A stretch of DNA of 64,000 nucleotides from Ancylobacter crimeensis (GTDB taxonomy: Bacteria > Pseudomonadota > Alphaproteobacteria > Rhizobiales > Xanthobacteraceae), in the NCBI RefSeq assembly GCF_023016805.1, contig NZ_JALKCH010000010.1, positions 1 to 64,000 on the forward strand, read 5' to 3'. Of this stretch, positions 1 through 64,000 are shown piece after piece. Within the stretch, counting starts at the first letter, position 1. The number at the start of each line of letters is the position of its first letter. A program made the position numbers and the translations under genes. The notes below the pieces were generated by a model. It was not told the origin of the DNA. It saw only the letters and a list, made by a program, of their open reading frames with translations, and did not search any database.

Positions 1-47
1 AGGCGGGACGAGTGAGGGAAGGATGGCGCGAGGGGGGGCATATGTCA

Positions 48-61
48 AGGAATATATTCCT
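48..61. promoter_or_regulatory. 14-bp perfect palindrome
   Basis: The sequence AGGAATATATTCCT is a perfect inverted repeat and forms an A/T-rich island in otherwise very GC-rich DNA. It could be an operator for a dimeric regulator or part of a promoter for a gene outside the window. Nothing downstream identifies the regulator, so this is only a structural observation. Confidence 0.35.
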
Positions 62-475
62 CACACATCAATGCCCGACTGTGGAAAGGCGGCAGACCTG
101 CGCCCGCAGCCCGATGCGATCGCGGCTCATCCGTTCTCCCGGCCGCAGCCGCAATCGCGAGGCGGGATCAGGTACGGCCGGGGGGCTTGTCTGGAGAACC
201 GGACGAGCCGCGGTGCTGGTTCCCGAAGGTCCATGCGATCCCGGCTCGGCCCTGCGCGCCGGCCGGGATGACGGCGGGTGGTGAGGGAGGACGACCGTGA
301 TCGGGGAGTGCGTTTGGGAAGGGACGTCCGGAGATTGTGCGTCCGGGTTGGACCTTCGGATCGCCCGTCATCCTGACCGCAGCCGCAGCAGCAGCCGGGA
401 TCGATGCGTCGATCGGGGGCGGCGATGGAAGGGGCGGGATTGCTCCCGATGGGGTGATCGGCGACCATGGTCCCC

Positions 476-543
476 AAGCTGGGATGCTTCCCGAAGCTGG
501 GATGCCACCAAAAGGCCGGATATCCCCCAAAAAGGTCGGGATG
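476..543. repeat. Degenerate 18-bp tandem repeat
   Basis: Four related units begin at 476, 494, 512 and 532. The first two share AAGCTGGGATG exactly, and the third and fourth are degenerate (AAGGCCGGATA and AAGGTCGGGATG). They lie in about 745 bases before the extensin-like gene. Several frames are open across this stretch, but I see no convincing protein in them, and apart from these repeats and the palindrome near base 50 I see nothing else in 1-745. The period is a multiple of three, so a remnant of coding sequence cannot be excluded. Confidence 0.5.
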
Positions 544-745
544 TCTCCGATCCCGGCTCGATCCCGGCCCCGCGTTCCGCCTGGAATTTCGGTGCGTGGC
601 CGGGGCGGGTGGACATCGCGACCGGTGGCGATCGGCCTCGCATTCCACTTGCATGGCCGGCAGGATAGCTGTCAGGGCCGCGTCCTTCGTTCTTTCCTCG
701 ACCGGCTTAACCCGGTGTCAACCAAGTCGCGCCATTCTCCCTTTC

Positions 746-1960
746 ATGACGCGCGGCGTATCCTGGTTTATCGTAGCCCCGCTCGTCCTTCTGGGGCTCT
801 CCGCCTGCCGGTTCTCGCTGTTCGAACAGCGGGAAGCCTGGCGCTCGGAGGCCGAGGAACGGTGTCTGGCGGAGGGTCTGGTGAGGCCCTCCGCCTACAC
901 CGTCCCGATGCGGGAGATCGACGGGGCTGGCACCTGCGGCATGGATCACCCCTTCAAGGTGCTGGGGGTGGACCAGGGCCGCGTGCAGGTGACGCCCGCC
1001 GCGACACTCGCCTGCCCCGCCACCGCCGCGGTCGACCGCTGGGTAACCGACACGGTGCAGCCCGCCGCCATGGCGTGGTTCGGCCAGCCGGTGGTGCAGA
1101 TCAAGCAGATGTCCTCCTATTCCTGCCGCAACATGAATGGCGCGGCGACCGGCAAGACCTCCGAACATGCCTATGGCAATGCGCTCGATGTCGGCGGTTT
1201 CGTGCTGGCCGACGGGCGGCAGGTCATCGTCCAGACCGGCTGGAAGGGCGCAGTCGACGAGCAGGGCTTCCTGCGCACCGTGCAGGCAACCGCCTGCGAG
1301 CGCTTCACCACCGTGCTGGCGCCGGGCTCGAACATCTATCATTACAACCACATCCATGTGGACCTGATGCGCCACAAGGGCAGCAGCATCTGCAAGCCCG
1401 GGCCGGTGATGCCGCGCCCGCCCATGATCGCGGCGCCGATGACGCCGCCTGCGGGTTCCGGGATGCCCGTTCCGCTCCCGGCGGCCGCCACCATGGGCGC
1501 GCCCGTGCGGCAGCAGGCGCAGCCTTATCCCGGCGGCCCCGCCGAGATTCCGCCCGGCGATGGCGACGATTCCGATATTGGAGCGCAGCCCTCCTACGGC
1601 GCGCCGCCGCCGCCCCAGCCCACCTACAGCGCGCCGGCTGCGCAGGGCTATCCGCCCGCGCCCAACGCTCCGGCAACCGGCTATCCCGCACGCAACCCCT
1701 ATCCGCCGGCGGGAGGCTATGTGCCGCCGAAGCAGGCGCCTGCCCCCGCCGTGCGCCCGATGCCGAACGGCGTGCCGCTGCCGCCCTCGGGCATTCCGAT
1801 GGTGCGCCGCCAGCCGACCGATCCGCTGGTGACCGGCTCGGTCGCCGCAAACAGGACGCGCAGCTATGCGCAGGAATCGCCGGCGGAGCGGCCGGCGCGC
1901 AAGCCGTGGAGCTTCATCACCCCGATCGAGCCGCCGAGCGCGGTGGCGGGCGAGGACTGA
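746..1960 (+). CDS. Extensin-like family lipoprotein (M15-peptidase-like fold)
   Basis: A 404-residue protein of the bacterial extensin-like family. The N-terminus has a hydrophobic stretch ending in the lipobox LSAC, with Cys21 as the probable lipidated residue, so it is likely an envelope lipoprotein. The central domain carries the pattern S-x-H-x-x-G-x-A-x-D (SEHAYGNALD, about residue 139) followed by HYNHIHVD (about 199-206). These match the zinc-ligand arrangement of D,D-carboxypeptidase (M15/VanY-like) enzymes, so a cell-wall peptidase role is plausible but inferred. The last 170 residues are a Pro/Ala/Tyr-rich low-complexity tail. The ATG at 746 is chosen because it gives the lipoprotein signal; longer in-frame starts add only low-complexity sequence. 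It converges on the dapB-like gene with 7 bases between stops. Confidence 0.8.
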   Translation: MTRGVSWFIVAPLVLLGLSACRFSLFEQREAWRSEAEERCLAEGLVRPSAYTVPMREIDGAGTCGMDHPFKVLGVDQGRVQVTPAATLACPATAAVDRWVTDTVQPAAMAWFGQPVVQIKQMSSYSCRNMNGAATGKTSEHAYGNALDVGGFVLADGRQVIVQTGWKGAVDEQGFLRTVQATACERFTTVLAPGSNIYHYNHIHVDLMRHKGSSICKPGPVMPRPPMIAAPMTPPAGSGMPVPLPAAATMGAPVRQQAQPYPGGPAEIPPGDGDDSDIGAQPSYGAPPPPQPTYSAPAAQGYPPAPNAPATGYPARNPYPPAGGYVPPKQAPAPAVRPMPNGVPLPPSGIPMVRRQPTDPLVTGSVAANRTRSYAQESPAERPARKPWSFITPIEPPSAVAGED

Positions 1961-1967
1961 GCGCCGC

Positions 1968-2777
1968 TCAGTCGAGCACGCTGTCGAGCCCCCGCTTCAC
2001 CCCGGCCCAGCCGGAGACCCGGCGTGCCGCGAGCAGAGTGCCGGCGACATAAGGTGTCGCCGACGCACCGGCATCGTGGCGGATGAGGAGGCGCTCGTCC
2101 GGCGCACCGAGGATCGCCTCGATCGAGAACACGAAGGACGGCATCCGCACCGAATGCACGCGCACCTCGCGCGCGCCTTCGCCGACCCCGCCGCCGCGGC
2201 ATTCCTTCAGGCCGACGACCTCGTCCACCGGCACGCTGGTGGCCGGGCGGCGGATGTCGGACAGCGCCTCGGCCAGCTCGCGGGCGGAGCCGGAGGGCGC
2301 GTCGGGCTTGCCCTCGAAGGCGTAGTCGATGACCTCGACGTCATCGACATATTTCGCCGCCTCAAGAGCGAAGCGCTTCATCAGCGTGGCGGTGATCGAG
2401 TAATTGCCCGCGGCATGGACGCCGAGGCCCTTTTCGCGGGCACGGGCGTCGATCTCGGCATAATCCGCTGCGTCGAGACCGGAGGTGCCGACCACGACAT
2501 GGAGCCCGGCATCGAGGCCGGCGAGGACGTGGGCTTTCGCGAGATCGGCGCGGGTGTAGTCGATCAGCACGTCGGCCGGGACCTTCAGGGCCTCATCGAG
2601 GCTGCCGGAGATGAGGAGGCCGGCGGGCGCGCCGCCCAGCGCCTCGCCGATGTCGCGCCCGGCGGCGGTGCGGGCCACGGCGGCGACGAGGGTGAGGTCC
2701 GGCGCGGCGAGGATGGCGCGGGCGAGCGCGGCGCCGGTCCAGCCGGTGGCGCCGGACAGAATGATGCGAAGGGTCAT
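1968..2777 (-). CDS. DapB-family 4-hydroxy-tetrahydrodipicolinate reductase-like protein
   Basis: A 269-residue protein with the two-domain layout of dihydrodipicolinate reductase: an N-terminal NAD(P)-binding Rossmann motif G-A-T-G-W-T-G (residues 9-15), VVGTSG (95-100), and the hallmark K-P-D-A-P-S-G (157-163). In canonical DapB the segment before that lysine reads E-x-H-H-x-x-K and supplies the catalytic histidine (His159 in E. coli). Here it reads D-Y-A-F-E-G-K, so both histidines are missing while the lysine is kept. The glycine motif also lacks the usual R-M-G. It may therefore be a paralogue with another substrate or altered catalysis, and I withhold the dapB symbol. ATG at 2777 is preferred over an upstream in-frame start that would add an Arg-rich stretch. 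Confidence 0.7.
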   Translation of the reverse strand: MTLRIILSGATGWTGAALARAILAAPDLTLVAAVARTAAGRDIGEALGGAPAGLLISGSLDEALKVPADVLIDYTRADLAKAHVLAGLDAGLHVVVGTSGLDAADYAEIDARAREKGLGVHAAGNYSITATLMKRFALEAAKYVDDVEVIDYAFEGKPDAPSGSARELAEALSDIRRPATSVPVDEVVGLKECRGGGVGEGAREVRVHSVRMPSFVFSIEAILGAPDERLLIRHDAGASATPYVAGTLLAARRVSGWAGVKRGLDSVLD

Positions 2778-3092
2778 GGGAGTTCCTCGTGGCGGGCCGT
2801 CTCGTCGGCATCTGCGCGTTGCAGCGGTCCGGTCACGTTGCAACGGACGTGCCGGGCGTCGCCAGGGCGCGCATCATCGGCCCGGCACATCCGTCAGGCC
2901 GTCAGGCACGGCCGAGACCGGGCAGCCACATCTTTTCGACGTGCCGGCGATTCCGGCTCCGGGGATGGCGCGAGGCGGAGGCGCCGACCACGTTCTTAGT
3001 CGGCAAAGATACCGCTCAATCGAGTCGACCCCGAATGGGGTTCGTCCGGACGGCGGTCGCGCGGAAGCGCTTGCCCGGCCGGGATGCGGAGA

Positions 3093-3478
3093 GGTGCCAG
3101 CCGGCCTGTAAGCCGGGTTTTGTAGGGCGGGATCGCTCCCGCGTGACGGCCATTCCTCTGGGACGCCAATTGCTTGGCGCCTCGAGCAGTCAACCCGGGC
3201 GGCTGTCCGAAGACGGGACCTGAAGCGTAAGCTTCGCGCCACCCCTATACGACTTTGCTCCCGGTGGGGTTTGCCGTGCCGCTTCCGTTGCCGGCCGCGC
3301 GGTGCGCTCTTACCGCACCGTTTCACCCTTGCCGCGGGCGGACCCGCGGCGGTCTGATTTCTGTGGCACTTTCCCTAGGGTTACCCCCGCCGGACGTTAT
3401 CCGGCACCGTGTCTCCGTGGAGCCCGGACTTTCCTCGGCGCCCGGTAGGGCGACGCGGCCGTCCGGCCGGCTGGCGGG
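3093..3478 (-). ncRNA. rnpB: RNase P RNA (bacterial type A)
   Basis: Catalytic RNA of RNase P, which trims the 5' leader of tRNA precursors. Read on the minus strand, the P4 core GAGGAAAGTCCGGGCTCC lies near 3419-3436, followed by the ACGGTGCC and GGGTAACCCTAGGGAAAGTGCCACAGA region. The 3' end carries the AAACCCGGCTTACAGG motif near 3105-3120. Ends were set from helix P1: GCCAGCCGGCC near 3466-3476 can pair with GGCCGGCUGGC near 3095-3105. The length of about 385 nt fits the alphaproteobacterial type. Ends are accurate to within some ten bases. The stretch between it and the dapB-like gene (2778-3092) contains nothing I can recognise. Confidence 0.93.
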
Positions 3479-3564
3479 CGAGCAATGGGCGAGATGGCCC
3501 GCGGCGTCAAGCCCGTGAACGCCGCCGGCGGGCCCGCGCCTGTGCAAGGCGGGGATGGGATGCC

Positions 3565-4107
3565 TCAGTTCGCGGCCATGATGGTGCGTGCCTTGGCGCA
3601 ATAGGCGCGGGCGGCGCCGGACATGCGGGTGGCGCCGTGGCCGCCCTGGTAGCGCATGACGGTGCCGCAGGTGTCACCGCCGGCCAGGCGATAGGCCCCG
3701 GCGAGGTAGCGCATGCCCCAGCGGATGTTGGTGGCGGGTTCGTAAAGCGCCTTGCGGGTGCCGCGATAGCCCATGCCGCGCGCGGTCGGCGCCTTGATCT
3801 GCATGAGGCCGACCTCGCCGGCCGAACCGGTCATGCGCGGGTTCCAGCCGCTTTCGATGCGTACCACGGCGCGGGCGAGGGCGACGGGCACCCCATTGGC
3901 GCGCGCCTCGCGTGCGACGATCGCCTCGACGGAGGAGCCGGTCGCGGCTTTGGCCGAGGTGTCGGGTTGTTTGCTGTCGTCATCGCTGATCTGATTGACG
4001 GGCATGCGTGTATTTGGCGTTTCTGATTTCGCGAAAGCGATGTTTCCTCCCAGCAGGATGAAGAAAAGTGCCGCAAGGAAAGAAGAACCGGAAATCTTTA
4101 ACGTCAT
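3565..4107 (-). CDS. Secreted lytic transglycosylase (SLT domain)
   Basis: A 180-residue protein with a cleavable-looking signal peptide (hydrophobic residues 9-26) and a short polar linker, then a soluble lytic transglycosylase domain. The catalytic glutamate is in the R-I-E-S-G-W-N-P motif (Glu85), followed by G-E-V-G-L-M-Q-I (about 96-103) and the N-I-x-W-G-x-x-Y-L motif, all typical of goose-lysozyme-like family 1 enzymes. It should cleave peptidoglycan glycan strands, forming 1,6-anhydromuramyl ends, in the periplasm. It is one of the smaller family members, essentially a bare catalytic domain. It reads towards rnpB, 86 bases away, and is next to the amidase gene, so two wall-degrading enzymes lie side by side just upstream of the dcw cluster. 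Confidence 0.85.
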   Translation of the reverse strand: MTLKISGSSFLAALFFILLGGNIAFAKSETPNTRMPVNQISDDDSKQPDTSAKAATGSSVEAIVAREARANGVPVALARAVVRIESGWNPRMTGSAGEVGLMQIKAPTARGMGYRGTRKALYEPATNIRWGMRYLAGAYRLAGGDTCGTVMRYQGGHGATRMSGAARAYCAKARTIMAAN

Positions 4108-4229
4108 TCGGGGGTAGGCCTTCGAGCTGTTGGTCCGATAGGCCGGCTTTTGATCGTCTCACCGTGGCTCGAATGAGGCTCGATTTGGTGCGTATCCGGG
4201 AAATACGATGGCACGCCACGTCGGAAGGG

Positions 4230-4245
4230 TTAGGAGAAGGTTAAC
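4230..4245. promoter_or_regulatory. CtrA-like box (TTAG-N7-TTAAC)
   Basis: The sequence TTAG, seven bases, TTAAC differs at one position from the alphaproteobacterial CtrA consensus TTAA-N7-TTAAC. It lies upstream of the minus-strand transglycosylase gene (start 4107). CtrA control of wall hydrolases would make sense, but a single near-match in 218 bases of spacer is weak evidence. Confidence 0.25.
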
Positions 4246-4325
4246 CATGCAGGGCGGAACGGCCTGTCCGCGACGTCAGCGATTCCGCATGGGCCAACTC
4301 CGGCCGGGCCTGTCACCGGCTGTTT

Positions 4326-5129
4326 TCAGCCCTCCGCCCCAACGTCCGCACCCCGGCTGCGGCAAAGGCGATAGAGCGTCGCCAGGGTGGAGACGTCGGC
4401 GATGCCGTCGACGCGCGCGCGGCGGAAATGGCGCTGGAAGGCGGTGACGACCTCTTCGGTCCGGGCGCAGAAGGAGCCGTTCACCGGCACGTCATAGCCA
4501 TAGAAGGCGAGCATGGCCTGCAGCGCCTCGATCGGCTGGCCGTGCTCGCCGCGCATGAAATAGCGTCCGTCGCTGGCCGGTTCCTCCGCGACCAGATGGC
4601 CGACGCCGTGTCGGTGCAGCACTTCCCACGGGAAGATCTCGCCGGGATCCTGCTTGCGTCCCGGCGCGACGTCGGAATGGGCGAGCACGCGCTCCGGCGC
4701 GATCCTCCGGCGGATCACGATGTCGACGGCCAGCGCCGTCACCGCCTCGATCTGCCGGTCGGGAAAAGGCGGTGCGCCGAAATCATGGCCTGGATTGGCG
4801 ATCTCGATGCCGATGGACAGGGAATTGATGTCCCGCGCGCCGGCCCAGCAGGAGGCCCCGGCATGCCAGGCCCGCCGTGCTTCCGGCACGAGCTGGAGAA
4901 TGGTGCCGTCCTCCCGTACCACGTAATGCGCGGAGACCTGCCGTTCGGGATCGCGCAGCCAGGCGATGGCCTCGTCGGTCGATTCCATGCCGGTGTAGTG
5001 CAGCACCAGCATATCCGGCCCCTCCACGCCGAGGCGCGCGCCGTGATTGGGCGAAGGCAGGATAGCGGACACCATCCGGCTGTCGGCCGGAAAGGCGGAA
5101 GCGGGGGCGGCGGGATCGGACGACGGCAT
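4326..5129 (-). CDS. N-acetylmuramoyl-L-alanine amidase (Amidase_2, AmiD/AmpD-like)
   Basis: A 267-residue zinc amidase that should cut the bond between N-acetylmuramic acid and the stem peptide. The Amidase_2 domain spans roughly residues 20-185. Zinc ligands fit His44 in L-V-L-H-Y-T-G, His151 in V-L-A-H-S-D-V-A-P-G-R-K and the Asp in K-Q-D-P-G; S-A-H-Y-V-V is the conserved second-strand motif. Residues about 195-262 resemble a peptidoglycan-binding domain (G-Q-P-I-E-A-L-Q-A-M-L, Y-G-Y-D-V). No convincing signal peptide is seen from the ATG at 5129, so it may be cytosolic (AmpD-like, recycling) or exported by another route. An upstream TTG start would add 22 mostly polar residues. It is divergent from mraZ. 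Confidence 0.85.
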   Translation of the reverse strand: MPSSDPAAPASAFPADSRMVSAILPSPNHGARLGVEGPDMLVLHYTGMESTDEAIAWLRDPERQVSAHYVVREDGTILQLVPEARRAWHAGASCWAGARDINSLSIGIEIANPGHDFGAPPFPDRQIEAVTALAVDIVIRRRIAPERVLAHSDVAPGRKQDPGEIFPWEVLHRHGVGHLVAEEPASDGRYFMRGEHGQPIEALQAMLAFYGYDVPVNGSFCARTEEVVTAFQRHFRRARVDGIADVSTLATLYRLCRSRGADVGAEG

Positions 5130-5299
5130 GGGTGGCTCACTGCCGGAGGGACGGGTGCGTTGGGAACGGACAGGATAGCGAAATCCCTGCCGCAACGGGC
5201 GGCTGGCCGGCGACGGCGGGGGATAAAGCGGACCTGCCCCAGCGGCGGCGCGGCATCGGGCGCGATGCGGCGGCGGCCGGCGCCCGGTTCAACCGAATC

Positions 5300-5320
5300 T
5301 TAAGGTTCAGAGAGCGTTAA
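5300..5320. promoter_or_regulatory. TTAA-N13-TTAA motif upstream of mraZ
   Basis: Two TTAA half-sites are separated by 13 bases in the 387-base spacer between the divergent amidase and mraZ genes, next to a GAATC (a GANTC, CcrM-type methylation site). The same TTAA-N13-TTAA spacing recurs upstream of ftsW. It does not match the 7-base spacing of the CtrA consensus; its meaning is unknown. Confidence 0.25.
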
Positions 5321-5382
5321 TGCGGACAGTTGGCGAGGGATTCGGGGCGCATGGCGCAACGGCATCTCCGCTCGTGATTTCA

Positions 5383-5411
5383 TTGACGCCCATCATATCC
5401 CATGGTATCCC
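5383..5411 (+). promoter_or_regulatory. Candidate dcw promoter (TTGACG-N17-TATCCC)
   Basis: A sigma-70-like promoter: -35 TTGACG at 5383-5388, a 17-base spacer, and -10 TATCCC at 5406-5411. It would give a 5' leader of about 100 bases before mraZ. The MraZ boxes occupy the spacer and the -10, which is the expected position for repression by MraZ. Confidence 0.55.
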
Positions 5412-5421
5412 AATTCATCCC
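5389..5421. promoter_or_regulatory. MraZ operator: four boxes at 10-bp spacing
   Basis: CCC triplets at 5389, 5399, 5409 and 5419 are each preceded by GC or AT and followed by A or G, so the other strand reads GGGAT or TGGGC boxes exactly one helical turn apart. This matches the MraZ target known from E. coli, TGGGN repeats separated by 5 bases, lying upstream of mraZ itself. MraZ would autoregulate the dcw operon from here. Confidence 0.75.
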
Positions 5422-5516
5422 GTTTCATGAGTTCGAACGACAGGGCAGGGCGCTCCCGGCGGCCGGTCTGCGCGCGAATCATGCCGGGTCCATGAGGGGG
5501 GAGAACCGGCCGCGCG

Positions 5517-5975
5517 ATGGATCGCTTCGTCTCGACCTATCAGGCACGGCTGGATGCAAAGGGGCGCATCTCCGTTCCGGCCGGCTGGCGCGCGCTGATC
5601 GCACGCGACGGGCTGGAGCACCTGTATTGCCACCCGGCGCTGGACCTTCCGGCGCTGGAGGCCGGCGGACAGGCGCTGATGGCGGGAATCGACGCGCTGG
5701 TGGAACGCTATCCTCCCTATTCGCAGGCCCGCGAGGAGCTCGCTTCGGCGCTCTATGGCGGCATCGAGACGCTGAAGATGGACCCCGAGGGGCGCGTCAT
5801 CCTCAGCGAGCGGCTCAGGGCCCATGCCGCGATCCGGGACGAGATCGCGCTGGTGGGGCTGGGGCGGAGTTTTCGGATCTGGGAGCCGGAACGCTTCCGG
5901 GCCTATCTGGCGGAGGCCACCGCCAAGGTACGTGCCCTGAGGCAGACGCAAGGCGACCAGCAGGCGACGCGGTAG
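5517..5975 (+). CDS. mraZ: Division/cell wall cluster transcriptional repressor MraZ
   Basis: A 152-residue protein and the first gene of the dcw cluster. MraZ forms ring-like oligomers of SpoVT-AbrB-type swapped-hairpin domains and binds repeated TGGGN boxes in its own promoter. Two such halves are visible: the first with [14 protein letters not shown] (about residues 8-21), the second with [12 protein letters not shown] (about 85-96). Both keep the family signature D-x-x-G-R-[IV]. A purine-rich GAGGGGGGAGAA precedes the start by about 10 bases. It is separated from rsmH by 20 bases and is almost certainly cotranscribed with it. Confidence 0.95.
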
Positions 5976-5995
5976 GCCCGCGCAAAGGAGGCAGG

Positions 5996-7024
5996 ATGGC
6001 GGGTCGCGGTGATCCGGAAACGGAAACCGCCGGCGGACCGGCCCGACATCTGCCGGTGATGCTGCGGGAAGTCGTCGCCCATCTGGCGCCGAAGGATGAC
6101 GCGACCTATGTCGACGGCACCTTCGGCGCCGGAGGCTATTCGCGCGCCATCCTGGAGGCGGCGCGGTGCCGGGTCATCGGCATCGACCGCGACCCCACCG
6201 CCATCGCGGGCGCGGGCGGGCTGGTGCTGGCCTGGCCGGAGCGGCTGGTGGTGGTGGAGGACGAGTTCGCCCATCTCGACCAGGTGGCCGCCATGCAGGG
6301 CGCGCCGCAGGTCGACGGCGTGGTGCTCGACATCGGCGTGTCCTCCATGCAGCTCGACCAGGGTGAACGCGGCTTCTCCTTCCGCCGCGAAGGCCCGCTC
6401 GACATGCGCATGGCGCGGTCCGGGCTTTCAGCCGCCGATCTGGTGAACGCCCTGCCCGAGGCGGAACTCGCCAATCTCATCTACCGCTTCGGCGAAGAGC
6501 GGCAGTCGCGCAACATCGCCCGCGCCATCGTCAAGGCGCGGGCCGACGCGCCGGTCACCACGACGCTCCGGCTCGCCGAGATCGTGGCGGGCGTGGTGTG
6601 GGCCAAGCCCCACGAGCCGCACCCCGCCACCCGCACCTTCCAGGCGCTGCGCATCGCGGTGAATGACGAGCTCGGCCAGCTCGCCCGGGCGCTGGGCGCC
6701 GCCGAGCGGGTGCTGAAGCCCGGCGGGCGGCTGGTGGTCGTGACCTTCCATTCGCTGGAAGACCGCATCGTGAAGAACTTCCTCAATGCCCGGGCGAAAC
6801 CCGCGGCGGGCTCGCGCCATCTGCCGGCGGTGAAGCAGGAGCCGCCGAGCTTCCGCCTCGTCGCGCGCGGGGCGGTGGAGCCGTCGGAGGCGGAGATCGC
6901 GGCCAATCCGCGGGCCCGTTCCGCCAAGCTGCGCGCCGCCGAGCGGCTCGACGTTCCCGCGCGCGACATCGCCGATCTCGCCGCACTGCTGCCGCCACTC
7001 CCCGATCCCGACGCCCGGCGCTGA
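5996..7024 (+). CDS. rsmH: 16S rRNA (cytosine(1402)-N(4))-methyltransferase
   Basis: RsmH (MraW) uses S-adenosylmethionine to methylate the N4 of C1402 in the 16S rRNA P site. The 342-residue length is usual. Visible motifs are H-L-P-V-M-L-R-E-V (near residue 19), the SAM-binding [12 protein letters not shown] (about 39-50), I-G-I-D-R-D-P (about 61), [13 protein letters not shown] (about 110) and [14 protein letters not shown] (about 250). ATG at 5996 is chosen because AAAGGAGG lies 7 bases upstream and the Rossmann domain starts shortly after; the reading frame is open further upstream but overlaps mraZ. Confidence 0.97.
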
Positions 7025-7034
7025 GGTTCGAACC

Positions 7035-7685
7035 ATGTTCCGCATCCTCAACTTCGTCTCCGTCCTCGCGCTGCTCGCGGCGGCCGGCGCGGTCTATCAG
7101 GTGAAATATTCCTCGGCCTCCGAGGCGCAGAAGATCGCCAAGCTGCGCGACGACATCCGCGCCGAGCGGGACCGCATCGCCATCCTCAACGCCGAATGGG
7201 CCCGGCGCACCGCGCCGGATCGCATCCAGTCGCTGGCCGAGCACCACCTCGACATGCAGTCGCTCGATGTCGACCACATCGACACGCTGGACAAGCTGCC
7301 GGCCAAGACCGAGCACAGCGACGATGCCCTCGGCGGCATGATCGAGGCGCTGTCCGACGGGCCTATGGCGACCAGTTCCATCGGCAAGCTGCTGGCGGCC
7401 GACAAGGGTGCGGACAAGCCGCTGGCCTCCGGCGCGCATGTCGTCCGCCCCTCAGCCCCCATCATGGCGCAGCCGGTCGCGACCGCCCCGCTCGCGGTGC
7501 GTCCAACCCCCGCCCGTGCCGTGCCCGGCGCGCCGCTGCCGCTGTCCGCGCTGCCGTCCGCCGGGGTGATGGGCTCGGCCGGCAATGGCCTTCCGATTCC
7601 GGCGCCCGCCGGGCGCGCGCCGCTGGTGAGCGCGCCCGTGACCTCCGCGGTGCCGCTGCTTCCGCCCGGCATGATCGGCAACTGA
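7035..7685 (+). CDS. ftsL: Cell division protein FtsL with long C-terminal tail
   Basis: FtsL is a bitopic divisome protein that pairs with FtsB and FtsQ and helps activate FtsWI. The first 110 residues fit the family: a short N-terminus, one transmembrane helix (about residues 5-22), and a periplasmic coiled coil (K-I-A-K-L-R-D-D-I-R-A-E-R-D-R-I, about 35-55) followed by the W-A-R-R-T-A-P-D-R-I-Q motif. At 216 residues it is about twice the usual 85-130. The extra 100 residues are Pro/Ala-rich and look disordered. Position between rsmH and ftsI, with 10- and 16-base spacers, confirms the call. Confidence 0.9.
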   Translation: MFRILNFVSVLALLAAAGAVYQVKYSSASEAQKIAKLRDDIRAERDRIAILNAEWARRTAPDRIQSLAEHHLDMQSLDVDHIDTLDKLPAKTEHSDDALGGMIEALSDGPMATSSIGKLLAADKGADKPLASGAHVVRPSAPIMAQPVATAPLAVRPTPARAVPGAPLPLSALPSAGVMGSAGNGLPIPAPAGRAPLVSAPVTSAVPLLPPGMIGN

Positions 7686-7701
7686 GCGAGGGGATCGCGT
7701 G

Positions 7702-9528
7702 ATGTTCAGCTCTCTGTCGAACCGTCTGGCCGCCCTCGGAGCCAGCCTGCGCCGGCTGCCCGGCTCTCTCGCCGCCTTCCTCGCGACGCTGCCGCAGCGC
7801 CTCTGGCGCTGGCTGCGCGACACTCTGCGCAACGCCTCCAATCGCGGCCGGCCGGAGCCCAATGCCGTTGCACGGGCCCGCATCGTGCTGTGCATGCTGG
7901 TGTTCGGCCTCGTCTATGCGACCATCGCCGGCCGGCTGGCCCTCTTCGCCTCCGCGTCCGACGGCCAGATCACCCGGCGCGTGGTGAATTCCGATGCCGT
8001 CGCCTCCGCCCGTCCGGACATCATCGACCGCCACGGCCTGGTGCTGGCCACCGACGTGAAGACCGCCTCGCTCTATGCCGAGCCGAAGCGGCTCATCGAC
8101 GTCGACGAGGCCGTCGAGGCGCTCACCGCCGTGATGCCGGACCTCGATGCCCGCGAGATGCGCGAGCGGCTCGACACGAAGCGCGGCTTCGTCTGGCTGA
8201 AGCGCGAGATCACGCCGCAGCAGCAGCACGAGATCCACCGGCTCGGCCTGCCGGGCATCGGCTTCATGACCGAGAACCGCCGCGTCTATCCCGGCAACAG
8301 CCTTGCCGGCCATGTGCTCGGCTCGACCAATATCGACAATCAGGGCATTGCCGGCATCGAGAAATGGGTGGACGGCAGCGGTCTTGCCGAGCTGCACCTC
8401 GCCGGCCTCGCCACCGACCGGCAGCAGGCGCCGGTACAACTCGCGATGGACCTGCGCGTGCAGCAGGTGCTGCGCGACGAGCTGGTCACCGCCAAGGAGA
8501 AGTTCAAGGCGATTGCCGCGACCGGCACCGTGGTCGACGTGCGCTCCGGCGAGATCCTCGCCATGGTCTCGCTGCCCGATTTCGATGCCAACAAGCCCGC
8601 CGACGCGCTCGACCCCAAGAACCTCAACCGCATGACCACCGGCGTGTTCGAGATGGGCTCGACCTTCAAGGCGCTGACCTTCGCCATGGCGCTGGACAGC
8701 GGCAAGGTGACCCTCAACTCGATGATGGACGCCCGCGGCGCGCTGCAGTTCGGCCGCTTCAAGATCCACGATTACCACGCCCAGAACCGCATGCTGAGCG
8801 TGCCGGAGGTGTTCACCTGGTCCTCCAATATCGGCACCGCCCGCATGGCGCTGATGTGCGGGGTCGAGGCGCACAAGGCGTTCCTGAGGAAGATGGGCCA
8901 ACTCGACCGGCTGCGTACCGAGCTGCCGGAGAGCGCCGCGCCCATCGTGCCGCGCAACTGGGGCGAGCTGAACACCGCGACCATCGCCTTCGGCCACGGC
9001 CTGGCGGTCGCCCCGCTGCAGGCGGTGATGGCGGTGAACGCCCTCGTCAATGGCGGCTGGCTGATTCCGCCGACCTTCATGAAGCGCACGCCGGACGAGG
9101 TCGAGAAGCTCGCCACCCGCGTCATCAAGCCGGAGACCAGCGCCAAGCTGCGCTACCTGCTGCGGCTGAACGCGGAGAAGGGCTCGGCCACCAAGATGAA
9201 CGAGCTGGCGGGCGGCTATTATCCTGGCGGCAAGACCGGCACCGCCGAGAAGGTGATCAATGGTCGCTATTCCAAGACCCGGCTCCTGACCACCTTTACC
9301 GGCGTGTTCCCGATGGACGACCCGCACTACCTCGTGCTGGTCATCCTCGACGAGCCCCAGGCGGTGCCCGGCACCTACGGCTTCGCGACCGCCGGCTGGA
9401 ATGCCGGCCCGACCACCGGCAAGGTCATCGCCCGGATCGCGCCGATGCTCGGCGAGATGCCGCGCACCAGCGTGCCGCCCGTCGAAAGCCTGCTGACGAG
9501 CTACAACAAGGTGGCGCAGGTTCCGTGA
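7702..9528 (+). CDS. ftsI: Septal peptidoglycan transpeptidase FtsI (PBP3)
   Basis: A class B penicillin-binding protein that cross-links septal peptidoglycan with FtsW. Its 608 residues comprise a cytoplasmic N-terminus, one membrane anchor (about residues 55-78), a dimerisation domain beginning with the R-P-D-I-I-D-R-H-G-L-V-L-A motif, and a transpeptidase domain. The active-site motifs are all present: S-T-F-K (Ser320), S-S-N (374-376) and K-T-G-T (511-514). An in-frame GTG directly before the ATG at 7702 would add one residue and cannot be excluded; the GAGGGG ribosome site suits either. The stop lies in a short direct repeat (GTGACATGAGG twice, 14 bases apart). Confidence 0.96.
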   Translation: MFSSLSNRLAALGASLRRLPGSLAAFLATLPQRLWRWLRDTLRNASNRGRPEPNAVARARIVLCMLVFGLVYATIAGRLALFASASDGQITRRVVNSDAVASARPDIIDRHGLVLATDVKTASLYAEPKRLIDVDEAVEALTAVMPDLDAREMRERLDTKRGFVWLKREITPQQQHEIHRLGLPGIGFMTENRRVYPGNSLAGHVLGSTNIDNQGIAGIEKWVDGSGLAELHLAGLATDRQQAPVQLAMDLRVQQVLRDELVTAKEKFKAIAATGTVVDVRSGEILAMVSLPDFDANKPADALDPKNLNRMTTGVFEMGSTFKALTFAMALDSGKVTLNSMMDARGALQFGRFKIHDYHAQNRMLSVPEVFTWSSNIGTARMALMCGVEAHKAFLRKMGQLDRLRTELPESAAPIVPRNWGELNTATIAFGHGLAVAPLQAVMAVNALVNGGWLIPPTFMKRTPDEVEKLATRVIKPETSAKLRYLLRLNAEKGSATKMNELAGGYYPGGKTGTAEKVINGRYSKTRLLTTFTGVFPMDDPHYLVLVILDEPQAVPGTYGFATAGWNAGPTTGKVIARIAPMLGEMPRTSVPPVESLLTSYNKVAQVP

Positions 9529-9551
9529 CATGAGGTTGCCGTGACATGAGG
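9527..9551. repeat. Short direct repeat at the ftsI stop
   Basis: GTGACATGAGG occurs at about 9527-9537 and again 14 bases on. The first copy holds the ftsI stop codon. The rest of the 231-base ftsI-murE spacer shows no further recognisable feature. It may simply be a slippage duplication. Confidence 0.4.
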
Positions 9552-9759
9552 GGGGCGACGGGAATCGGGGATCTGCCGGTACGCGGACCTTCCGCGCCGC
9601 GGCGTCCCCGTGCCGGAGATGCCGTCACCCCATTTTCGCCATCTGGACGACTATCCACCTCACGAGGATACGGGTTAAAGCCTGCGGCGCTTCGCGTCCG
9701 GCGGCGGAGCGGGGCGTCTCGCGCCGTCCTTGCCTTTTCGTTTTCGGGAGCGCCACGCC

Positions 9760-11259
9760 ATGGCTGAGACCTCACCGCCGGATGGGCAGGCCGTCCGCCT
9801 GACGCTCGGCGCGCTCATCGGGGAGGATGCCGATTATGGCGGCTCCGACCGCGCCGCCCGCGTCGGCGCTCCGGTGCTCGACAGCCGCAAGGTCGCGCCC
9901 GGCGACGTGTTCTTCGCCCTTGCGGGCGCAAAACTGGACGGCGTTGCCTTCATCGCCGATGCGCTGGCGCGCGGGGCCTCCACCATCGTGGGTGAAGGCG
10001 ATAAGCCGGCGGGAATCCCGTCCGGCGTCGCCTATGTGCGGGTCGGCAATGCGCGGCGGGCGGTCGCGCTGGCCGCCGCCCGCGCCTTTCCGCGCCAGCC
10101 GGGCGTGATCGCGGCCGTGACGGGAACGTCGGGCAAGACGTCCGTCGCCGCCTTCGCCCGACAGCTCTGGCAGGCCGCCGGCCATGCCAGCGCGAGCCTC
10201 GGCACGCTCGGCGTGGTGGCGCCCTCCGGCGCGGTCTATGGTTCGCTGACGACGCCCGACCCCATCGCCCTGCACCGCACCCTCGACGCGCTGGCCGGGG
10301 AGGGCGTGACACGGCTCTGCGTCGAGGCCTCCTCGCACGGGCTCGACCAGCACCGGCTCGACGGGGTGCGGCTGGCGGCGGGCGCCTTCACCAATCTCTC
10401 GCGCGACCATCTCGACTACCATCCGACCATGGACGCCTATCTCGCCGCCAAGATGCGGCTGTTCCGCGATCTGGTGCCGCGCGGGGGCGGGGCGGCGATC
10501 TGGGTGGACACGGCCGAGGGCGCGCACGTCGCCGATGTCGCGGCCGCGCAGGAGCTGAACGTGCTCGGCATCGGCACCACGGCCGCCGGGCTTGCCCTGA
10601 TCGAGCGAGCCGACGAGGGGCTCGGCCAACGCGTCGTGATCGAACATGACGGCGTGCGGCGCGTGCTGCTGCTGCCGCTCGTCGGCGCGTTCCAGACCGC
10701 CAATGCGCTGGTCGCTGCCGGGCTTGCGCTGCTCACCGGTACGCCGACCGATGTGGTCTTTCCTGCGCTGGAGCGGCTGGACGGCGTGCCCGGTCGGCTG
10801 GAACTGGTGGGTCGGAAGACGAGCGGCGAGGGCGAGGCGGGGATCTTCGTCGACTACGCCCACAAGCCGGATGCGTTGGCCAATGCGCTCGCGGCGCTCA
10901 GGCCCTATGCGACGGGGCGGCTGGTCCTGGTGTTCGGCTGCGGCGGCGACCGCGACCGCGGCAAGCGCCCGCTGATGGGACGTATCGCGGCGGAGGCGGC
11001 CGATCTCGTCATCGTCACCGACGACAATCCGCGCAGCGAGGAGCCCGCCGCGATTCGCGCCGAGATCCTGGCCGCAGCACCCGGCGCGCGGGAGATCGGC
11101 GACCGTGGAGAGGCCATCCGCACCGCCATCGACCTACTGATGCCGGGCGACGTGCTGCTGATCGCCGGCAAGGGCCACGAGACGGGGCAGATCGTCGGCG
11201 CCGAGACCTTTCCCTTTTCCGACCGCGACTGCGCGCTCGAAGCCCTCGGGAGACATTGA
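9760..11259 (+). CDS. murE: UDP-N-acetylmuramoyl-L-alanyl-D-glutamate--2,6-diaminopimelate ligase
   Basis: MurE adds meso-diaminopimelate to UDP-MurNAc-L-Ala-D-Glu in the cytoplasm. The 499 residues show the Mur ligase order: N-terminal UDP-binding domain (V-L-D-S-R-K-V near 45), the ATP-binding loop T-G-T-S-G-K-T-S (about 121-128, where the common form is GTNGKTT), the central domain with N-L-S-R-D-H-L-D-Y-H, and the C-terminal domain. The D-N-P-R motif (422-425) is the signature of meso-DAP specificity rather than lysine. ATG at 9760 follows GGGAG at good spacing; an upstream TTG adds 10 residues. Its stop is 2 bases before the murF start. Confidence 0.96.
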   Translation: MAETSPPDGQAVRLTLGALIGEDADYGGSDRAARVGAPVLDSRKVAPGDVFFALAGAKLDGVAFIADALARGASTIVGEGDKPAGIPSGVAYVRVGNARRAVALAAARAFPRQPGVIAAVTGTSGKTSVAAFARQLWQAAGHASASLGTLGVVAPSGAVYGSLTTPDPIALHRTLDALAGEGVTRLCVEASSHGLDQHRLDGVRLAAGAFTNLSRDHLDYHPTMDAYLAAKMRLFRDLVPRGGGAAIWVDTAEGAHVADVAAAQELNVLGIGTTAAGLALIERADEGLGQRVVIEHDGVRRVLLLPLVGAFQTANALVAAGLALLTGTPTDVVFPALERLDGVPGRLELVGRKTSGEGEAGIFVDYAHKPDALANALAALRPYATGRLVLVFGCGGDRDRGKRPLMGRIAAEAADLVIVTDDNPRSEEPAAIRAEILAAAPGAREIGDRGEAIRTAIDLLMPGDVLLIAGKGHETGQIVGAETFPFSDRDCALEALGRH

Positions 11260-11261
11260 CC

Positions 11262-12722
11262 ATGGCATCGAGCATCTCCGGGACGCCGGCCCCGCTCTGG
11301 ACGCCGGCCGAACTCGCGGCTGCCACCGGCGGCACGCTGCGCGGTGCACCCGCCCCGGCGCTGTCCGGTGTGTCGATCGACACCCGCACGCTTGCGCGGG
11401 GCGATGTGTTCTTCGCCATTCGCGGCGAAAATTCGGACGGCCATGATTATGTCGCCGCCGCGCTCGGGCGTAAGGCGGGGCTCTGCGTGGTGAGCGCGGA
11501 AGGGCTCGAGAAGATCGTCGCTTCTCTGCCCGCCGGGGCGCCACTGCTGGTGGTGCCGGACGTTCTGGCGGGGCTGGAAGCGGCCGGTCGTGCCGCCCGC
11601 GCCCGCACGGCGGCAAGGATCGTCGCGGTGACCGGCTCGGTCGGCAAGACCACGACCAAGGAGGCGCTGCTGCTGGCGCTGGGAGCGGACGGGCCGACCC
11701 ATGCCTCGGTCGCCTCCTACAACAACCATTGGGGCGTGCCGCTCTCGCTGGCGCGGATGCCGGCAGGTTCACGCTATGGCGTCTTCGAACTGGGCATGAA
11801 CCATCCGGGCGAGATCACGCCGCTGAGCGCTCTGGTGCGCCCGCATGTCGCCATCGTCACCACCATCGAGCCCGTGCATCTCGGCCATTTCTCCGGGATC
11901 GAGGCGATCGCCGACGCCAAGGCGGAGATCTTCACCGGGGTCGAGCCGGGCGGGGCGGCGGTGCTGAACCGCGACAACCCGCATTTCGCGCGGCTCGCGG
12001 CGGCGGCGCGGGCGGCCGGCATCGAACGGATCATCGGTTTCGGCGAGGCGGAGGCGGCTGAAGCACGACTGGTCAATGTCGCGCTGCAGCCGGATTCGTC
12101 CACCGCCACCGCCGAGATCCTCGGCAAGACCGTGAGCTTCAAGGTCGGCCTGCCGGGCCGGCACATCGTGCAGAACGCGCTCGCCGTGCTGGCGGCGGCG
12201 AAACTCGCAGGCGCCGACCTCGCGCTCGCCGCCATCGCGCTCGGCTCGCTCGGCCCACCGCCCGGACGCGGCGTACGCACGGCGCTGGCGGTGAAGGGCG
12301 GGCAGGCGCTGCTGATCGACGAAAGCTACAACGCCAATCCGGCCTCGATGCGGGCGGCGCTCTCGGTGCTCGGCAACATGCCGGTCGGCCCGCGCGGGCG
12401 GCGCATCGCGGTGCTGGGCGACATGCTGGAACTGGGCGAGACCGGCCCGGCGCTCCATGCCGGGCTCGCCGGCGACGCGGGTCAGGCGAGCGACCTCGTC
12501 TTCTGCGCAGGCCCGCTGATGCGCGGGCTCTACGAGGCGCTGCCGGACAATCGCCGCGGCGGCTGGGCACCGGACTCGACCGCGCTGGCCCCGCTGGTGG
12601 CGGGGGCGCTGCGCGGCAGCGATGTGATCATGGTGAAGGGCTCCCTCGGCAGCCGGATGGGTCCGCTGGCCCGCTCGCTCATCGATGCCTATCGCGCCGA
12701 CGGCGCGCGGACGGAAGGTTAG
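11262..12722 (+). CDS. murF: UDP-N-acetylmuramoyl-tripeptide--D-alanyl-D-alanine ligase
   Basis: MurF adds the D-Ala-D-Ala dipeptide (made by Ddl, also in this cluster) to complete the UDP-MurNAc-pentapeptide. The 486 residues show S-I-D-T-R-T-L near 33, the ATP loop [12 protein letters not shown] (about 122-133), the N-N-H-W-G-V-P motif (about 150), [10 protein letters not shown] (about 172-181), and [11 protein letters not shown] (about 352), all MurF hallmarks. The ATG at 11262 is used; an overlapping TTG at 11256 would couple it tightly to the murE stop. Only 5 bases separate it from mraY. Confidence 0.96.
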
Positions 12723-12727
12723 AAGAG

Positions 12728-13813
12728 ATGTTGCAGTGGCTTGCCGAGCTTCAGGGGAGCGTGCCCGCGCTCAACGTGTTTCGCTACATCACCTTCCGCA
12801 CCGGCGGGGCGATGATGACGGCGCTGCTCTTCGTCTTCATGTTCGGCCCGGCGATCATCTCGCTGCTGCGGCTGAAACAGGGCAAGGGACAGCCGATCCG
12901 AACCGACGGGCCGCAGTCGCACCTCATCACCAAGAAGGGCACGCCCACGATGGGCGGGCTGATGATCTTCTCCGGGCTGATGGTGGCGACGCTGCTCTGG
13001 GCGAACCTGTCCAACATCTATGTCTGGGTGGTGCTGTTCGTCACCCTCGGCTTCGGGCTTATCGGTTTCTATGACGACTATCTGAAGGTCACCAAGCAGA
13101 CCCATAACGGCCTGTCCGGCCGCACCCGGCTCATGATCGAGGCGGTGATCGGCGGCATGGCGGCGGTGGTCATCATGCATGCCGGGCGGATGCCGCTGTC
13201 GAGTTCGCTCACCTTCCCGCTGTTCAAGGACCTCGTCATCGACCTCGGCTGGTTCTTCGTGGTGTTCGGAGCTTTCGTCGTGGTCGCCGCCGGCAATGCG
13301 GTGAACCTGACGGACGGCCTCGACGGCCTCGCCATCGTGCCGGTGATGGTGGCCGCCGGCAGCTTCGGCGTCATCTCCTACCTGTCGGGCAACGTGCTGT
13401 TCGCGGACTACCTCCAGATCCACTACGTCGCCGGCGTGGGCGAACTGGCGGTGATCTGCGGGGCACTGATCGGGGCGGGCATCGGCTTCCTGTGGTTCAA
13501 CGCCCCGCCGGCGCAGATCTTCATGGGCGACACCGGCTCGCTGGCGCTGGGCGGCCTGCTCGGCACCATCGCGGTGGCCACCAAGCACGAGATCGTGCTG
13601 GCCATCATCGGTGGCCTCTTCGTGCTGGAGGCGGTGTCGGTGATCGTGCAGGTGATCTCCTTCAAGCTCACCGGCAAGCGCGTCTTCAAGATGGCGCCGA
13701 TCCACCACCATTTCGAACAGCTCGGCTGGACCGAACCGCAGATCGTGATCCGCTTCTGGATCATCGCGGTGGTGCTGGCTCTGATCGGGCTCTCGACGCT
13801 GAAGCTGCGCTGA
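12728..13813 (+). CDS. mraY: Phospho-N-acetylmuramoyl-pentapeptide-transferase
   Basis: MraY is the integral membrane enzyme that transfers phospho-MurNAc-pentapeptide to undecaprenyl phosphate, giving lipid I. The 361 residues form about ten transmembrane helices. Conserved cytoplasmic motifs are K-K-G-T-P-T-M-G-G (about residues 70-78), the Asp-rich F-Y-D-D-Y-L-K-V (about 115-122), [13 protein letters not shown] (about 190-202), and H-H-H-F-E near 320. GAAGAG precedes the ATG. It is the last gene before an antisense insertion that interrupts the cluster, with 33 bases to the converging stop. Confidence 0.97.
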
Positions 13814-13846
13814 GGCGCGCGGACCGGCGAGCCACGCTCTGCAGCT

Positions 13847-14743
13847 TCACCGCCCCGGCACGGTCCGCAGCACCTTCTTCACATTGTCGGCGTGGACCTG
13901 CTCATAGGGCGCGCAATAGATCAGCGTGCCGTCGGTCAGGTCGCGGGCGATGAAGGTGGCGAGGTCCTGGTCGGCGAGCGCCAGATCGGCGTGGAGACGC
14001 AGCAGCTTCCGCACATAGCGCAGCGTGGCGTCGATCAGCTCCGGCCCGTAGCCGCCGGTGGCGATGATCTCCGGCGCGCCGTGATTGGGCAGGATGTGCC
14101 AGTAATCCCAGCCCTTCATGCGCTCCAGCTCGGCCACATGGACGGCGAGGCGGTCCGGCTCGGCGACATAGGTGACCGGGTCTTCCAGCGTGTCGCCCGC
14201 CAGCAGGAGGCCGCGATCCGGCAGCAGAAGCACCAGCCCATCGCGGCTGTGGATCTCAGCCGGCTCCAGGCGCACCGTCAGACGGCCGACCGTCAGCTCC
14301 GCCGGGCCCTCGATGATGCGGGTCGGCAGGATGAGCGGGCGGATCGGCGGGTCCCCGGCCTCCAGCTCCGCCCGGTGCGCGGCGAGCAACTCCGCCGTCA
14401 CGTCGCGAGCGATGATCTCGCAATCGGCGAAGGCTTCGTTCCCCGCGACATGATCGTCGTGCCAGTGGCTGAGCACGACCGTGAAGCGCCGCACGCCGGC
14501 CGCTTCCAGCGTGCGGCGGATGATCCCGGCATGGTCGAGCGAGATGTGGGTGTCGTAGACGAGCGCGTCCTCGCCATCCACGATGGCGTAGGAGGCGCAG
14601 CCGAGGCCGTAGGCGCCGTCGTCGAGCCAGTTCGGCGCTTCGGACCACGCCCGCATGCCGGGAATCCGCCCGTCATAGAAGGCATAGACGGCGGGGTCCG
14701 GGCGCAGCACCCGCATCGTTGAACCCATCGCGATCGGCGGCAT
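13847..14743 (-). CDS. Metallo-beta-lactamase-fold hydrolase
   Basis: A 298-residue MBL-fold protein of unknown substrate. The zinc motif [10 protein letters not shown] (H-x-H-x-D-H) is intact near residues 95-104, with G-D-T-L-E-D-P downstream for the bridging Asp and L-P-N-H-G-A-P for the last His. Similar proteins include glyoxalase II-like and other hydrolases; nothing here fixes the reaction. GAGGAG lies 7 bases before the ATG at 14743. It sits antisense between mraY and murD, which are normally adjacent, and has codon use like its neighbours, so there is no compositional sign of recent transfer. Confidence 0.8.
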
Positions 14744-14790
14744 TGCGGTCTCCTCGTTCGGGCGAGCATACAGGCGGCGGCGGAGGCTGG

Positions 14791-14832
14791 AATACCGGCC
14801 CGCAAATACCGGCCCGCAAATACCGTCCCGTC
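14791..14832. repeat. Three 14-bp tandem repeats
   Basis: AATACCGGCCCGCA occurs twice in a row (14791-14804, 14805-14818), followed by a third unit with two changes (AATACCGTCCCGTC). They lie in the 159-base spacer between the antisense MBL gene and murD, where a promoter for murD would have to be. Confidence 0.75.
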
Positions 14833-14902
14833 GTGCCGCGCATTCCGCGCCGGGCGAAAATGGGTTAGCGAGGGAGCCATCTTCCGCTGGATCCGTCGTG
14901 CC

Positions 14903-16279
14903 ATGATTCCCGTCACCTCCATGAAGGACTGCGCGGTCGCCCTGTTCGGGCTCGGCGGCTCCGGTCTTGCCACCGCGCGGGCGTTGATCGCCGGTGGCGC
15001 CGGGGTCACGGCCTTCGATGATTCGCCCGCCTCGGTGGAGAGGGCGGCGGGCGAAGGCATACCGACCGGCGACCTGCGCGATCTCGACTGGTCGGGCCTC
15101 GCCGCGCTGGTGCTGGCGCCCGGCGTGCCGCTGACCAACCCCGAGCCGCATTGGAGCGTGAAGCTCGCGGCGGCCGCCGGGGTGGAGGTGATCGGCGATG
15201 TCGAGCTTTTCTGTCGCGAACGCCGGCTGGCCCCGCGGCCTTCGCTGTTCGCCGCGATCACCGGCACGAACGGCAAGTCGACCACGACGGCATTGCTGGC
15301 ACACCTGATGAAGGTCGGGGGGCGCGACGTGCAGATCGGCGGCAATTTCGGGCCGGCCATCCTGTCGCTGGATCCGCCGAAGGCGGGGCGGGTGCATATC
15401 GTCGAATGCTCATCCTACCAGATCGACCTCTCCCCGACGCTGGATCCCTCCGTCGGCGTCCTCCTCAATCTGTCGCCGGACCATCTCGACCGCCATGGCG
15501 ACATGGACCACTACGCCGCGGTGAAGGAGCGGCTGGTGGCGGGCGTCGATGCCGGCGGCACGGCGGTGATCGGCGTGGATGACGCCTGGAGCGCCGCCAT
15601 TGCGGACCGGGTCGAGGCGACGGGCCGGAAGGTGGTGCGCATCTCGGTGAAGCAGAAGCTGGCCGACGGCGTTTTCCTGGAGGACGGCGCGCTGGTGGCA
15701 AGCGAAGGCGGGGTGCGGGTGTTCACCCTGCCGCTCGCCGGCATCCAATCGCTGCGCGGCACCCATAACGCCCAGAACGCCGCCGCCGCCTTCGCGAGCG
15801 CCCGCGCGCTCGGCCTCGCGCCGGAGGTGATCGCGGTGGCGATGAAGGGCTTTCCCGGCCTCGCCCACCGCATGGAGCAGGTCCGCCGCATCGGCGAGGT
15901 GGTGTTCGTCAATGATTCGAAGGCCACCAATGCGGATGCCGCCGAACGGGCGCTGGCGAGCTTCGAGAACATCTACTGGATCGCCGGCGGCAAGCCCAAG
16001 GCCGGCGGGATCGCTGCGCTCGCTCCCTATTTCCCACGCATCCGCAAGAGCTACCTGATCGGCGTCGCCGCGCCGGACTTCGCCGCGACGCTGGGCGAAG
16101 CGCCTCACGAGATGAGCGGAACGCTCGATGCGGCGGTCGCGGCGGCGGCGCGGGATGCCGCGGCGGCGGGCGGACCGGCGGTGGTCCTGCTCTCCCCGGC
16201 CTGTGCCAGCTTCGACCAATTTCCGAACTTCGAGGTGCGTGGCGACCGCTTCCGCGCGATCGTGAACGCGCTACCATAG
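14903..16279 (+). CDS. murD: UDP-N-acetylmuramoyl-L-alanine--D-glutamate ligase
   Basis: MurD adds D-glutamate to UDP-MurNAc-L-Ala. The 458-residue protein starts M-I-P-V-T-S, as is common in alphaproteobacterial MurD, then shows the UDP-binding F-G-L-G-G-S-G (about 15-21), the ATP loop [11 protein letters not shown] (about 118-128), S-S-Y-Q-I-D (about 171-176), [10 protein letters not shown] (about 190) and N-D-S-K-A-T-N (about 338-344). Because the MBL gene separates it from mraY on the other strand, it needs its own promoter. It is followed 88 bases later by the GGDEF gene rather than ftsW. Confidence 0.96.
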
Positions 16280-16367
16280 GTCAAGCTGACAACAGGGGTC
16301 GTCGCGGCGGGCATGGCGGAAGGGGTACGGATGTTCCGAGCGGGAACACGCGGCATGGAGGGATGCC

Positions 16368-17699
16368 ATGCCTGATACCGTGCCGGACTGGTTCGATCGG
16401 GTTCGTTCTCCACTCGTCATCCTCGATTCGGCAGCCCACAGCGTGCTCGCTCTCAATGCCGAGGCGCACCACCTGTTCGGCCTGGCGGGAGCGGGCGACT
16501 GCGTGCCGCTGGCGGTGCTGGTGGGCGAGGGGCCGGCCGCCGCGGTGGCGGCGATGAGCGTGGCTCCCCCCGAGCGCCCGGTCTTTACCGCGTGCCGCGT
16601 GCTCGGTCGCACCCGCACGCTCGGCCTCGGCCTGTCGACGCTGCCGGGCGGCCAATACCTGCTCACCCTGATCGACCAGTTGACGGAGCACGAGGCCGCA
16701 GACCAGCTTTCCGCCATCCAGAACGACATTCGCGAGATCATGGAGGCACTCCCGGTCGGGGTGGAGATCTTCGACGATGCCGGCAACAACCTGTTCGTGA
16801 ACAGCCACGGCGCCGAGCTGTTCGGTTATGGCGCCGACGAAGCGCTGACGCTGGAGGAGTGGTGGCCGAAGGCCTATCCCGATCCGGCCTACCGCGAGCT
16901 GGCGATCAAGGCCTGGATCAACGGAGTGCGCGATTCGCGCGCGACCCTGGACCATGTGCACATGGTCGACTGGCTGGTGACCTGCAAGGACGGCAGCCAG
17001 AAGATGATCCACTTCCGCGTGCGCTCGCTCGGCGGCAGCATCATCCTTGTCTACTGGGATGTCTCCGACCAGCGCCGGCTGCTCAACAAGCTGCGCCAGC
17101 TTGCGGACACCGACGAACTCACCGGCCTCGCCAATCGCCGCCGCTTTCTCGCCGAGGCCCAGACCATGGTGAAGAGCGCGCGGGAGGCATCGTCCTCTGT
17201 CGCGCTGCTGATGATCGACCTGGATTTCTTCAAGACGGTGAATGACCGCTTCGGCCACCCGGTCGGGGATCTCATGCTGCGCGAGATCGCGGACAAGTGC
17301 CGACGAGCCCTGCGCGGGCAGGATCTGTTGGCCCGGTTCGGCGGCGAGGAGTTCGTCGCCCTGCTTCCCGGCACGGGGGCGAGCGAGGCGCTTCGGGTCG
17401 CGGAACGGTTGCGCAGCTTCATCGCCGCGGCACCCATGCTCATCGACGGCCACGTTCTGCAGGCCACCGTAAGCATCGGCTTCGCGGTCCATGGACCGGG
17501 CATGGGCACGCCCCCGCCGCCCGAAAGCAAGGAAGGCGACGCGGTGGCCTGCCTGATGCGACGGGCCGATGCCGCGCTTTATGTCGCCAAGCGCGCCGGC
17601 CGCAACCGGGTGGAACAGGAGCAGGCGCACCGGGAAGCCGATCCCGCGGAAGCCGGCGCGCCGCCGCCCTCGGGCAAAAGGCTGCCGCAGGAGGAATAA
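16368..17699 (+). CDS. PAS-GGDEF diguanylate cyclase
   Basis: A 443-residue soluble protein predicted to make cyclic di-GMP from two GTP. It has an N-terminal region that may be a degenerate PAS fold (residues 5-110), a PAS domain (about 120-240, with L-P-V-G-V-E-I-F-D-D-A-G-N), a short signalling helix and a GGDEF domain (about 245-415). The active-site motif is G-G-E-E-F (325-329), with an inhibitory I-site R-x-x-D (Arg316 to Asp319) at the usual five-residue distance, so it should be active and product-inhibited. No membrane segment is seen. It lies between murD and ftsW, an unusual site, hinting at but not proving a link with division or wall growth. Confidence 0.88.
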   Translation: MPDTVPDWFDRVRSPLVILDSAAHSVLALNAEAHHLFGLAGAGDCVPLAVLVGEGPAAAVAAMSVAPPERPVFTACRVLGRTRTLGLGLSTLPGGQYLLTLIDQLTEHEAADQLSAIQNDIREIMEALPVGVEIFDDAGNNLFVNSHGAELFGYGADEALTLEEWWPKAYPDPAYRELAIKAWINGVRDSRATLDHVHMVDWLVTCKDGSQKMIHFRVRSLGGSIILVYWDVSDQRRLLNKLRQLADTDELTGLANRRRFLAEAQTMVKSAREASSSVALLMIDLDFFKTVNDRFGHPVGDLMLREIADKCRRALRGQDLLARFGGEEFVALLPGTGASEALRVAERLRSFIAAAPMLIDGHVLQATVSIGFAVHGPGMGTPPPPESKEGDAVACLMRRADAALYVAKRAGRNRVEQEQAHREADPAEAGAPPPSGKRLPQEE

Positions 17700-17812
17700 G
17701 GCTTTTCGACGTTGACCGCCGTGGACTGCACTGAAATCATGCATGCCCATGAAGGCGGCAGTCGGCGCCGGTCGGGTGTCGGGCGATGTCCGCCGGGGCA
17801 TTGGGGAACATC

Positions 17813-19357
17813 ATGGCCATGGACACATCGGGCGCGGCTCCGCCATCGGGCAGCGGCGTCACCTACACCAAGGTCGACGCCTCCTATTTCGAGGAGCGCG
17901 GGCTGAAGCGCTATGCCGGGGTCGCCTCGCTCTGGGCGCTCGGCGTGGGCGCGGTCATTTCCGGCCATTTCTCCGGCTGGAACTTCGGCTTCGGCACCGG
18001 CGGCTGGGGCGGCATGCTGGTGGCGGGCATGATCATCGCCGTCATGTATCTCGGACTGACGCTCTCGATCGCCGAGATGTCGGCGGCGCTGCCGCACACC
18101 GGGGCGGCCTATTCCTTCGCCCGCACCGCGATGGGGCCGTGGGGCGGCTTCTTCACCGGGCTGTGCGAGAATGTGGAATATGTGGTGACGCCGGCGGTGG
18201 TGGTCACCTTCACCGCGGCCTATGTGAGTTCGATCTTCGGCATCGACACGGCCTATTCGCCGCTGCTCTGGGTGCTGTTCTATCTCATCTTCCTCGGCCT
18301 CAACGTGTTCGGCCTCGAATTGTCGTTCCGCGTCACCATGATCGTGACGCTGCTTTCGCTGGCGGTGCTGGTGTTCTTCGACATCAGCGCGCTGTTCCAC
18401 ATGGATTTCAGCCGCTGGGCGCTGAACATGGGGATCGGGCCGGACGGCGCGGCGGTCGAATTGCCCGAAGGCGGCGGCCCCTGGTTCCCCTTCGGTTTCG
18501 AGGGCGTTCTGGCGACGCTGCCTTTCGCGGTCTGGCTGTTCCTCGCCATCGAGCAATTGCCGCTGGCGGCGGAGGAATCGGTCGATCCTACCCGCGACAT
18601 GCCGAAGGCGATCCATCTCGGCATCGCGACGCTGATCCTCTCGGCCTTCATGGTGGTGCTGCTCAACCCCTCCATCGCCGGGGTCGGCACCTTCCATCTC
18701 AGCACCTCGCTGGAGCCGCTGCTGGACGGTCTGCGCGCCATGTACGGCGATTCCGGCGTGGTGCTGCTCGGCATCGTCGCGCTCACCGGTCTGATCGCCA
18801 GCTTCCACACCATTCTCTACGCGCAGGGCCGCCAGATCTATTCGCTCTCCCGCGCCGGCTATTTCCCGCGCCGGCTCTCGGTCACCCACCGCACCTACAA
18901 GACTCCGCACGTGGCCATGATCATCGGCTCGGCGGTCGGCCTCGCCATCATGATGATCGTCTGGTTCGGCAATGGCGGCGGCGGCAGCGAGCCGGACGAG
19001 CTCGGCGACGACATCATCGGCACGGTGCTGCTCAACATGGCGGTGTGCGGGGCGATGTTCTCCTATGTCGCGCAGGCGGTGTCCTTCATCCTGCTGCGCC
19101 GGAACGCGCCGCACATCGCGCGGCCCTATCGCAGCCCGCTCGGCGTGGCGGGCGCGGTGCTCACCATCCTTATCGCGCTGGTGACCCTCGGCTACCAGGT
19201 GAAGGACCCGAACTTCTTCAAGGGCGTGGTGTGGGTGTTCGTCTGGTTCGGCGTGGCGACGGTCTATTTCGCCCTCGTCGGCCGCCACAAGCTGGTGCTT
19301 TCGCCAGAGGAGGAGTTCGCCCTCTCCAAGGGCGCCTCGGAGTATCGCACCCACTGA
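17813..19357 (+). CDS. APC-family amino acid/ethanolamine permease
   Basis: A membrane transporter of the amino acid-polyamine-organocation superfamily with about 12 transmembrane helices in 514 residues. The first helix has the unwound-helix glycine pattern G-A-V-I-S-G-H-F-S-G-W-N; A-A-L-P-H-T-G-A-A-Y-S-F-A-R and the L-F-L-A-I-E-Q-L-P-L-A-A-E-E segment resemble the ethanolamine permease (Eat) branch. No ethanolamine lyase genes are present, so substrate remains open. Two ATGs at 17813 and 17819 and one at 17786 are possible starts; 17813 has a weak GGGG 6 bases upstream. It stands between the cyclase and ftsW, interrupting the dcw order. Confidence 0.8.
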   Translation: MAMDTSGAAPPSGSGVTYTKVDASYFEERGLKRYAGVASLWALGVGAVISGHFSGWNFGFGTGGWGGMLVAGMIIAVMYLGLTLSIAEMSAALPHTGAAYSFARTAMGPWGGFFTGLCENVEYVVTPAVVVTFTAAYVSSIFGIDTAYSPLLWVLFYLIFLGLNVFGLELSFRVTMIVTLLSLAVLVFFDISALFHMDFSRWALNMGIGPDGAAVELPEGGGPWFPFGFEGVLATLPFAVWLFLAIEQLPLAAEESVDPTRDMPKAIHLGIATLILSAFMVVLLNPSIAGVGTFHLSTSLEPLLDGLRAMYGDSGVVLLGIVALTGLIASFHTILYAQGRQIYSLSRAGYFPRRLSVTHRTYKTPHVAMIIGSAVGLAIMMIVWFGNGGGGSEPDELGDDIIGTVLLNMAVCGAMFSYVAQAVSFILLRRNAPHIARPYRSPLGVAGAVLTILIALVTLGYQVKDPNFFKGVVWVFVWFGVATVYFALVGRHKLVLSPEEEFALSKGASEYRTH

Positions 19358-19449
19358 TCCGTGCCCGGCTTGCCCGCCTGTTCGACACCCGGCCCGGATG
19401 CGGCCGGGTGTCGGCCGTCTGTCGGACGGTGTCGGATTTGTCGGGCACA

Positions 19450-19470
19450 TTAAGGCGCCGTCAACCTTAA
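19450..19470. promoter_or_regulatory. TTAA-N13-TTAA motif upstream of ftsW
   Basis: Two TTAA half-sites 13 bases apart, the second extended to TTAACC, lie about 70 bases upstream of ftsW, with a GAATC (GANTC) nearer the start. The spacing equals the motif upstream of mraZ. The 178-base spacer is the likely promoter region for the second half of the dcw cluster. The regulator is unknown. Confidence 0.25.
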
Positions 19471-19535
19471 CCACCCGATACTTCCGGCCGGCGGCCCCCG
19501 AGCGATGGGGCGGCGTTGAGTGGAGAATCGGGTCC

Positions 19536-20723
19536 ATGATCTCGCGTGCCGAACGGACCGTTGTCGGCGAATGGTGGTGGACGGTGGACCGTCTGCTGCT
19601 TGGCGCTCTGGCGGCGCTGATGATCATCGGCATCGTGCTATGCCTTGCCGCGAGCCCGGCGGTGGCGGCGCGGCTCGGCATCGCCAATCCGTTCCACTTC
19701 GTGAACCGGCAGCTCATGTTCCTGGTGCCGGCGCTCATCGTGATGCTCGGCACCTCCTTCCTGTCGCCGCGGCAGATCCGCCGGCTTGCGCTGGGGCTGT
19801 TCTTCGTGTTCTGGGCCCTGCTCTGCGCGACGCTGGTGGTCGGCGCCGAGGTGAAGGGCGCGCATCGCTGGCTGAACATCGGGCCGATCTCGCTGCAGCC
19901 CTCCGAGTTCCTGAAGCCTACCTTCGTCATCATTGCGGCGTGGCTGTTCTCCGAGAGCATCCGCCGCCCGGAAATGCCGGGCCAGCTCATCGCCTTCGGA
20001 CTGCTGGGCAGCGTGATAACCCCGCTGGTGCTGCAGCCGGACTTTGGCCAGACCATCCTGATTTCGCTGGTGTGGGGCGGCCTGTTCTTTCTCGCCGGGT
20101 TGCGCATCATCTGGGTGGTGGGCCTCGGCGGCATCGGCGCGGCGGGGCTCTTCCTTGCCTATCACACGGTTCCGCACGTCGCGCAGCGCATCGACAAGTT
20201 CATGAACCCGGATGCGGGCGGCGGCTCCTACCAGGTCGAGGTGGCGACGAACGGCTTCCTCAATGGCGGCTGGCTCGGCCAGGGACCGGGCGAGGGCACC
20301 TTCAAGCGCATCCTTCCTGACAGCCACACCGACTTCATCTTCGCCGTGGCCGGCGAGGAGTTCGGCGCCGTGCTGTGCCTCATCCTGCTGTCGCTGTTCG
20401 CCTTCATCGTGCTGCGCGCGCTCACCCGCGCGCTCGACGACGAGGACCCCTTCGTGCGCTTCGCGGTAGCAGGCCTTGCCATGCTGTTCGGCCTGCAATC
20501 GGCCATCAACATGATGGTGAACCTCCACCTCATGCCGGCCAAGGGCATGACGCTGCCCTTCGTCTCCTATGGCGGCTCCTCGCTGATCTCGCTGGCCTAT
20601 GGCATGGGCATGCTCATCGCGCTCACCCGCCGCCGCCCGCGCAGCGCGACCCTCGCCGAGCTGGAGCGCCACGGCGCCCGCATGGGCGCCCGCCCCCCGC
20701 GCGCCGTGCTGGAGCCGGCCTGA
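19536..20723 (+). CDS. ftsW: Septal peptidoglycan glycosyltransferase FtsW
   Basis: FtsW is the SEDS-family polymerase that works with FtsI at the septum. The 395-residue protein has about ten transmembrane helices. SEDS motifs are clear: K-G-A-H-R-W-L-N-I-G-P-I-S-L-Q-P-S-E-F-L-K near 105-125, Q-P-D-F-G-Q-T (about 167-173), the large periplasmic loop with the likely catalytic Asp in F-M-N-P-D-A-G-G-G-S-Y-Q, and the D-S-H-T-D-F-I-F-A-V-A-G-E-E-F-G motif. P-F-V-S-Y-G-G-S-S lies near the C-terminus. ATG at 19536 leaves a short cytoplasmic N-terminus; GGAG lies 10 bases upstream. It is 10 bases from murG. Confidence 0.96.
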   Translation: MISRAERTVVGEWWWTVDRLLLGALAALMIIGIVLCLAASPAVAARLGIANPFHFVNRQLMFLVPALIVMLGTSFLSPRQIRRLALGLFFVFWALLCATLVVGAEVKGAHRWLNIGPISLQPSEFLKPTFVIIAAWLFSESIRRPEMPGQLIAFGLLGSVITPLVLQPDFGQTILISLVWGGLFFLAGLRIIWVVGLGGIGAAGLFLAYHTVPHVAQRIDKFMNPDAGGGSYQVEVATNGFLNGGWLGQGPGEGTFKRILPDSHTDFIFAVAGEEFGAVLCLILLSLFAFIVLRALTRALDDEDPFVRFAVAGLAMLFGLQSAINMMVNLHLMPAKGMTLPFVSYGGSSLISLAYGMGMLIALTRRRPRSATLAELERHGARMGARPPRAVLEPA

Positions 20724-20733
20724 GGACGCTGCC

Positions 20734-21864
20734 ATGAGTCTCGATCCTTCGGCAAAGGCGGCCGCGCCGCTCGTTCTGCTCGCCGCCGGCGGTACCGGCG
20801 GTCATCTCTTCCCCGCCGAGGCTCTGGCCGGGGCGCTGGGCGCCCGCGGCATCCTCGTCGATCTGGCGACCGACGAGCGCGCCGCGCGCTATGCCGGGCA
20901 TTTTCCGGCGCGCCAGCTCCACATCCTTCCCGCCGACACGGTGCGCTCGCGCTCGCCCCTTTCGCTCGCCCGCACCGCGGCCTCCCTCGGCACGGGCGTC
21001 CTGAAGGGCGTCGCGCTGATGCGGCGCTTGCGGCCCGCCGCGGTGGTCGGCTTCGGCGGCTATCCGACCGTGCCGCCGATCCTCGCCGGCGTCTGGGCCC
21101 GGCGGCCGACCCTGATCCACGAGGCGAACGCGGTCATGGGGCGTGCCAATGTGATGCTCGCGCCGCGCGTCACCGCCATCGCCACCGGCTATCCCGATAT
21201 CCTTGCCGCCAGCCCGGCGCTTGCCGCGAAGGCCCGGCACACCGGCAATCCGGTGCGCCCGGCGGTGCTGGCGGTTACCGGCATCCCCTTCCTGCCGCCC
21301 GAGGGCGGGCGTCTCAACCTGCTGGTCTTCGGCGGCAGCCAGGGCGCGCGGATCATGAGCGAGATCGTGCCGCCGGCTCTGGAGCGGCTCGACCCGGCGC
21401 AGCGCGCGCGCCTGTCCATCGTGCAGCAATGCCGGCAGGAAGACCTCGAGGGCGTACGCGCGACCTATGACCGGCTGGGCGTTTCGGCCGAGCTGGCGCC
21501 CTTCTTCGGCGACCTGCCGGCGCGCATGGCGCGGGCCGATCTCGTCATCGGGCGCTCGGGCGCTTCCACGGTCGCGGAACTCTGCGCCATCGGCCGGCCC
21601 TCGCTGCTGGTGCCGCTGCCCAACGCGCTCGACCAGGACCAGCTCGCCAATGCCAGCGCGCTCTCCCGCGCCGGCGGCGCGTTGCTGGTGAAGCAGAGCG
21701 ACTTCACGCCGGAACGCCTCGCTGCCGAACTGACGCGCCTTTCGTCGACCCCCGGCGAACTGGCGGCGATGGCGGAGACCGCACGCCGTCTCGGCCGGCC
21801 GGACGCCGCAGAGTGCCTCGCCGACCTGGTGATGGAGCTTGCAGGGCTGCCGTCCGCCCGGTGA
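20734..21864 (+). CDS. murG: UDP-N-acetylglucosamine--lipid I GlcNAc transferase
   Basis: MurG adds GlcNAc to lipid I on the inner face of the membrane, giving lipid II. The 376-residue GT-B enzyme has the glycine-rich A-A-G-G-T-G-G-H-L-F-P-A motif (about residues 14-25), V-V-G-F-G-G-Y-P-T-V-P-P (about 104-115), I-H-E-A-N-A-V-M-G-R-A-N, V-F-G-G-S-Q-G-A-R (about 197-205) and the UDP-GlcNAc site R-S-G-A-S-T-V-A-E-L (about 273-282). ATG at 20734 sits 10 bases after the ftsW stop and gives the standard short N-terminus. Confidence 0.96.
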   Translation: MSLDPSAKAAAPLVLLAAGGTGGHLFPAEALAGALGARGILVDLATDERAARYAGHFPARQLHILPADTVRSRSPLSLARTAASLGTGVLKGVALMRRLRPAAVVGFGGYPTVPPILAGVWARRPTLIHEANAVMGRANVMLAPRVTAIATGYPDILAASPALAAKARHTGNPVRPAVLAVTGIPFLPPEGGRLNLLVFGGSQGARIMSEIVPPALERLDPAQRARLSIVQQCRQEDLEGVRATYDRLGVSAELAPFFGDLPARMARADLVIGRSGASTVAELCAIGRPSLLVPLPNALDQDQLANASALSRAGGALLVKQSDFTPERLAAELTRLSSTPGELAAMAETARRLGRPDAAECLADLVMELAGLPSAR

Positions 21865-21999
21865 GGGATGACGCAGCGGCCCCGCTCGTCTATTGCTCCG
21901 CCGCGCGCCGCCGGGACGTCGCGCGCCTGACCTGACGAACCTTCCGGGGCCTCCATGGCCCGCCTGATCCTCCTTCTGCCTGCCAAGGACGATGCCCAG

Positions 22000-23397
22000 A
22001 TGAAGCTTCCGCTCTCCCTCGGTCTCATTCATTTCGTCGGCATCGGCGGCATCGGCATGAGCGGCATCGCCGAGGTGCTGCACAATCTCGGCTATCAGGT
22101 GCAGGGCTCTGACGTGGCGGAGAACGCAAACGTCAAGCGGCTGCGCGAGAAGGGGGTGAAGGTCCTGATCGGCCATGTCGCCGCCAATATCGAGGATGCG
22201 CAGGTGCTCGTCGTCTCCTCGGCGATCCGGCGCGACAATCCCGAGCTGGTCGCGGCGCGGGCAAAGCGCCTGCCGGTGGTGCGGCGCGCGGAGATGCTGG
22301 CGGAACTGATGCGGCTGAAGAGCTGCGTCGCCATCGCCGGCACCCATGGCAAGACCACGACCACCTCTCTGGTCGCGACCCTGCTGGACGCCGGCGGCCT
22401 CGACCCCACCGTCATCAATGGCGGCATCATCAACGCCTATGGCACCAATGCCCGGCTCGGCGGCGGCACCTGGATGGTGGTGGAGGCGGACGAGAGCGAC
22501 GGCACCTTCCTGAAGCTGCCGGCGGAAGTCGCCATCGTCACCAATGTCGATCCCGAGCATCTCGACCACTTCAAGACCTTCGACGCGGTGAAGGATGCCT
22601 TCCGCAGCTTCGTCGAGAACCTGCCCTTCTACGGCTTTGCGGTGATGTGCACCGACCACCCGGTGGTGCAGGCCCTGGTCGGCCATATCGAGGACCGCCG
22701 CGTCATCACCTATGGCGAGAACCCGCAGGCGGATGTCCGCATCACCGAGATCGACCTGCGCGGCGGGCAGAGCCGCTTCTCGGTTGCCTGGCGCGACCGG
22801 CAGGGCACACTGGTGGGCGAGCTGCGCGACCTGGTGCTGCCCATGCCCGGCCATCACAACGCGCTCAATGCCGTAGCCGCGATCGCGGTCGCGCACGAAC
22901 TCGGGGTGTCGGACGAACAGATCCGCGCGGCGCTGGCCGGCTTCGGCGGGGTGAAGCGCCGCTTCACCCGCACCGGCGACTGGAACGACGTCACGGTGTT
23001 CGACGATTACGGTCACCACCCGGTGGAGATCGCCGCCGTCCTCCGTGCCGCCCGCGCCTCCACCGAGGGGCAGGTCATCGCCATCGTGCAGCCGCACCGC
23101 TACACGCGCCTGCAATCGCTGTTCGATCAGTTCGCCACCTGCTTCAACGATGCCGACCACGTCATCGTCGCCGATGTCTATCCGGCGGGCGAGGCGCCCA
23201 TCCCCGGCATCGACCGCGATCATCTGGTCGAGGCGTTGCGCGCGCGCGGGCACCGCTCGGTGATTCCGCTGCCGGGGCCGGAGGCGCTGGCGGGCATCGT
23301 GAAGGGACTGGCGAAGCCGGGCGACTATGTCGTGCTGCTCGGGGCCGGCAACATCACCCAATGGGCCTATGCGCTGCCCGGGGAGCTTGCGGCGTGA
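22000..23397 (+). CDS. murC: UDP-N-acetylmuramate--L-alanine ligase
   Basis: MurC attaches L-alanine to UDP-MurNAc, the first step of stem-peptide assembly. The 465-residue protein starts M-K-L-P-L-S-L-G and then shows [16 protein letters not shown] (about 13-28), the ATP loop [10 protein letters not shown] (about 113-122), E-A-D-E-S-D-G (about 163-169), D-P-E-H-L-D-H-F and [10 protein letters not shown] (about 335-344). An in-frame ATG at 21955 would add 15 residues and is less typical of the family. Its TGA overlaps the murB GTG start by four bases. Confidence 0.96.
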
Positions 23398-24317
23398 GCT
23401 TTCCCGACATCACCGCCGAACTCGCCGCTCGCGTGCCGGGACTGCGCGGCCGGCTTGCCGCCAACGAGCCGCTGGCGCCCCTCACCTGGTTCCGCGTCGG
23501 CGGGCCGGCGCAGGTGCTGTTCTCGCCCGCCGACGAGGCGGATCTCGCCGCCTTCCTCGCCGCGCTGCCGGAGGAGATTCCGGTGACGGTGATCGGCCTC
23601 GGCTCCAACCTCATCCTGCGCGACGGCGGCGTTCCCGGCGTGGTCATAAGGCTGGGACGCGGCTTCAACGCGATCGCGATGGAGGAGGGCCATCGCATCC
23701 GGGTCGGAACCGCGGTGCCCGACATGCGGCTCGCCAAGGCGGCGGCGGATGCCGGGATAGACGGGCTCGCCTTTTATCGCGGCATTCCCGGCGGCATAGG
23801 CGGGGCGCTGACCATGAATGCCGGCGCCCATCATGGCGAGACCAAGGACGTGCTGATCGAAGCGCGTGCCGTGGACCGGCAGGGGCGGGTGCATGTGCTC
23901 TCCAATGCCGATTTCGGCTTTTCCTACCGCCATTCCGGGGCTCCGGCGGGGCTGATCTTCACGCAGGCGCTGTATCAGGGCCGGCCGGGCGAGACGGGCG
24001 CCATCCTCGCGGAGATGGACCGAATCACCGCGGCCCGCGAGGCGGCGCAGCCGATCCGGGAGAAGACCGGCGGCTCGACCTTCAAGAACCCTCCGGGCGA
24101 CAAGGCCTGGCAATTGATCGACGCGGCCGGCTGCCGGGGCCTGAGGCTCGGCGGGGCGCAGGTGTCGCAGATGCACTGCAACTTCCTCATCAACACCGGC
24201 GATGCGAGCGCCGCCGATATCGAGGAACTGGGCGAGGAGGTCCGTCGCCGCGTGAAGGCGGCCTCGGGCGTCGAGCTGCAGTGGGAGATCAGGCGGATCG
24301 GGCTGCCGGCCGCCTGA
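23394..24317 (+). CDS. murB: UDP-N-acetylenolpyruvoylglucosamine reductase
   Basis: MurB is the FAD- and NADPH-dependent reductase that completes UDP-MurNAc. The 307-residue protein has the FAD-binding motifs T-W-F-R-V-G-G-P-A (about 29-37), [11 protein letters not shown] (about 66-76), and the conserved P-G-x-x-G-G-A-x-x-M-N-A-G-A (about 131-144). G-G-S-T-F-K-N-P (about 226-233) holds the catalytic serine. It fits the shorter type II form typical of alphaproteobacteria. The start is a GTG within the GTGA overlap with the murC stop, implying translational coupling. Confidence 0.95.
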
Positions 24318-24360
24318 GCCGTCGCCTGCGCCGTGGACGGGCCGCCGTGCCGAAGAAGGA

Positions 24361-24378
24361 CCCGCGATGCATCGCGGG
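24361..24378 (+). promoter_or_regulatory. 18-bp perfect palindrome before ddl
   Basis: CCCGCGATGCATCGCGGG is fully self-complementary and ends 2-3 bases before the ddl Shine-Dalgarno sequence AAGGAGAG. In RNA it can fold as a 7-bp stem with a UGCA loop. It could be a DNA operator, a processing site between murB and ddl, or a structure that affects ddl translation. No conservation evidence is available here. Confidence 0.45.
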
Positions 24379-24391
24379 TGAAGGAGAGATC

Positions 24392-25312
24392 ATGTCGAAG
24401 CATGTCGCCGTCCTGATGGGGGGCTGGTCCTCGGAGCGCGAGGTGTCGCTGTGGTCCGGCGGGCAGTGCGCGCGGGCGCTGGAGAGCGTCGGCTATCGGG
24501 TCACGCCGGTCGATGTGGGCCGGGACATCGCGGAGGTGCTGGCCCGCCTGAGGCCGGACGTGGCGTTCAATGCGCTGCATGGCCGGCCCGGCGAGGACGG
24601 CATGATCCAGAGCGTGCTGGAGATCCTGCAGATCCCCTACACCCATTCCGGCGTGCTGGCCTCGGCGCTGGCCATGAACAAGGCGCGCTCAAAGGTCGTG
24701 CTGGCGGCGGCCGGAGTGCCGGTGCCCGGCGGCATGGTGGTGTCGCGATTCGAGGCGGCGCGCGAGCATGTGCTGCCCCGGCCCTATGTGCTGAAGCCGG
24801 TGGCCGAGGGGTCGTCGGTCGGCGTGTTCATCGTGCGGGAAGATTCGGAGCGCCCGCCGCAGGAGCTGTATCGCGAGGATTGGCCGCTCGGTGACCTGAT
24901 TCTGGCCGAGCCCTACATCCCCGGACTGGAGCTGACCTGCGCCGTAATGGGGGATGAACCGCTCGGCGTTATCGAAATCCGGTCCGACCTAAGGTTCTAC
25001 GATTACGAAGCAAAATACGCTCAGGGCGGTTCCCGCCACATTCTTCCGGCGCCGCTTTTACCGAATGTTTACCAAAAGGTACGGATGCTGTCCCTCATGG
25101 CGCACCGCGCGCTCGGCTGTCGGGGGATCAGCAGGTCGGACTTCCGGTATGACGACCGGACCGGGGACGAATCCGGTCTGTTCTGTCTGGAAGTCAACAC
25201 TCAACCCGGTATGACCGAGACGTCGCTCGTGCCCGAACTGGCGGCCCATGCGGGTTATTCGTTCGGCGAGCTTGTGAGATGGATGGTGGAGGACGCAACG
25301 CTCGATCGCTGA
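24392..25312 (+). CDS. ddl: D-alanine--D-alanine ligase
   Basis: Ddl joins two D-alanines with ATP, making the dipeptide used by MurF. The 306-residue ATP-grasp protein begins with the family pattern V-A-V-L-M-G-G-W-S-S-E-R-E-V-S-L (about residues 5-20), followed by F-N-A-L-H-G-R-P-G-E-D-G (about 58-69), the ATP lid A-E-G-S-S-V-G-V (about 141-148), the metal-site D-F-R-Y-D region and L-E-V-N-T-Q-P-G-M-T (about 270-279). AAGGAGAG precedes the ATG by 6-7 bases. Bases near 24995-25075 are noticeably more A/T-rich than their surroundings. Its 3' end overlaps ftsQ by 34 bases. Confidence 0.96.
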   Translation: MSKHVAVLMGGWSSEREVSLWSGGQCARALESVGYRVTPVDVGRDIAEVLARLRPDVAFNALHGRPGEDGMIQSVLEILQIPYTHSGVLASALAMNKARSKVVLAAAGVPVPGGMVVSRFEAAREHVLPRPYVLKPVAEGSSVGVFIVREDSERPPQELYREDWPLGDLILAEPYIPGLELTCAVMGDEPLGVIEIRSDLRFYDYEAKYAQGGSRHILPAPLLPNVYQKVRMLSLMAHRALGCRGISRSDFRYDDRTGDESGLFCLEVNTQPGMTETSLVPELAAHAGYSFGELVRWMVEDATLDR

Positions 25313-26241
25313 GCCCCCGGCAGACGCCGGAGGGTTCGGGACGGATCGCGCCCCGGCAACGGGATGAGGGCCCGCGCTTCGCGGATCGCCTGGTCATCGG
25401 CGCCAAGCGTCTGGTGGTTTCGCTGTCCGGGTCGTGGCTGGCCAATGGCGGCGGCATCTGGATGCTGGCCGCCTTCTACGGCGCCACCGCGGCCTATGGC
25501 ATCCATGTGGGCGACCGCTCCTCGGAGGTCGTCGAATCGACCCGCGACGTCGGGGACGCGGCCGCCAATTTCGCCGGCTTCAAGATCAGCACCGTGAACC
25601 TTTCCGGCCAGAACCATGTCTCGCCCGGCGAGATCCTGGCGACGGCGGGGGTGAAGCCGACCTCCTCGCTGCCCTTCCTCGATGCCGAGGCGGCGCGCAT
25701 GCGACTGGAGGAGATGGCCTGGATCAAGCGCGCCACGGTGCAGAAGTTCTATCCCGACCGGCTCGACATCCAGGTGGTGGAGCGGCAGGGCTACGCGCTC
25801 TGGCAGAAGGACGGGAAAATCAACGTCATCGCCCGCGACGGCACCGTCATCGCCCCCTATTCGGACGATCCGCGCTACGTCAAGCTGCCGATCGTGGTCG
25901 GCGAAGGCGCCGAGGCGCATGTCGTTGAGATCGTTGAGGCTCTTGACCTCGTGCCCGGCGTGCGCGACCAAGTGCGGGCGGCGATTCGCGTGGCGGATCG
26001 CCGCTGGACCCTCAAGCTGCGCAACGGCATCGACGTGCGTCTGCCCGAAACCGGGCTGGACGGCGCATTGGCGTCGCTCGCGGTTTTCGATCGTGACAAA
26101 TCACTGCTTTCCCGGGACATCACCGTGGTGGATCTGCGCCTAGCCGACCGCGTTACCGTCCGCCTTTCGGACGCTGCCTATGAGGCGCGACAGGCCGACC
26201 TGAAGGCCCGGGCGAAGGCAAAGAAGGGGAGCAACACCTGA
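25279..26241 (+). CDS. ftsQ: Cell division protein FtsQ
   Basis: FtsQ is a bitopic membrane protein that links early and late divisome proteins through its periplasmic POTRA and beta domains. The 320-residue protein has a basic cytoplasmic tail (1-55), one transmembrane helix (about 56-75), a POTRA domain starting I-S-T-V-N-L-S-G-Q-N-H-V-S-P-G-E-I (about 105-121) and the downstream I-K-R-A-T-V-Q-K-F-Y-P-D-R-L-D-I-Q-V-V-E-R (about 148-168), which is strongly conserved in the family. The Lys-rich C-terminus may be disordered. It overlaps ddl upstream and shares one base with the ftsA start. Confidence 0.94.
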   Translation: MDGGGRNARSLSPRQTPEGSGRIAPRQRDEGPRFADRLVIGAKRLVVSLSGSWLANGGGIWMLAAFYGATAAYGIHVGDRSSEVVESTRDVGDAAANFAGFKISTVNLSGQNHVSPGEILATAGVKPTSSLPFLDAEAARMRLEEMAWIKRATVQKFYPDRLDIQVVERQGYALWQKDGKINVIARDGTVIAPYSDDPRYVKLPIVVGEGAEAHVVEIVEALDLVPGVRDQVRAAIRVADRRWTLKLRNGIDVRLPETGLDGALASLAVFDRDKSLLSRDITVVDLRLADRVTVRLSDAAYEARQADLKARAKAKKGSNT

Positions 26242-27563
26242 TGTCCCGCGCCCCGTTCGAGATCGCCCCCAAGATGCGCCCCATCCCGCCGCGCCGCAGC
26301 GCGGTGGTGGGCGTGCTCGATGTCGGCACCTCCAAGATCGTCTGCCTCATCGCCCGGCTGAAGCCGCGCCACGCCAATGATGCGCTGCGCCGCCGCAGCC
26401 ATGCGGTCGAGATCCTCGGCATCGGCCACACCCGCTCGCACGGTATGAAGGGCGGCGCGGTGGTGGACATGGAACGCGCCGAGCAATCCATCCGCCGCGC
26501 AGTGGACGCCGCCGAGCGCATGGCCGGCGTGCAGATCGCCTCGGTCGTCTGCGCGGTGTCCGGCGGTCGGCTGGGTTCCGAACACTACGTCGCCGAGGTG
26601 GACCTGCCCGACCCGGCCGTCGCGGAAGGCGACATCCGCCGCGTGCTCGATGCCGCCTCCACCTTCGCGGTGGGCGACGGGCGCTGTGTGCTGCATGCGC
26701 TCCCCGTGGGCTATGCGCTCGACGCGGTGACCGGCATCAGCGAGCCGCGCGGCATGCTGGGCCGACGGCTCGGCGTCGATCTCCACGTCATCACCGCCGA
26801 CGTGCCCGCGGCGCGCAACCTGCTCCTGTGCATCGAGCGCTGCCATCTCGGCGTCGAGGCGATGGTCGCTGCCCCCTATGCGGCGGCGCTCTCGACGCTG
26901 GCCGACGACGAATCCCAGCTCGGCTGCACGCTGATCGACTTCGGCGCCGGCACCACCACGGTCTCCGTCGTCACCCAGGGCCACTGCGTCTATGTCGACG
27001 GCGTGGCGCTCGGCGGCCAGCACATCACCAACGACGTCGCCCGCGGCCTCTCCACCCGCCTCGTGGATGCCGAGCGGCTGAAGACGCTGCATGGCGGGGT
27101 AACCGCGATGGGTGCGGACGACCGCGAATTGCTGACCGTGCCCGCCATCTCCGACGACGACCGCGACCTGCCGCATGCGGTGCCGAAATCGCAGCTTCTC
27201 AAGATCATCCGCCCGCGGATCGAGGAGACGGTCGAGCTGGTCCGGGACCGGCTGGTCGCTTCCGGCCACATGGGCGACGCCGGCCGGCGCATCGTGCTCA
27301 CCGGCGGCGCGGCCCAGCTCATCGGACTGACCGAGATCGTCGGCAAGATCCTCGGCCCCCAGGTTCGGGTCGGCCGCCCGCTCGGCATCTCGCGCCTGCC
27401 GGAAGCGGCGCGCGGGGCGCCCTTCGCGGTGGCGGCAGGCCTTCTCGTCTATCCGCAGGTCGCCGGGCTCGAGCATTTCGAAGCGCGCCGCCACAGAGGG
27501 GCTCGCGGAGGCACCGACGGTTATTTCTCCCGCGTCGGAAACTGGCTGAGGGAGGCTTTCTGA
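26241..27563 (+). CDS. ftsA: Cell division protein FtsA
   Basis: FtsA is the actin-like ATPase that tethers FtsZ filaments to the membrane. The 440-residue protein has the phosphate-1 motif L-D-V-G-T-S-K-I-V-C-L (about residues 26-36), the 1C domain (V-C-A-V-S-G-G-R-L-G-S), phosphate-2 L-I-D-F-G-A-G-T-T (about 231-239) and the adenosine motif I-V-L-T-G-G-A-A-Q-L (about 351-360). The C-terminal N-W-L-R-E-A-F is the amphipathic membrane-targeting helix. TGATG overlap with ftsQ shows translational coupling. A long inverted repeat follows in the 88-base gap to ftsZ. Confidence 0.96.
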   Translation: MSRAPFEIAPKMRPIPPRRSAVVGVLDVGTSKIVCLIARLKPRHANDALRRRSHAVEILGIGHTRSHGMKGGAVVDMERAEQSIRRAVDAAERMAGVQIASVVCAVSGGRLGSEHYVAEVDLPDPAVAEGDIRRVLDAASTFAVGDGRCVLHALPVGYALDAVTGISEPRGMLGRRLGVDLHVITADVPAARNLLLCIERCHLGVEAMVAAPYAAALSTLADDESQLGCTLIDFGAGTTTVSVVTQGHCVYVDGVALGGQHITNDVARGLSTRLVDAERLKTLHGGVTAMGADDRELLTVPAISDDDRDLPHAVPKSQLLKIIRPRIEETVELVRDRLVASGHMGDAGRRIVLTGGAAQLIGLTEIVGKILGPQVRVGRPLGISRLPEAARGAPFAVAAGLLVYPQVAGLEHFEARRHRGARGGTDGYFSRVGNWLREAF

Positions 27564-27580
27564 CGTGGACACATCAATCC

Positions 27581-27635
27581 GCGCCGGCGGAACCGGCAGT
27601 GCAGGGAATGGGACAGGGCTCAGGCCCGCCGGCGC
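27581..27635 (+). promoter_or_regulatory. 10-bp inverted repeat in the ftsA-ftsZ gap
   Basis: GCGCCGGCGG at 27581-27590 is exactly complementary to CCGCCGGCGC at 27626-27635, with a 35-base loop between. It ends 16 bases before the ftsZ ATG, next to the Shine-Dalgarno-like AGGGGAC. A strong mRNA stem here could influence processing between ftsA and ftsZ or ftsZ translation. In GC-rich DNA chance is possible, though a perfect 10-bp match is notable. Confidence 0.4.
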
Positions 27636-27651
27636 TTAGGGGACGAACAGC

Positions 27652-29397
27652 ATGAACAGCATCAATCTTCAGGTTCCAGATATCCGCGAACTCCGTCCCC
27701 GGATCACGGTGTTCGGTGTCGGCGGCGCCGGCGGCAACGCCGTGAACAACATGATCACGGCCGGCCTCACCGGCGTGGACTTCGTCGTCGCCAATACCGA
27801 TGCGCAGGCGCTCACCTTGTCCAAGGCCGAGCGCATCGTGCAGATGGGCGTCGCGGTGACCGAGGGCCTCGGCGCCGGCTCGCAGCCGGAAGTCGGTCGC
27901 GCCGCGGCGGAAGAGGCGCTGGACGAGATCCGTGACCACCTCGCCGGTGCTCACATGGTGTTCATCACCGCCGGCATGGGCGGCGGCACCGGCACCGGCG
28001 CCGCCCCGGTCATCGCCCGCGCGGCCCGCGAGCTCGGCATCCTCACCGTCGGCGTCGTGACCAAGCCCTTCCACTTCGAGGGCCAGCGCCGGATGCGCAT
28101 CGCGGAGATGGGCATCAACGAGCTGCAGAAGGGCGTCGACACCCTCATCGTCATTCCGAACCAGAACCTGTTCCGGGTCGCGAACGAGAAGACCACCTTC
28201 GCCGATGCCTTCGCGATGGCCGACCAGGTGCTCTATTCGGGCGTTGCCTGCATCACCGACCTGATGGTGAAGGAAGGCCTCATCAACCTCGACTTCGCCG
28301 ACGTCCGCGCCGTGATGCGCGAGATGGGCAAGGCGATGATGGGCACCGGCGAGGCCTCCGGCGAGCAGCGCGCGCTGCACGCGGCCGAGGCGGCGATCGC
28401 CAATCCGCTGCTCGACGAGGTGTCGATGCGCGGCGCCCGCGGTCTTCTCATCTCCATCACCGGCGGCAAGGACCTTACCCTGTTCGAGGTGGACGAGGCG
28501 GCGACCCGCATCCGCGAGGAGGTCGACCCAGACGCCAACATCATCCTCGGCGCCACCTTCGACCAGTCGCTGGACGGCCTGGTGCGCGTCTCGGTCGTCG
28601 CCACCGGCATCGACCCGGCGGTGATTCCCGAGCAGATCGGCCACGGCTACACCAATCTGCCGGATCTCGGCGGGCGCAAGCGCTCCAATGAAGGCCGCGC
28701 CGCGGTCGAGGCGAAGCGCGACGCCGCGCTGCGCTCCGTCGCCACCGCGCTCGACCCGGTACCGGCCGACAGCTATGAGCCGACCTTCGTGGCCCCGGCC
28801 CGCGGCGAGCACGTCTACACCGCCGAGACCGCCTACCAGCCCGCTCCGCCGGCCTATCAGCCGCCGGCGCAGACCTCGGTGGACGACGTGACCATCCGCC
28901 AGGTGGCGCCGAAGCCGGCCTATGTCGAGCCTCAGCAGCACCAGCCGGTCTATGAAGAGGCGATGGACGACCATCACGAGCCCTTCATCCCGCCGGCGGC
29001 GGAGCGTCCCGACGTGCGCACCCCGCGGATGCCGCGCGTGGAAGATCTGCCGCTCCCGGGCCAGAACCAGATCCGCGCGGCCCGCGGCGAGCCGGTCGAG
29101 CACGCCCATGCCGAGAAGAAGCGGATGACCCTGCTGCAGCGCCTCGCCAGCGTCGGCCTCGGCCGCCGCGAGGACGAGGAAGCAGCCGAGCCGCCGGCCG
29201 AGATGCGCCCGGCCGTGCGTCGCGCCCCGCAGCAGCAGGCTCCCGAGCCGCGCGAAAGCCGCGACATGCGGGAGATGGACTCGGAGTTCGCCAAGCGCCC
29301 CAGTGCCCGCCAGGCCGAGGGCTATGGTCGCCAGCCGAGCCGTCCCTCGGACGAGGACCATCTCGACATCCCGGCCTTCCTGCGCCGTCAGGGCTGA
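27652..29397 (+). CDS. ftsZ: Cell division protein FtsZ (long C-terminal linker)
   Basis: FtsZ is the tubulin-like GTPase that forms the cytokinetic ring. The GTPase core occupies about residues 1-325 with G-V-G-G-A-G-G-N-A (about 21-29), the tubulin signature [10 protein letters not shown] (about 108-117) and N-x-D-F-A-D-V (about 208). At 581 residues it is longer than the 380-residue enterobacterial form because of a 240-residue Pro/Gln/Ala/Arg-rich linker, as in many alphaproteobacteria. The conserved C-terminal peptide [10 protein letters not shown], which binds FtsA and other partners, is present. It is the last gene of the cluster, followed by two terminators. Confidence 0.97.
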
Positions 29398-29405
29398 GGG
29401 CTTTG

Positions 29406-29445
29406 CGTCACGCCGGGCCGTAACACGGCGTGACGTTCGTTTCTT
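29406..29445 (+). terminator. Terminator 1 after ftsZ
   Basis: CGTCACGCCG pairs with CGGCGTGACG (10-bp stem, 10-base loop), followed by the T-rich TTCGTTTCTT. It starts 9 bases after the ftsZ stop codon and fits an intrinsic terminator for the dcw operon. Confidence 0.8.
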
Positions 29446-29447
29446 CC

Positions 29448-29488
29448 GCGGCGCAGCACCTGATTCCAGGTGCTGCGCCGCTTCGTTT
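29448..29488 (+). terminator. Terminator 2 after ftsZ
   Basis: A perfect 15-bp stem (29448-29462 with 29467-29481) around the 4-base loop ATTC is followed by TTCGTTT. It directly follows the first terminator, giving unusually strong insulation between ftsZ and lpxC. Confidence 0.85.
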
Positions 29489-29490
29489 AG

Positions 29491-29506
29491 TTAATTGATT
29501 ATAAAC
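29491..29506. promoter_or_regulatory. CtrA-like box in A/T-rich lpxC upstream region
   Basis: TTAA, seven bases, TAAAC differs at one position from the CtrA consensus TTAA-N7-TTAAC and lies in the most A/T-rich patch of the ftsZ-lpxC spacer. The remaining 220 bases before lpxC presumably contain the lpxC promoter and a long leader, but I see no further clear signal. Confidence 0.3.
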
Positions 29507-29728
29507 GCCTTTCCGCGGGGTATCCCCAGCCGCCGAAACGTAACAGAGCGTAAGCAAGAGTGATTTGGCATGCCACGGAGAGGTGGCTAGTTTGCGCCGC
29601 AGTAGAGGGATCGAAGGCGATTCCGGAGCGTATTTCCGGCGAAGTCGATCGAACCTGTTGGTGTTTTACGGAATTGGGGAGAGACCGGCTCCACGTTTTC
29701 CCTGTGTGGCCATCTCTTTGGACATCGG

Positions 29729-30664
29729 ATGATTGCTGTAAGGCAGAGGACTCTGGCTGATAGCGTGGCGCTCGAGGGCGTCGGCGTTCACTCCGGCAAG
29801 CCCGCCACCGTGTCCGTTTCCCCGGCTCATTCCGACGCCGGCATCGTCTTCCACCGCACCGATTCCCGCCAGACCGTCCGGGCCGGCCGCAATGCCGTGC
29901 GCGGCAGCGACCTCGCCACCGTTCTGCGCGATTCGAGCGGCCCCGCGGTTTCCACCGTCGAGCACCTGATGGCCACCTTCGCCGGCCTCGGCATCGACAA
30001 TGCCCATGTCGAGATCGACGGCCCGGAAGTGCCGATTCTCGACGGCAGCGCCGATCTCTTCGTCGAGGCCTTCGATTCCGTCGGGATCGTCGAGGCCGAC
30101 CGCGCCCGCCGCTACCTCAAGATCCTGAAGCCCGTCCGTATCGAGAATGGCGAGAGCTTCGGTGAGCTGACGCCCTATGATGCCGGCCTGCGCATCGAGA
30201 TCGAGATCGACTTCCAGCACGCCGTGATCGGCCGCCAGCGCTATGCCGCGACGGTGAGCCCCGACGTGTTCCGTCGTGAACTCTCCCGGGCCCGTACCTT
30301 CGGCTTCGTGTCGGATGTGGAGCGCCTGTGGCAGGCGGGTTACGCGCTCGGCGCTTCGCTGGAGAACACCATCTGCCTCGACGCCAACGGCGTGATGAAC
30401 GACACCGGCCTGCGCTATGGCGACGAGTTCGTGCGTCACAAGGCGCTCGATGCGCTCGGCGACCTTGCGATTGCCGGCCTGCCGCTGATGGCCCGCTACC
30501 GCTCTTATCGCGGTGGTCACAAGCTGAACTTCGCTGTGATCGACGCGCTGCTCTCGGATCGCTCGGCCTACGAGATCGTCGAGGCCAGCCTGCCGGCCCG
30601 GCGCCCGCTGCAGGGTCTCGCGGGCGTCGCGGTCGCCGCCCCCGCCTACGCTCCCGACCTCTGA
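29729..30664 (+). CDS. lpxC: UDP-3-O-acyl-N-acetylglucosamine deacetylase
   Basis: LpxC catalyses the committed step of lipid A synthesis, a zinc-dependent deacetylation in the cytoplasm. The 311-residue protein has G-V-G-V-H-S-G-K (about 17-24), the zinc ligand His in S-T-V-E-H-L-M-A (about 78-85), and the H-K-x-L-D-x-x-G-D motif (R-H-K-A-L-D-A-L-G-D, about 236-245), which supplies the other His and Asp ligands. G-G-H-K-L-N-F near 263 carries the catalytic His. Complete and of normal length. It lies at the usual place after ftsZ but, given the terminators, must have its own promoter. Confidence 0.97.
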   Translation: MIAVRQRTLADSVALEGVGVHSGKPATVSVSPAHSDAGIVFHRTDSRQTVRAGRNAVRGSDLATVLRDSSGPAVSTVEHLMATFAGLGIDNAHVEIDGPEVPILDGSADLFVEAFDSVGIVEADRARRYLKILKPVRIENGESFGELTPYDAGLRIEIEIDFQHAVIGRQRYAATVSPDVFRRELSRARTFGFVSDVERLWQAGYALGASLENTICLDANGVMNDTGLRYGDEFVRHKALDALGDLAIAGLPLMARYRSYRGGHKLNFAVIDALLSDRSAYEIVEASLPARRPLQGLAGVAVAAPAYAPDL

Positions 30665-30890
30665 AACCTGTCACAGCAGGCGGCGACGCGTTGCCGTCCT
30701 GCCACGCCGGCCCGGCTTCTTCGCGGGCGGCGAAGGAAAGCTGCGGATTGGGGTGGCCTGCAGGTGCGGGCGCCATATTCCGGACGGAAAGCCTCTTTAG
30801 CCGCTGCTGTGTGGGACTTGCGGCAAAGCGGCCCCCATGCGATCCGAAGATGGTCCGGGGTTGGCGATACGGGAATCGGGATATTTGCTG

Positions 30891-31775
30891 ATGCGTCTTC
30901 TCTTCCAGCGCAGCGCCTTGCCGTCCGGCGGCCGCGGCCGCCTTGCCTTCCGCTTCGCGGCGCTGGTCATGATCGGCGTAACCGTTTCCGGTTGCGCCGG
31001 CCTGTTCAGGGACAAGGATGAAGACCTCGTCATTACCGACGAGCCAGCCGAGAAGATCTATAATGAGGGTCTCACCCTCATGGCGAAGGAAGACTATCCC
31101 GCGGCGGTGAAGCGGTTCGAGGATGTCGACCGGCAGCACCCGTATTCGGAGTGGTCGCGCAAGGCGCTGATCATGATCGCCTTCGCCAATTACACGCAGG
31201 GAAAATATGACGAGGCCGTCGGCGCGGCGAAGCGCTATCTGGCGCTGCATCCCGGCAGCGAGGATGCATCCTATGCGCAATACCTGATCGCGGCGTCGTA
31301 TTACGACCAGATCCCGGACATCTCGCGCGACCAAGCCCGTACCGACCGCGCGATGGAAGCGCTGGAGGACGTGGTCCGCAAATATCCGAACACGGAATAT
31401 GCGGTCGAGGCCAAGAAGAAGATCGAGGTCGCCAAGGACCAGCTTGCCGGCAAGGAAATGATGATCGGGCGCTATTATCTCGACCAGCGCAACTACATCG
31501 GCGGCATCAACCGCTTCAAGGTCGTCGTCACCAAGTACCAGACCACCCGGCATGTCGAGGAGGCCCTCTACCGCCTGACCGAGGCCTATATGTCGCTCGG
31601 CGTGGTCAATGAGGCGCAGACCTCGGCTGCGGTGCTTGGATACAACTTCCCGGACAGCCAGTGGTACAAGGACGCCTACAAGCTGGTGCAGTCGCGCGGG
31701 CTTGAGCCGGTCGAGAATAAGGAATCGTGGATCAGCAAGGCCTTCAAGGGCCTCGGCCTCGGCGGGCAGGGCTGA
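30891..31775 (+). CDS. bamD: Outer membrane assembly lipoprotein BamD
   Basis: BamD (ComL) is an essential lipoprotein of the BAM complex that inserts beta-barrel proteins into the outer membrane. The 294-residue protein has a basic N-terminus, a hydrophobic stretch and the lipobox V-S-G-C (Cys about 34). TPR-like helices follow (Y-N-E-G-L-T-L-M-A-K-E-D-Y-P-A-A-V-K-R-F, then Q-H-P-Y-S-E-W-S, A-N-Y-T-Q-G-K-Y-D-E-A and Y-P-N-T-E-Y), the characteristic BamD order. ATG at 30891 gives the best lipoprotein signal; an upstream ATG adds 18 polar residues. The 226-base spacer before it holds no feature I can identify. Confidence 0.95.
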   Translation: MRLLFQRSALPSGGRGRLAFRFAALVMIGVTVSGCAGLFRDKDEDLVITDEPAEKIYNEGLTLMAKEDYPAAVKRFEDVDRQHPYSEWSRKALIMIAFANYTQGKYDEAVGAAKRYLALHPGSEDASYAQYLIAASYYDQIPDISRDQARTDRAMEALEDVVRKYPNTEYAVEAKKKIEVAKDQLAGKEMMIGRYYLDQRNYIGGINRFKVVVTKYQTTRHVEEALYRLTEAYMSLGVVNEAQTSAAVLGYNFPDSQWYKDAYKLVQSRGLEPVENKESWISKAFKGLGLGGQG

Positions 31776-31826
31776 TAGAAGAGGCCAGACGCTGGTCCGT
31801 TGCGGATTCGTTCTGGAGCTTCACCC

Positions 31827-33503
31827 ATGCTGGCGGCCCTGTCGATCAGGGATATCGTCCTCATCGAACGGCTGGACCTGACCTTCCAGCCCGGCCTGAC
31901 CGTGCTGACCGGTGAGACCGGCGCGGGCAAGTCGATCCTGCTCGACGCCTTCACCCTTGCGCTCGGCGGGCGCGGCGATGGTTCGCTGGTCCGGCAGGGT
32001 ACGACGCAGGGACAGGTAACGGCCGAGTTCGATCTCGTACCCGCCCATCCCGCGCTCGCGGTGCTGGAAGATGCCGGCATCGAGGCCGATGGGCCGTTGG
32101 TGCTGCGTCGCGTGCAATATGCCGATGGGCGCACGCGTGCCTTCATCAACGACCAGGCGGTGAGCGCGCAGATCCTGCGCACGCTCGGCCGCAGGCTGGT
32201 CGAGATCCACGGTCAGCACGACGACCGTGCCCTGGTCGATCCCGCCTCCCACCGTGCCCTGCTCGATGCCTATGGCGGATTGCAGACGCTCGCTGCCGAG
32301 GTCGCGACCCGCTTTTCCGTCTGGCGTTCGCTGCGCCGGGAGGCGGCGGGCGAGGAGGCGCGGCTGAACGAGGCGGCCAAGGAAGCCGATTTCATCCGTC
32401 ACGCGGTCGAGGAACTGCGCGCCCTCGGCCCCGAGCCGGGCGAGGAGGAACGCCTCGCCGACCGGCGGGCCGAGATGATGCGCTATGAGAAGATCGCCAC
32501 CGATCTGGCGGAGGCGCAGGACGCGATCGGCGGTTCCGCCTCGCCGATTCCCGGCCTTGCCGCGGCGGTTCGCCGGCTGGAGCGGCGCGCGGGCGAGGCG
32601 GAAGCGCTGGTACGCCCGGCGGTTGAGGCCATCGACCAGGCGCTCAATGCGCTGGAGCAGGCGCGCATTCATCTCGATGCCGCGCTGGCCGACGCCGATT
32701 ACGACCCGCGCGAACTGGAGCGGATCGAGGAGCGGCTGTTCGCGCTGCGTGCCGCCGGGCGGAAATATGCCTGTTCCGTCGACTACTTGCCCAATGTCGT
32801 CGCCCGCTTCGCCGAGCAGCTCGATGCGCTCGACCATGGTGCGGAGCGGCTGAAGGTGCTGGAGGCGCAGGCGGGAGAAGCGGAGCGGGCCTTCCGCGCC
32901 GAGGCCGCCGTGCTCTCGCAGCACCGCCGCGAGGCGGCCACGGCGCTGGACGCGGCGGTGAATGCCGAGCTTGGTCCGCTGAAGCTGGAACGTGCCCGTT
33001 TCATCACGGAGATTCAGTCCGATGAGGTGGATGGTCAGTCCGATGGGTATGATCGGATCGAGTTCTGGGTGCGCACCAACCCCGGCACCCGCCCCGGCCC
33101 GATGATGAAGGTCGCCTCCGGCGGCGAGCTCGCCCGCTTCCTGCTCGCCCTGAAGGTGGTGCTGGCCGACAAGGGCTCGGCGCCGACCCTCGTCTTCGAC
33201 GAAATCGACACCGGAGTCGGCGGGGCGGTGGCGGATGCGATCGGGGCGCGGCTCGCCCGGCTGGGGCGGAACGTGCAGGTAGTGGCGGTCACCCATGCCC
33301 CGCAAGTAGCGGCGCGGGCGCTGAACCATTTCCGCATCGCCAAGGAGCCGGTGGCCGACCGCGACCAGGTGGCCACCCGCGTCGCCTCGCTGGCCCCGGA
33401 AACCCGGCGCGAGGAAATCGCGCGCATGCTCTCCGGCGCCGAGGTGACGAGCGAGGCCCGTGCCGCGGCGGACCGTCTGCTGAAGAGCGCCGCGGCCTCC
33501 TGA
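31827..33503 (+). CDS. recN: DNA repair protein RecN
   Basis: RecN is an SMC-like ATPase acting early in double-strand break repair. The 558-residue protein starts M-L-A-A-L-S-I-R-D-I-V-L-I-E-R-L-D-L, with Walker A G-E-T-G-A-G-K-S at about residues 29-36, a central coiled-coil region rich in Ala/Glu/Arg (about 150-360), the ABC signature A-S-G-G-E-L-A-R (about 430) and Walker B L-V-F-D-E-I-D-T-G-V-G-G (about 453-464). Length is normal. No clear alphaproteobacterial LexA box (GTTC-N7-GTTC) is seen in the 51-base gap after bamD, so it may be read through from bamD. Confidence 0.95.
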   Translation: MLAALSIRDIVLIERLDLTFQPGLTVLTGETGAGKSILLDAFTLALGGRGDGSLVRQGTTQGQVTAEFDLVPAHPALAVLEDAGIEADGPLVLRRVQYADGRTRAFINDQAVSAQILRTLGRRLVEIHGQHDDRALVDPASHRALLDAYGGLQTLAAEVATRFSVWRSLRREAAGEEARLNEAAKEADFIRHAVEELRALGPEPGEEERLADRRAEMMRYEKIATDLAEAQDAIGGSASPIPGLAAAVRRLERRAGEAEALVRPAVEAIDQALNALEQARIHLDAALADADYDPRELERIEERLFALRAAGRKYACSVDYLPNVVARFAEQLDALDHGAERLKVLEAQAGEAERAFRAEAAVLSQHRREAATALDAAVNAELGPLKLERARFITEIQSDEVDGQSDGYDRIEFWVRTNPGTRPGPMMKVASGGELARFLLALKVVLADKGSAPTLVFDEIDTGVGGAVADAIGARLARLGRNVQVVAVTHAPQVAARALNHFRIAKEPVADRDQVATRVASLAPETRREEIARMLSGAEVTSEARAAADRLLKSAAAS

Positions 33504-33516
33504 GGCTGCGCCTTGA

Positions 33517-36180
<2,664 letters not shown>

Positions 36181-36238
36181 AGCGGCGCGGGTGCCGGCGG
36201 CGGGCCGGTGCCGTTTCCACGCACGCGCGCGTCGATGC

Positions 36239-36383
36239 CCGGCGTCATTCCCCCACACCGACCCGCTGCGCGGGCCTCCTCTCCCCCTCGGGGGGAGGGA
36301 AGGGCAGGAAGGGAGGGAAAGAAGCCATCTACCCTACGCAACCGGCTCCCTCTCCCGTCGGGGAAAGGGTTGGGGGGTGGGAG
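36239..36383. repeat. Intergenic repeat, copy A
   Basis: About 145 bases sharing its order of blocks with copy B at 36501-36638: CCGGCGTCATTCC, then GACCCGCTGCGCGGGC, CTCGGG...GAGGGA, GAAGCCATC, CAACCGGCTCCCTCTCCC and GGGTTGGGGGG. The CCCTCTCCC...GGGAAAGGG part can form a hairpin and resembles the dispersed palindromic elements common between genes in Hyphomicrobiales. It starts 58 bases after the ligA stop. Confidence 0.8.
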
Positions 36384-36392
36384 CGCAGCGGA

Positions 36393-36500
36393 GCGCTGGA
36401 GGAACTGACGCGCGACGGGGCCAAGGCGACGGCCGAGGGGCTGGGCGCCAAGGGGGGAGGTGTCGAAGCAGATGGACTACGTGATCGCCGGCGCCGAAGC
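36393..36500 (+). pseudogene. Decayed second copy of the ligA BRCT-coding 3' end
   Basis: This stretch aligns with ligA bases from about 35980 to 36091, which encode [11 protein letters not shown] through [13 protein letters not shown]. By eye the match is over 80 percent, with a 5-base deletion that shifts the frame: the first half reads A-L-E-E-L-T-R-D-G-A-K-A-T-A-E-G-L-G-A-K and the second half, in another frame, reads V-S-K-Q-M-D-Y-V-I-A-G-A-E. It has no start codon and is flanked by the two repeat copies. It is a remnant of duplication or recombination, not a working gene. Confidence 0.8.
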
Positions 36501-36638
36501 CCGGCGTCATTCCCTCGACCCGCTGCGCGGGCTACCTCTTCCCCTCGGGCAGAGGGACGAGCAGGAAGGGAAGAAGCCATCCCTCCCATGCAACCGGCTC
36601 CCTCTCCCCATCGGGAAGAGGGTTGGGGGGAAGGGGCG
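36501..36638. repeat. Intergenic repeat, copy B
   Basis: Second copy of the element at 36239-36383, roughly 85 percent alike by eye, including the hairpin-forming CCCTCTCCCC...GGGAAGAGGGTTGGGGGG. It appears to interrupt the decayed ligA copy: just after it, 36650-36680 resembles the ligA stop region and the first bases past it (36165-36194). Confidence 0.8.
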
Positions 36639-36649
36639 ACGGCCATGGG

Positions 36650-36680
36650 GAGAAGGCCGGGCTGAGGCGGCGCCGGTCCC
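36650..36680 (+). pseudogene. Possible continuation of the decayed ligA copy (stop region)
   Basis: AGAAGGCCGGGCTGAGGCGG and the bases after it align with GCAAGACCGGGTGAAGCGGC at the true end of ligA, roughly 23 of 29 positions by eye with one gap. If real, repeat copy B sits inside the duplicated segment. The stretch is short and GC-rich, so chance is possible. Confidence 0.4.
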
Positions 36681-36687
36681 GTGTCCT

Positions 36688-37485
36688 TCAGCCGCGCGCC
36701 GTCCGGGCTGTCGCGGTGGCGTTTGCGTCGAACGTGTCCGCCGGCAGTGCCGCGATCGCTGCCGCCAGCCGTTCCGCCCATGCCCGCGCGCCGGTTTCCT
36801 GTGCGATCAGGTCCTGCCGCAGCGCGATCAGCACTGCGGGAATGCCGCGGTCCTCGCCGTGGATGGGGACCGTGTAGTCCTCCGCCCGGTCGATGACGTA
36901 GGGTTCGTTCGCGGCGACCCAGGGCCCCCCGCCCAGCGCCGCGATCAGCGCCTCGCCATAGGCGGCGTCGCGGGCATAGAGAACTCCGGCGTGCCACGGG
37001 CGGGCGACGCCGCGGAACACCGGCGTGAAGGAATGCACCGAGAGGATGCGGGTCGGCCGGTCGGCCGCGCGGCGCGTGTCGAGATGGCGCGCGATGGCGG
37101 CGTGGTAGGGCGCAAACATCACCCGCGCGCGGCGATCGCGCTCCTGCGGGTCGAGGCCGACATTGCCCGGAATGTCGGTGTCTTCGGAGCGGATGGGAAT
37201 GCTGCTCGGTGCCTCGAGCGGGCGGTTGAGGTCGATCAGCAGGCGGGAGAAGCCGGACAGGAAGGCCGGCGCGTCGATGAGCGCGCTCAGATGCCGGGTG
37301 ACGCTCGCGGCGCCGATGTCCCAGGCGATGTGGCGGCCAAGCTCGCTCTCCGGCAGGCCGAGGCTGTCATAGGCGGCGGGGATGTGGCGGGAGGCGTGCT
37401 CGCAGGTCAGCACGAAGGGCGAGGCGCCTTCCGCATTGAGACAGGTCACGGCGTCCGGTCCGTCGGAGAAGGGGTGCGGGTCCAT
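36688..37485 (-). CDS. N-formylglutamate amidohydrolase family protein
   Basis: A 265-residue zinc hydrolase of the N-formylglutamate amidohydrolase (HutG-like) family. Visible motifs are L-T-C-E-H-A-S-R-H-I-P (about residues 27-37, with His/Glu metal ligands), L-I-D-L-N-R-P (about 84-90), R-I-L-S-V-H-S-F-T-P-V-F (about 146-157) and H-A-G-V-L-Y-A-R-D. No other histidine-degradation genes are present, so a different N-acyl-glutamate or amide substrate is likely. Its start overlaps the stop of the glutamine-synthetase-like gene by one base (TGATG). It is the last gene of a three-gene minus-strand operon. Confidence 0.82.
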   Translation of the reverse strand: MDPHPFSDGPDAVTCLNAEGASPFVLTCEHASRHIPAAYDSLGLPESELGRHIAWDIGAASVTRHLSALIDAPAFLSGFSRLLIDLNRPLEAPSSIPIRSEDTDIPGNVGLDPQERDRRARVMFAPYHAAIARHLDTRRAADRPTRILSVHSFTPVFRGVARPWHAGVLYARDAAYGEALIAALGGGPWVAANEPYVIDRAEDYTVPIHGEDRGIPAVLIALRQDLIAQETGARAWAERLAAAIAALPADTFDANATATARTARG

Positions 37486-38807
37486 CAATAAAGGTCCCGA
37501 TAGAGCGCGCAGACGTCCTCCGGGCTTTTCCCGGCGAGGATGGCGAGCTCTTGCCGGCGCACGGCCGCATAGGTCTCGACGAAGAGCGGGTGGAACCAGC
37601 TTCGAACCGTTTCATCCGCCTCGAAGACGGCGAGCGCCTCCTCCAGAGAGCCGGGCAGGCGGGCGAGGCCGAGCCGGGCGCGCTCGCTCTCCTCCAGCAG
37701 CGCCGGATCGCCGGAGAAGATGGGCGGCGGCGGCAGCTTCGCCTTCAGCCCCTCCAGTCCCGCGCGCACCAGTGCGGCGAGGGCGAGATACGGGTTGGCG
37801 GTGGCATCGGCCGCCCGGTATTCGACATTGAACTGCCGGGCAGGATCCTTGCCCGCGAGCCGCACCAGCGGACAGATGCGCAGGCTCGCCTCGCGGTCGC
37901 GATCGCCGAGCCAGGTCCAGGCGGCGCTCCAGCCATGGGGCTGCAGCCGGTAATAGGAGGGCAGGCTTGCCGCGGTGAGCACGGTGATCGCCCGCATGTG
38001 CCGCAGGATTCCGGCGAGGAAGGAGGCATTGATCGCCGAAAGACCGCCGGGCGCGGAGGGATCGTAGCCGACGGGCGCACCGGTATCGTCCACCAGCGAG
38101 ACATGGATGTGCACGCCGTTGCCGACCCCGGTCGGGCTGGTCTTGGGGGCGAAGCTGGCGTGCCAGCCGCGATTGGCGATGATCTCGCGCACGATCTCGC
38201 GGATCGCGACCGCCCGGTCGGCCGCGGCGAGCGCGTGGGTGGGCGCGTGGGTGACCTCGTACTGATCGGCGCCATATTCGGCGAGGACCATTTCCGGCTC
38301 GACGCCCGCCTCGGTCAGCGCCGCGAGGATCTGCCCGCCGAGCGGATCGGCCCGGCGCAGCGCGGCCGGCGAGAAGGCGTGGGCGGGCGGCAGGCCGGCG
38401 CCGACGATCTGGAACTCCTGCTCGAAGGTGGCGAGCAGCCGCAGGCCGGTCGCGGCTTCGAGGGCGGCGAGCGCATCGGCGAGGATGGTGCGCGAGCAGC
38501 AGCACCAGGGCGCGCCGTCGAGTTCGACGAGAGTGCCCATCGCAAGGCCGAGCGGGGTCGGCGCGCCGGTCGCGGCGGTGCGGTAGACGGCGTCGAGATC
38601 GGGCCGGATGCGCAGATCGCCGGCCGAGCCGAAGGGGTTGGGATCGGCGATGATGTTGAAGGGCGTCAGCGCCACATTGGCCGGCACCCAGCCGACGCCG
38701 GCGGCGGCATAGCTGCCGAGCCGCTTGTGCGGTACCGGGCGGCCGCGGGTGATGGCGGCGAAATCGGTGGTGACGATGGAGGTGAGCTCGATCGGGGCGT
38801 GGCTCAT
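37485..38807 (-). CDS. Glutamine synthetase family ligase (type III/PuuA-like)
   Basis: A 440-residue member of the glutamine synthetase superfamily. Catalytic-domain motifs are visible: F-E-Q-E-F-Q (Glu metal ligands, about residue 137), A-E-Y-G-A-D-Q-Y-E-V (about 187), G-N-G-V-H-I-H-V-S-L (about 243-252) and E-Y-R-A-A-D-A-T-A-N-P-Y-L. It lacks the P-F-D-P-relatedness of a housekeeping GlnA and the adenylylation loop tyrosine is not recognisable. Relatives ligate glutamate to amines such as putrescine. Context with an N-formylglutamate amidohydrolase and a cysteine hydrolase suggests catabolism through gamma-glutamylated or N-acyl intermediates; the substrate is inferred only. Confidence 0.8.
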   Translation of the reverse strand: MSHAPIELTSIVTTDFAAITRGRPVPHKRLGSYAAAGVGWVPANVALTPFNIIADPNPFGSAGDLRIRPDLDAVYRTAATGAPTPLGLAMGTLVELDGAPWCCCSRTILADALAALEAATGLRLLATFEQEFQIVGAGLPPAHAFSPAALRRADPLGGQILAALTEAGVEPEMVLAEYGADQYEVTHAPTHALAAADRAVAIREIVREIIANRGWHASFAPKTSPTGVGNGVHIHVSLVDDTGAPVGYDPSAPGGLSAINASFLAGILRHMRAITVLTAASLPSYYRLQPHGWSAAWTWLGDRDREASLRICPLVRLAGKDPARQFNVEYRAADATANPYLALAALVRAGLEGLKAKLPPPPIFSGDPALLEESERARLGLARLPGSLEEALAVFEADETVRSWFHPLFVETYAAVRRQELAILAGKSPEDVCALYRDLY

Positions 38808-39448
38808 CGCGCGTCGCCGATCGCTGCGATGCGGGCAACGGTGCTCGCGGTGTCGGCGAGGTGGCAATAGCCGCCGAACGCGCGGAACGCGGTGTCCTGC
38901 CGCTCGGGCGTGATGGTCGCGCAGGCATCGGTGACGCAGGTGACGAGGAAGCCGCGATCGGCACCGTCGCGCACCGCCATGTCGACGCACTGGTCGGTCA
39001 GCACCCCGCACACGATGAGCGAGCGGACGCCGAGATTGCGCAGCAGATAATCGAGATTGGTGGAGTTGAAGACCCCGGAGGAGGTTTTCGGCAGCAGGAT
39101 CTCGTCCCCTTTCGGCCCGAGATTGTCCGGCGGCAACCCTTCCGGCAGGTCGGGCGGCACATGGATGGGTGTGAGCTTGTGGTCGAGCGAGCGGTCGCGG
39201 CCGTCCTTCGTCAGCGACTGGATGATGGTGTGCAGCACCTCCACCCCATTTGCCCGCGCCGCCGCCAGCAGGCGCTCGGTGTTCGGGATCGTCGTCTCGC
39301 GCAGGGTGCGATGGAAATAATGGTCCGGCCCACGCTCCGGGTGGTGCGGATCGAGGCCCGGCTCGATCCAGATGCGCTGGAGATCGACCAGCAGCAGCGC
39401 GGTCTCGCCAGCCCGGAAGGGCTGGTCGCGGCGGACGGTGTCGGACAT
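38804..39448 (-). CDS. Isochorismatase-like cysteine hydrolase
   Basis: A 214-residue cysteine hydrolase of the isochorismatase superfamily. The triad fits Asp in A-L-L-L-V-D-L-Q (about residue 21), Lys in L-P-K-T-S-S-G-V-F (about 118) and Cys in V-C-G-V-L-T-D-Q-C-V (about 147-151). Members hydrolyse amides such as nicotinamide, N-carbamoyl compounds or biuret. It is the promoter-proximal gene of the operon and overlaps the next gene by four bases (ATGA). ATG at 39448 is preferred to an upstream start that adds 15 residues. A LysR gene diverges from it 165 bases away. Confidence 0.82.
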   Translation of the reverse strand: MSDTVRRDQPFRAGETALLLVDLQRIWIEPGLDPHHPERGPDHYFHRTLRETTIPNTERLLAAARANGVEVLHTIIQSLTKDGRDRSLDHKLTPIHVPPDLPEGLPPDNLGPKGDEILLPKTSSGVFNSTNLDYLLRNLGVRSLIVCGVLTDQCVDMAVRDGADRGFLVTCVTDACATITPERQDTAFRAFGGYCHLADTASTVARIAAIGDAR

Positions 39449-39562
39449 GGTTCGGGAACCTGCATTGACGGAACGGAGCGGCGAAACGGGCACTCGTCCA
39501 AATCACCTGACGCAGAAGAAGGAGTATTATGCCGGCGCCCGTCAACAGCAAGGCGCATTGAC

Positions 39563-39579
39563 GCGGCGCTTTGCGCCGC
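39563..39579. promoter_or_regulatory. Inverted repeat in the divergent LysR spacer
   Basis: GCGGCG, CTTTG, CGCCGC forms a 6-bp inverted repeat 34 bases before the LysR start and about 115 bases before the cysteine hydrolase start. LysR regulators typically bind such sites in divergent spacers. The palindrome is short, so this is a candidate operator only. Confidence 0.35.
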
Positions 39580-39613
39580 CCTAGCGTGCGCGGGTGGCGG
39601 TCAGGGGGTGAGG

Positions 39614-40597
39614 GTGGATATACGGGTCTATTCGAGCTTTCTCGTCACCGCCGAGATGTTGAACGTCACGGCGGCGGCGCGCCGGCTCAACCTCACCCAG
39701 TCGGCGCTCTCGCGCCAGCTCATGACGCTGGAGGCGAGCCTCGGGGTCAAGCTGTTCGAGAAGGCCGGCCGCACCATCCGCCTCACCGCCGAGGGCGAGA
39801 CGCTGGCGGGGAAGGTTCAGCACATCATCTCCGCCGAACGCGATCTGCGCAGCACCGCCAGCGGGCTGAGCCGCGGCGAGGCCGGGCTGCTGCGGATCGG
39901 CGCGTGCTCGCAACTGATCGAGCGCTATTTTCCCGCCTTCCTCCGCGGCTGGCGCGAGGCCAATCCCGGCGTCGACATCCGTGTGGAGGATGGCGGAGGA
40001 GCCGAACTCGCCGAGAAGCTGAAAGGCGGACAGGTCCATTGCACGGTGAGCGCGGCGCCTTCGCACCCCATCGAGGCGTTCGAGATGCGCCGCATCGGCA
40101 GTCTCGGCTTTCTCGCCGTGGGTACAGCGGCGTTTCTGGGCGCTCCGCGACCGATCGAGGCGGCGGATCTCGTGGACAAGCCGCTGATGCTTCTCAACGG
40201 CAAGCACGCCTCGCGCGAAATGTTCGACGCAGTGATGCGGGTGAGCGGGGCCCGGCCGGAGGTGATCGCCGAGAGCCATTCGCCCCACACCCTGTTCGCC
40301 CTGGCAGAGGGCGGGAACGGCATCGCGGTGGTGCCCTCCTCGGTGCGGATCGCCGCGGGCGCGCTGGTGCGGCGGCCGATCACCCTCAAGGGCGAGACCA
40401 TCACCTTCGACATCTGCGCGATGTGGAACGCGCATCTGCCGCCGCCGGCCTATGCCCAGCGCTTCATCGAGGATCTCGCCGCCCATATCGCGGCCGAGGA
40501 GCAGCAGGAGGTGCTGACCCTCTCCAGCTTCCGGCGCGGCCTTCACGCCGTCCAGAGTGACGATCCATTCCGATCCCGCATGGGTCGCGGCGAATAG
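39614..40597 (+). CDS. LysR-family transcriptional regulator
   Basis: A 327-residue LysR protein with the N-terminal winged helix-turn-helix (residues 1-60; L-N-V-T-A-A-A-R-R-L-N-L-T-Q-S-A-L-S-R-Q-L) and a substrate-binding effector domain (about 90-290; L-L-R-I-G-A-C-S-Q-L, A-V-V-P-S-S-V). It is divergent from the cysteine hydrolase operon, the usual arrangement for the target of a LysR activator, and also lies 87 bases before the ABC transporter genes in the same direction. GTG at 39614 follows AGGGGGTGAGG; another GTG six bases upstream is equally possible. It could control one or both neighbouring operons. Confidence 0.9.
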   Translation: MDIRVYSSFLVTAEMLNVTAAARRLNLTQSALSRQLMTLEASLGVKLFEKAGRTIRLTAEGETLAGKVQHIISAERDLRSTASGLSRGEAGLLRIGACSQLIERYFPAFLRGWREANPGVDIRVEDGGGAELAEKLKGGQVHCTVSAAPSHPIEAFEMRRIGSLGFLAVGTAAFLGAPRPIEAADLVDKPLMLLNGKHASREMFDAVMRVSGARPEVIAESHSPHTLFALAEGGNGIAVVPSSVRIAAGALVRRPITLKGETITFDICAMWNAHLPPPAYAQRFIEDLAAHIAAEEQQEVLTLSSFRRGLHAVQSDDPFRSRMGRGE

Positions 40598-40684
40598 AAT
40601 TCATTGGACGTATCGTTTCGGCTGTCCTTAGCTGCCCTCCGGGCATGTCGTTGCCGGCATGGCATTGGGGGAACTGGGGATCAG

Positions 40685-41674
40685 ATGGTGGCGAAAGGCA
40701 GGTTGTTCGGGCCCGGCGCGTTCAACCAGGAGCGGATCGTGCTTGCCACCGCGATCGCCATCTTCGCGGTCGCCTCCTTCGCCCTGCCGGGTTTCTTCAC
40801 GGCGGAAAACATCGTCACCATCGTGCGTTCGGTCTCGGTGCTCGGCATCCTGTCGCTCGGCATGGCGGTGGTGATCATCGGTCGCGGCATCGACCTGTCG
40901 ATGGTCGCGATCATGGCGATGTCGGTAGCGGCCTATCTGCAACTCCTGGCCAACGGCATGAGCGACGGCGCCGCACTGGCGCTGGTGCTCGCCGGCGTCA
41001 TCGGCATCGGCCTGCTGAACGGCTTCCTCGTCGCCTATGCCGAGGTGCCGGCGTTGTTCGTGACGCTGGCCTCCGCCTCCTTCATCTTCGGCTATGTGCG
41101 CTCGCAGGTGATCGGGGCGGATGCGGTGCCGGTGCCGCGCGCCCATTGGGTCGCCTCGCTGGGCTCGGTGCAGTTCCTCGACATACCCATCGAGGTCTTC
41201 ATCTTCGCCGCGCTCGCGCTGGCGATGTTCCTGTTCCTGCGCTTCACCAAATGGGGGCGCTTCGTCTATTACGCCGGCGACAACCCGGTTGCCGCCCGGA
41301 ATGCCGGCATGCCGGCGCGGCCCATGCTGGTGTTGCGCTATGTGATCTCGGCGATGTTCGCCTTCATTGCCGGCATACTGACGGCGGCCAGCCTGCATTC
41401 GATGAACACCCGCGTCGTCAACTCGACGCTGCTCTACGACATCGTGCTGGTGGCGGTGATCGGCGGCATCGGCCTGTCGGGGGGCAAGGGCGGGGTGCGC
41501 AACGTGCTGATCGGCGCGGCGCTGACCGGCGTGCTGCTGAATGCCATGACCATCATCGACATTCCGCTGATCTATCAGAATCTCATCAAGTCGACGATCC
41601 TGCTGGCCGCCATCATCTTCGACGGGCTCATCAACCCGCGCGACGAGCAGACGGCGCAGCAGGGCGACATCTGA
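40685..41674 (+). CDS. CUT2-type sugar ABC transporter permease (first permease)
   Basis: A 329-residue RbsC-like membrane protein (branched-chain/ribose permease family, BPD_transp_2) with eight to ten hydrophobic helices. The family motifs G-M-A-V-V-I-I-G-R-G-I-D-L-S (about residues 59-72) and G-D-N-P-V-A-A-R-N-A-G-M (about 199-210), the cytoplasmic loop that contacts the ATPase, are present, as is G-G-I-G-L-S-G-G-K-G-G. It would form part of a heterodimeric channel with the fused permease encoded by the gene at 42936. ATG at 40685 is chosen because upstream in-frame sequence is Cys/Arg-rich and not family-like. Confidence 0.9.
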   Translation: MVAKGRLFGPGAFNQERIVLATAIAIFAVASFALPGFFTAENIVTIVRSVSVLGILSLGMAVVIIGRGIDLSMVAIMAMSVAAYLQLLANGMSDGAALALVLAGVIGIGLLNGFLVAYAEVPALFVTLASASFIFGYVRSQVIGADAVPVPRAHWVASLGSVQFLDIPIEVFIFAALALAMFLFLRFTKWGRFVYYAGDNPVAARNAGMPARPMLVLRYVISAMFAFIAGILTAASLHSMNTRVVNSTLLYDIVLVAVIGGIGLSGGKGGVRNVLIGAALTGVLLNAMTIIDIPLIYQNLIKSTILLAAIIFDGLINPRDEQTAQQGDI

Positions 41675-41757
41675 CGCCGCCGGGCTCCGGGGGAGGGGCC
41701 CACGGTGACGGGACGACACGCGAAACACGAGACAGGGCTAGCTAGGGGATCGCAACG

Positions 41758-42783
41758 ATGAAGAAGTTTCTGTCCATCCTCGCCGCTGGGGCGGCGATCA
41801 TGGCTGGCGCCTATAGTGCGCCGGCGCTGGCGGCCGACGATCCGAGCCCGGCGGTCTATGCCTCCGCGCTCAAGGGCAAGCGGGTGATGCTGGTGCCGAT
41901 GGCGATGGGCTTCGACCTCGCCCAGGGCTGGGCGGCGATCCTCAAGCGCGAGATCGACGCGTTCGGGGGCACCTTCGAGACCCGCGACCCGAACTGGAGC
42001 GTGGAAGCCGGCGCGCAGGCGATCACCGAGGCGATCTCGTCCGACAACAAGCCGGACGTGCTGATCGTGATGTCGCCGGACCTCAACTCCTACGCCAAGC
42101 TGATGAAGAAGGCGCAGTCGCAGGGGATCTATGTGATCCTCATCGACAACCCCGCCAACTTCAAGGCCGATGCCTATGTCGGCAGCGACTGGACCGAGCT
42201 CGGCCGGCTCGAGGCCAAGGCGGTGATCGCTGGCTGCAAGGCGGCTTCGCCGAAGAAGATCGGCCTCGTGCAGGGCGATCAGGTGAACGCCACCAGCCTT
42301 TACCAGTATGCCGGCATCATGGAGGTGCTGGGCAAGGAGAAGGACGTCGAGGTCGTCGCCAAGCCGGATTCCAACTGGGACGCCACCACCTCGCGCAACG
42401 TGACCGCGACCATGCTGCAGCAGCACCCGGACATTTGCGGCATCATCGACTTCTGGGACGGCGACGCCAGCGGCGCGGCGGCGGCGATCCGCGATGCCGG
42501 GCTCCAGGACAAGGTGTTCCTCGTCACCACCGGCGGCGGCGAGAAGAAGGCCGATTGCGACAAGATCGCCGACGGCACCTATGGCGCCGTGGTCACCACC
42601 GAGCTGGCTCAGGAGAGCCACAACATGGTGACCATGATCAAATACCTGCTGCAGAGCGGCCAGCCGCCCGGAACCGCCTCGCCCTTCATCTACACGCTCA
42701 TGAAGCCGACGACGAAGGAGAACATGCGGGCCGATAGCTGCTGGGATCTCGATGCGCTGAAGGCGGAAGCCGGCATCAAGTAA
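41758..42783 (+). CDS. Periplasmic sugar-type substrate-binding protein
   Basis: A 341-residue binding protein of the Peripla_BP_4 (ribose/galactose-binding-like) type. A clear signal peptide ends at A-L-A-A-D (cleavage near residue 25). The two-lobe pattern shows V-M-L-V-P-M-A-M-G-F-D (about 40), A-I-S-S-D-N-K-P-D-V-L-I-V, V-G-S-D-W-T-E-L-G-R (about 141) and I-G-L-V-Q-G-D. Three cysteines (about residues 161, 227, 261) and a C-terminal Cys may form disulfides. It should deliver its ligand to the two permeases next to it. The ligand cannot be told from sequence; the neighbouring enzymes do not define a known sugar pathway. Confidence 0.88.
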   Translation: MKKFLSILAAGAAIMAGAYSAPALAADDPSPAVYASALKGKRVMLVPMAMGFDLAQGWAAILKREIDAFGGTFETRDPNWSVEAGAQAITEAISSDNKPDVLIVMSPDLNSYAKLMKKAQSQGIYVILIDNPANFKADAYVGSDWTELGRLEAKAVIAGCKAASPKKIGLVQGDQVNATSLYQYAGIMEVLGKEKDVEVVAKPDSNWDATTSRNVTATMLQQHPDICGIIDFWDGDASGAAAAIRDAGLQDKVFLVTTGGGEKKADCDKIADGTYGAVVTTELAQESHNMVTMIKYLLQSGQPPGTASPFIYTLMKPTTKENMRADSCWDLDALKAEAGIK

Positions 42784-42904
42784 GCTTGGCGCCTTCCGGC
42801 CTGACGGCGGCGGCGTCCCGCCGCCGTCCGCCGCCGTCCCTTGCATCCCCGCTGCTGCGAACACCCGGCCGAACGGCCGGGCGTTTCGCGCGCCTGCTGT
42901 CACC

Positions 42905-42934
42905 GAGCCCGAACCCGCCGAGCCCGAACCCGCC
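42905..42934. repeat. Tandem 15-bp repeat before the fused permease gene
   Basis: GAGCCCGAACCCGCC occurs twice head to tail directly upstream of the ATG at 42936, where a Shine-Dalgarno sequence would be expected; none is visible. The translation start of the fusion gene is therefore less certain than its reading frame. The rest of the 152-base spacer is featureless. Confidence 0.7.
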
Positions 42935-42935
42935 G

Positions 42936-45059
42936 ATGAGCTTTCGCGAACGCCTGCAGTCCTGGCGCTACAATCTCGTTCCCGATCACCTGATCGGCGA
43001 GATCCTGTCCAAGCGCTGGACCGACAACGCCATTCCCTTCCTGGCGCTGATCCTGGTGGTCGCCGGCTTCGGCTCGGTGATACCGGGCTTCTTCAAGCCG
43101 GCCTCGCTGCAGGATTCCACCCGCCAGCTCGGCGAGTTCTCGATCGTGGTCACCGGGCTCACCGTGGTCATGCTCGGCGGCGGCATCGATCTCTCGGTCG
43201 GCTCCATCTTCGCGCTCGCCACCTTCTCCTCGGTCGCGGCCTTCTTCATCTTCGACCTGCCGGTCTGGGTGGCCTTTCTCGCCGCGCTGGCGACGGGCTG
43301 CGTGTTCGGCGCGATCAACGGCTATCTGGTCGGCTTCCTGCGGCTGCGCGCCTTCCTGACCACGCTGGTCACCTTCATCATCGGCCGCGCGATCTTCGAC
43401 ATCCTGATCGTGAATTACGGGGCGGCGGTGCAGACCTCGACCGCCTCCTCCGACACCTGGGACTTCATCGGCGACGGCACGCTGGGCGGGCTCTCCATCC
43501 CCGTCATCGGCGCGGCGGTGATCGCGATCTTCACCCACATCGCGCTGACCCGCTCGCGCATCGGCTGGCACATCCTCGCGGTGGGCGGCTCGCGCCGCTC
43601 GGCCCACAATGCCGGCATCAAGGTGAAGCGCACCATCTTCCTCACCTATGTGTTCTCGGGGCTCTGCGCGTCCACCGCCGGTTTCCTCATCGCCTGCCGG
43701 CTGTCCGGCGCGGGGCCGGGCACCGGGCTCAACATGGAGATTCTCGCCCTCACGGCGGCCGTGGTCGGCGGCAATTCGCTGGGCGGAGGGCGCGGCTCGG
43801 TCGCCAAGGGGCTGATGGGCGCGGTCATCGTGCTGGTGATGAACAACGGGCTGATCCGGCTCGGCTACGGCACCGGCACCAACCAGATGGTCATCGGCAT
43901 CATGCTGGCCATCGCGGTGACGATCGACATCCGCTGGCTGAAGAACCGGCACAAGGTGCTGAACGAGGTCTATGTCGCGCCGATCTATCTGAAGATGGGC
44001 GCGGCGCAGTCGGCCCTGCCGGGGTCGGGCACGCCTTTCGCACTCAACAACGCGATCTCGCAGACGGACTATATCGGCCTCGGCGCGCTCGAAGGTCCAG
44101 AGGACGTCATCCTCGACCGCGACGACCATCTCTATTGCGGCACGCGGCACGGCGAGATCGTGCGCTTCTTCGCGCCCGATTATCGCCGCTCGGAGGTGTT
44201 CGCCCATGTCGGCGGCTTTCCGCTCGGCCTCGCCTTCGATCGCGACGGGAACCTCCTGAGCTGCGTCGGGGCGATGGGGCTCTATTCGATCACCCCCGAC
44301 CGGGTGGTAACGCGGCTCTCCGCCGAAACGCGCCGCTCGCTGACCTCGGTGCAGGACGACGCCCGGCTGCGCGACCCGAACGACCTCGACATCGCCCCCG
44401 ACGGAAAAGTCTATTTCACCGATTCCACCAAGCGGTTCGATGCCCATGACTGGGCGCTCGATTCCATCGAGAACCGCGCCACCGGCCGCCTGCTGGTCTA
44501 CGATCCGAAGACCGGCGCCACCCGCACTTTGCTCGACGGCTATCATTACCTCAACGGCGTCTGCATGGCCCATGACGGGCGCAGCCTGTTCGTCGCCGAG
44601 AGCTGGGCCTGCCGCGTGCACCGCTACTGGCTGGAAGGCCCGAAGGCCGGTACCGCGGAATGCGTGATCCGCGACATGCCGGGCTACCCCGACAACATCA
44701 ACCGCGCCTCCGACGGCACCTACTGGATGGCGTGGCTCGGCATGCGCACGCCGAGTTTCGACCTGTCGCTGCGCCATCCCGGCTTCCGCAAGCGCATGAC
44801 ACGCCGCCTGCCGCAGGACGACTGGCTGTTCCCCAACATCAATACCGGCGGCGTGGTGAAGTTCGACGAGAGCGGGCGCGTCCTCGGCACGCTGGGCGAC
44901 CTCTCCGGCCGCTCGCACCCGATGGTAACCTCGATGCGTGAGCACAAGGGCTGGCTGTTCATCGGCGGCATCCTCAACAACCGCATCGGCCGGCTCAAGC
45001 TGGACGGGGCCGATCCCCGCTGGACCGGGCCGACCTCCTATTGGGGGGAGCGGGCATGA
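42936..45059 (+). CDS. Fusion of CUT2 permease and strictosidine-synthase-like beta-propeller
   Basis: A 707-residue protein in one uninterrupted frame. Residues about 1-345 are an RbsC-like permease (V-T-G-L-T-V-V-M-L-G-G-G-I-D-L-S-V-G-S, about 70-88; A-V-G-G-S-R-R-S-A-H-N-A-G-I for the ATPase contact). Residues about 365-705 are a soluble six-bladed propeller of the SMP-30/strictosidine-synthase-like class: G-P-E-D-V-I-L-D-R-D-D-H-L-Y-C-G, D-P-N-D-L-D-I-A-P-D-G, Y-L-N-G-V-C, and M-P-G-Y-P-D-N-I-N. Such domains are metal-dependent lactonases or esterases. Permease C-termini in this family are usually cytoplasmic, so the enzyme domain would act on newly imported ligand. Start codon uncertain. 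Its stop overlaps the next gene by four bases. Confidence 0.85.
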   Translation: MSFRERLQSWRYNLVPDHLIGEILSKRWTDNAIPFLALILVVAGFGSVIPGFFKPASLQDSTRQLGEFSIVVTGLTVVMLGGGIDLSVGSIFALATFSSVAAFFIFDLPVWVAFLAALATGCVFGAINGYLVGFLRLRAFLTTLVTFIIGRAIFDILIVNYGAAVQTSTASSDTWDFIGDGTLGGLSIPVIGAAVIAIFTHIALTRSRIGWHILAVGGSRRSAHNAGIKVKRTIFLTYVFSGLCASTAGFLIACRLSGAGPGTGLNMEILALTAAVVGGNSLGGGRGSVAKGLMGAVIVLVMNNGLIRLGYGTGTNQMVIGIMLAIAVTIDIRWLKNRHKVLNEVYVAPIYLKMGAAQSALPGSGTPFALNNAISQTDYIGLGALEGPEDVILDRDDHLYCGTRHGEIVRFFAPDYRRSEVFAHVGGFPLGLAFDRDGNLLSCVGAMGLYSITPDRVVTRLSAETRRSLTSVQDDARLRDPNDLDIAPDGKVYFTDSTKRFDAHDWALDSIENRATGRLLVYDPKTGATRTLLDGYHYLNGVCMAHDGRSLFVAESWACRVHRYWLEGPKAGTAECVIRDMPGYPDNINRASDGTYWMAWLGMRTPSFDLSLRHPGFRKRMTRRLPQDDWLFPNINTGGVVKFDESGRVLGTLGDLSGRSHPMVTSMREHKGWLFIGGILNNRIGRLKLDGADPRWTGPTSYWGERA

Positions 45060-46087
45060 CCATTCTCGATCCGCTGCTCGACCTGTTCCGCGGCAAGGCC
45101 GTCACCGTGCCGCCGCTCGACGGCGCCTTCCGCCCCAACCGGCTGCTGGACGAGGCTTCGGCGCTCACGAGCATCTCCGAACCGACCGACCTCGCGGTGA
45201 AGGACGGGCGCACGCTCGTCGCTTCCGGCAATGCGGTCCACGCGCTGAAGGCCGATGGCAGCACGGAGGTTGTGGAGAGCTTCACGGCTCCGGTCACCGC
45301 GCTCGCGGTCTCGCCCACGGGCGCGCTCGCCGTGGCGCTCGACAGCGGCCGTCTGTTCGTGGACGGCACCGAGGTGAAGCTGCCGGACGGCATCAACTGC
45401 CTGATCGCTCTGTCCTATGCCGCCAACGGCATCCTGCTGATCGCGAACGGCTCATTCCTGCACCGCCCCACCGACTGGCGGCGCGACATGATGGAGAAGA
45501 ACGCGGCGGGCTCGGTCTGGGCGCTCCACCCGGATGGCACGACGCGCCGTCTCGCCGACGGGCTGGCGTGGCCGTCGGGCGTGCTGGCCGATGGCGCGGG
45601 GGTCGTCGTCGCCGAGGCGTGGCAGCGGCGTCTCGTCCGCATCGCGGACGGCCGGTCGCAGGTGCTGGTCTCCAACATGCCGGGCTATCCGGCCCGGATG
45701 TCGCGGGCGGGAGAAGGGGTGCTGCTCGCCGTCTTCGCGCCGGTCAACCGGCTCATCGAATTCGTGCTGCAGGAAGACGATTACCGGCGGGCGATGATGG
45801 CGGAGATCCCGCCGGACTACTGGATCGCCCCGGCCCTTGCCTCGGGAAATTCCTTCCTCGAACCGTTGCAGTGCGGCGGCATCAAGACCATGGGCATCCA
45901 CAAACCGTGGTCGCCGAGCCGGTCCTATGGCCTGCTGGTCAGGCTTGATCGCGGCTTCCAGCCGGTCGCGAGCTATCACAGCCGGGCGGATGGGCGTCGC
46001 CATGGCGTCGTCGCGGCGGTGACGGCCGGTGGAGCCATTCATGTGGCGTGCGCGGGCGGCGGGGAAATCCTCGCCCTCGACGCCTGA
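45056..46087 (+). CDS. Free-standing SMP-30/strictosidine-synthase-like protein
   Basis: A 343-residue propeller protein related to the C-terminal half of the preceding fusion protein: it also has D-L-A-V-K-D-G, A-W-P-S-G-V-L-A-D, A-E-A-W-Q-R-R-L-V-R-I and N-M-P-G-Y-P-A-R-M-S. In the fusion the last motif reads G-Y-P-D-N-I, so here the D-N pair that usually binds the metal is replaced by A-R, which may mean lost or altered catalysis. No signal peptide is seen, so it is probably cytoplasmic. It begins within the ATGA overlap with the fusion gene and ends 13 bases before the ATPase gene. Confidence 0.75.
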   Translation: MTILDPLLDLFRGKAVTVPPLDGAFRPNRLLDEASALTSISEPTDLAVKDGRTLVASGNAVHALKADGSTEVVESFTAPVTALAVSPTGALAVALDSGRLFVDGTEVKLPDGINCLIALSYAANGILLIANGSFLHRPTDWRRDMMEKNAAGSVWALHPDGTTRRLADGLAWPSGVLADGAGVVVAEAWQRRLVRIADGRSQVLVSNMPGYPARMSRAGEGVLLAVFAPVNRLIEFVLQEDDYRRAMMAEIPPDYWIAPALASGNSFLEPLQCGGIKTMGIHKPWSPSRSYGLLVRLDRGFQPVASYHSRADGRRHGVVAAVTAGGAIHVACAGGGEILALDA

Positions 46088-46100
46088 GCGGGAGCAGGAC

Positions 46101-47621
46101 ATGGAACCCGCAGAAGCGAGGGCGACGGAGCCTGTCATCCGCCTGGAGAACGTCTCGAAGCTCTATCGCGGCGTGCCGGCGGTGAAGAATGTCAGCTTCG
46201 AGCTGCGCAGGGGCGAGATCCACGCCCTGCTCGGCGAGAACGGGGCCGGCAAGTCGACCCTCACCAAGATCATTGCCGGGGTGGTGGAGGCCTCCTCGGG
46301 CCGGATGATCCACAACGGGGTCGAGGCGGCCTATGCCAACCCCAATGCGGCGCTGCAGGCCGGCATCGCCATGGTGTTCCAGGAGACCTCGCTGGTCCCC
46401 TCGATGACGGTGGCGCAAAATCTCTATCTCGGCTCGGAGAAGTTCCTGAACCGGCTGCGCGGCATCTACATCTCGGCGCAGCAGTTCCTGCAGTCGCTCA
46501 ATTTCTCGGTCGATCCCACCGCCATGGTGGAGACGCTGGGCGCGGCCAAGAAGCAGATGGTCGAGATCGCCCGCGCGGTCCACCACAATGCCGAGGTCAT
46601 CATCTTCGACGAGCCGACCGCGACGCTGACGCCGGAGGAAAAGCGCCATTTCTTCGCGCTGGTGCGACGGCTGAAGGCGCGCGGGGTTTCCATCGTCTTC
46701 ATCAGCCACGCGCTGGAAGAGGCGTTGCTGCTCTCCGACCGCATCACCATCCTGCGCGACGGCGAGCTGGTCGCCACCGGGGAGACCGCGAGCTTCGACC
46801 GCGAGAAGATCATCGCCGCGATGGTGGGGCGCACGCTGTCGGCCGAACTCTACCGCCAGCGCGACGAGGCGAAGATCCGCAAGGCCGGCCGCAAGGTGCT
46901 CTCGGTGCAGGACATCTCGATGGGCGCGGCGGTGCGCAACAATTCCTTCTCGGTCTTCGAGGGGCAGATCACCGGCGTGTTCGGGCTGATCGGCTCGGGG
47001 CGGACGGAGACCTTCAAGATCGTGTCCGGCATCTACAAGCGCGACTTCCTGCGCGGCGGCAGCATCGAGCTCGACGACCGCCCGGTGCGCTATGTGGTGC
47101 CGCGCGAGGCGGTGAAGGACGGCATCGTCTATGTGACCGAGGACCGCAAGTCCGAGGGCTTCTTCGAGACCATGTCGATCGCCGAGAACCTGTTCGGCGG
47201 CCTCCTGGCTGCCGACCGGGAGCAGCACCGCATCATCAGCCACGCCGAGATGCACGAACTCTCGCGCGAATGGTCGAAGCAGCTGAACATCCGCGCCATC
47301 AACGACAATGCGCGGGTGGTCGAGCTTTCGGGCGGCAACCAGCAGAAGGTCGTGATCGGCAAGGGGCTGGTGCAGAAGCCGCGCATCGTCATCTTCGACG
47401 AGCCGACGCGCGGTGTCGATGTCGGCGCCATCGCGGAGATTCACCAGATCATCAACCGGCTGGCCGACGAAGGCCTCGCCGTGGTGGTGATCTCCTCCTA
47501 CCTGCCTGAGATCCTCAATCTCTCGGACCGCATCCTCGTCTGCCGGCAGGGCCGGATCGTCGAGGAGTTCTCGCCCACCGAGGCGACCGAGGGAAAGATC
47601 ATGTACGCGGCCGTGCACTGA
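46101..47621 (+). CDS. CUT2-type sugar ABC transporter ATP-binding protein
   Basis: A 506-residue protein with two ABC domains, the form typical of the ribose/xylose (CUT2) transporters. The first domain has Walker A G-E-N-G-A-G-K-S-T (about residues 45-53) and Walker B I-I-F-D-E-P-T (about 168). The second has the degenerate G-L-I-G-S-G-R-T-E in place of Walker A and intact L-S-G-G-N-Q-Q-K and I-V-I-F-D-E-P-T-R-G-V-D. This asymmetry is normal in the family. It should drive the two permeases encoded upstream. ATG at 46101 follows GGGAGCAGGAC; an upstream start overlapping the propeller gene is less likely. Confidence 0.93.
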   Translation: MEPAEARATEPVIRLENVSKLYRGVPAVKNVSFELRRGEIHALLGENGAGKSTLTKIIAGVVEASSGRMIHNGVEAAYANPNAALQAGIAMVFQETSLVPSMTVAQNLYLGSEKFLNRLRGIYISAQQFLQSLNFSVDPTAMVETLGAAKKQMVEIARAVHHNAEVIIFDEPTATLTPEEKRHFFALVRRLKARGVSIVFISHALEEALLLSDRITILRDGELVATGETASFDREKIIAAMVGRTLSAELYRQRDEAKIRKAGRKVLSVQDISMGAAVRNNSFSVFEGQITGVFGLIGSGRTETFKIVSGIYKRDFLRGGSIELDDRPVRYVVPREAVKDGIVYVTEDRKSEGFFETMSIAENLFGGLLAADREQHRIISHAEMHELSREWSKQLNIRAINDNARVVELSGGNQQKVVIGKGLVQKPRIVIFDEPTRGVDVGAIAEIHQIINRLADEGLAVVVISSYLPEILNLSDRILVCRQGRIVEEFSPTEATEGKIMYAAVH

Positions 47622-47642
47622 GCCGCGGCGGAAAGCACAACC

Positions 47643-48494
47643 ATGAACAGCAAGGCCGTCTGGACCTACTACAAGGGCATTTGGCACGAGGGCGACGTGC
47701 GCATCCTCGGCGCCAGCTCGCACGCCACCTGGCTCGGTTCGCTCGTCTTCGACGGAGCCCGCCATTTCGCCGGCGTCACGCCCGACCTCGCCTTGCACTG
47801 CGCGCGGGTGAACGACTCCGCGCGGGCACTGGGGCTGGAGCCGACGCTGACCGGCGGCGAGATCGAGGCGATCACCCGCGACGGGCTGGCGAAATTCGCG
47901 CCCGGCACCGACGTCTATATCCGCCCGATGTACTGGGCCGAGGAAAGCGATGCCGGCGTGGTGCCTCCGCTCGCCGCCTCCACCGACTTCGCCCTGTGCC
48001 TCGAGGAGATGCCGATGGTGGAGCCCACCGGGTTCACCATCACCACCACCCGCTTCTGCCGGCCGACGCTGCAGGTGATGCCGGTCAATGCCAAGGCGGC
48101 CTGCCTCTATCCCAACAATGCGCGGATGATGCGCGAGGCCAAGGCCAAGGGCTTCCACAACGCGCTGGTGACCGACGTGCTCGGCAATGTTGCCGAGCTC
48201 GCCACCGCCAATGTGTTCATGGCCCGCGGCGGCGAGGTCTTCACACCCGTGCCGAACGGTACCTTCCTGAACGGGATCACCCGCCAGCGGGTGATCGGGC
48301 TGTTGCGGGAAGCCGGGGTCGGCGTGCACGAGGTTTCGCTCACCGTGGAGGATTTCCGCGGCGCCGACGAGATCTTCTCGACCGGCAACATCTCGAAAGT
48401 CGTGCCGGTGATCGGCTTCGACGACAAGGCCCTGCCATTCGGGCCGATGGCGCGGAAGGCGCGCGCCCTCTATCTCGACTGGGCACGGGGCTGA
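47643..48494 (+). CDS. Class IV aminotransferase (branched-chain/D-amino acid type)
   Basis: A 283-residue fold-type IV PLP enzyme. It shows H-x-T-W-L-G-S-L-V-F-D-G (about residues 27-38), the R-P-M-Y-W pattern, the PLP lysine in P-V-N-A-K-A-A-C-L-Y-P (about 144), E-L-A-T-A-N-V-F (about 183-190) and G-I-T-R-Q-R-V-I (about 209-216). Annotated relatives are usually called branched-chain aminotransferases, but it is shorter than housekeeping IlvE and sits in a transport/catabolic operon, so a more specialised amino donor or keto acid substrate is likely. Eleven bases upstream is a purine-rich ribosome site. Confidence 0.85.
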   Translation: MNSKAVWTYYKGIWHEGDVRILGASSHATWLGSLVFDGARHFAGVTPDLALHCARVNDSARALGLEPTLTGGEIEAITRDGLAKFAPGTDVYIRPMYWAEESDAGVVPPLAASTDFALCLEEMPMVEPTGFTITTTRFCRPTLQVMPVNAKAACLYPNNARMMREAKAKGFHNALVTDVLGNVAELATANVFMARGGEVFTPVPNGTFLNGITRQRVIGLLREAGVGVHEVSLTVEDFRGADEIFSTGNISKVVPVIGFDDKALPFGPMARKARALYLDWARG

Positions 48495-48516
48495 CGCAAA
48501 GGTCAGGGAGGAAACA

Positions 48517-48924
48517 ATGGCGACCGTAAAGCTGTTCACCGATGCCGAGGCCGAAGCTTCTCCCGCCGTGAAGGCGGTGTTCGACGACATCCGGGCCACC
48601 CGCAAGAACGACTTCATCAACAATTTCTGGCGCGCTCTGGCCAATGACCCGGCGACGCTGAAGCGGGTGTGGGAGGGGCTCAAGGCCGTGATGGCGGTCG
48701 AGGGTTCGATCGACCCCGTCACCCGCGAGATGATCTATATCGCCGTTTCCACCGCCAATAGCTGCCAGTACTGTGTCCAGTCCCACACCGCGGCGGCGCG
48801 TGCCCGGGGCATGACCGACGCGCAGCATGGCGAGCTGCTCTCCATCATCGGCCTCGCCGCCCAGACCAATCACCTCGCCATCGCGATGCAGGTGCCGCCG
48901 GACCCGGAATTCGAGGTCCGTTGA
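48517..48924 (+). CDS. Carboxymuconolactone decarboxylase/AhpD-like protein
   Basis: A 135-residue all-helical protein of the CMD/AhpD family. The redox motif C-Q-Y-C-V-Q-S-H (about residues 87-94) with the C-x-x-C...H pattern points to the peroxidase-associated AhpD-like branch rather than to true gamma-carboxymuconolactone decarboxylase. AGGGAGGAA precedes the ATG. It may protect against peroxides or act on a reactive intermediate of the pathway served by the neighbouring transporter; both are inference. Its stop overlaps a possible TTG start of the next gene. Confidence 0.85.
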   Translation: MATVKLFTDAEAEASPAVKAVFDDIRATRKNDFINNFWRALANDPATLKRVWEGLKAVMAVEGSIDPVTREMIYIAVSTANSCQYCVQSHTAAARARGMTDAQHGELLSIIGLAAQTNHLAIAMQVPPDPEFEVR

Positions 48925-48941
48925 CAGGTGGGAGCCGTGCC

Positions 48942-49913
48942 GTGAAAGCAATGGTGGTGCGCGCGCCGGGCGGTCCGGCCGCGATGGAGTGGATCGATGT
49001 CGCCCCTGTCGCGCCGGGCCCCGGCGAGGTGCGGGTCCGACATCGGGCGGTCGGCGTCAATTTCATCGACGTCTACTACCGGAGCGGCCTCTATTCCTGG
49101 CCGGGCTCCAGCCTCATTCCCGGCGCCGAGGCGGTGGGCGAGGTAACCGAGCTCGGGCCGGACGTCGAGGGGCTGCGTGTCGGCGAGCGCGTGGCCTATG
49201 TCACTCGTTTCGGCGCCTATTGCGAGGAGCGGGTGCTGCCGGCCCGCCGGCTAGTGAAGGTGCCGGACGGCCTCGCCGACGAAACCGTGGCCAGCGTGCT
49301 GTTGAAGGGGCTGACGGCCCAGTATCTCGTGAATTCGTCCTACAGGGTCGAACGCGGCGACACCGTTCTGGTGCACGCCGCCGCCGGTGGGGTGGGGCTG
49401 ATCCTCGGGCAGTGGCTCGCCGCACTGGGCGCCACCGCCATCGGCACGGCGGGCGGCCCCGAGAAGGTCGCGGTCGCCCGCGCCCATGGCTATGCCCACG
49501 TCGTCGATTATCGCAACGAGGATTTCGTCGCGGCGGTGGACGCCCTGACCGGCGGACAGGGCTGCGCGGCGGTTTATGACAGCGTCGGCGCGGACACCTG
49601 GCGGGGCTCGCTGAAATGTTTGCGCCGCCGCGGCATGTTCGTGAATTTCGGCCAGTCCTCCGGGATGATCGCCGAGTTCCGCCTGTCGGACCTTGCCGCG
49701 CATGGCTCGCTTTCCGCCAACCGGCCGGTGCTGTTCGATTATGTAGAGGAGCGTACCGAGCTGGTGGAGCGGGCGCAGGACCTGTTCGCCCGTCTGCTGG
49801 ACGGCACCATCAGGGTGCGTGCGCCCGAGACCCACGCCCTGACGGATGCCGCCATGGCCCATGAGCGGCTGGAAGGGCGCCTGACGACGGGGTCGGTGGT
49901 GCTTACGGTCTGA
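48942..49913 (+). CDS. NADPH:quinone reductase-like zinc-independent MDR oxidoreductase
   Basis: A 323-residue medium-chain dehydrogenase/reductase of the zeta-crystallin/QOR type. It has the GroES-like start, G-V-N-F-I-D-V-Y-Y-R-S-G (about residues 36-47, the QOR signature), no structural zinc cysteine cluster, and the NADPH-binding A-A-A-G-G-V-G (about 147-153). It should reduce quinones or enoyl-type double bonds with NADPH. Start options are GTG at 48942 (GGGAG 8 bases upstream, used here), TTG at 48921 and ATG at 48951. It is the last gene of the transporter-catabolic run. Confidence 0.88.
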   Translation: MKAMVVRAPGGPAAMEWIDVAPVAPGPGEVRVRHRAVGVNFIDVYYRSGLYSWPGSSLIPGAEAVGEVTELGPDVEGLRVGERVAYVTRFGAYCEERVLPARRLVKVPDGLADETVASVLLKGLTAQYLVNSSYRVERGDTVLVHAAAGGVGLILGQWLAALGATAIGTAGGPEKVAVARAHGYAHVVDYRNEDFVAAVDALTGGQGCAAVYDSVGADTWRGSLKCLRRRGMFVNFGQSSGMIAEFRLSDLAAHGSLSANRPVLFDYVEERTELVERAQDLFARLLDGTIRVRAPETHALTDAAMAHERLEGRLTTGSVVLTV

Positions 49914-49980
49914 CGGAAACCGGCAAACGTCTTCCGGGCGTTTCGCCGCAGTTTTTCCGGCATGACGGGCTCCTTCCGTT

Positions 49981-50400
49981 ATGGCACATCCTGTCGCCAT
50001 GAACCGGTTGCGCAGGGCTCTCACGCGTACCCTCGGCGGCAATGTCGTCGCCGTGGTGCTGGCCTATGCGCTTCTGTTCCAGCTTCTGGTCGATGCCCCG
50101 CTTCTGAAGGCGGATGTCGGCGACCCGGCGCATCTCATTCTTTGCTCCGGCCTTGGCGATGGCGGCAGCCCCCAGCCGGACGCTCCGTCTTCCGACCTCA
50201 CGCATAAATGCTGCCTCACGCTGTGCCGACTGGCCGGTGGGGTCGCGACGGCGCCAGCTCCCGACGGCGGGCTCGTTCCGTTGGTCCCGCGGCGCATCGT
50301 CATCGCAACGCTCGCCTTCGCGCCGCCCGTCCCGGCGACCGGCCGGGCGGCGACCATCGCGCTCGCGCGCGGACCTCCCCGAGCCCTCCTGAACGGCTGA
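49981..50400 (+). CDS. DUF2946-like small membrane-anchored protein
   Basis: A 139-residue protein with a basic N-terminus and one hydrophobic segment (about residues 20-42). It has a Cys/His pattern like DUF2946 proteins, H-L-I-L-C followed 20 residues later by H-K-C-C-L-T-L-C, and an Ala/Pro-rich C-terminal half. Members of this family often sit beside copper- or TonB-related genes and may bind metal; function is unknown. A second ATG at 49999 is possible. The PepSY-TM gene follows 138 bases later in the same direction, supporting a metal-related pair. Confidence 0.6.
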   Translation: MAHPVAMNRLRRALTRTLGGNVVAVVLAYALLFQLLVDAPLLKADVGDPAHLILCSGLGDGGSPQPDAPSSDLTHKCCLTLCRLAGGVATAPAPDGGLVPLVPRRIVIATLAFAPPVPATGRAATIALARGPPRALLNG

Positions 50401-50446
50401 GCCGCCGCCCGCTGCGAACGGGCCGCCCACCTTCCGGAGATCCTTC

Positions 50447-50542
50447 ATGACCAACGACCGCCTTGGCGGGCCGGGCATCGTGTGCCCGCGTGCCTACACC
50501 TTCTCTCGTCCCCTCACCGGATATCAGGGGAGGGGACGATGA
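50447..50542 (+). CDS. Possible 31-residue small protein or leader peptide
   Basis: An ATG with GGAGA 6 bases upstream opens a 31-codon frame that ends exactly in an ATGA overlap with the PepSY-TM gene start. The peptide (M-T-N-D-R-L-G-G-P to Q-G-R-G-R) has one Cys and no membrane segment or known motif. The coupling geometry is what one expects for a leader peptide that sets translation of the next gene, but the whole could be chance in a 138-base spacer. Confidence 0.3.
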   Translation: MTNDRLGGPGIVCPRAYTFSRPLTGYQGRGR

Positions 50543-51942
50543 GCCGCGCTTCCGTCCCCGCCGCGAACAACCCGTTCAGGGCTTTCATCACGCGGCTGCA
50601 CTTCTATGTCGGGCTCTTCGTGGGGCCCTTCATCCTCGTCGCCGCGCTGTCCGGCACGCTCTATGTGCTGACCCCGCAGATCGACGCCTTCGTCTTCCGC
50701 GAGCAGCTTCGCGCCACGCCGACCGGGGAGAACCGCAGCCTCAAGGACCAGATCGATGCAGCCCGCGACTGGCTCGGCACTGACCAGATCGGCACCAAGG
50801 CAACGCTTTTCGCGGTGCGGCCCTCCATCGCGCCGGGCGTGACCACCCGGGTGCTGTTCTCCGATCCGGCACTGGGCGAGTCGGAGAACCTTGCCGTCTT
50901 CGTCGATCCGGTGACGCTGGAGGTGAAGGGAAGCCTCGTCGTCTACGGCACCGGCGGCGTTCTGCCGATCCAGCGCGTCATCGACCTGTTCCACCGCAAC
51001 CTGCTGCTGGGCGATCTCGGCCGGAACTACAGCGAGCTCGCCGCGTCCTGGCTCTGGGTCGCCGCGCTGGGCGGGCTCTTTCTGTGGGCATGGCGGCGGG
51101 GGATGCCGGCAAGCGGGACGACGGCACGGATGCGCCGGGTGCACACCACGCTCGGGCTGTGGATCGCGGCAGGGGTGCTGTTCCTGTCAGCCACCGGCCT
51201 CACCTGGTCGCACTATGCCGGCGACAATATCGACCTGCTGCGCGGAACGCTGGGCTGGACCACGCCGTCCGTCTCGCTGAAGCTCGACACTGCGGCCGCG
51301 CCCGCCATGGAAGGCGAGCATGCCGACCATATGGCGATGATGCCCGACATGACGATGCCGGCACTGCCCGACCCGGCGAGCCTGATCGATGCGGTTCATG
51401 CCGCCGCAGTGCAAGCCGGGCTCGATTCGCCGATGATCGAGATCCGTCCGGCGAAAAGCGCCGACAGGGCGTGGCTGGTGCGCGAATATGACCGCTCGAC
51501 CCCGACGCAGGTGGACACGCTGGCCATCGACCCGCGCACCATGAGCGTGACCAGCCGTGCGGATTTCGCGACCTTCGGGCTTATTCCCAAGCTGATCCGC
51601 TGGGGCATCGACATCCACATGGGGATCAAGTTCGGGCTGGCGAATCAGATCGTCATGATCGCGATCGGCAGCGCCCTCTCGGTCACCATCCTTTATGGCT
51701 ACGCGATGTGGTGGCGCCGCCGCCCGGCGCCGGGCTCGCCGGCGCACACGCTGGTGCAGTCCTTCCTGTATCTGGGCTGGCCGGTGCGGATCGCGGTTGT
51801 CGGGCTCGCGCTCGCCTTCGGCCTTGCCCTGCCGCTGATGGGGCTCAGCCTGCTGTGCTTCGTGGCGGTGGATGGGCTGCGCTGGAGATATGATCGCCGC
51901 ATCCGCGCGGTCCGAAGGGTGAAGCAGGCCCCGGCGGAATGA
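50539..51942 (+). CDS. PepSY-associated transmembrane protein (siderophore/metal reductase-like)
   Basis: A 467-residue inner membrane protein of the PepSY_TM family with about four to five transmembrane segments (near residues 20-42, 160-180, 200-220, 370-395 and 410-445). These proteins are associated with iron or siderophore reduction and similar envelope redox roles. Conserved histidines occur in helix-end motifs R-L-H-F-Y-V-G-L and D-I-H-M-G-I-K-F, plausible heme or metal ligands. An unusual periplasmic stretch H-A-D-H-M-A-M-M-P-D-M-T-M (about 261-274) is rich in His and Met, like copper-binding sequences. ATG at 50539 follows GGGGAGGGGAC. Confidence 0.82.
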   Translation: MSRASVPAANNPFRAFITRLHFYVGLFVGPFILVAALSGTLYVLTPQIDAFVFREQLRATPTGENRSLKDQIDAARDWLGTDQIGTKATLFAVRPSIAPGVTTRVLFSDPALGESENLAVFVDPVTLEVKGSLVVYGTGGVLPIQRVIDLFHRNLLLGDLGRNYSELAASWLWVAALGGLFLWAWRRGMPASGTTARMRRVHTTLGLWIAAGVLFLSATGLTWSHYAGDNIDLLRGTLGWTTPSVSLKLDTAAAPAMEGEHADHMAMMPDMTMPALPDPASLIDAVHAAAVQAGLDSPMIEIRPAKSADRAWLVREYDRSTPTQVDTLAIDPRTMSVTSRADFATFGLIPKLIRWGIDIHMGIKFGLANQIVMIAIGSALSVTILYGYAMWWRRRPAPGSPAHTLVQSFLYLGWPVRIAVVGLALAFGLALPLMGLSLLCFVAVDGLRWRYDRRIRAVRRVKQAPAE

Positions 51943-51985
51943 CGCCAGCCGCGGCTGGATTTTCTTCCCGGCTTCGGCGAGCCCC

Positions 51986-52015
51986 AAAAGAAAAGCCCGG
52001 GCGTGGAGCCCGGGC
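51986..52015 (-). terminator. Intrinsic terminator for the DUF3309 gene
   Basis: On the minus strand GCCCGGGC, a 5-base loop and GCCCGGGC form an 8-bp stem followed by TTTTCTTTT. It lies 34 bases past the stop of the small minus-strand gene at 52049 and separates it from the converging PepSY-TM gene. Confidence 0.85.
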
Positions 52016-52048
52016 AGAGTGAAGACGGTTGGGGAAACCAGGGGTCGG

Positions 52049-52201
52049 TCAGAGTCGTCCGGTCAGCATCATCACAATCAGCACGATCAGCAGAATGGTC
52101 ACGATACCGCTTGGGCCATAGCCCCAATTGCGACTGTAGCCCCAGCTCGGCAGGGCGCCGACGAGGATCAGAATCAGGATGATGAGAAGAATTGTGGTCA
52201 T
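52049..52201 (-). CDS. DUF3309 family small membrane protein
   Basis: A 50-residue protein, almost all hydrophobic: residues 3-16 (T-I-L-L-I-I-L-I-L-I-L-V-G-A) and 33-46 (V-T-I-L-L-I-V-L-I-V-M-M-L) are membrane segments around the central L-P-S-W-G-Y-S-R-N-W-G-Y-G-P-S-G, which is the diagnostic pattern of DUF3309. Function is unknown; such proteins are widespread in proteobacteria. GGAGGG lies about 6 bases upstream of the ATG at 52201, and a strong terminator follows, so it looks like a monocistronic gene. It converges on the PepSY-TM gene. Confidence 0.9.
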   Translation of the reverse strand: MTTILLIILILILVGALPSWGYSRNWGYGPSGIVTILLIVLIVMMLTGRL

Positions 52202-52303
52202 CGGCAGCCCTCCATTACCCGTAGTGTCGGCGTGGTAACGTTGGACCGCACGGGATGGTTCCTCCCGTGCGTTGCGACTTTGCAGCGTGTGGCGTTCGCC
52301 TGC

Positions 52304-54148
52304 TCAGAGCGGCGCGGTCGTGCTTTCCAGCCATGCGCGCGTCGCCTCGTCCACCAGCGGGCCGATCTCGGCCAACACGCGGGCGTGGTAGGCGTCGATC
52401 TGGGCGCGCTCCTCCGGCGACAGCAGCGCCGGTTCGATCAGCGCCCGCTCATAGGGCGCGAGGGTGAGCGTGCCGAAGGCGAGCGTCGGCTTCTCCGCGC
52501 CGGCGATCTCCCTCTCCTCGACGATCTGCAGGTTCTCGATGCGGATGCCGAAGCCGCCGGTCTTGTAGTAGCCCGGTTCGTTGGAGAGGACCATGCCGGG
52601 CACGAGCGGCACCGCGCCCAGCTTGGAGATGCGGGCCGGTCCTTCATGGACCGAAAGATAGGCGCCGACCCCGTGTCCGGTGCCGTGCTCGAAGTCGAGC
52701 CCCGCGGCCCAGAGATATTGCCGGGCGAAAGGATCGAGCTGCGCGCCCGCGGTGCCGCGCGGAAACACCGCGCGGGCGATGGCGAGATGGCCCTTCAGCA
52801 CGCGGGTGTAGCGGTCGCGCATCTCGGCCGTCGGCGCGCCGACCGCCATGGTGCGGGTGACGTCGGTGGTGCCGTCCTCATATTGCGCGCCGGAATCGAT
52901 GAGGAAGAGTTCGCCGGGGTTGATCGGCCGGTTGGTGGCTCCGGTCACCCGGTAATGCACGATCGCCCCGTTCGGCCCCGCCCCCGCGATGGTGGGAAAG
53001 GACACGTCGCGCATGAGATTGGTCTCGCGGCGGAAGGTTTCCAGCGCGCAGACCGCGTCGATCTCGGTGAGGTTGCCGGCGGGCGCCTCGCGGGCGAACC
53101 AGGCGAGGAAGCGCGTCAGGGCCGCGCCATCGCGCCGGTGGGCGGCCTGCATGCCGGCGATCTCCGCGGCGTTCTTCGCGGCCTGCATCAGCGCGACGGG
53201 GCTGGCGCCCTTCGAGACCTTGCCGCCAGACGCCTCGATCCGTGCCGCGACATGGGCCGGGCAGGTCGCCTGATCGAGCCGTATCGTGGCGCCCGAGCCG
53301 GCGAAAAGGGCAAGAGCGTCGTCGAAATAGACCGGCTCGAGGATTTCCGCATGGAAGGCGAGCTCGCGCCGCACCATGGGCTCCAGCTTGCGGCCGTCGA
53401 TCAGCAGGCTCGCCCGTCCCTCGGCGGGGATGATGGCCCAGGAGAGCGGCAGCGGGGTGAAGGCGACGTCGGCGCCGCGGATGTTGAACGTCCACGCCAC
53501 CTGATGCGGATCGCTGAGCACCAGCGCGTCGAGCTTGTCGGCGGCGAGCGCGGTGCGGATGCGGGCGAGCTTGTCCGGCACGCTTTCGCCGGCCAGCTCC
53601 GGGTCGCGCACGCTGATGCGGCCGGTCGGGGCGGCGGGGCGCTCGATCCACACCGCGTCGAGCGGGTTGGAATCGACCGCGACCAACGTGCCGCCCACCG
53701 CGCTCACCGCGCGGCGCAGCTTCTCGACGCCGTCGATCGTCGTGAGCCACGGGTCATAGGCGAAACGCGCGCCAGCCGGCAGATGAGCCTCGATCCACTG
53801 CTCGGCGGTGACCTCGAAGGAGGGCACCACGGTAAAGGAGGCGGTGTCGACCTGGGTCGCGGCCTGCAGCGTGTAGCGTCCGTCCACCAGCAGTGCCGCC
53901 TCGTCCGTGAGCACGATGGCGAGGCCCGCCGAGCCGGTGAAGCCGGTGAGCCAGGCGAGGCGCTCGTCGCAGGGCGGCACGTATTCGTTCTGGTGCGCAT
54001 CGGCGCGCGGCACGAGGAAGCCGTCGAGCTGCCGGCGGGCCAGCTCCGCGCGCAGCAGCGCGAGGTGGCGGGTGCCTTCCTCCGGCGCGGCGGCATCACC
54101 GAAGGACTGGTAATGCGCCTCGAATGGTGTGGTCGGGTTCTGGGTCAT
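52304..54148 (-). CDS. pepP: Xaa-Pro aminopeptidase (M24B)
   Basis: A 614-residue metallopeptidase that removes N-terminal residues linked to proline. It has the three-domain form (two creatinase-like N-domains and a pita-bread catalytic domain). Metal ligands fit D-S-G-A-Q-Y-E-D-G-T-T-D-V-T-R-T (two Asp, about residue 435), G-T-G-H-G-V-G (His, about 510) and the two Glu in L-S-N-E-P-G-Y-Y and E-N-L-Q-I-V-E. The length fits the long eukaryote-like aminopeptidase P common in alphaproteobacteria rather than the 440-residue E. coli PepP. ATG at 54148 is used; a start 6 codons upstream is possible. Confidence 0.92.
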   Translation of the reverse strand: MTQNPTTPFEAHYQSFGDAAAPEEGTRHLALLRAELARRQLDGFLVPRADAHQNEYVPPCDERLAWLTGFTGSAGLAIVLTDEAALLVDGRYTLQAATQVDTASFTVVPSFEVTAEQWIEAHLPAGARFAYDPWLTTIDGVEKLRRAVSAVGGTLVAVDSNPLDAVWIERPAAPTGRISVRDPELAGESVPDKLARIRTALAADKLDALVLSDPHQVAWTFNIRGADVAFTPLPLSWAIIPAEGRASLLIDGRKLEPMVRRELAFHAEILEPVYFDDALALFAGSGATIRLDQATCPAHVAARIEASGGKVSKGASPVALMQAAKNAAEIAGMQAAHRRDGAALTRFLAWFAREAPAGNLTEIDAVCALETFRRETNLMRDVSFPTIAGAGPNGAIVHYRVTGATNRPINPGELFLIDSGAQYEDGTTDVTRTMAVGAPTAEMRDRYTRVLKGHLAIARAVFPRGTAGAQLDPFARQYLWAAGLDFEHGTGHGVGAYLSVHEGPARISKLGAVPLVPGMVLSNEPGYYKTGGFGIRIENLQIVEEREIAGAEKPTLAFGTLTLAPYERALIEPALLSPEERAQIDAYHARVLAEIGPLVDEATRAWLESTTAPL

Positions 54149-54235
54149 GCGGGAAACCTGGCGCACTCTCGGCGCAGATGAGCAGCGCTTCGCGCGAACA
54201 TGCCGCGCGGCGGAAGCAGGACTGATGCCGGCGGC

Positions 54236-54865
54236 TCAGGCCCGCGAGGCGAAGCCGCGTGTGGCGTCGAACAGCGACTTGGTGCCGAAGGCGATGAACA
54301 TCAGCCCGACGCAGCGTGTGACGATCCGTCCGTGCCTCAGGAAGAAGCGGCGCACCGGGGCGAGGCCCGCCATCCACACCAGCAGGATGTCGGCCGCGAC
54401 GAAGCCGGCGAAGGCGGCGGCCATCAGATAGGGTGCCGAATCCCAGGACAGTCCCGAGGCATAATGGGCGGTGAGTGCGGTGAACATCGCGACCGAAACC
54501 GGATAGGCCTTCGGGTTGGTAAGGCCGAACAGCACGCCCGTGGCAAGCGGGCGGCCGGCGCCGACCGGGGCCGTGACCTCGCCCTTGGAGCGCACCGCCT
54601 TCACCCCCAGCCACACCAGGTAAAGCCCGCAGAACAGGCCGAGCAGATCGAACAGCATCGGCCCGAGCTGGTTGACGCCGATGATGGCGGCGAAGGCCAG
54701 CGTGCCCCAGAACAGGTCGCCCACCAGATGCCCGCTGACGAAGCGCGCTCCCGCAGGACGGCCATGGGCGGCCGAGAGCGAGAAAAGCGCCAGGAAGGCC
54801 GGCCCCGGCGAGAGCACATAGAGCGCTCCGGCGAGCGCAGTCATCAGATAAAGGCCGTTGGTCAT
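54236..54865 (-). CDS. LysE/RhtB-family amino acid exporter
   Basis: A 209-residue membrane protein with about six transmembrane helices, the usual size for the LysE family. The N-terminal S-P-G-P-A-F-L-A-L (about residues 19-27), the G-H-L-V-G-D-L-F-W-G segment and the cytoplasmic loop with V-L-F-G-L-T-N-P-K-A-Y (about 111-121) are family hallmarks. It should export an amino acid or homoserine-lactone-like compound; the substrate cannot be assigned. It is divergent from an amino-acid-type binding protein gene and 88 bases upstream of (and co-directional with) pepP. Confidence 0.88.
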   Translation of the reverse strand: MTNGLYLMTALAGALYVLSPGPAFLALFSLSAAHGRPAGARFVSGHLVGDLFWGTLAFAAIIGVNQLGPMLFDLLGLFCGLYLVWLGVKAVRSKGEVTAPVGAGRPLATGVLFGLTNPKAYPVSVAMFTALTAHYASGLSWDSAPYLMAAAFAGFVAADILLVWMAGLAPVRRFFLRHGRIVTRCVGLMFIAFGTKSLFDATRGFASRA

Positions 54866-54998
54866 CGAAGGATCCGGGAAAAGCGCGGGAGCAGGCCGCG
54901 AATGGCTGGACGGCGCGACCTTAATGACCCACCTTCTGTCGCCATGTGCCTTTCGTCAACGGGTGGGCCATGGCGGGGTGGCCGGAGCAGGAAACGTT

Positions 54999-55790
54999 AT
55001 GCGTAAGGCGCTGAGGGCGCTCTGCTTCTGTCTGCTGTTGCTCGCTGCCGCCACACCTGGCACGCGCGCCGGGGCCGAGACCCGGGTGCTTCGGGTCGGC
55101 ACGTTTCTCGACAATGCCCCCTGGCAATATCGCGATGGCGACCGGATCGTCGGTTTCGAAGCCGACATGGTGGAGCGGATCGGCCATGAGCTCGGTGCCC
55201 GGATCGAATGGGTGGTGATGCCCTTCGCCGATCTGTTTGAGGCGGTCGAAAGGGGCAGGGTCGATCTGGTGGCCTGCTCCATCACCATTACCCCCGAGCG
55301 GCGGAAGCGCTTCGATTTCACGCAAGCCTATTACGACAGCGCGCAGGGCGTCGTGGTGCTGAAGGCGGGGCCGATCCGCCGCATCGAGGACCTGGGCGCC
55401 CGCCCGGTGGCGGTCACGCCGGGCACCAGCAACGAGGCTTGGTTGCGGGAAAACGGCCCGCGGCTCGGCCTCGGCCCGCTCGTTCCGGCGCAGGGCGTTT
55501 CCGCCGTGCTCGACCTTCTGACCGCGGGCAAGGTCTCTGCCTATTTCGGCGACCTGCCGACGCTGCTCCATGAATTGCTCCACCGCTCCGACCTCGCCGT
55601 GATCGAACGGATCGACACCGGCGACCACTACGCCATGATGTTTGCGAAAGGGGCGCCCTTGACCGTGCCGGTCGATGACGCCATCACGCAGATGAAGCAG
55701 GACGGCACCATGGCCCGCATCCACACCCGATGGTTCGGCATGGCGCCCGACCGGCATTCTTCCACCGTGCAGGTGCGTTCGCGCGGCTGA
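54999..55790 (+). CDS. Amino-acid-type periplasmic binding protein (SBP family 3)
   Basis: A 263-residue secreted protein with a signal peptide (residues 1-27, cleavage near A-G-A-E) and a bacterial extracellular solute-binding family 3 fold: L-R-V-G-T-F-L-D-N-A-P-W-Q-Y (about 31-44), G-F-E-A-D-M-V-E-R-I (about 52), R-V-D-L-V-A-C-S-I-T-I-T-P-E-R (about 87-101, the ligand-binding signature) and F-T-Q-A-Y-Y. No permease or ATPase genes are nearby, so it is an orphan binding protein or a sensor. GGAGCAGGAA precedes the ATG at 54999. Divergent from the LysE gene, sharing a 133-base spacer. Confidence 0.88.
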   Translation: MRKALRALCFCLLLLAAATPGTRAGAETRVLRVGTFLDNAPWQYRDGDRIVGFEADMVERIGHELGARIEWVVMPFADLFEAVERGRVDLVACSITITPERRKRFDFTQAYYDSAQGVVVLKAGPIRRIEDLGARPVAVTPGTSNEAWLRENGPRLGLGPLVPAQGVSAVLDLLTAGKVSAYFGDLPTLLHELLHRSDLAVIERIDTGDHYAMMFAKGAPLTVPVDDAITQMKQDGTMARIHTRWFGMAPDRHSSTVQVRSRG

Positions 55791-56017
55791 ATGCGCTGCC
55801 GGCACAAGACCGGCCCGGCCCGAGCGGACCGGCAGCGGGCCAGCACATCTCCAACCTCACCCTCGCCAAACGACCATGGCGGTGCCATTTTGTTCTTGTC
55901 AGAATCACGAAAACCCATCTTCACCTGAGACGCGAGACCCTGTTGCCCGGACCCCTGAAGCCGTCGCACCCCACCGCTCCCTTTGACGGGGCGGGCGAGG
56001 AAGGTGCCGTTCCTCAT

Positions 56018-58474
56018 ATGCCCGGCGCTGCGCATGTGCCGCGGGCCGGCGGCATCGCCGAGCGCGCGCGGGCGATGGCGGCACCGCGGCGGGCGGCGGG
56101 TGCGTCCTATCTCGTCGGACTCAATCCCGAGCAGCGGGAGGCGGTCGAGACGGTGGAAGGCCCCCTTCTGGTGCTGGCCGGCGCCGGCACCGGCAAGACC
56201 CGGGTGCTGACCACGCGCATCGCCCACATCCTCTCGCTTGGCCTCGCCTGGCCCTCGCAGATCCTCGCCGTGACCTTCACGAACAAGGCCGCGCGCGAGA
56301 TGAAGGAGCGCATAGGCGGTATCGTCGGCGAGGAAGTGGAGGGCATGCCATGGCTCGGCACCTTCCACTCCATCGGAGTCAGGATGCTTCGCCGCCATGC
56401 CGAGCTGGTGGGACTGCGCAGCGGCTTCACCATCCTCGATACCGACGACCAGATCCGGCTGCTCAAACAGATCCTCCAGGCCGAGGACATCGACGACAAG
56501 CGCTGGCCGGCGAAGATGCTGGCGAGCACCATCGACGGCTGGAAGAATCGCGGCCTCACGCCCGAGCAGGTGCCGGCCGGGGAGGGCGCGACCTTCGCCA
56601 ATGGCCGCGGCAAGATGCTTTATGCCGCCTATCAGGCGCGGCTCAAGGCGCTGAACGCGGTCGATTTCGGCGATCTGCTGCTGGAAGGCATCCGCCTGCT
56701 GCGCGAGAATCCGGACGTGCTGGCGGAGTACCACCGACGCTTCCGGTTCATTCTGGTGGACGAGTATCAGGACACCAATGTCGCGCAATATCTCTGGCTG
56801 CGGCTGCTGGCGCAGGGCTCGCGCAATGTCTGCTGCGTCGGCGACGACGACCAGTCGATCTATGGCTGGCGCGGCGCCGAGGTCGACAACATCCTGCGCT
56901 TCGAGAGCGATTTTCCCGGTGCCAAGGTGATCCGGCTGGAGCGCAACTACCGCTCCACGGGCCATATCCTCGGTGCCGCCGGCCACCTCATCGCCCACAA
57001 TGAAGGCCGGCTGGGTAAGACGCTGTTCTCGGAGGGCGCTCATGGCGAGAAGGTGACGGTGACCGGCGCCTGGGACAGCCAGGAGGAGGCCCGTGCCATC
57101 GGCGAGGAGATCGAGGACCTGCAGCGGCAGGGGCATAGCCTGTCCGACATCGCCATCCTCGTGCGGGCCTCGTTCCAGATGCGGGAATTCGAGGAGCGCT
57201 TCGTCACGCTCGGGCTCAATTACCGGGTGGTCGGCGGCCCGCGCTTCTATGAGCGCGCCGAGATCCGCGACGCCATGGCCTATCTGCGCTGCATCGCCCA
57301 GCCGGCGGACGACCTCGCCTTCGAACGCATCGTGAATGTGCCCAAGCGCGGGCTCGGCGACGTGGCGCTGCGGCAGATCCACGAACAGGCCCGCGCCGCC
57401 GGGGTGCCGCTGCAGGAAGCCGCGCGCCAGCTCGTCGGCAGCGACGCGTTGAAGCCGAAGGTCCGACTCAGCCTCATGGACCTCGTGCAGTCCTTCGAGC
57501 GCTGGCGCGAGCAGGCCGCGCAGATGCCTCAGAACCAGCTCGCCGAGATCGTGCTGGACGAGAGCGGCTATACCGGCATGTGGCAGAAGGACCGTTCCGC
57601 CGATGCCGCCGGCCGGCTCGACAACCTCAAGGAGCTGGTGCGCTCGATGGAGCCGTTCGAGAACCTCACCGGCTTTCTCGAACACGTCTCGCTGGTGATG
57701 GACACGGAAGGTGCAGCCGGGCAGGACGCCGTGAGCCTGATGACGCTGCATTCCGCCAAGGGGCTGGAATTCGACACCGTGTTCCTGCCGGGCTGGGAGG
57801 AGGGATTGTTCCCCAACCAGCGCGCGCTGGACGAGCAGGGCCGCGCCGGTCTCGAGGAAGAGCGCCGCCTCGCTTATGTCGGCCTCACCCGCGCGCGCTA
57901 CCGGGCGAAGGTCTATTTCGCCTCCAACCGGCGCATCCACGGGCTGTGGCAGTCCAGCGTGCCGAGCCGTTTCCTCGACGAGTTGCCGGACGGCCATGTC
58001 GAGGTGACCGAATCCAAGGGCGGCACCGGCTGGGGTGGCGGTCAGGCAAATGGCGCCTCTCGCCGCTATGGCTATGGCCCGAGCCGGTTCGACCAGGCGG
58101 AGACCTTCGGATCCACCTATTCGACACCGGGCTGGCAGCGTGCGCAGGCCGCGAAGGGCGGGAGTTTCGGCGGCCGTTCGGGTGGCGCCGGCGGGAGTGG
58201 CGGCTTTGCCGAGCCGGCGTCCCGCTTCGGCGGCGTGTCCGGCCATGCGGCCGGCCGCGCCAGCGGGGGGCGGGGCAGCGGCGGGCGGCTGATCGAGGGC
58301 CAGCTCATCGCGACATCCACCGGCCCGGCGTCCGCCTTCAAGCGTGGCGAGCGGGTGTTCCACCAGAAGTTCGGCTATGGCGATGTGGTCGGCGTGGAGG
58401 GCAACAAGCTCACCGTGCAGTTCGACAAGGCCGGCGAAAAGCATGTGGTCGACAGCTTCGTGCAGCCGGCCTGA
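56018..58474 (+). CDS. uvrD: ATP-dependent DNA helicase UvrD/PcrA type
   Basis: A superfamily 1 3'-to-5' helicase for nucleotide excision and mismatch repair. It shows L-N-P-E-Q-R-E-A-V (Q motif region, about residues 33-41), Walker A G-A-G-T-G-K-T (about 54-60), V-D-E-Y-Q-D-T-N (motif II, about 247-254), S-I-Y-G-W-R-G-A (motif III), Y-R-S-T (motif IV), T-L-H-S-A-K-G-L-E-F (motif V) and Y-V-G-L-T-R-A-R (motif VI). A Gly/Ser-rich linker (about 680-770) leads to the PcrA-type C-terminal domain (V-F-H-Q-K-F-G-Y-G-D-V). The frame stays open upstream to 55730, so the ATG at 56018 is a judgement. The 227-base spacer before it is otherwise featureless. Confidence 0.93.
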   Translation: MPGAAHVPRAGGIAERARAMAAPRRAAGASYLVGLNPEQREAVETVEGPLLVLAGAGTGKTRVLTTRIAHILSLGLAWPSQILAVTFTNKAAREMKERIGGIVGEEVEGMPWLGTFHSIGVRMLRRHAELVGLRSGFTILDTDDQIRLLKQILQAEDIDDKRWPAKMLASTIDGWKNRGLTPEQVPAGEGATFANGRGKMLYAAYQARLKALNAVDFGDLLLEGIRLLRENPDVLAEYHRRFRFILVDEYQDTNVAQYLWLRLLAQGSRNVCCVGDDDQSIYGWRGAEVDNILRFESDFPGAKVIRLERNYRSTGHILGAAGHLIAHNEGRLGKTLFSEGAHGEKVTVTGAWDSQEEARAIGEEIEDLQRQGHSLSDIAILVRASFQMREFEERFVTLGLNYRVVGGPRFYERAEIRDAMAYLRCIAQPADDLAFERIVNVPKRGLGDVALRQIHEQARAAGVPLQEAARQLVGSDALKPKVRLSLMDLVQSFERWREQAAQMPQNQLAEIVLDESGYTGMWQKDRSADAAGRLDNLKELVRSMEPFENLTGFLEHVSLVMDTEGAAGQDAVSLMTLHSAKGLEFDTVFLPGWEEGLFPNQRALDEQGRAGLEEERRLAYVGLTRARYRAKVYFASNRRIHGLWQSSVPSRFLDELPDGHVEVTESKGGTGWGGGQANGASRRYGYGPSRFDQAETFGSTYSTPGWQRAQAAKGGSFGGRSGGAGGSGGFAEPASRFGGVSGHAAGRASGGRGSGGRLIEGQLIATSTGPASAFKRGERVFHQKFGYGDVVGVEGNKLTVQFDKAGEKHVVDSFVQPA

Positions 58475-58571
58475 GGCGGAACGGAGCTACGCCGCGCTGG
58501 CATTCGCGCGCGCCCTCCTCTAAAGCGCTGGCGGGGTCGTTTGGGGCGGCCCGTCCAGTAGGAAGCCGGCC

Positions 58572-59519
58572 ATGCTCGAAGGATTGCCGCCTAACGGGGC
58601 CTCCCATGTGATGCGCGTCGATGCGCCGATGGAAGAAGCGCGCGCCATTGCCGAGTTCATCGGCGAGACCTTCGATCCCGCCGAGGTCGCGACCTCCGCT
58701 TTCGAGATCGAGCGTCTCGCGGAAGGCTCGGGCTGGGCGGTGGAGATCTATTTCGCCGAGGAGCCGGACGAGGAGAATGTGCGCGAACTCATCGCGCTGG
58801 TCTCGCCGGAAGCGGCTGCGGCGGCGGTGTTTTCGCTCCTTGAGCGAAAAGACTGGGTGGCGGCTTCGCTGGAAGGGCTGGCGCCGGTCGCGATCGGGCC
58901 ATTCGTGGTCCATGGCTCGCATGACCGCGCACGGGTTCCGCCGAGCCGCATCGGCATCGAGATCGAGGCGGCTCTCGCCTTCGGCACCGGCCATCACGGC
59001 ACCACGCAGGGCTGCCTCGAGGCGATCGCCGCCTATGGCAAGCGGGGCCGGCCGCGGCGCACGCTGGATGTCGGCACCGGCACCGGGGTGCTCGCCATGG
59101 CAGCCGCTCGGCTGTTCCACACGCCCGTGTTGGCCAGCGACATCGACCGGGTGGCGGTGAACACCGCGCGCGCCAATGCACGGGCCAACCGGGCCCAAGG
59201 CATCTCCTTCCTGCATGCGCCGGGGCTGGGCGCGCGGCCGTTCCGCACAGCCGGACGTTTCGACCTGATCCTTGCCAATATCCTGCTGGCACCGCTGAAG
59301 GGCATAGCGAAGCCGATGCGCCCGCTGTTGGCGGCGGGCGGGCGGGTGGTGCTGTCGGGATTGCTCGATTCGCATGCCAATGCCGCGCTCGCGGCCTATC
59401 GCGCGCAGGGTCTCCACCTCGTGCGCCGGCGGAGCATCGAGGGCTGGACCACGCTGGAACTGGCTCCGCACAGCGGCAAGCCGCGCGCCGATGCACGCAA
59501 GCCTGTGCGCCGGCGCTGA
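58572..59519 (+). CDS. prmA: Ribosomal protein L11 methyltransferase
   Basis: PrmA trimethylates ribosomal protein L11 with S-adenosylmethionine. The 315-residue protein has a variable N-terminal substrate-recognition domain and a C-terminal Rossmann methyltransferase domain: P-S-R-I-G-I-E-I-E-A-A-L-A-F-G-T-G-H-H-G-T-T (about residues 123-143), the SAM motif L-D-V-G-T-G-T-G-V-L-A-M-A (about 159-171), S-D-I-D-R-V-A-V and F-D-L-I-L-A-N-I-L-L-A-P-L (about 230-242), the N-I-L motif typical of PrmA. The basic C-terminal tail is not conserved. It lies 97 bases after uvrD in the same direction. Confidence 0.92.
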   Translation: MLEGLPPNGASHVMRVDAPMEEARAIAEFIGETFDPAEVATSAFEIERLAEGSGWAVEIYFAEEPDEENVRELIALVSPEAAAAAVFSLLERKDWVAASLEGLAPVAIGPFVVHGSHDRARVPPSRIGIEIEAALAFGTGHHGTTQGCLEAIAAYGKRGRPRRTLDVGTGTGVLAMAAARLFHTPVLASDIDRVAVNTARANARANRAQGISFLHAPGLGARPFRTAGRFDLILANILLAPLKGIAKPMRPLLAAGGRVVLSGLLDSHANAALAAYRAQGLHLVRRRSIEGWTTLELAPHSGKPRADARKPVRRR

Positions 59520-59551
59520 GGACGGCGAGCGTTTCGCCCGGCGCCCGCCGC

Positions 59552-60064
59552 TCAGGACAGATGCAGCGGCAGGTCGACCTTGTTCCCGAGCCCCTCCGGT
59601 ACGGGCAGCGTGCTGTGCACCGCCCTCATTTGGGCGAGGCGTTCCAGCACGTCGTCGGGGAAAGGTACCGGGCGGCGGCTGGCGCCGTCGACATGAAGCG
59701 CCATCTGCTCCCGGGTCGAGGCGGTCCAGCCCTCGCGGGCGTGATGCATCTCCTGGAAAAGATGGACCCGGAGCTCGTCGTAATTGATGAGGCGCACCGT
59801 GATGCGCACCTGATGGCCCGTCCTCAGCTCGCGGAGAAAGCGCTGATGCGTCTCCGTGGGCTGGAAGCCGGCGCTGCGCTGTTCGGCGGCCTTGTTGGTA
59901 AGGCCGACGAGGAACACCGCCTCGTCGACCGCGCGGTCGAAAAGCTGACCCTGATAAGCGGCGTTGAGCACGCCGTTATGATCGACCCAATGCGGCTCGA
60001 CCGTCATGGCGGACGAGACGAAGGGTGCGAAGAACACGGGTTCAAAATCGATCCCGTCCAGCAT
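59552..60064 (-). CDS. Hotdog-fold acyl-CoA thioesterase family protein
   Basis: A 170-residue single hotdog-domain protein of the 4-hydroxybenzoyl-CoA thioesterase/YbgC-like superfamily. The segment V-E-P-H-W-V-D-H-N-G-V-L-N-A-A-Y (about residues 22-37) matches the catalytic-loop pattern W-x-D-x-N-G-x-x-N seen in betainyl-CoA and related thioesterases, and Q-R-F-L-R-E-L-R-T-G is typical of strand 3. It should hydrolyse a short or polar acyl-CoA; substrate unknown. It is divergent from the D-lactate dehydrogenase-like gene and converges on prmA with 32 bases between stops. Confidence 0.78.
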   Translation of the reverse strand: MLDGIDFEPVFFAPFVSSAMTVEPHWVDHNGVLNAAYQGQLFDRAVDEAVFLVGLTNKAAEQRSAGFQPTETHQRFLRELRTGHQVRITVRLINYDELRVHLFQEMHHAREGWTASTREQMALHVDGASRRPVPFPDDVLERLAQMRAVHSTLPVPEGLGNKVDLPLHLS

Positions 60065-60173
60065 GACGCGACCCCGCTGCTCTCATTTTATGGAAACGCT
60101 GCTGCCTTAATGGTCAGCAACGTGCCGATTTCCAAGGCAATCGTCACCCAAACCGGCGAGAAAGAAAAGCGCT

Positions 60174-60196
60174 GAATCTTGACGGAGTTAAGATTC
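60174..60196. promoter_or_regulatory. Inverted repeat in a divergent spacer
   Basis: GAATCTT and AAGATTC form a perfect 7-bp inverted repeat with a 9-base spacer, in the 251-base region between the divergent thioesterase and D-lactate dehydrogenase-like genes. Both arms contain GANTC (CcrM-type) sites. It overlaps the candidate promoter for the plus-strand gene, as an operator would. Confidence 0.45.
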
Positions 60197-60207
60197 TTGA
60201 AAGATTT
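60179..60207 (+). promoter_or_regulatory. Candidate promoter for the D-lactate dehydrogenase-like gene
   Basis: TTGACG at 60179-60184 and AGATTT at 60202-60207 are separated by 17 bases, a fair match to a sigma-70-type promoter. It points at the gene starting at 60316 and overlaps the inverted repeat at 60174-60196. Confidence 0.4.
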
Positions 60208-60315
60208 GCGCCACCGCGCCGCAGGCCCGATGCAGCGCTGCGCCGCCGAATGGGCTATACCGCGCCGCAGGGGCAGGCTGCGAAAATGTCGGCGGGCTGG
60301 CCAGGGGAGGACGAA

Positions 60316-61734
60316 ATGACGGATCTGGACGAACGCGACGCGGCTGTGGGAACGCCGGCGCCGGAGGCTGTTTCGGCCGTTATCGCACGTCTTTCCAAGG
60401 AGTTCGGGGATCGGCTCTCGACCGGCCGGGCGATTCGCGAGCAGCACGCCAACACCGTGACCTGGCTGCCGAACGAGGCGCCGGACGCCGTGGTCTTCGT
60501 CGAGAGCGCCGAAGAGGTTCAGGCCGTGGTGCGCGCCTGTGCCGCTCATGGGGTGCCGGTCATCGCCTTCGGCACCGGCTCTTCGCTGGAAGGGCAGATC
60601 AATGCTCCGCGTGGCGGCATCTCCATCGACCTCTCGCGGATGAACCGGGTGCTGGCGGTCCATGCCGAAGATCTCGACGTGGTGGTGGAGCCGGGCGTCA
60701 CCCGCAAGCAGCTCAACGAACATGTGCGCGATCTCGGCCTGTTCTTTCCGATCGATCCCGGTGCCGACGCCTCGCTGGGCGGCATGGCCTCCACCCGCGC
60801 CTCGGGCACCAATGCGGTGCGCTACGGCACGATGAAGGACAACGTCATCGCGCTGACCGCCGTGCTCGCCAATGGCGAGATCATCACCACGGCCCGGCGG
60901 GCAAAGAAATCCTCCGCCGGCTACGACCTGACGCGGCTGTTCGTCGGCGCGGAGGGCACGCTCGGCATCATCACCAGCCTGACGCTGCGGCTCTCCGGCC
61001 TGCCGGAAGCCATTTCCGGCGGCGTCTGCCCGTTCCCGACCATCCGCGCCGCCTGCGATGCCGTCATCATGACCATCCAGTCCGGCTTGCCGGTGGCCCG
61101 CATCGAATTGCTGGACGAGGTGCAGGTGAAGGCCTGCAACGCCTATTCGAAGCTCGATCTGCCCGAGCAGCCCATGCTGTTCCTGGAGTTTCACGGCACG
61201 CAAGCCGGCGTCGCCGAACAGGCGGAACGCTTCGCCGAGATCGCGGACGAGTTCGGCGGCGGCCCCTTCACCTGGACCGCGCGGCCGGAGGAGCGCAGCA
61301 AGCTCTGGCAGGCGCGGCACGATGCCTATTGGGCCTGCCTGCCGATGAAGCCGGGGGCCAAGGCGCTCGCCACGGATGTCTGCGTGCCGCTTTCGCGCCT
61401 CGCCGATTGCGTGGACGAGACCAAGCGCGACATCGAGGAGATGGGCATGGTCGCTCCCATCGTCGGCCATGTCGGCGACGGCAACTTCCATACCGTCACC
61501 CTCGTCCACATGGACGACCCGCAGGATGTCGCCAAGGCGAAGATCTTCATCGAGCGGATGGTGCATCGCTCGCTCGCCATGGGCGGTACCGCGACCGGCG
61601 AGCATGGTGTCGGGCAGGGCAAGAAGAAATATCTGGAGGCCGAGCATGGTCGGGAGACGCTGGACGCGATGCGCGCCATCAAGGCGGCGCTCGACCCCCA
61701 GAACATCATGAATCCGGGCAAGATCCTTCCCTGA
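60316..61734 (+). CDS. FAD-linked oxidase, D-lactate dehydrogenase (cytochrome) type
   Basis: A 472-residue flavoprotein of the vanillyl-alcohol-oxidase/GlcD/Dld family, oxidising D-lactate or a similar 2-hydroxy acid and passing electrons to cytochrome or quinone. The FAD_binding_4 domain has V-I-A-F-G-T-G-S-S-L-E-G (about residues 85-96), I-D-P-G-A-D-A-S-L-G-G-M-A-S-T-R-A-S-G (about 152-170) and G-A-E-G-T-L-G-I-I-T (about 212-221). The FAD-oxidase C domain has G-H-V-G-D-G-N-F-H (about 388-396) and G-E-H-G-V-G (about 432-437). ATG at 60316 follows GGGGAGGACG. D-2-hydroxyglutarate or glycolate are alternative substrates. Confidence 0.9.
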   Translation: MTDLDERDAAVGTPAPEAVSAVIARLSKEFGDRLSTGRAIREQHANTVTWLPNEAPDAVVFVESAEEVQAVVRACAAHGVPVIAFGTGSSLEGQINAPRGGISIDLSRMNRVLAVHAEDLDVVVEPGVTRKQLNEHVRDLGLFFPIDPGADASLGGMASTRASGTNAVRYGTMKDNVIALTAVLANGEIITTARRAKKSSAGYDLTRLFVGAEGTLGIITSLTLRLSGLPEAISGGVCPFPTIRAACDAVIMTIQSGLPVARIELLDEVQVKACNAYSKLDLPEQPMLFLEFHGTQAGVAEQAERFAEIADEFGGGPFTWTARPEERSKLWQARHDAYWACLPMKPGAKALATDVCVPLSRLADCVDETKRDIEEMGMVAPIVGHVGDGNFHTVTLVHMDDPQDVAKAKIFIERMVHRSLAMGGTATGEHGVGQGKKKYLEAEHGRETLDAMRAIKAALDPQNIMNPGKILP

Positions 61735-61790
61735 GGCTCCCGCCCTTCGGCCGGCCGGCGCGAGGCTGGACCGGCATTTGCCTGACAAGG

Positions 61791-61805
61791 CTCCGTCTTT
61801 CGGAG
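61791..61805 (+). promoter_or_regulatory. Hairpin overlapping the asmA-family ribosome site
   Basis: CTCCG, TCTTT, CGGAG forms a 5-bp stem whose 3' arm contains the start of the Shine-Dalgarno sequence GGAGAGG of the next gene. It could reduce translation initiation. The stem is short and may be coincidental. Confidence 0.25.
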
Positions 61806-61812
61806 AGGATGC

Positions 61813-64000
61813 GTGCAGACCTTCCTGCTGACCCTTGCCACCGCCGTCATCCTTGCGATCGCCGCAGCCTTCGCAGCGCCGCTCTATGTCGACTGGAGCC
61901 AGTGGCGGAGCAGCTTCGAGGAGCAGATGAGCCGCGCGGTGGGCGCTCCCGTCGCGCTGCGCGGGCGCATCGACGCGGAAATCCTGCCGACCCCGCGGGT
62001 GGTGCTGCGCGACGTCGTCATCGGCCGCGACCCGGCCCGCAGCACCGCGACCATCGGCGAGCTGCGCGGCACGCTCTCGCTCGGCGCGCTCATCCGGGGC
62101 GAGATCAATATCGAGCATATCCGGCTGGCCGAACCGCGTGTGCGGCTGGTGCTCGGCGCGGATGGCGCCGTGACGAGCCCCGGCGGGGCGGCGCAGCCGG
62201 CCGGGTTCAGCATTTCCGAGCTCGGCGTCGAAAATGGCACGCTGGTGGTGGTCGAGCCCGCCGGCGTCGTCCTGTCGCTGGGCGATGTCGACCTCAATGG
62301 CGAAGTCACCAGCATCGCCGGACCGATGAAGTTCGAGGGTGAGGTTGCCACCGGCAACCAGCGGCAGAGCGTGCGCCTCGCGCTCGGCGCCTTCAGCGGT
62401 GGAGTGTCGAGGGCGCGTCTGGTGGTTCAGGGCATCACCAGCCCGCTTTCCCTGAGTGCGGAAGGAGCGCTTGCGGTGGCGGCCGGCAGGCCGTCCTTCG
62501 AGGGACGTGCCACGCTCGGTATGAAGCCGGGCGCCGATGCCTCGTCCCCGCTCGCGCGTGCCGGGTGGAATCTCGCTGCAAATATCCGCGCCCAGCGCAG
62601 CGGGGTCGAGGCCAGCGAACTTGCGCTGACCCTCGGCAATGCCGAGCGGCCGGTGGAACTCAACGGCAATGGCCGGTTGGCCTTTGCCGGGCCGGGTGGT
62701 GCGGCTCGGCTGGATCTCGCACTCGCCGCTCGCCAGCTCGACCTCAACAATGTCGCCGCCGGCGGTTCGCCCCTCGCCGTTGTGCTGGAGGTGGGCAACA
62801 CGCTGAACCCTCTCGCCCATTTCGCGCCATCGGGCACGGTGGCGCTGAGCGGCGACACCGTGCTGCTGGGGGGCGCGCAGATGCGGGAGTTGCGCGCCGA
62901 TCTCGGCTGGAGCGGCGGCAGTTGGCAGGTGCGTGCGTTGCAGGCCAAGCTGCCGGGCCGCTCCACGATGAAGGTCTCCGGGCGGATGGGGGCGGCGCCG
63001 GTCAACAACGCATCCGGCACCCCGCCGGGCGGAACGCCGGACGTGTTCTCCGGCACGCTCGCCTTCGAGACTGAAGATGTGCCGGCCTTTGCAAGCTGGG
63101 CGTTGCCGGGTTCGGTGGCGCTGGTGTCCAGCCTTCCGGCAGGTGCGGCGACCTTGTCCGGCACGGTGAGCGCCGGGTCCGAGCGGCTGGCGCTGGAGGG
63201 CGCGAAGCTCGTCCTCACACCCACCTCGGGACCGCCGCTCGCTCTGGGCGGAGCCCTTTCCCTCACCACGCCGGCCGATGCGTCGCCGCGCATTGTCGCT
63301 CGCCTCTCCGCCGATGGCGCCGATCTCGATGCGCTGCTGGCGCCGATGCGCCGGCTCGTCGCCATGGGCGGGCAGGCATCCGATGTCGTGCTGGCACTGA
63401 CCGGCAGCGATGTCCGCCTCTCCGGCCTGCCGGCGAACCGCATCGACGTCGCGCTGCGTCACGGACCGGGCGATGGTACCGCGCGCGACGGACTCACCAT
63501 CGAGCGCCTCGTGCTGAACGGCTTCGGCGGCCTCGACATCAATGCCTCCGGCCGGCTCGCCGACGCCTCCGCGTCGAGCGACGGGCACTTCGAGGCACGC
63601 CTCACGGGCGGGGGCACGGAGGGCGTGGCGGCGCTGGTGCGGCTGCTGCGGCCGGAGGGAGCCGACAGCTGGGTGCAGCGCCTCGCGCCCTCGCTGGCGC
63701 CGCTCGATCTGACCCTGACGCTCGACAGCAGCCCGGCGCGCTCCAGCCTCACCTTGCACGGCAGCGCGGGGCCTCTCGCGGGTACGGCGGCGCTTCAATA
63801 TGGCGGCGGCGCCTCGCCGACCGGATCGACGGAACTCGACATCGCCGATGGCTCCGCCGTGCTGAAGCAGCTCGGAGTACCGGGGCTGAGGGCCGGCCTC
63901 GGCCCGGCGCGGCTTCTGGTGCGCCTGACGCCCGATCTCGATGCTGAACTGATGCTGGCGGGCGCACATCTGGCGGCGCGGGGCGATCCGGGGCTGGATG
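61813..64000 (+). CDS. AsmA family protein (partial, runs off the window)
   Basis: The first 729 codons of a long open gene starting at GTG 61813, with GGAGAGG 6 bases upstream. The N-terminus has one transmembrane helix (about residues 3-22) followed by L-Y-V-D-W-S-Q-W-R-S-S-F-E-E-Q and G-R-I-D-A-E-I-L-P-T-P-R-V-V-L, the start of an AsmA domain. Most of the rest is Ala/Gly/Leu-rich beta-type repeat sequence. AsmA-like proteins are large periplasmic proteins linked to phospholipid transport and outer membrane assembly. No stop is reached, so the C-terminal AsmA_2 region is outside the window. Confidence 0.85.
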   Translation, partial: MQTFLLTLATAVILAIAAAFAAPLYVDWSQWRSSFEEQMSRAVGAPVALRGRIDAEILPTPRVVLRDVVIGRDPARSTATIGELRGTLSLGALIRGEINIEHIRLAEPRVRLVLGADGAVTSPGGAAQPAGFSISELGVENGTLVVVEPAGVVLSLGDVDLNGEVTSIAGPMKFEGEVATGNQRQSVRLALGAFSGGVSRARLVVQGITSPLSLSAEGALAVAAGRPSFEGRATLGMKPGADASSPLARAGWNLAANIRAQRSGVEASELALTLGNAERPVELNGNGRLAFAGPGGAARLDLALAARQLDLNNVAAGGSPLAVVLEVGNTLNPLAHFAPSGTVALSGDTVLLGGAQMRELRADLGWSGGSWQVRALQAKLPGRSTMKVSGRMGAAPVNNASGTPPGGTPDVFSGTLAFETEDVPAFASWALPGSVALVSSLPAGAATLSGTVSAGSERLALEGAKLVLTPTSGPPLALGGALSLTTPADASPRIVARLSADGADLDALLAPMRRLVAMGGQASDVVLALTGSDVRLSGLPANRIDVALRHGPGDGTARDGLTIERLVLNGFGGLDINASGRLADASASSDGHFEARLTGGGTEGVAALVRLLRPEGADSWVQRLAPSLAPLDLTLTLDSSPARSSLTLHGSAGPLAGTAALQYGGGASPTGSTELDIADGSAVLKQLGVPGLRAGLGPARLLVRLTPDLDAELMLAGAHLAARGDPGLD

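What the first reader, a model, noticed from the sequence alone, without database searches (positions are those of the whole stretch)
36239..36680. Decayed duplication of the ligA 3' end, caught between two copies of an intergenic repeat
Just past ligA, 36393-36500 is a degenerate, frameshifted copy of the BRCT-coding part of the same gene (about 35980-36091). It lies between two similar palindrome-bearing repeats, and 36650-36680 looks like the ligA stop region. The simplest reading is that an ancestral duplication or recombination left a second ligA tail, which decayed after repeat copy B inserted in it. This shows how dispersed palindromic elements and gene ends reshuffle in this lineage.
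Basis: seen in the sequence. Interest (0 to 1): 0.65.

Follow-up and report, generated by a model that had tools for sequence, protein, structure and literature searches.

The report
Decayed tandem copy of ligA's end
A short piece at the end of a DNA-repair gene, together with the repeat that follows it, was copied once beside itself and the copy is now decaying; this is an ordinary genome scar, and its one notable feature is that the copying joint lies at the edge of a repeat type already linked to unstable DNA.

Summary
36386-36501 is a frameshifted copy of ligA's BRCT-coding part (35973-36093; score 129, shuffles average 21, 0 of 300 as high); no second copy was found in 29 relatives. The interpretation needs correcting: repeats A and B are not independent insertions, because they share a linker with no other full-length match in this genome or 29 relatives. 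Simplest history: one tandem duplication of about 413 bp (BRCT end, stop, spacer, repeat A), then a 146-bp deletion in the second copy between 7-bp CGATGCC repeats. The copy decays at all codon positions; ligA stays intact. The repeat's second half is a degenerate form of a published triplex motif linked to instability, and the duplication joint lies at its edge. The 'stop-like' segment is weak. The scar borders a 15.8-kb segment absent from this place in 23 of 23 relatives tested. A tree could not show that the copy came from this ligA, and triplex sites showed no significant excess of local duplications. Ordinary in kind; modest interest.

The parts
33571..36180 (+). ligA, NAD-dependent DNA ligase, 869 aa, intact, with the C-terminal BRCT domain
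   Evidence: ORF; Pfam adenylation, OB, zinc-finger, HHH and BRCT (residues 793-864, E 1.8e-14)
35973..36385 (+). X1: source unit of the inferred ~413-bp tandem duplication (BRCT end, stop, spacer, repeat A); the left end could lie as far out as ~35964 (by eye)
   Evidence: 413-bp spacing of copies; shared linker
36087..36093 (+). CGATGCC, left partner of the inferred deletion (X1 coordinates)
36233..36239 (+). CGATGCC, right partner of the inferred deletion (X1 coordinates)
36240..36384 (+). Repeat A: head hairpin (GACCCGCTGCGCGGG...), unique linker, degenerate triplex motif (~36348-36384)
   Evidence: motif compared by eye with the consensus in PMC4666352
36386..36501 (+). BRCT': decayed copy of ligA 35973-36093 with a net 5-bp deletion
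36502..36636 (+). Repeat B: duplicate of A with the same linker; degenerate triplex motif ~36600-36636
36653..36703 (+). Possible remnant of the ligA stop and downstream flank; overlaps the last codons of the next gene; not proven
   Evidence: 36653-36681 against 36169-36196, 24 of 29 columns; with cheaper gaps 36648-36703 against 36175-36233; 4-40 of 2000 controls as good; not recovered by the whole-genome search
36688..37488 (-). N-formylglutamate amidohydrolase gene, convergent to ligA; C-terminus 17-19 residues longer than three ~60%-identical relatives, shorter than a fourth at 46-48%
   Evidence: Pfam FGase E 7e-41
36181..51960 (.). Segment of ~15.8 kb present here but not between ligA and its usual downstream genes in relatives; right end approximate (by eye)
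   Evidence: Sequence downstream of ligA in 23 of 23 relatives tested maps to 52043 onward; Pfam content

Best explanation
A short local tandem duplication and its decay. Shown: ligA's BRCT end is followed by repeat A, a frameshifted BRCT copy and repeat B; A and B carry the same unique linker; the BRCT copy has private changes at all codon positions, ligA only two, both at third positions. Inferred: about 413 bp (35973-36385) were duplicated in tandem in this lineage; the second copy then lost 146 bp between two CGATGCC repeats, which removed the rest of the BRCT coding sequence, the stop and the spacer and put the BRCT copy directly against repeat B. Inferred, less certain: the duplication was a template switch at a replication fork stalled at the triplex-forming hairpin of the repeat, because the joint lies within about 8 bp (by eye) of that motif's 3' edge. 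The fragment has no inferred function; ligA keeps its own complete end.
For: Copies at 413-bp spacing. Score 129 against a shuffle maximum of 35. The linker of A matches, in the own genome, only A, B (78%, E 7e-8) and a 22-bp piece (E 0.07); 5 of 29 relatives give matches of only 17-27 bp; the 5 other head-bearing elements have other linkers. Deletion partners share 7 bp; 0.33% of 200,000 random pairs reach 7. Polarised against 24 relatives: 16 substitutions on the BRCT' side at codon positions 4/5/7 plus 5 gap columns; on the ligA side 2, both third position, and 1 undecided. Two replacement-site states shared by ligA and BRCT' are absent from 24 of 24 (35992) and 23 of 24 (36025) relatives. 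No second copy found in 29 relatives (the same search missed ligA itself in G012, G014 and G001). E. coli precedent: 22 of 90 novel junctions lie at REP sequences and all 40 sequenced amplification junctions had microhomology (PMC3161906, passages); loci with triplex motifs are more rearranged than controls (PMC4666352, section 19).
Against: By raw identity BRCT' is no nearer to its own ligA (100 of 128) than to relative L005 (101 of 128). In the unconstrained tree of 121 columns BRCT' falls with L014/L015 (support 42), not with its own ligA; own-sister is not separated from five other constrained placements (AU p 0.30-0.58, with fewer replicates than the program advises). If the stop-like segment is genuine, one duplication plus one deletion does not explain why it lies after repeat B. 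Triplex sites show no significant excess of straddling duplications (4 of 83 against 23 of 787, p 0.32). The second copy now reads CGAAGCC, one base off the inferred CGATGCC. The joint itself is blurred by decay.
Confidence: 0.65

Rival explanations
1. Three-tail array: the locus was once tail-repeat-tail-repeat-tail, made by unequal exchange. The second tail lost its stop part; the third lost its BRCT and is the stop-like piece at 36653-36703 that runs into the next gene.
For: Stop-like segment colinear and just past repeat B; 36635-36650 matches BRCT' 36425-36440 at 14 of 16 bases; the neighbour gene's C-terminus, 17-19 residues longer than three relatives, lies partly over it; a tandem triplication of a 206-bp unit with this repeat exists in another species (L264).
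Against: The stop-like match is weak (4-40 of 2000 controls as good) and was not among 40 matches of a whole-genome search; the BRCT'-like piece is weak too (30-50 of 2000 against BRCT', 80-365 of 2000 against ligA); a fourth relative's protein is longer than this one (L146); more events are needed.
Confidence: 0.15
2. One reading: ligA's tail was duplicated without a repeat, then repeat copies landed independently at the joint and inside the second tail.
For: Order BRCT', repeat, stop-like segment; the repeat family is dispersed.
Against: A and B share a unique linker and the same leading CCCGGCGTCATTCCC; the 5 other head-bearing copies do not share the linker.
Confidence: 0.07
3. BRCT' is a piece of another species' ligA left by recombination, perhaps with the arrival of the adjacent 15.8-kb segment.
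For: Raw identity and tree cannot exclude it; the scar is at the border of a segment not found here in relatives.
Against: Two replacement-site states shared with the local ligA and nearly absent elsewhere; the duplicate also includes the local repeat with its linker; no relative is close to BRCT' (best 101 of 128).
Confidence: 0.06
4. Composite mobile unit: two repeats carry a captured gene fragment as cargo.
For: Repeat, gene fragment, repeat layout.
Against: No further copy found in the genome or in 29 relatives; the source lies right beside it; no Y1 (REP-associated) transposase found in 30 of 30 genomes.
Confidence: 0.02

Closest known systems
G/C-rich intrastrand triplex motif (TM) of bacteria, Holder et al. 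2015, PMC4666352 (abstract, passages, sections 15 and 19 seen)
   Same: Other copies in this genome fit CCCTCTCCC-N3-6-GGGAGAGGG-N3-GGGTGAGGG exactly (7 exact matches; 27 of 30 genus genomes have at least one). A and B have the same order of parts. Published association with variable loci.
   Different: A and B are degenerate, above all in the third block, and neither matches the exact pattern. The paper reports missing regions and intergenic changes; its main text does not contain the word 'duplication'.
REP-associated duplication junctions in E. coli (PMC3161906, passages; earlier REP join-point work recalled, not read)
   Same: Short palindromic intergenic repeats at junctions with microhomology.
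   Different: Those joints come from selected amplifications in experiments; here it is 413 bp, old and decayed, and no RAYT transposase was found.
Partial gene duplication with pseudogene decay (general; recalled)
   Same: Truncated, frameshifted second copy beside an intact gene.
   Different: Nothing beyond the repeat at the joint.

Membership tests
Partial tandem gene duplication / pseudogene | Significant similarity to the adjacent gene in direct orientation | tested here: met
Partial tandem gene duplication / pseudogene | Loss of coding constraint in the copy | tested here: met
   Frameshift and private changes at all codon positions, 4/5/7
Partial tandem gene duplication / pseudogene | Copy descends from the local gene | tested here: inconclusive
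   Shared states favour it; raw identity and tree do not decide
G/C-rich triplex motif (TM) | Exact three-block sequence CCCTCTCCC/GGGAGAGGG/GGGTGAGGG | tested here: not met
   A and B are not among the 7 exact matches of this genome; they are degenerate relatives, the type itself is present
G/C-rich triplex motif (TM) | Folds as an intrastrand triplex | not testable with these tools
   Needs CD or NMR; published for E. coli sequences
G/C-rich triplex motif (TM) | Surrounding loci rearranged more than controls | tested here: inconclusive
   Only straddling local duplications tested: 4 of 83 against 23 of 787, p 0.32
REP element mobilised by a RAYT transposase | Y1_Tnp (PF01797) transposase in the genome | tested here: not met
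   0 of 30 genus genomes at E<=0.001; control genomes ring in 5 of 14

The most novel reading that the evidence does not exclude
Triplex-forming repeats act as template-switch points that copy the ends of neighbouring genes and open those sites to insertion of foreign segments: here a ligA-end duplication joined at the motif's edge and a 15.8-kb insertion at the same place.
Probability: 0.12. Interest if true: 0.5.

Novelty: new member of a known kind. Interest (0 to 1): 0.22.

Why it matters
It is a well-marked scar that suggests the order of events (duplication, microhomology deletion, decay) at a triplex-type repeat. On its own it is ordinary. It would matter if a survey showed that such motifs repeatedly seed gene-end duplications; the small survey made here did not show that.

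Tried and rejected
Independent insertion of B: rejected on the shared linker. RAYT-driven REP element: no PF01797 protein in 30 of 30 genomes. Rfam: only RNase P in the window at gathering thresholds. Plasmid collection: 2 weak matches covering 20 and 8% of the query. Literature (listings only): 20 of 10,412, 15 of 452, 12 of 353, 15 of 31, 1 of 1 and 10 of 127 papers were listed; none of the titles describes this locus, and the one listing that joins triplex motif, tandem duplication and bacteria is PMC7015867 (listing and start of abstract only). led to PMC4666352 and to PMC3161906, of which parts were read. Right border of the 15.8-kb segment: the ligA tail and repeats A and B gave no match near 51.9-52.1 kb by BLAST within the window. 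Spacer search in the own genome: only short matches. Tree of BRCT': undecided. Generalisation survey: 80 stretches of 8-9 kb around listed exact sites and near-matches (one search printed only part of its matches), 72 of them from the own genome, G017, G042 and G008; duplicates made mostly of the repeat itself were masked and the control points, 250 bp apart, are not independent. 84 sites including the window, 5 straddled, of which the window's was known beforehand and is left out of the test. L264 is a real triplication; L285 is two copies of another dispersed repeat by my reading; L252 (68% identity) and L271 (42 bp) were not examined further.

Full report
What is there. ligA (33571-36180) encodes an intact 869-residue NAD-dependent DNA ligase whose BRCT domain spans residues 793-864. 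Past its stop lie a short spacer, repeat A (36240-36384), a BRCT-like fragment (36386-36501), repeat B (36502-36636), and a convergent N-formylglutamate amidohydrolase gene ending at 36688. The BRCT-like fragment matches ligA 35973-36048 and 36051-36093 at 84% each, with a net 5-bp deletion between the two blocks that breaks the reading frame.

Is it more than chance. The local score is 129; dinucleotide shuffles average 21 with a maximum of 35 (0 of 300 as high), and 0 of 2000 segments of the window reach the fragment's score. In the own genome the fragment finds only itself and ligA at E<=0.001 (ligA E 2.1e-25; 29 of 90 candidates scored), and no second copy was found in 29 genus relatives; the other weak matches are 23-42 bp. 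That search is not exhaustive: it gave no match in G012 and G014 and only a 42-bp match away from ligA in G001, so it missed ligA itself there.

The repeats. The head hairpin occurs 7 times in the genome within 3 mismatches, A and B included; the second hairpin occurs 14 times within 3 mismatches, B included but not A. The linker between the two hairpins of A matches, in this genome, only itself, B (78%, E 7e-8) and a 22-bp piece (E 0.07); 5 of 29 relatives give matches of 17-27 bp. The 5 other head-bearing elements of the genome carry other linkers. So A and B are best read as one element copied once, not two insertions. Both also begin with the same CCCGGCGTCATTCCC.

History. Copies of the BRCT part lie 413 bp apart. 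If X1 = 35973-36385 was duplicated in tandem, the second copy should run BRCT, stop, spacer, repeat. It lacks the part that corresponds to 36094-36239; at exactly these places the first copy has CGATGCC twice (36087-36093 and 36233-36239), while the second copy now reads CGAAGCC at the junction. A shared 7 bp or more is found in 0.33% of random pairs. A deletion between these repeats is therefore the simplest cause of the BRCT'/B junction. These two events are inferred; the matching sequences are shown.

Decay and origin. Polarised by the majority of 24 relatives, BRCT' carries 16 private substitutions at codon positions 1/2/3 = 4/5/7 and 5 gap columns, whereas ligA carries 2, both at third positions, and 1 site is undecided. 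Two replacement-site states, 35992 and 36025, are shared by ligA and BRCT' and absent from 24 of 24 and 23 of 24 relatives. That favours a copy of the local gene made after the lineage split off. Against it: by raw identity BRCT' fits relative L005 (101 of 128) as well as its own ligA (100 of 128); the unconstrained tree of 121 columns places BRCT' with L014 and L015 at support 42, not with its own ligA; and constrained trees do not separate own-sister from five other placements (AU p 0.30-0.58, with fewer replicates than the program advises).

The stop-like segment. 36653-36681 matches 36169-36196 at the ligA stop in 24 of 29 columns. 1 of 300 shuffles of the stretch (0 of 300 for a narrower pair chosen after the fact) and 4 to 40 of 2000 window segments, depending on gap penalty and stretch, score as well. 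A whole-genome search with 36150-36245 listed 40 matches at E<=1 (40 of 131 candidates scored) without it. The neighbouring gene's protein is 17-19 residues longer at its C-terminus than three relatives at 59-62% identity, and that extension lies partly over this segment, but a fourth relative (L146, 46-48%) is longer still. A third, truncated tail remains possible, and I keep it as the main rival (0.15).

What the repeat is. Its second half has the order of parts of the G/C-rich intrastrand triplex motif of Holder et al. 2015 (PMC4666352; abstract, passages and sections 15 and 19 read). Exact forms occur 7 times in this genome and in 27 of 30 genus genomes, 0 to 77 per genome, none in the reversed-pattern control. 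A and B are degenerate forms that do not match exactly. The duplication joint (36385/36386, possibly up to 8 bp earlier, by eye) lies at the 3' edge of A's motif. In E. coli 22 of 90 sequenced novel junctions lie at REP sequences, for which the authors suggest secondary structure as the cause and allow for template switches (PMC3161906, passages). A stalled fork that switched template is thus the likeliest mechanism; it is inferred, not shown. No REP-type transposase was found in 30 of 30 genus genomes.

Test of generality. Among 83 other exact triplex sites in 80 stretches, 4 are straddled by direct duplicates against 23 of 787 control points (Fisher p 0.32). One, L264, is a clear tandem triplication of a 206-bp unit that contains the repeat. 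So comparable events exist, but an excess is not shown.

Setting. In 23 of 23 relatives tested (of 29; L006 lacked an anchor and five genomes had no ligA locus fetched), sequence within 1.5 kb downstream of ligA maps to 52043 onward in the window. The interval 36181 to about 51960 is therefore particular to this genome at this place. It holds an N-formylglutamate amidohydrolase, a glutamine synthetase-like gene, an isochorismatase-fold gene, ABC transporter parts with a periplasmic binding protein, an aminotransferase and a PepSY protein. The scar lies at its left border. Whether the two are causally linked is unknown.

Verdict. In kind it is ordinary.

Noticed in passing
36181-51960: About 15.8 kb between ligA and its usual downstream genes, absent there in 23 of 23 relatives tested. 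Its NFGAH has ~60% relatives in 3 of 29 genomes, on other contigs than ligA; the remaining matches are 32-49%. Its PepSY gene has only 27-32% matches in 29 relatives. No integrase or transposase among the ORFs scanned, but not every ORF was scanned.
   Followed up: partly
36691-36750: The N-formylglutamate amidohydrolase has 17-19 extra C-terminal residues compared with three relatives, reading into the scar; a fourth, more distant one is longer.
   Followed up: partly
L264:6851-7450: In another species of the genus a 206-bp unit holding the same repeat pair is repeated three times in tandem.
   Followed up: partly
L285:3807-4272: Two copies (93% over 95 bp) of a different GTCATGCCCGGG-type palindromic repeat on either side of a triplex motif.
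   Followed up: no
genus genomes: Exact triplex motifs vary from 0 to 77 per genome among 30 species of one genus.
   Followed up: no
3093-3474: Bacterial RNase P class A RNA on the minus strand.
   Followed up: no
35660-35750: ligA carries a repetitive stretch coding for [16 protein letters not shown] before the BRCT domain (seen in the translation).
   Followed up: no
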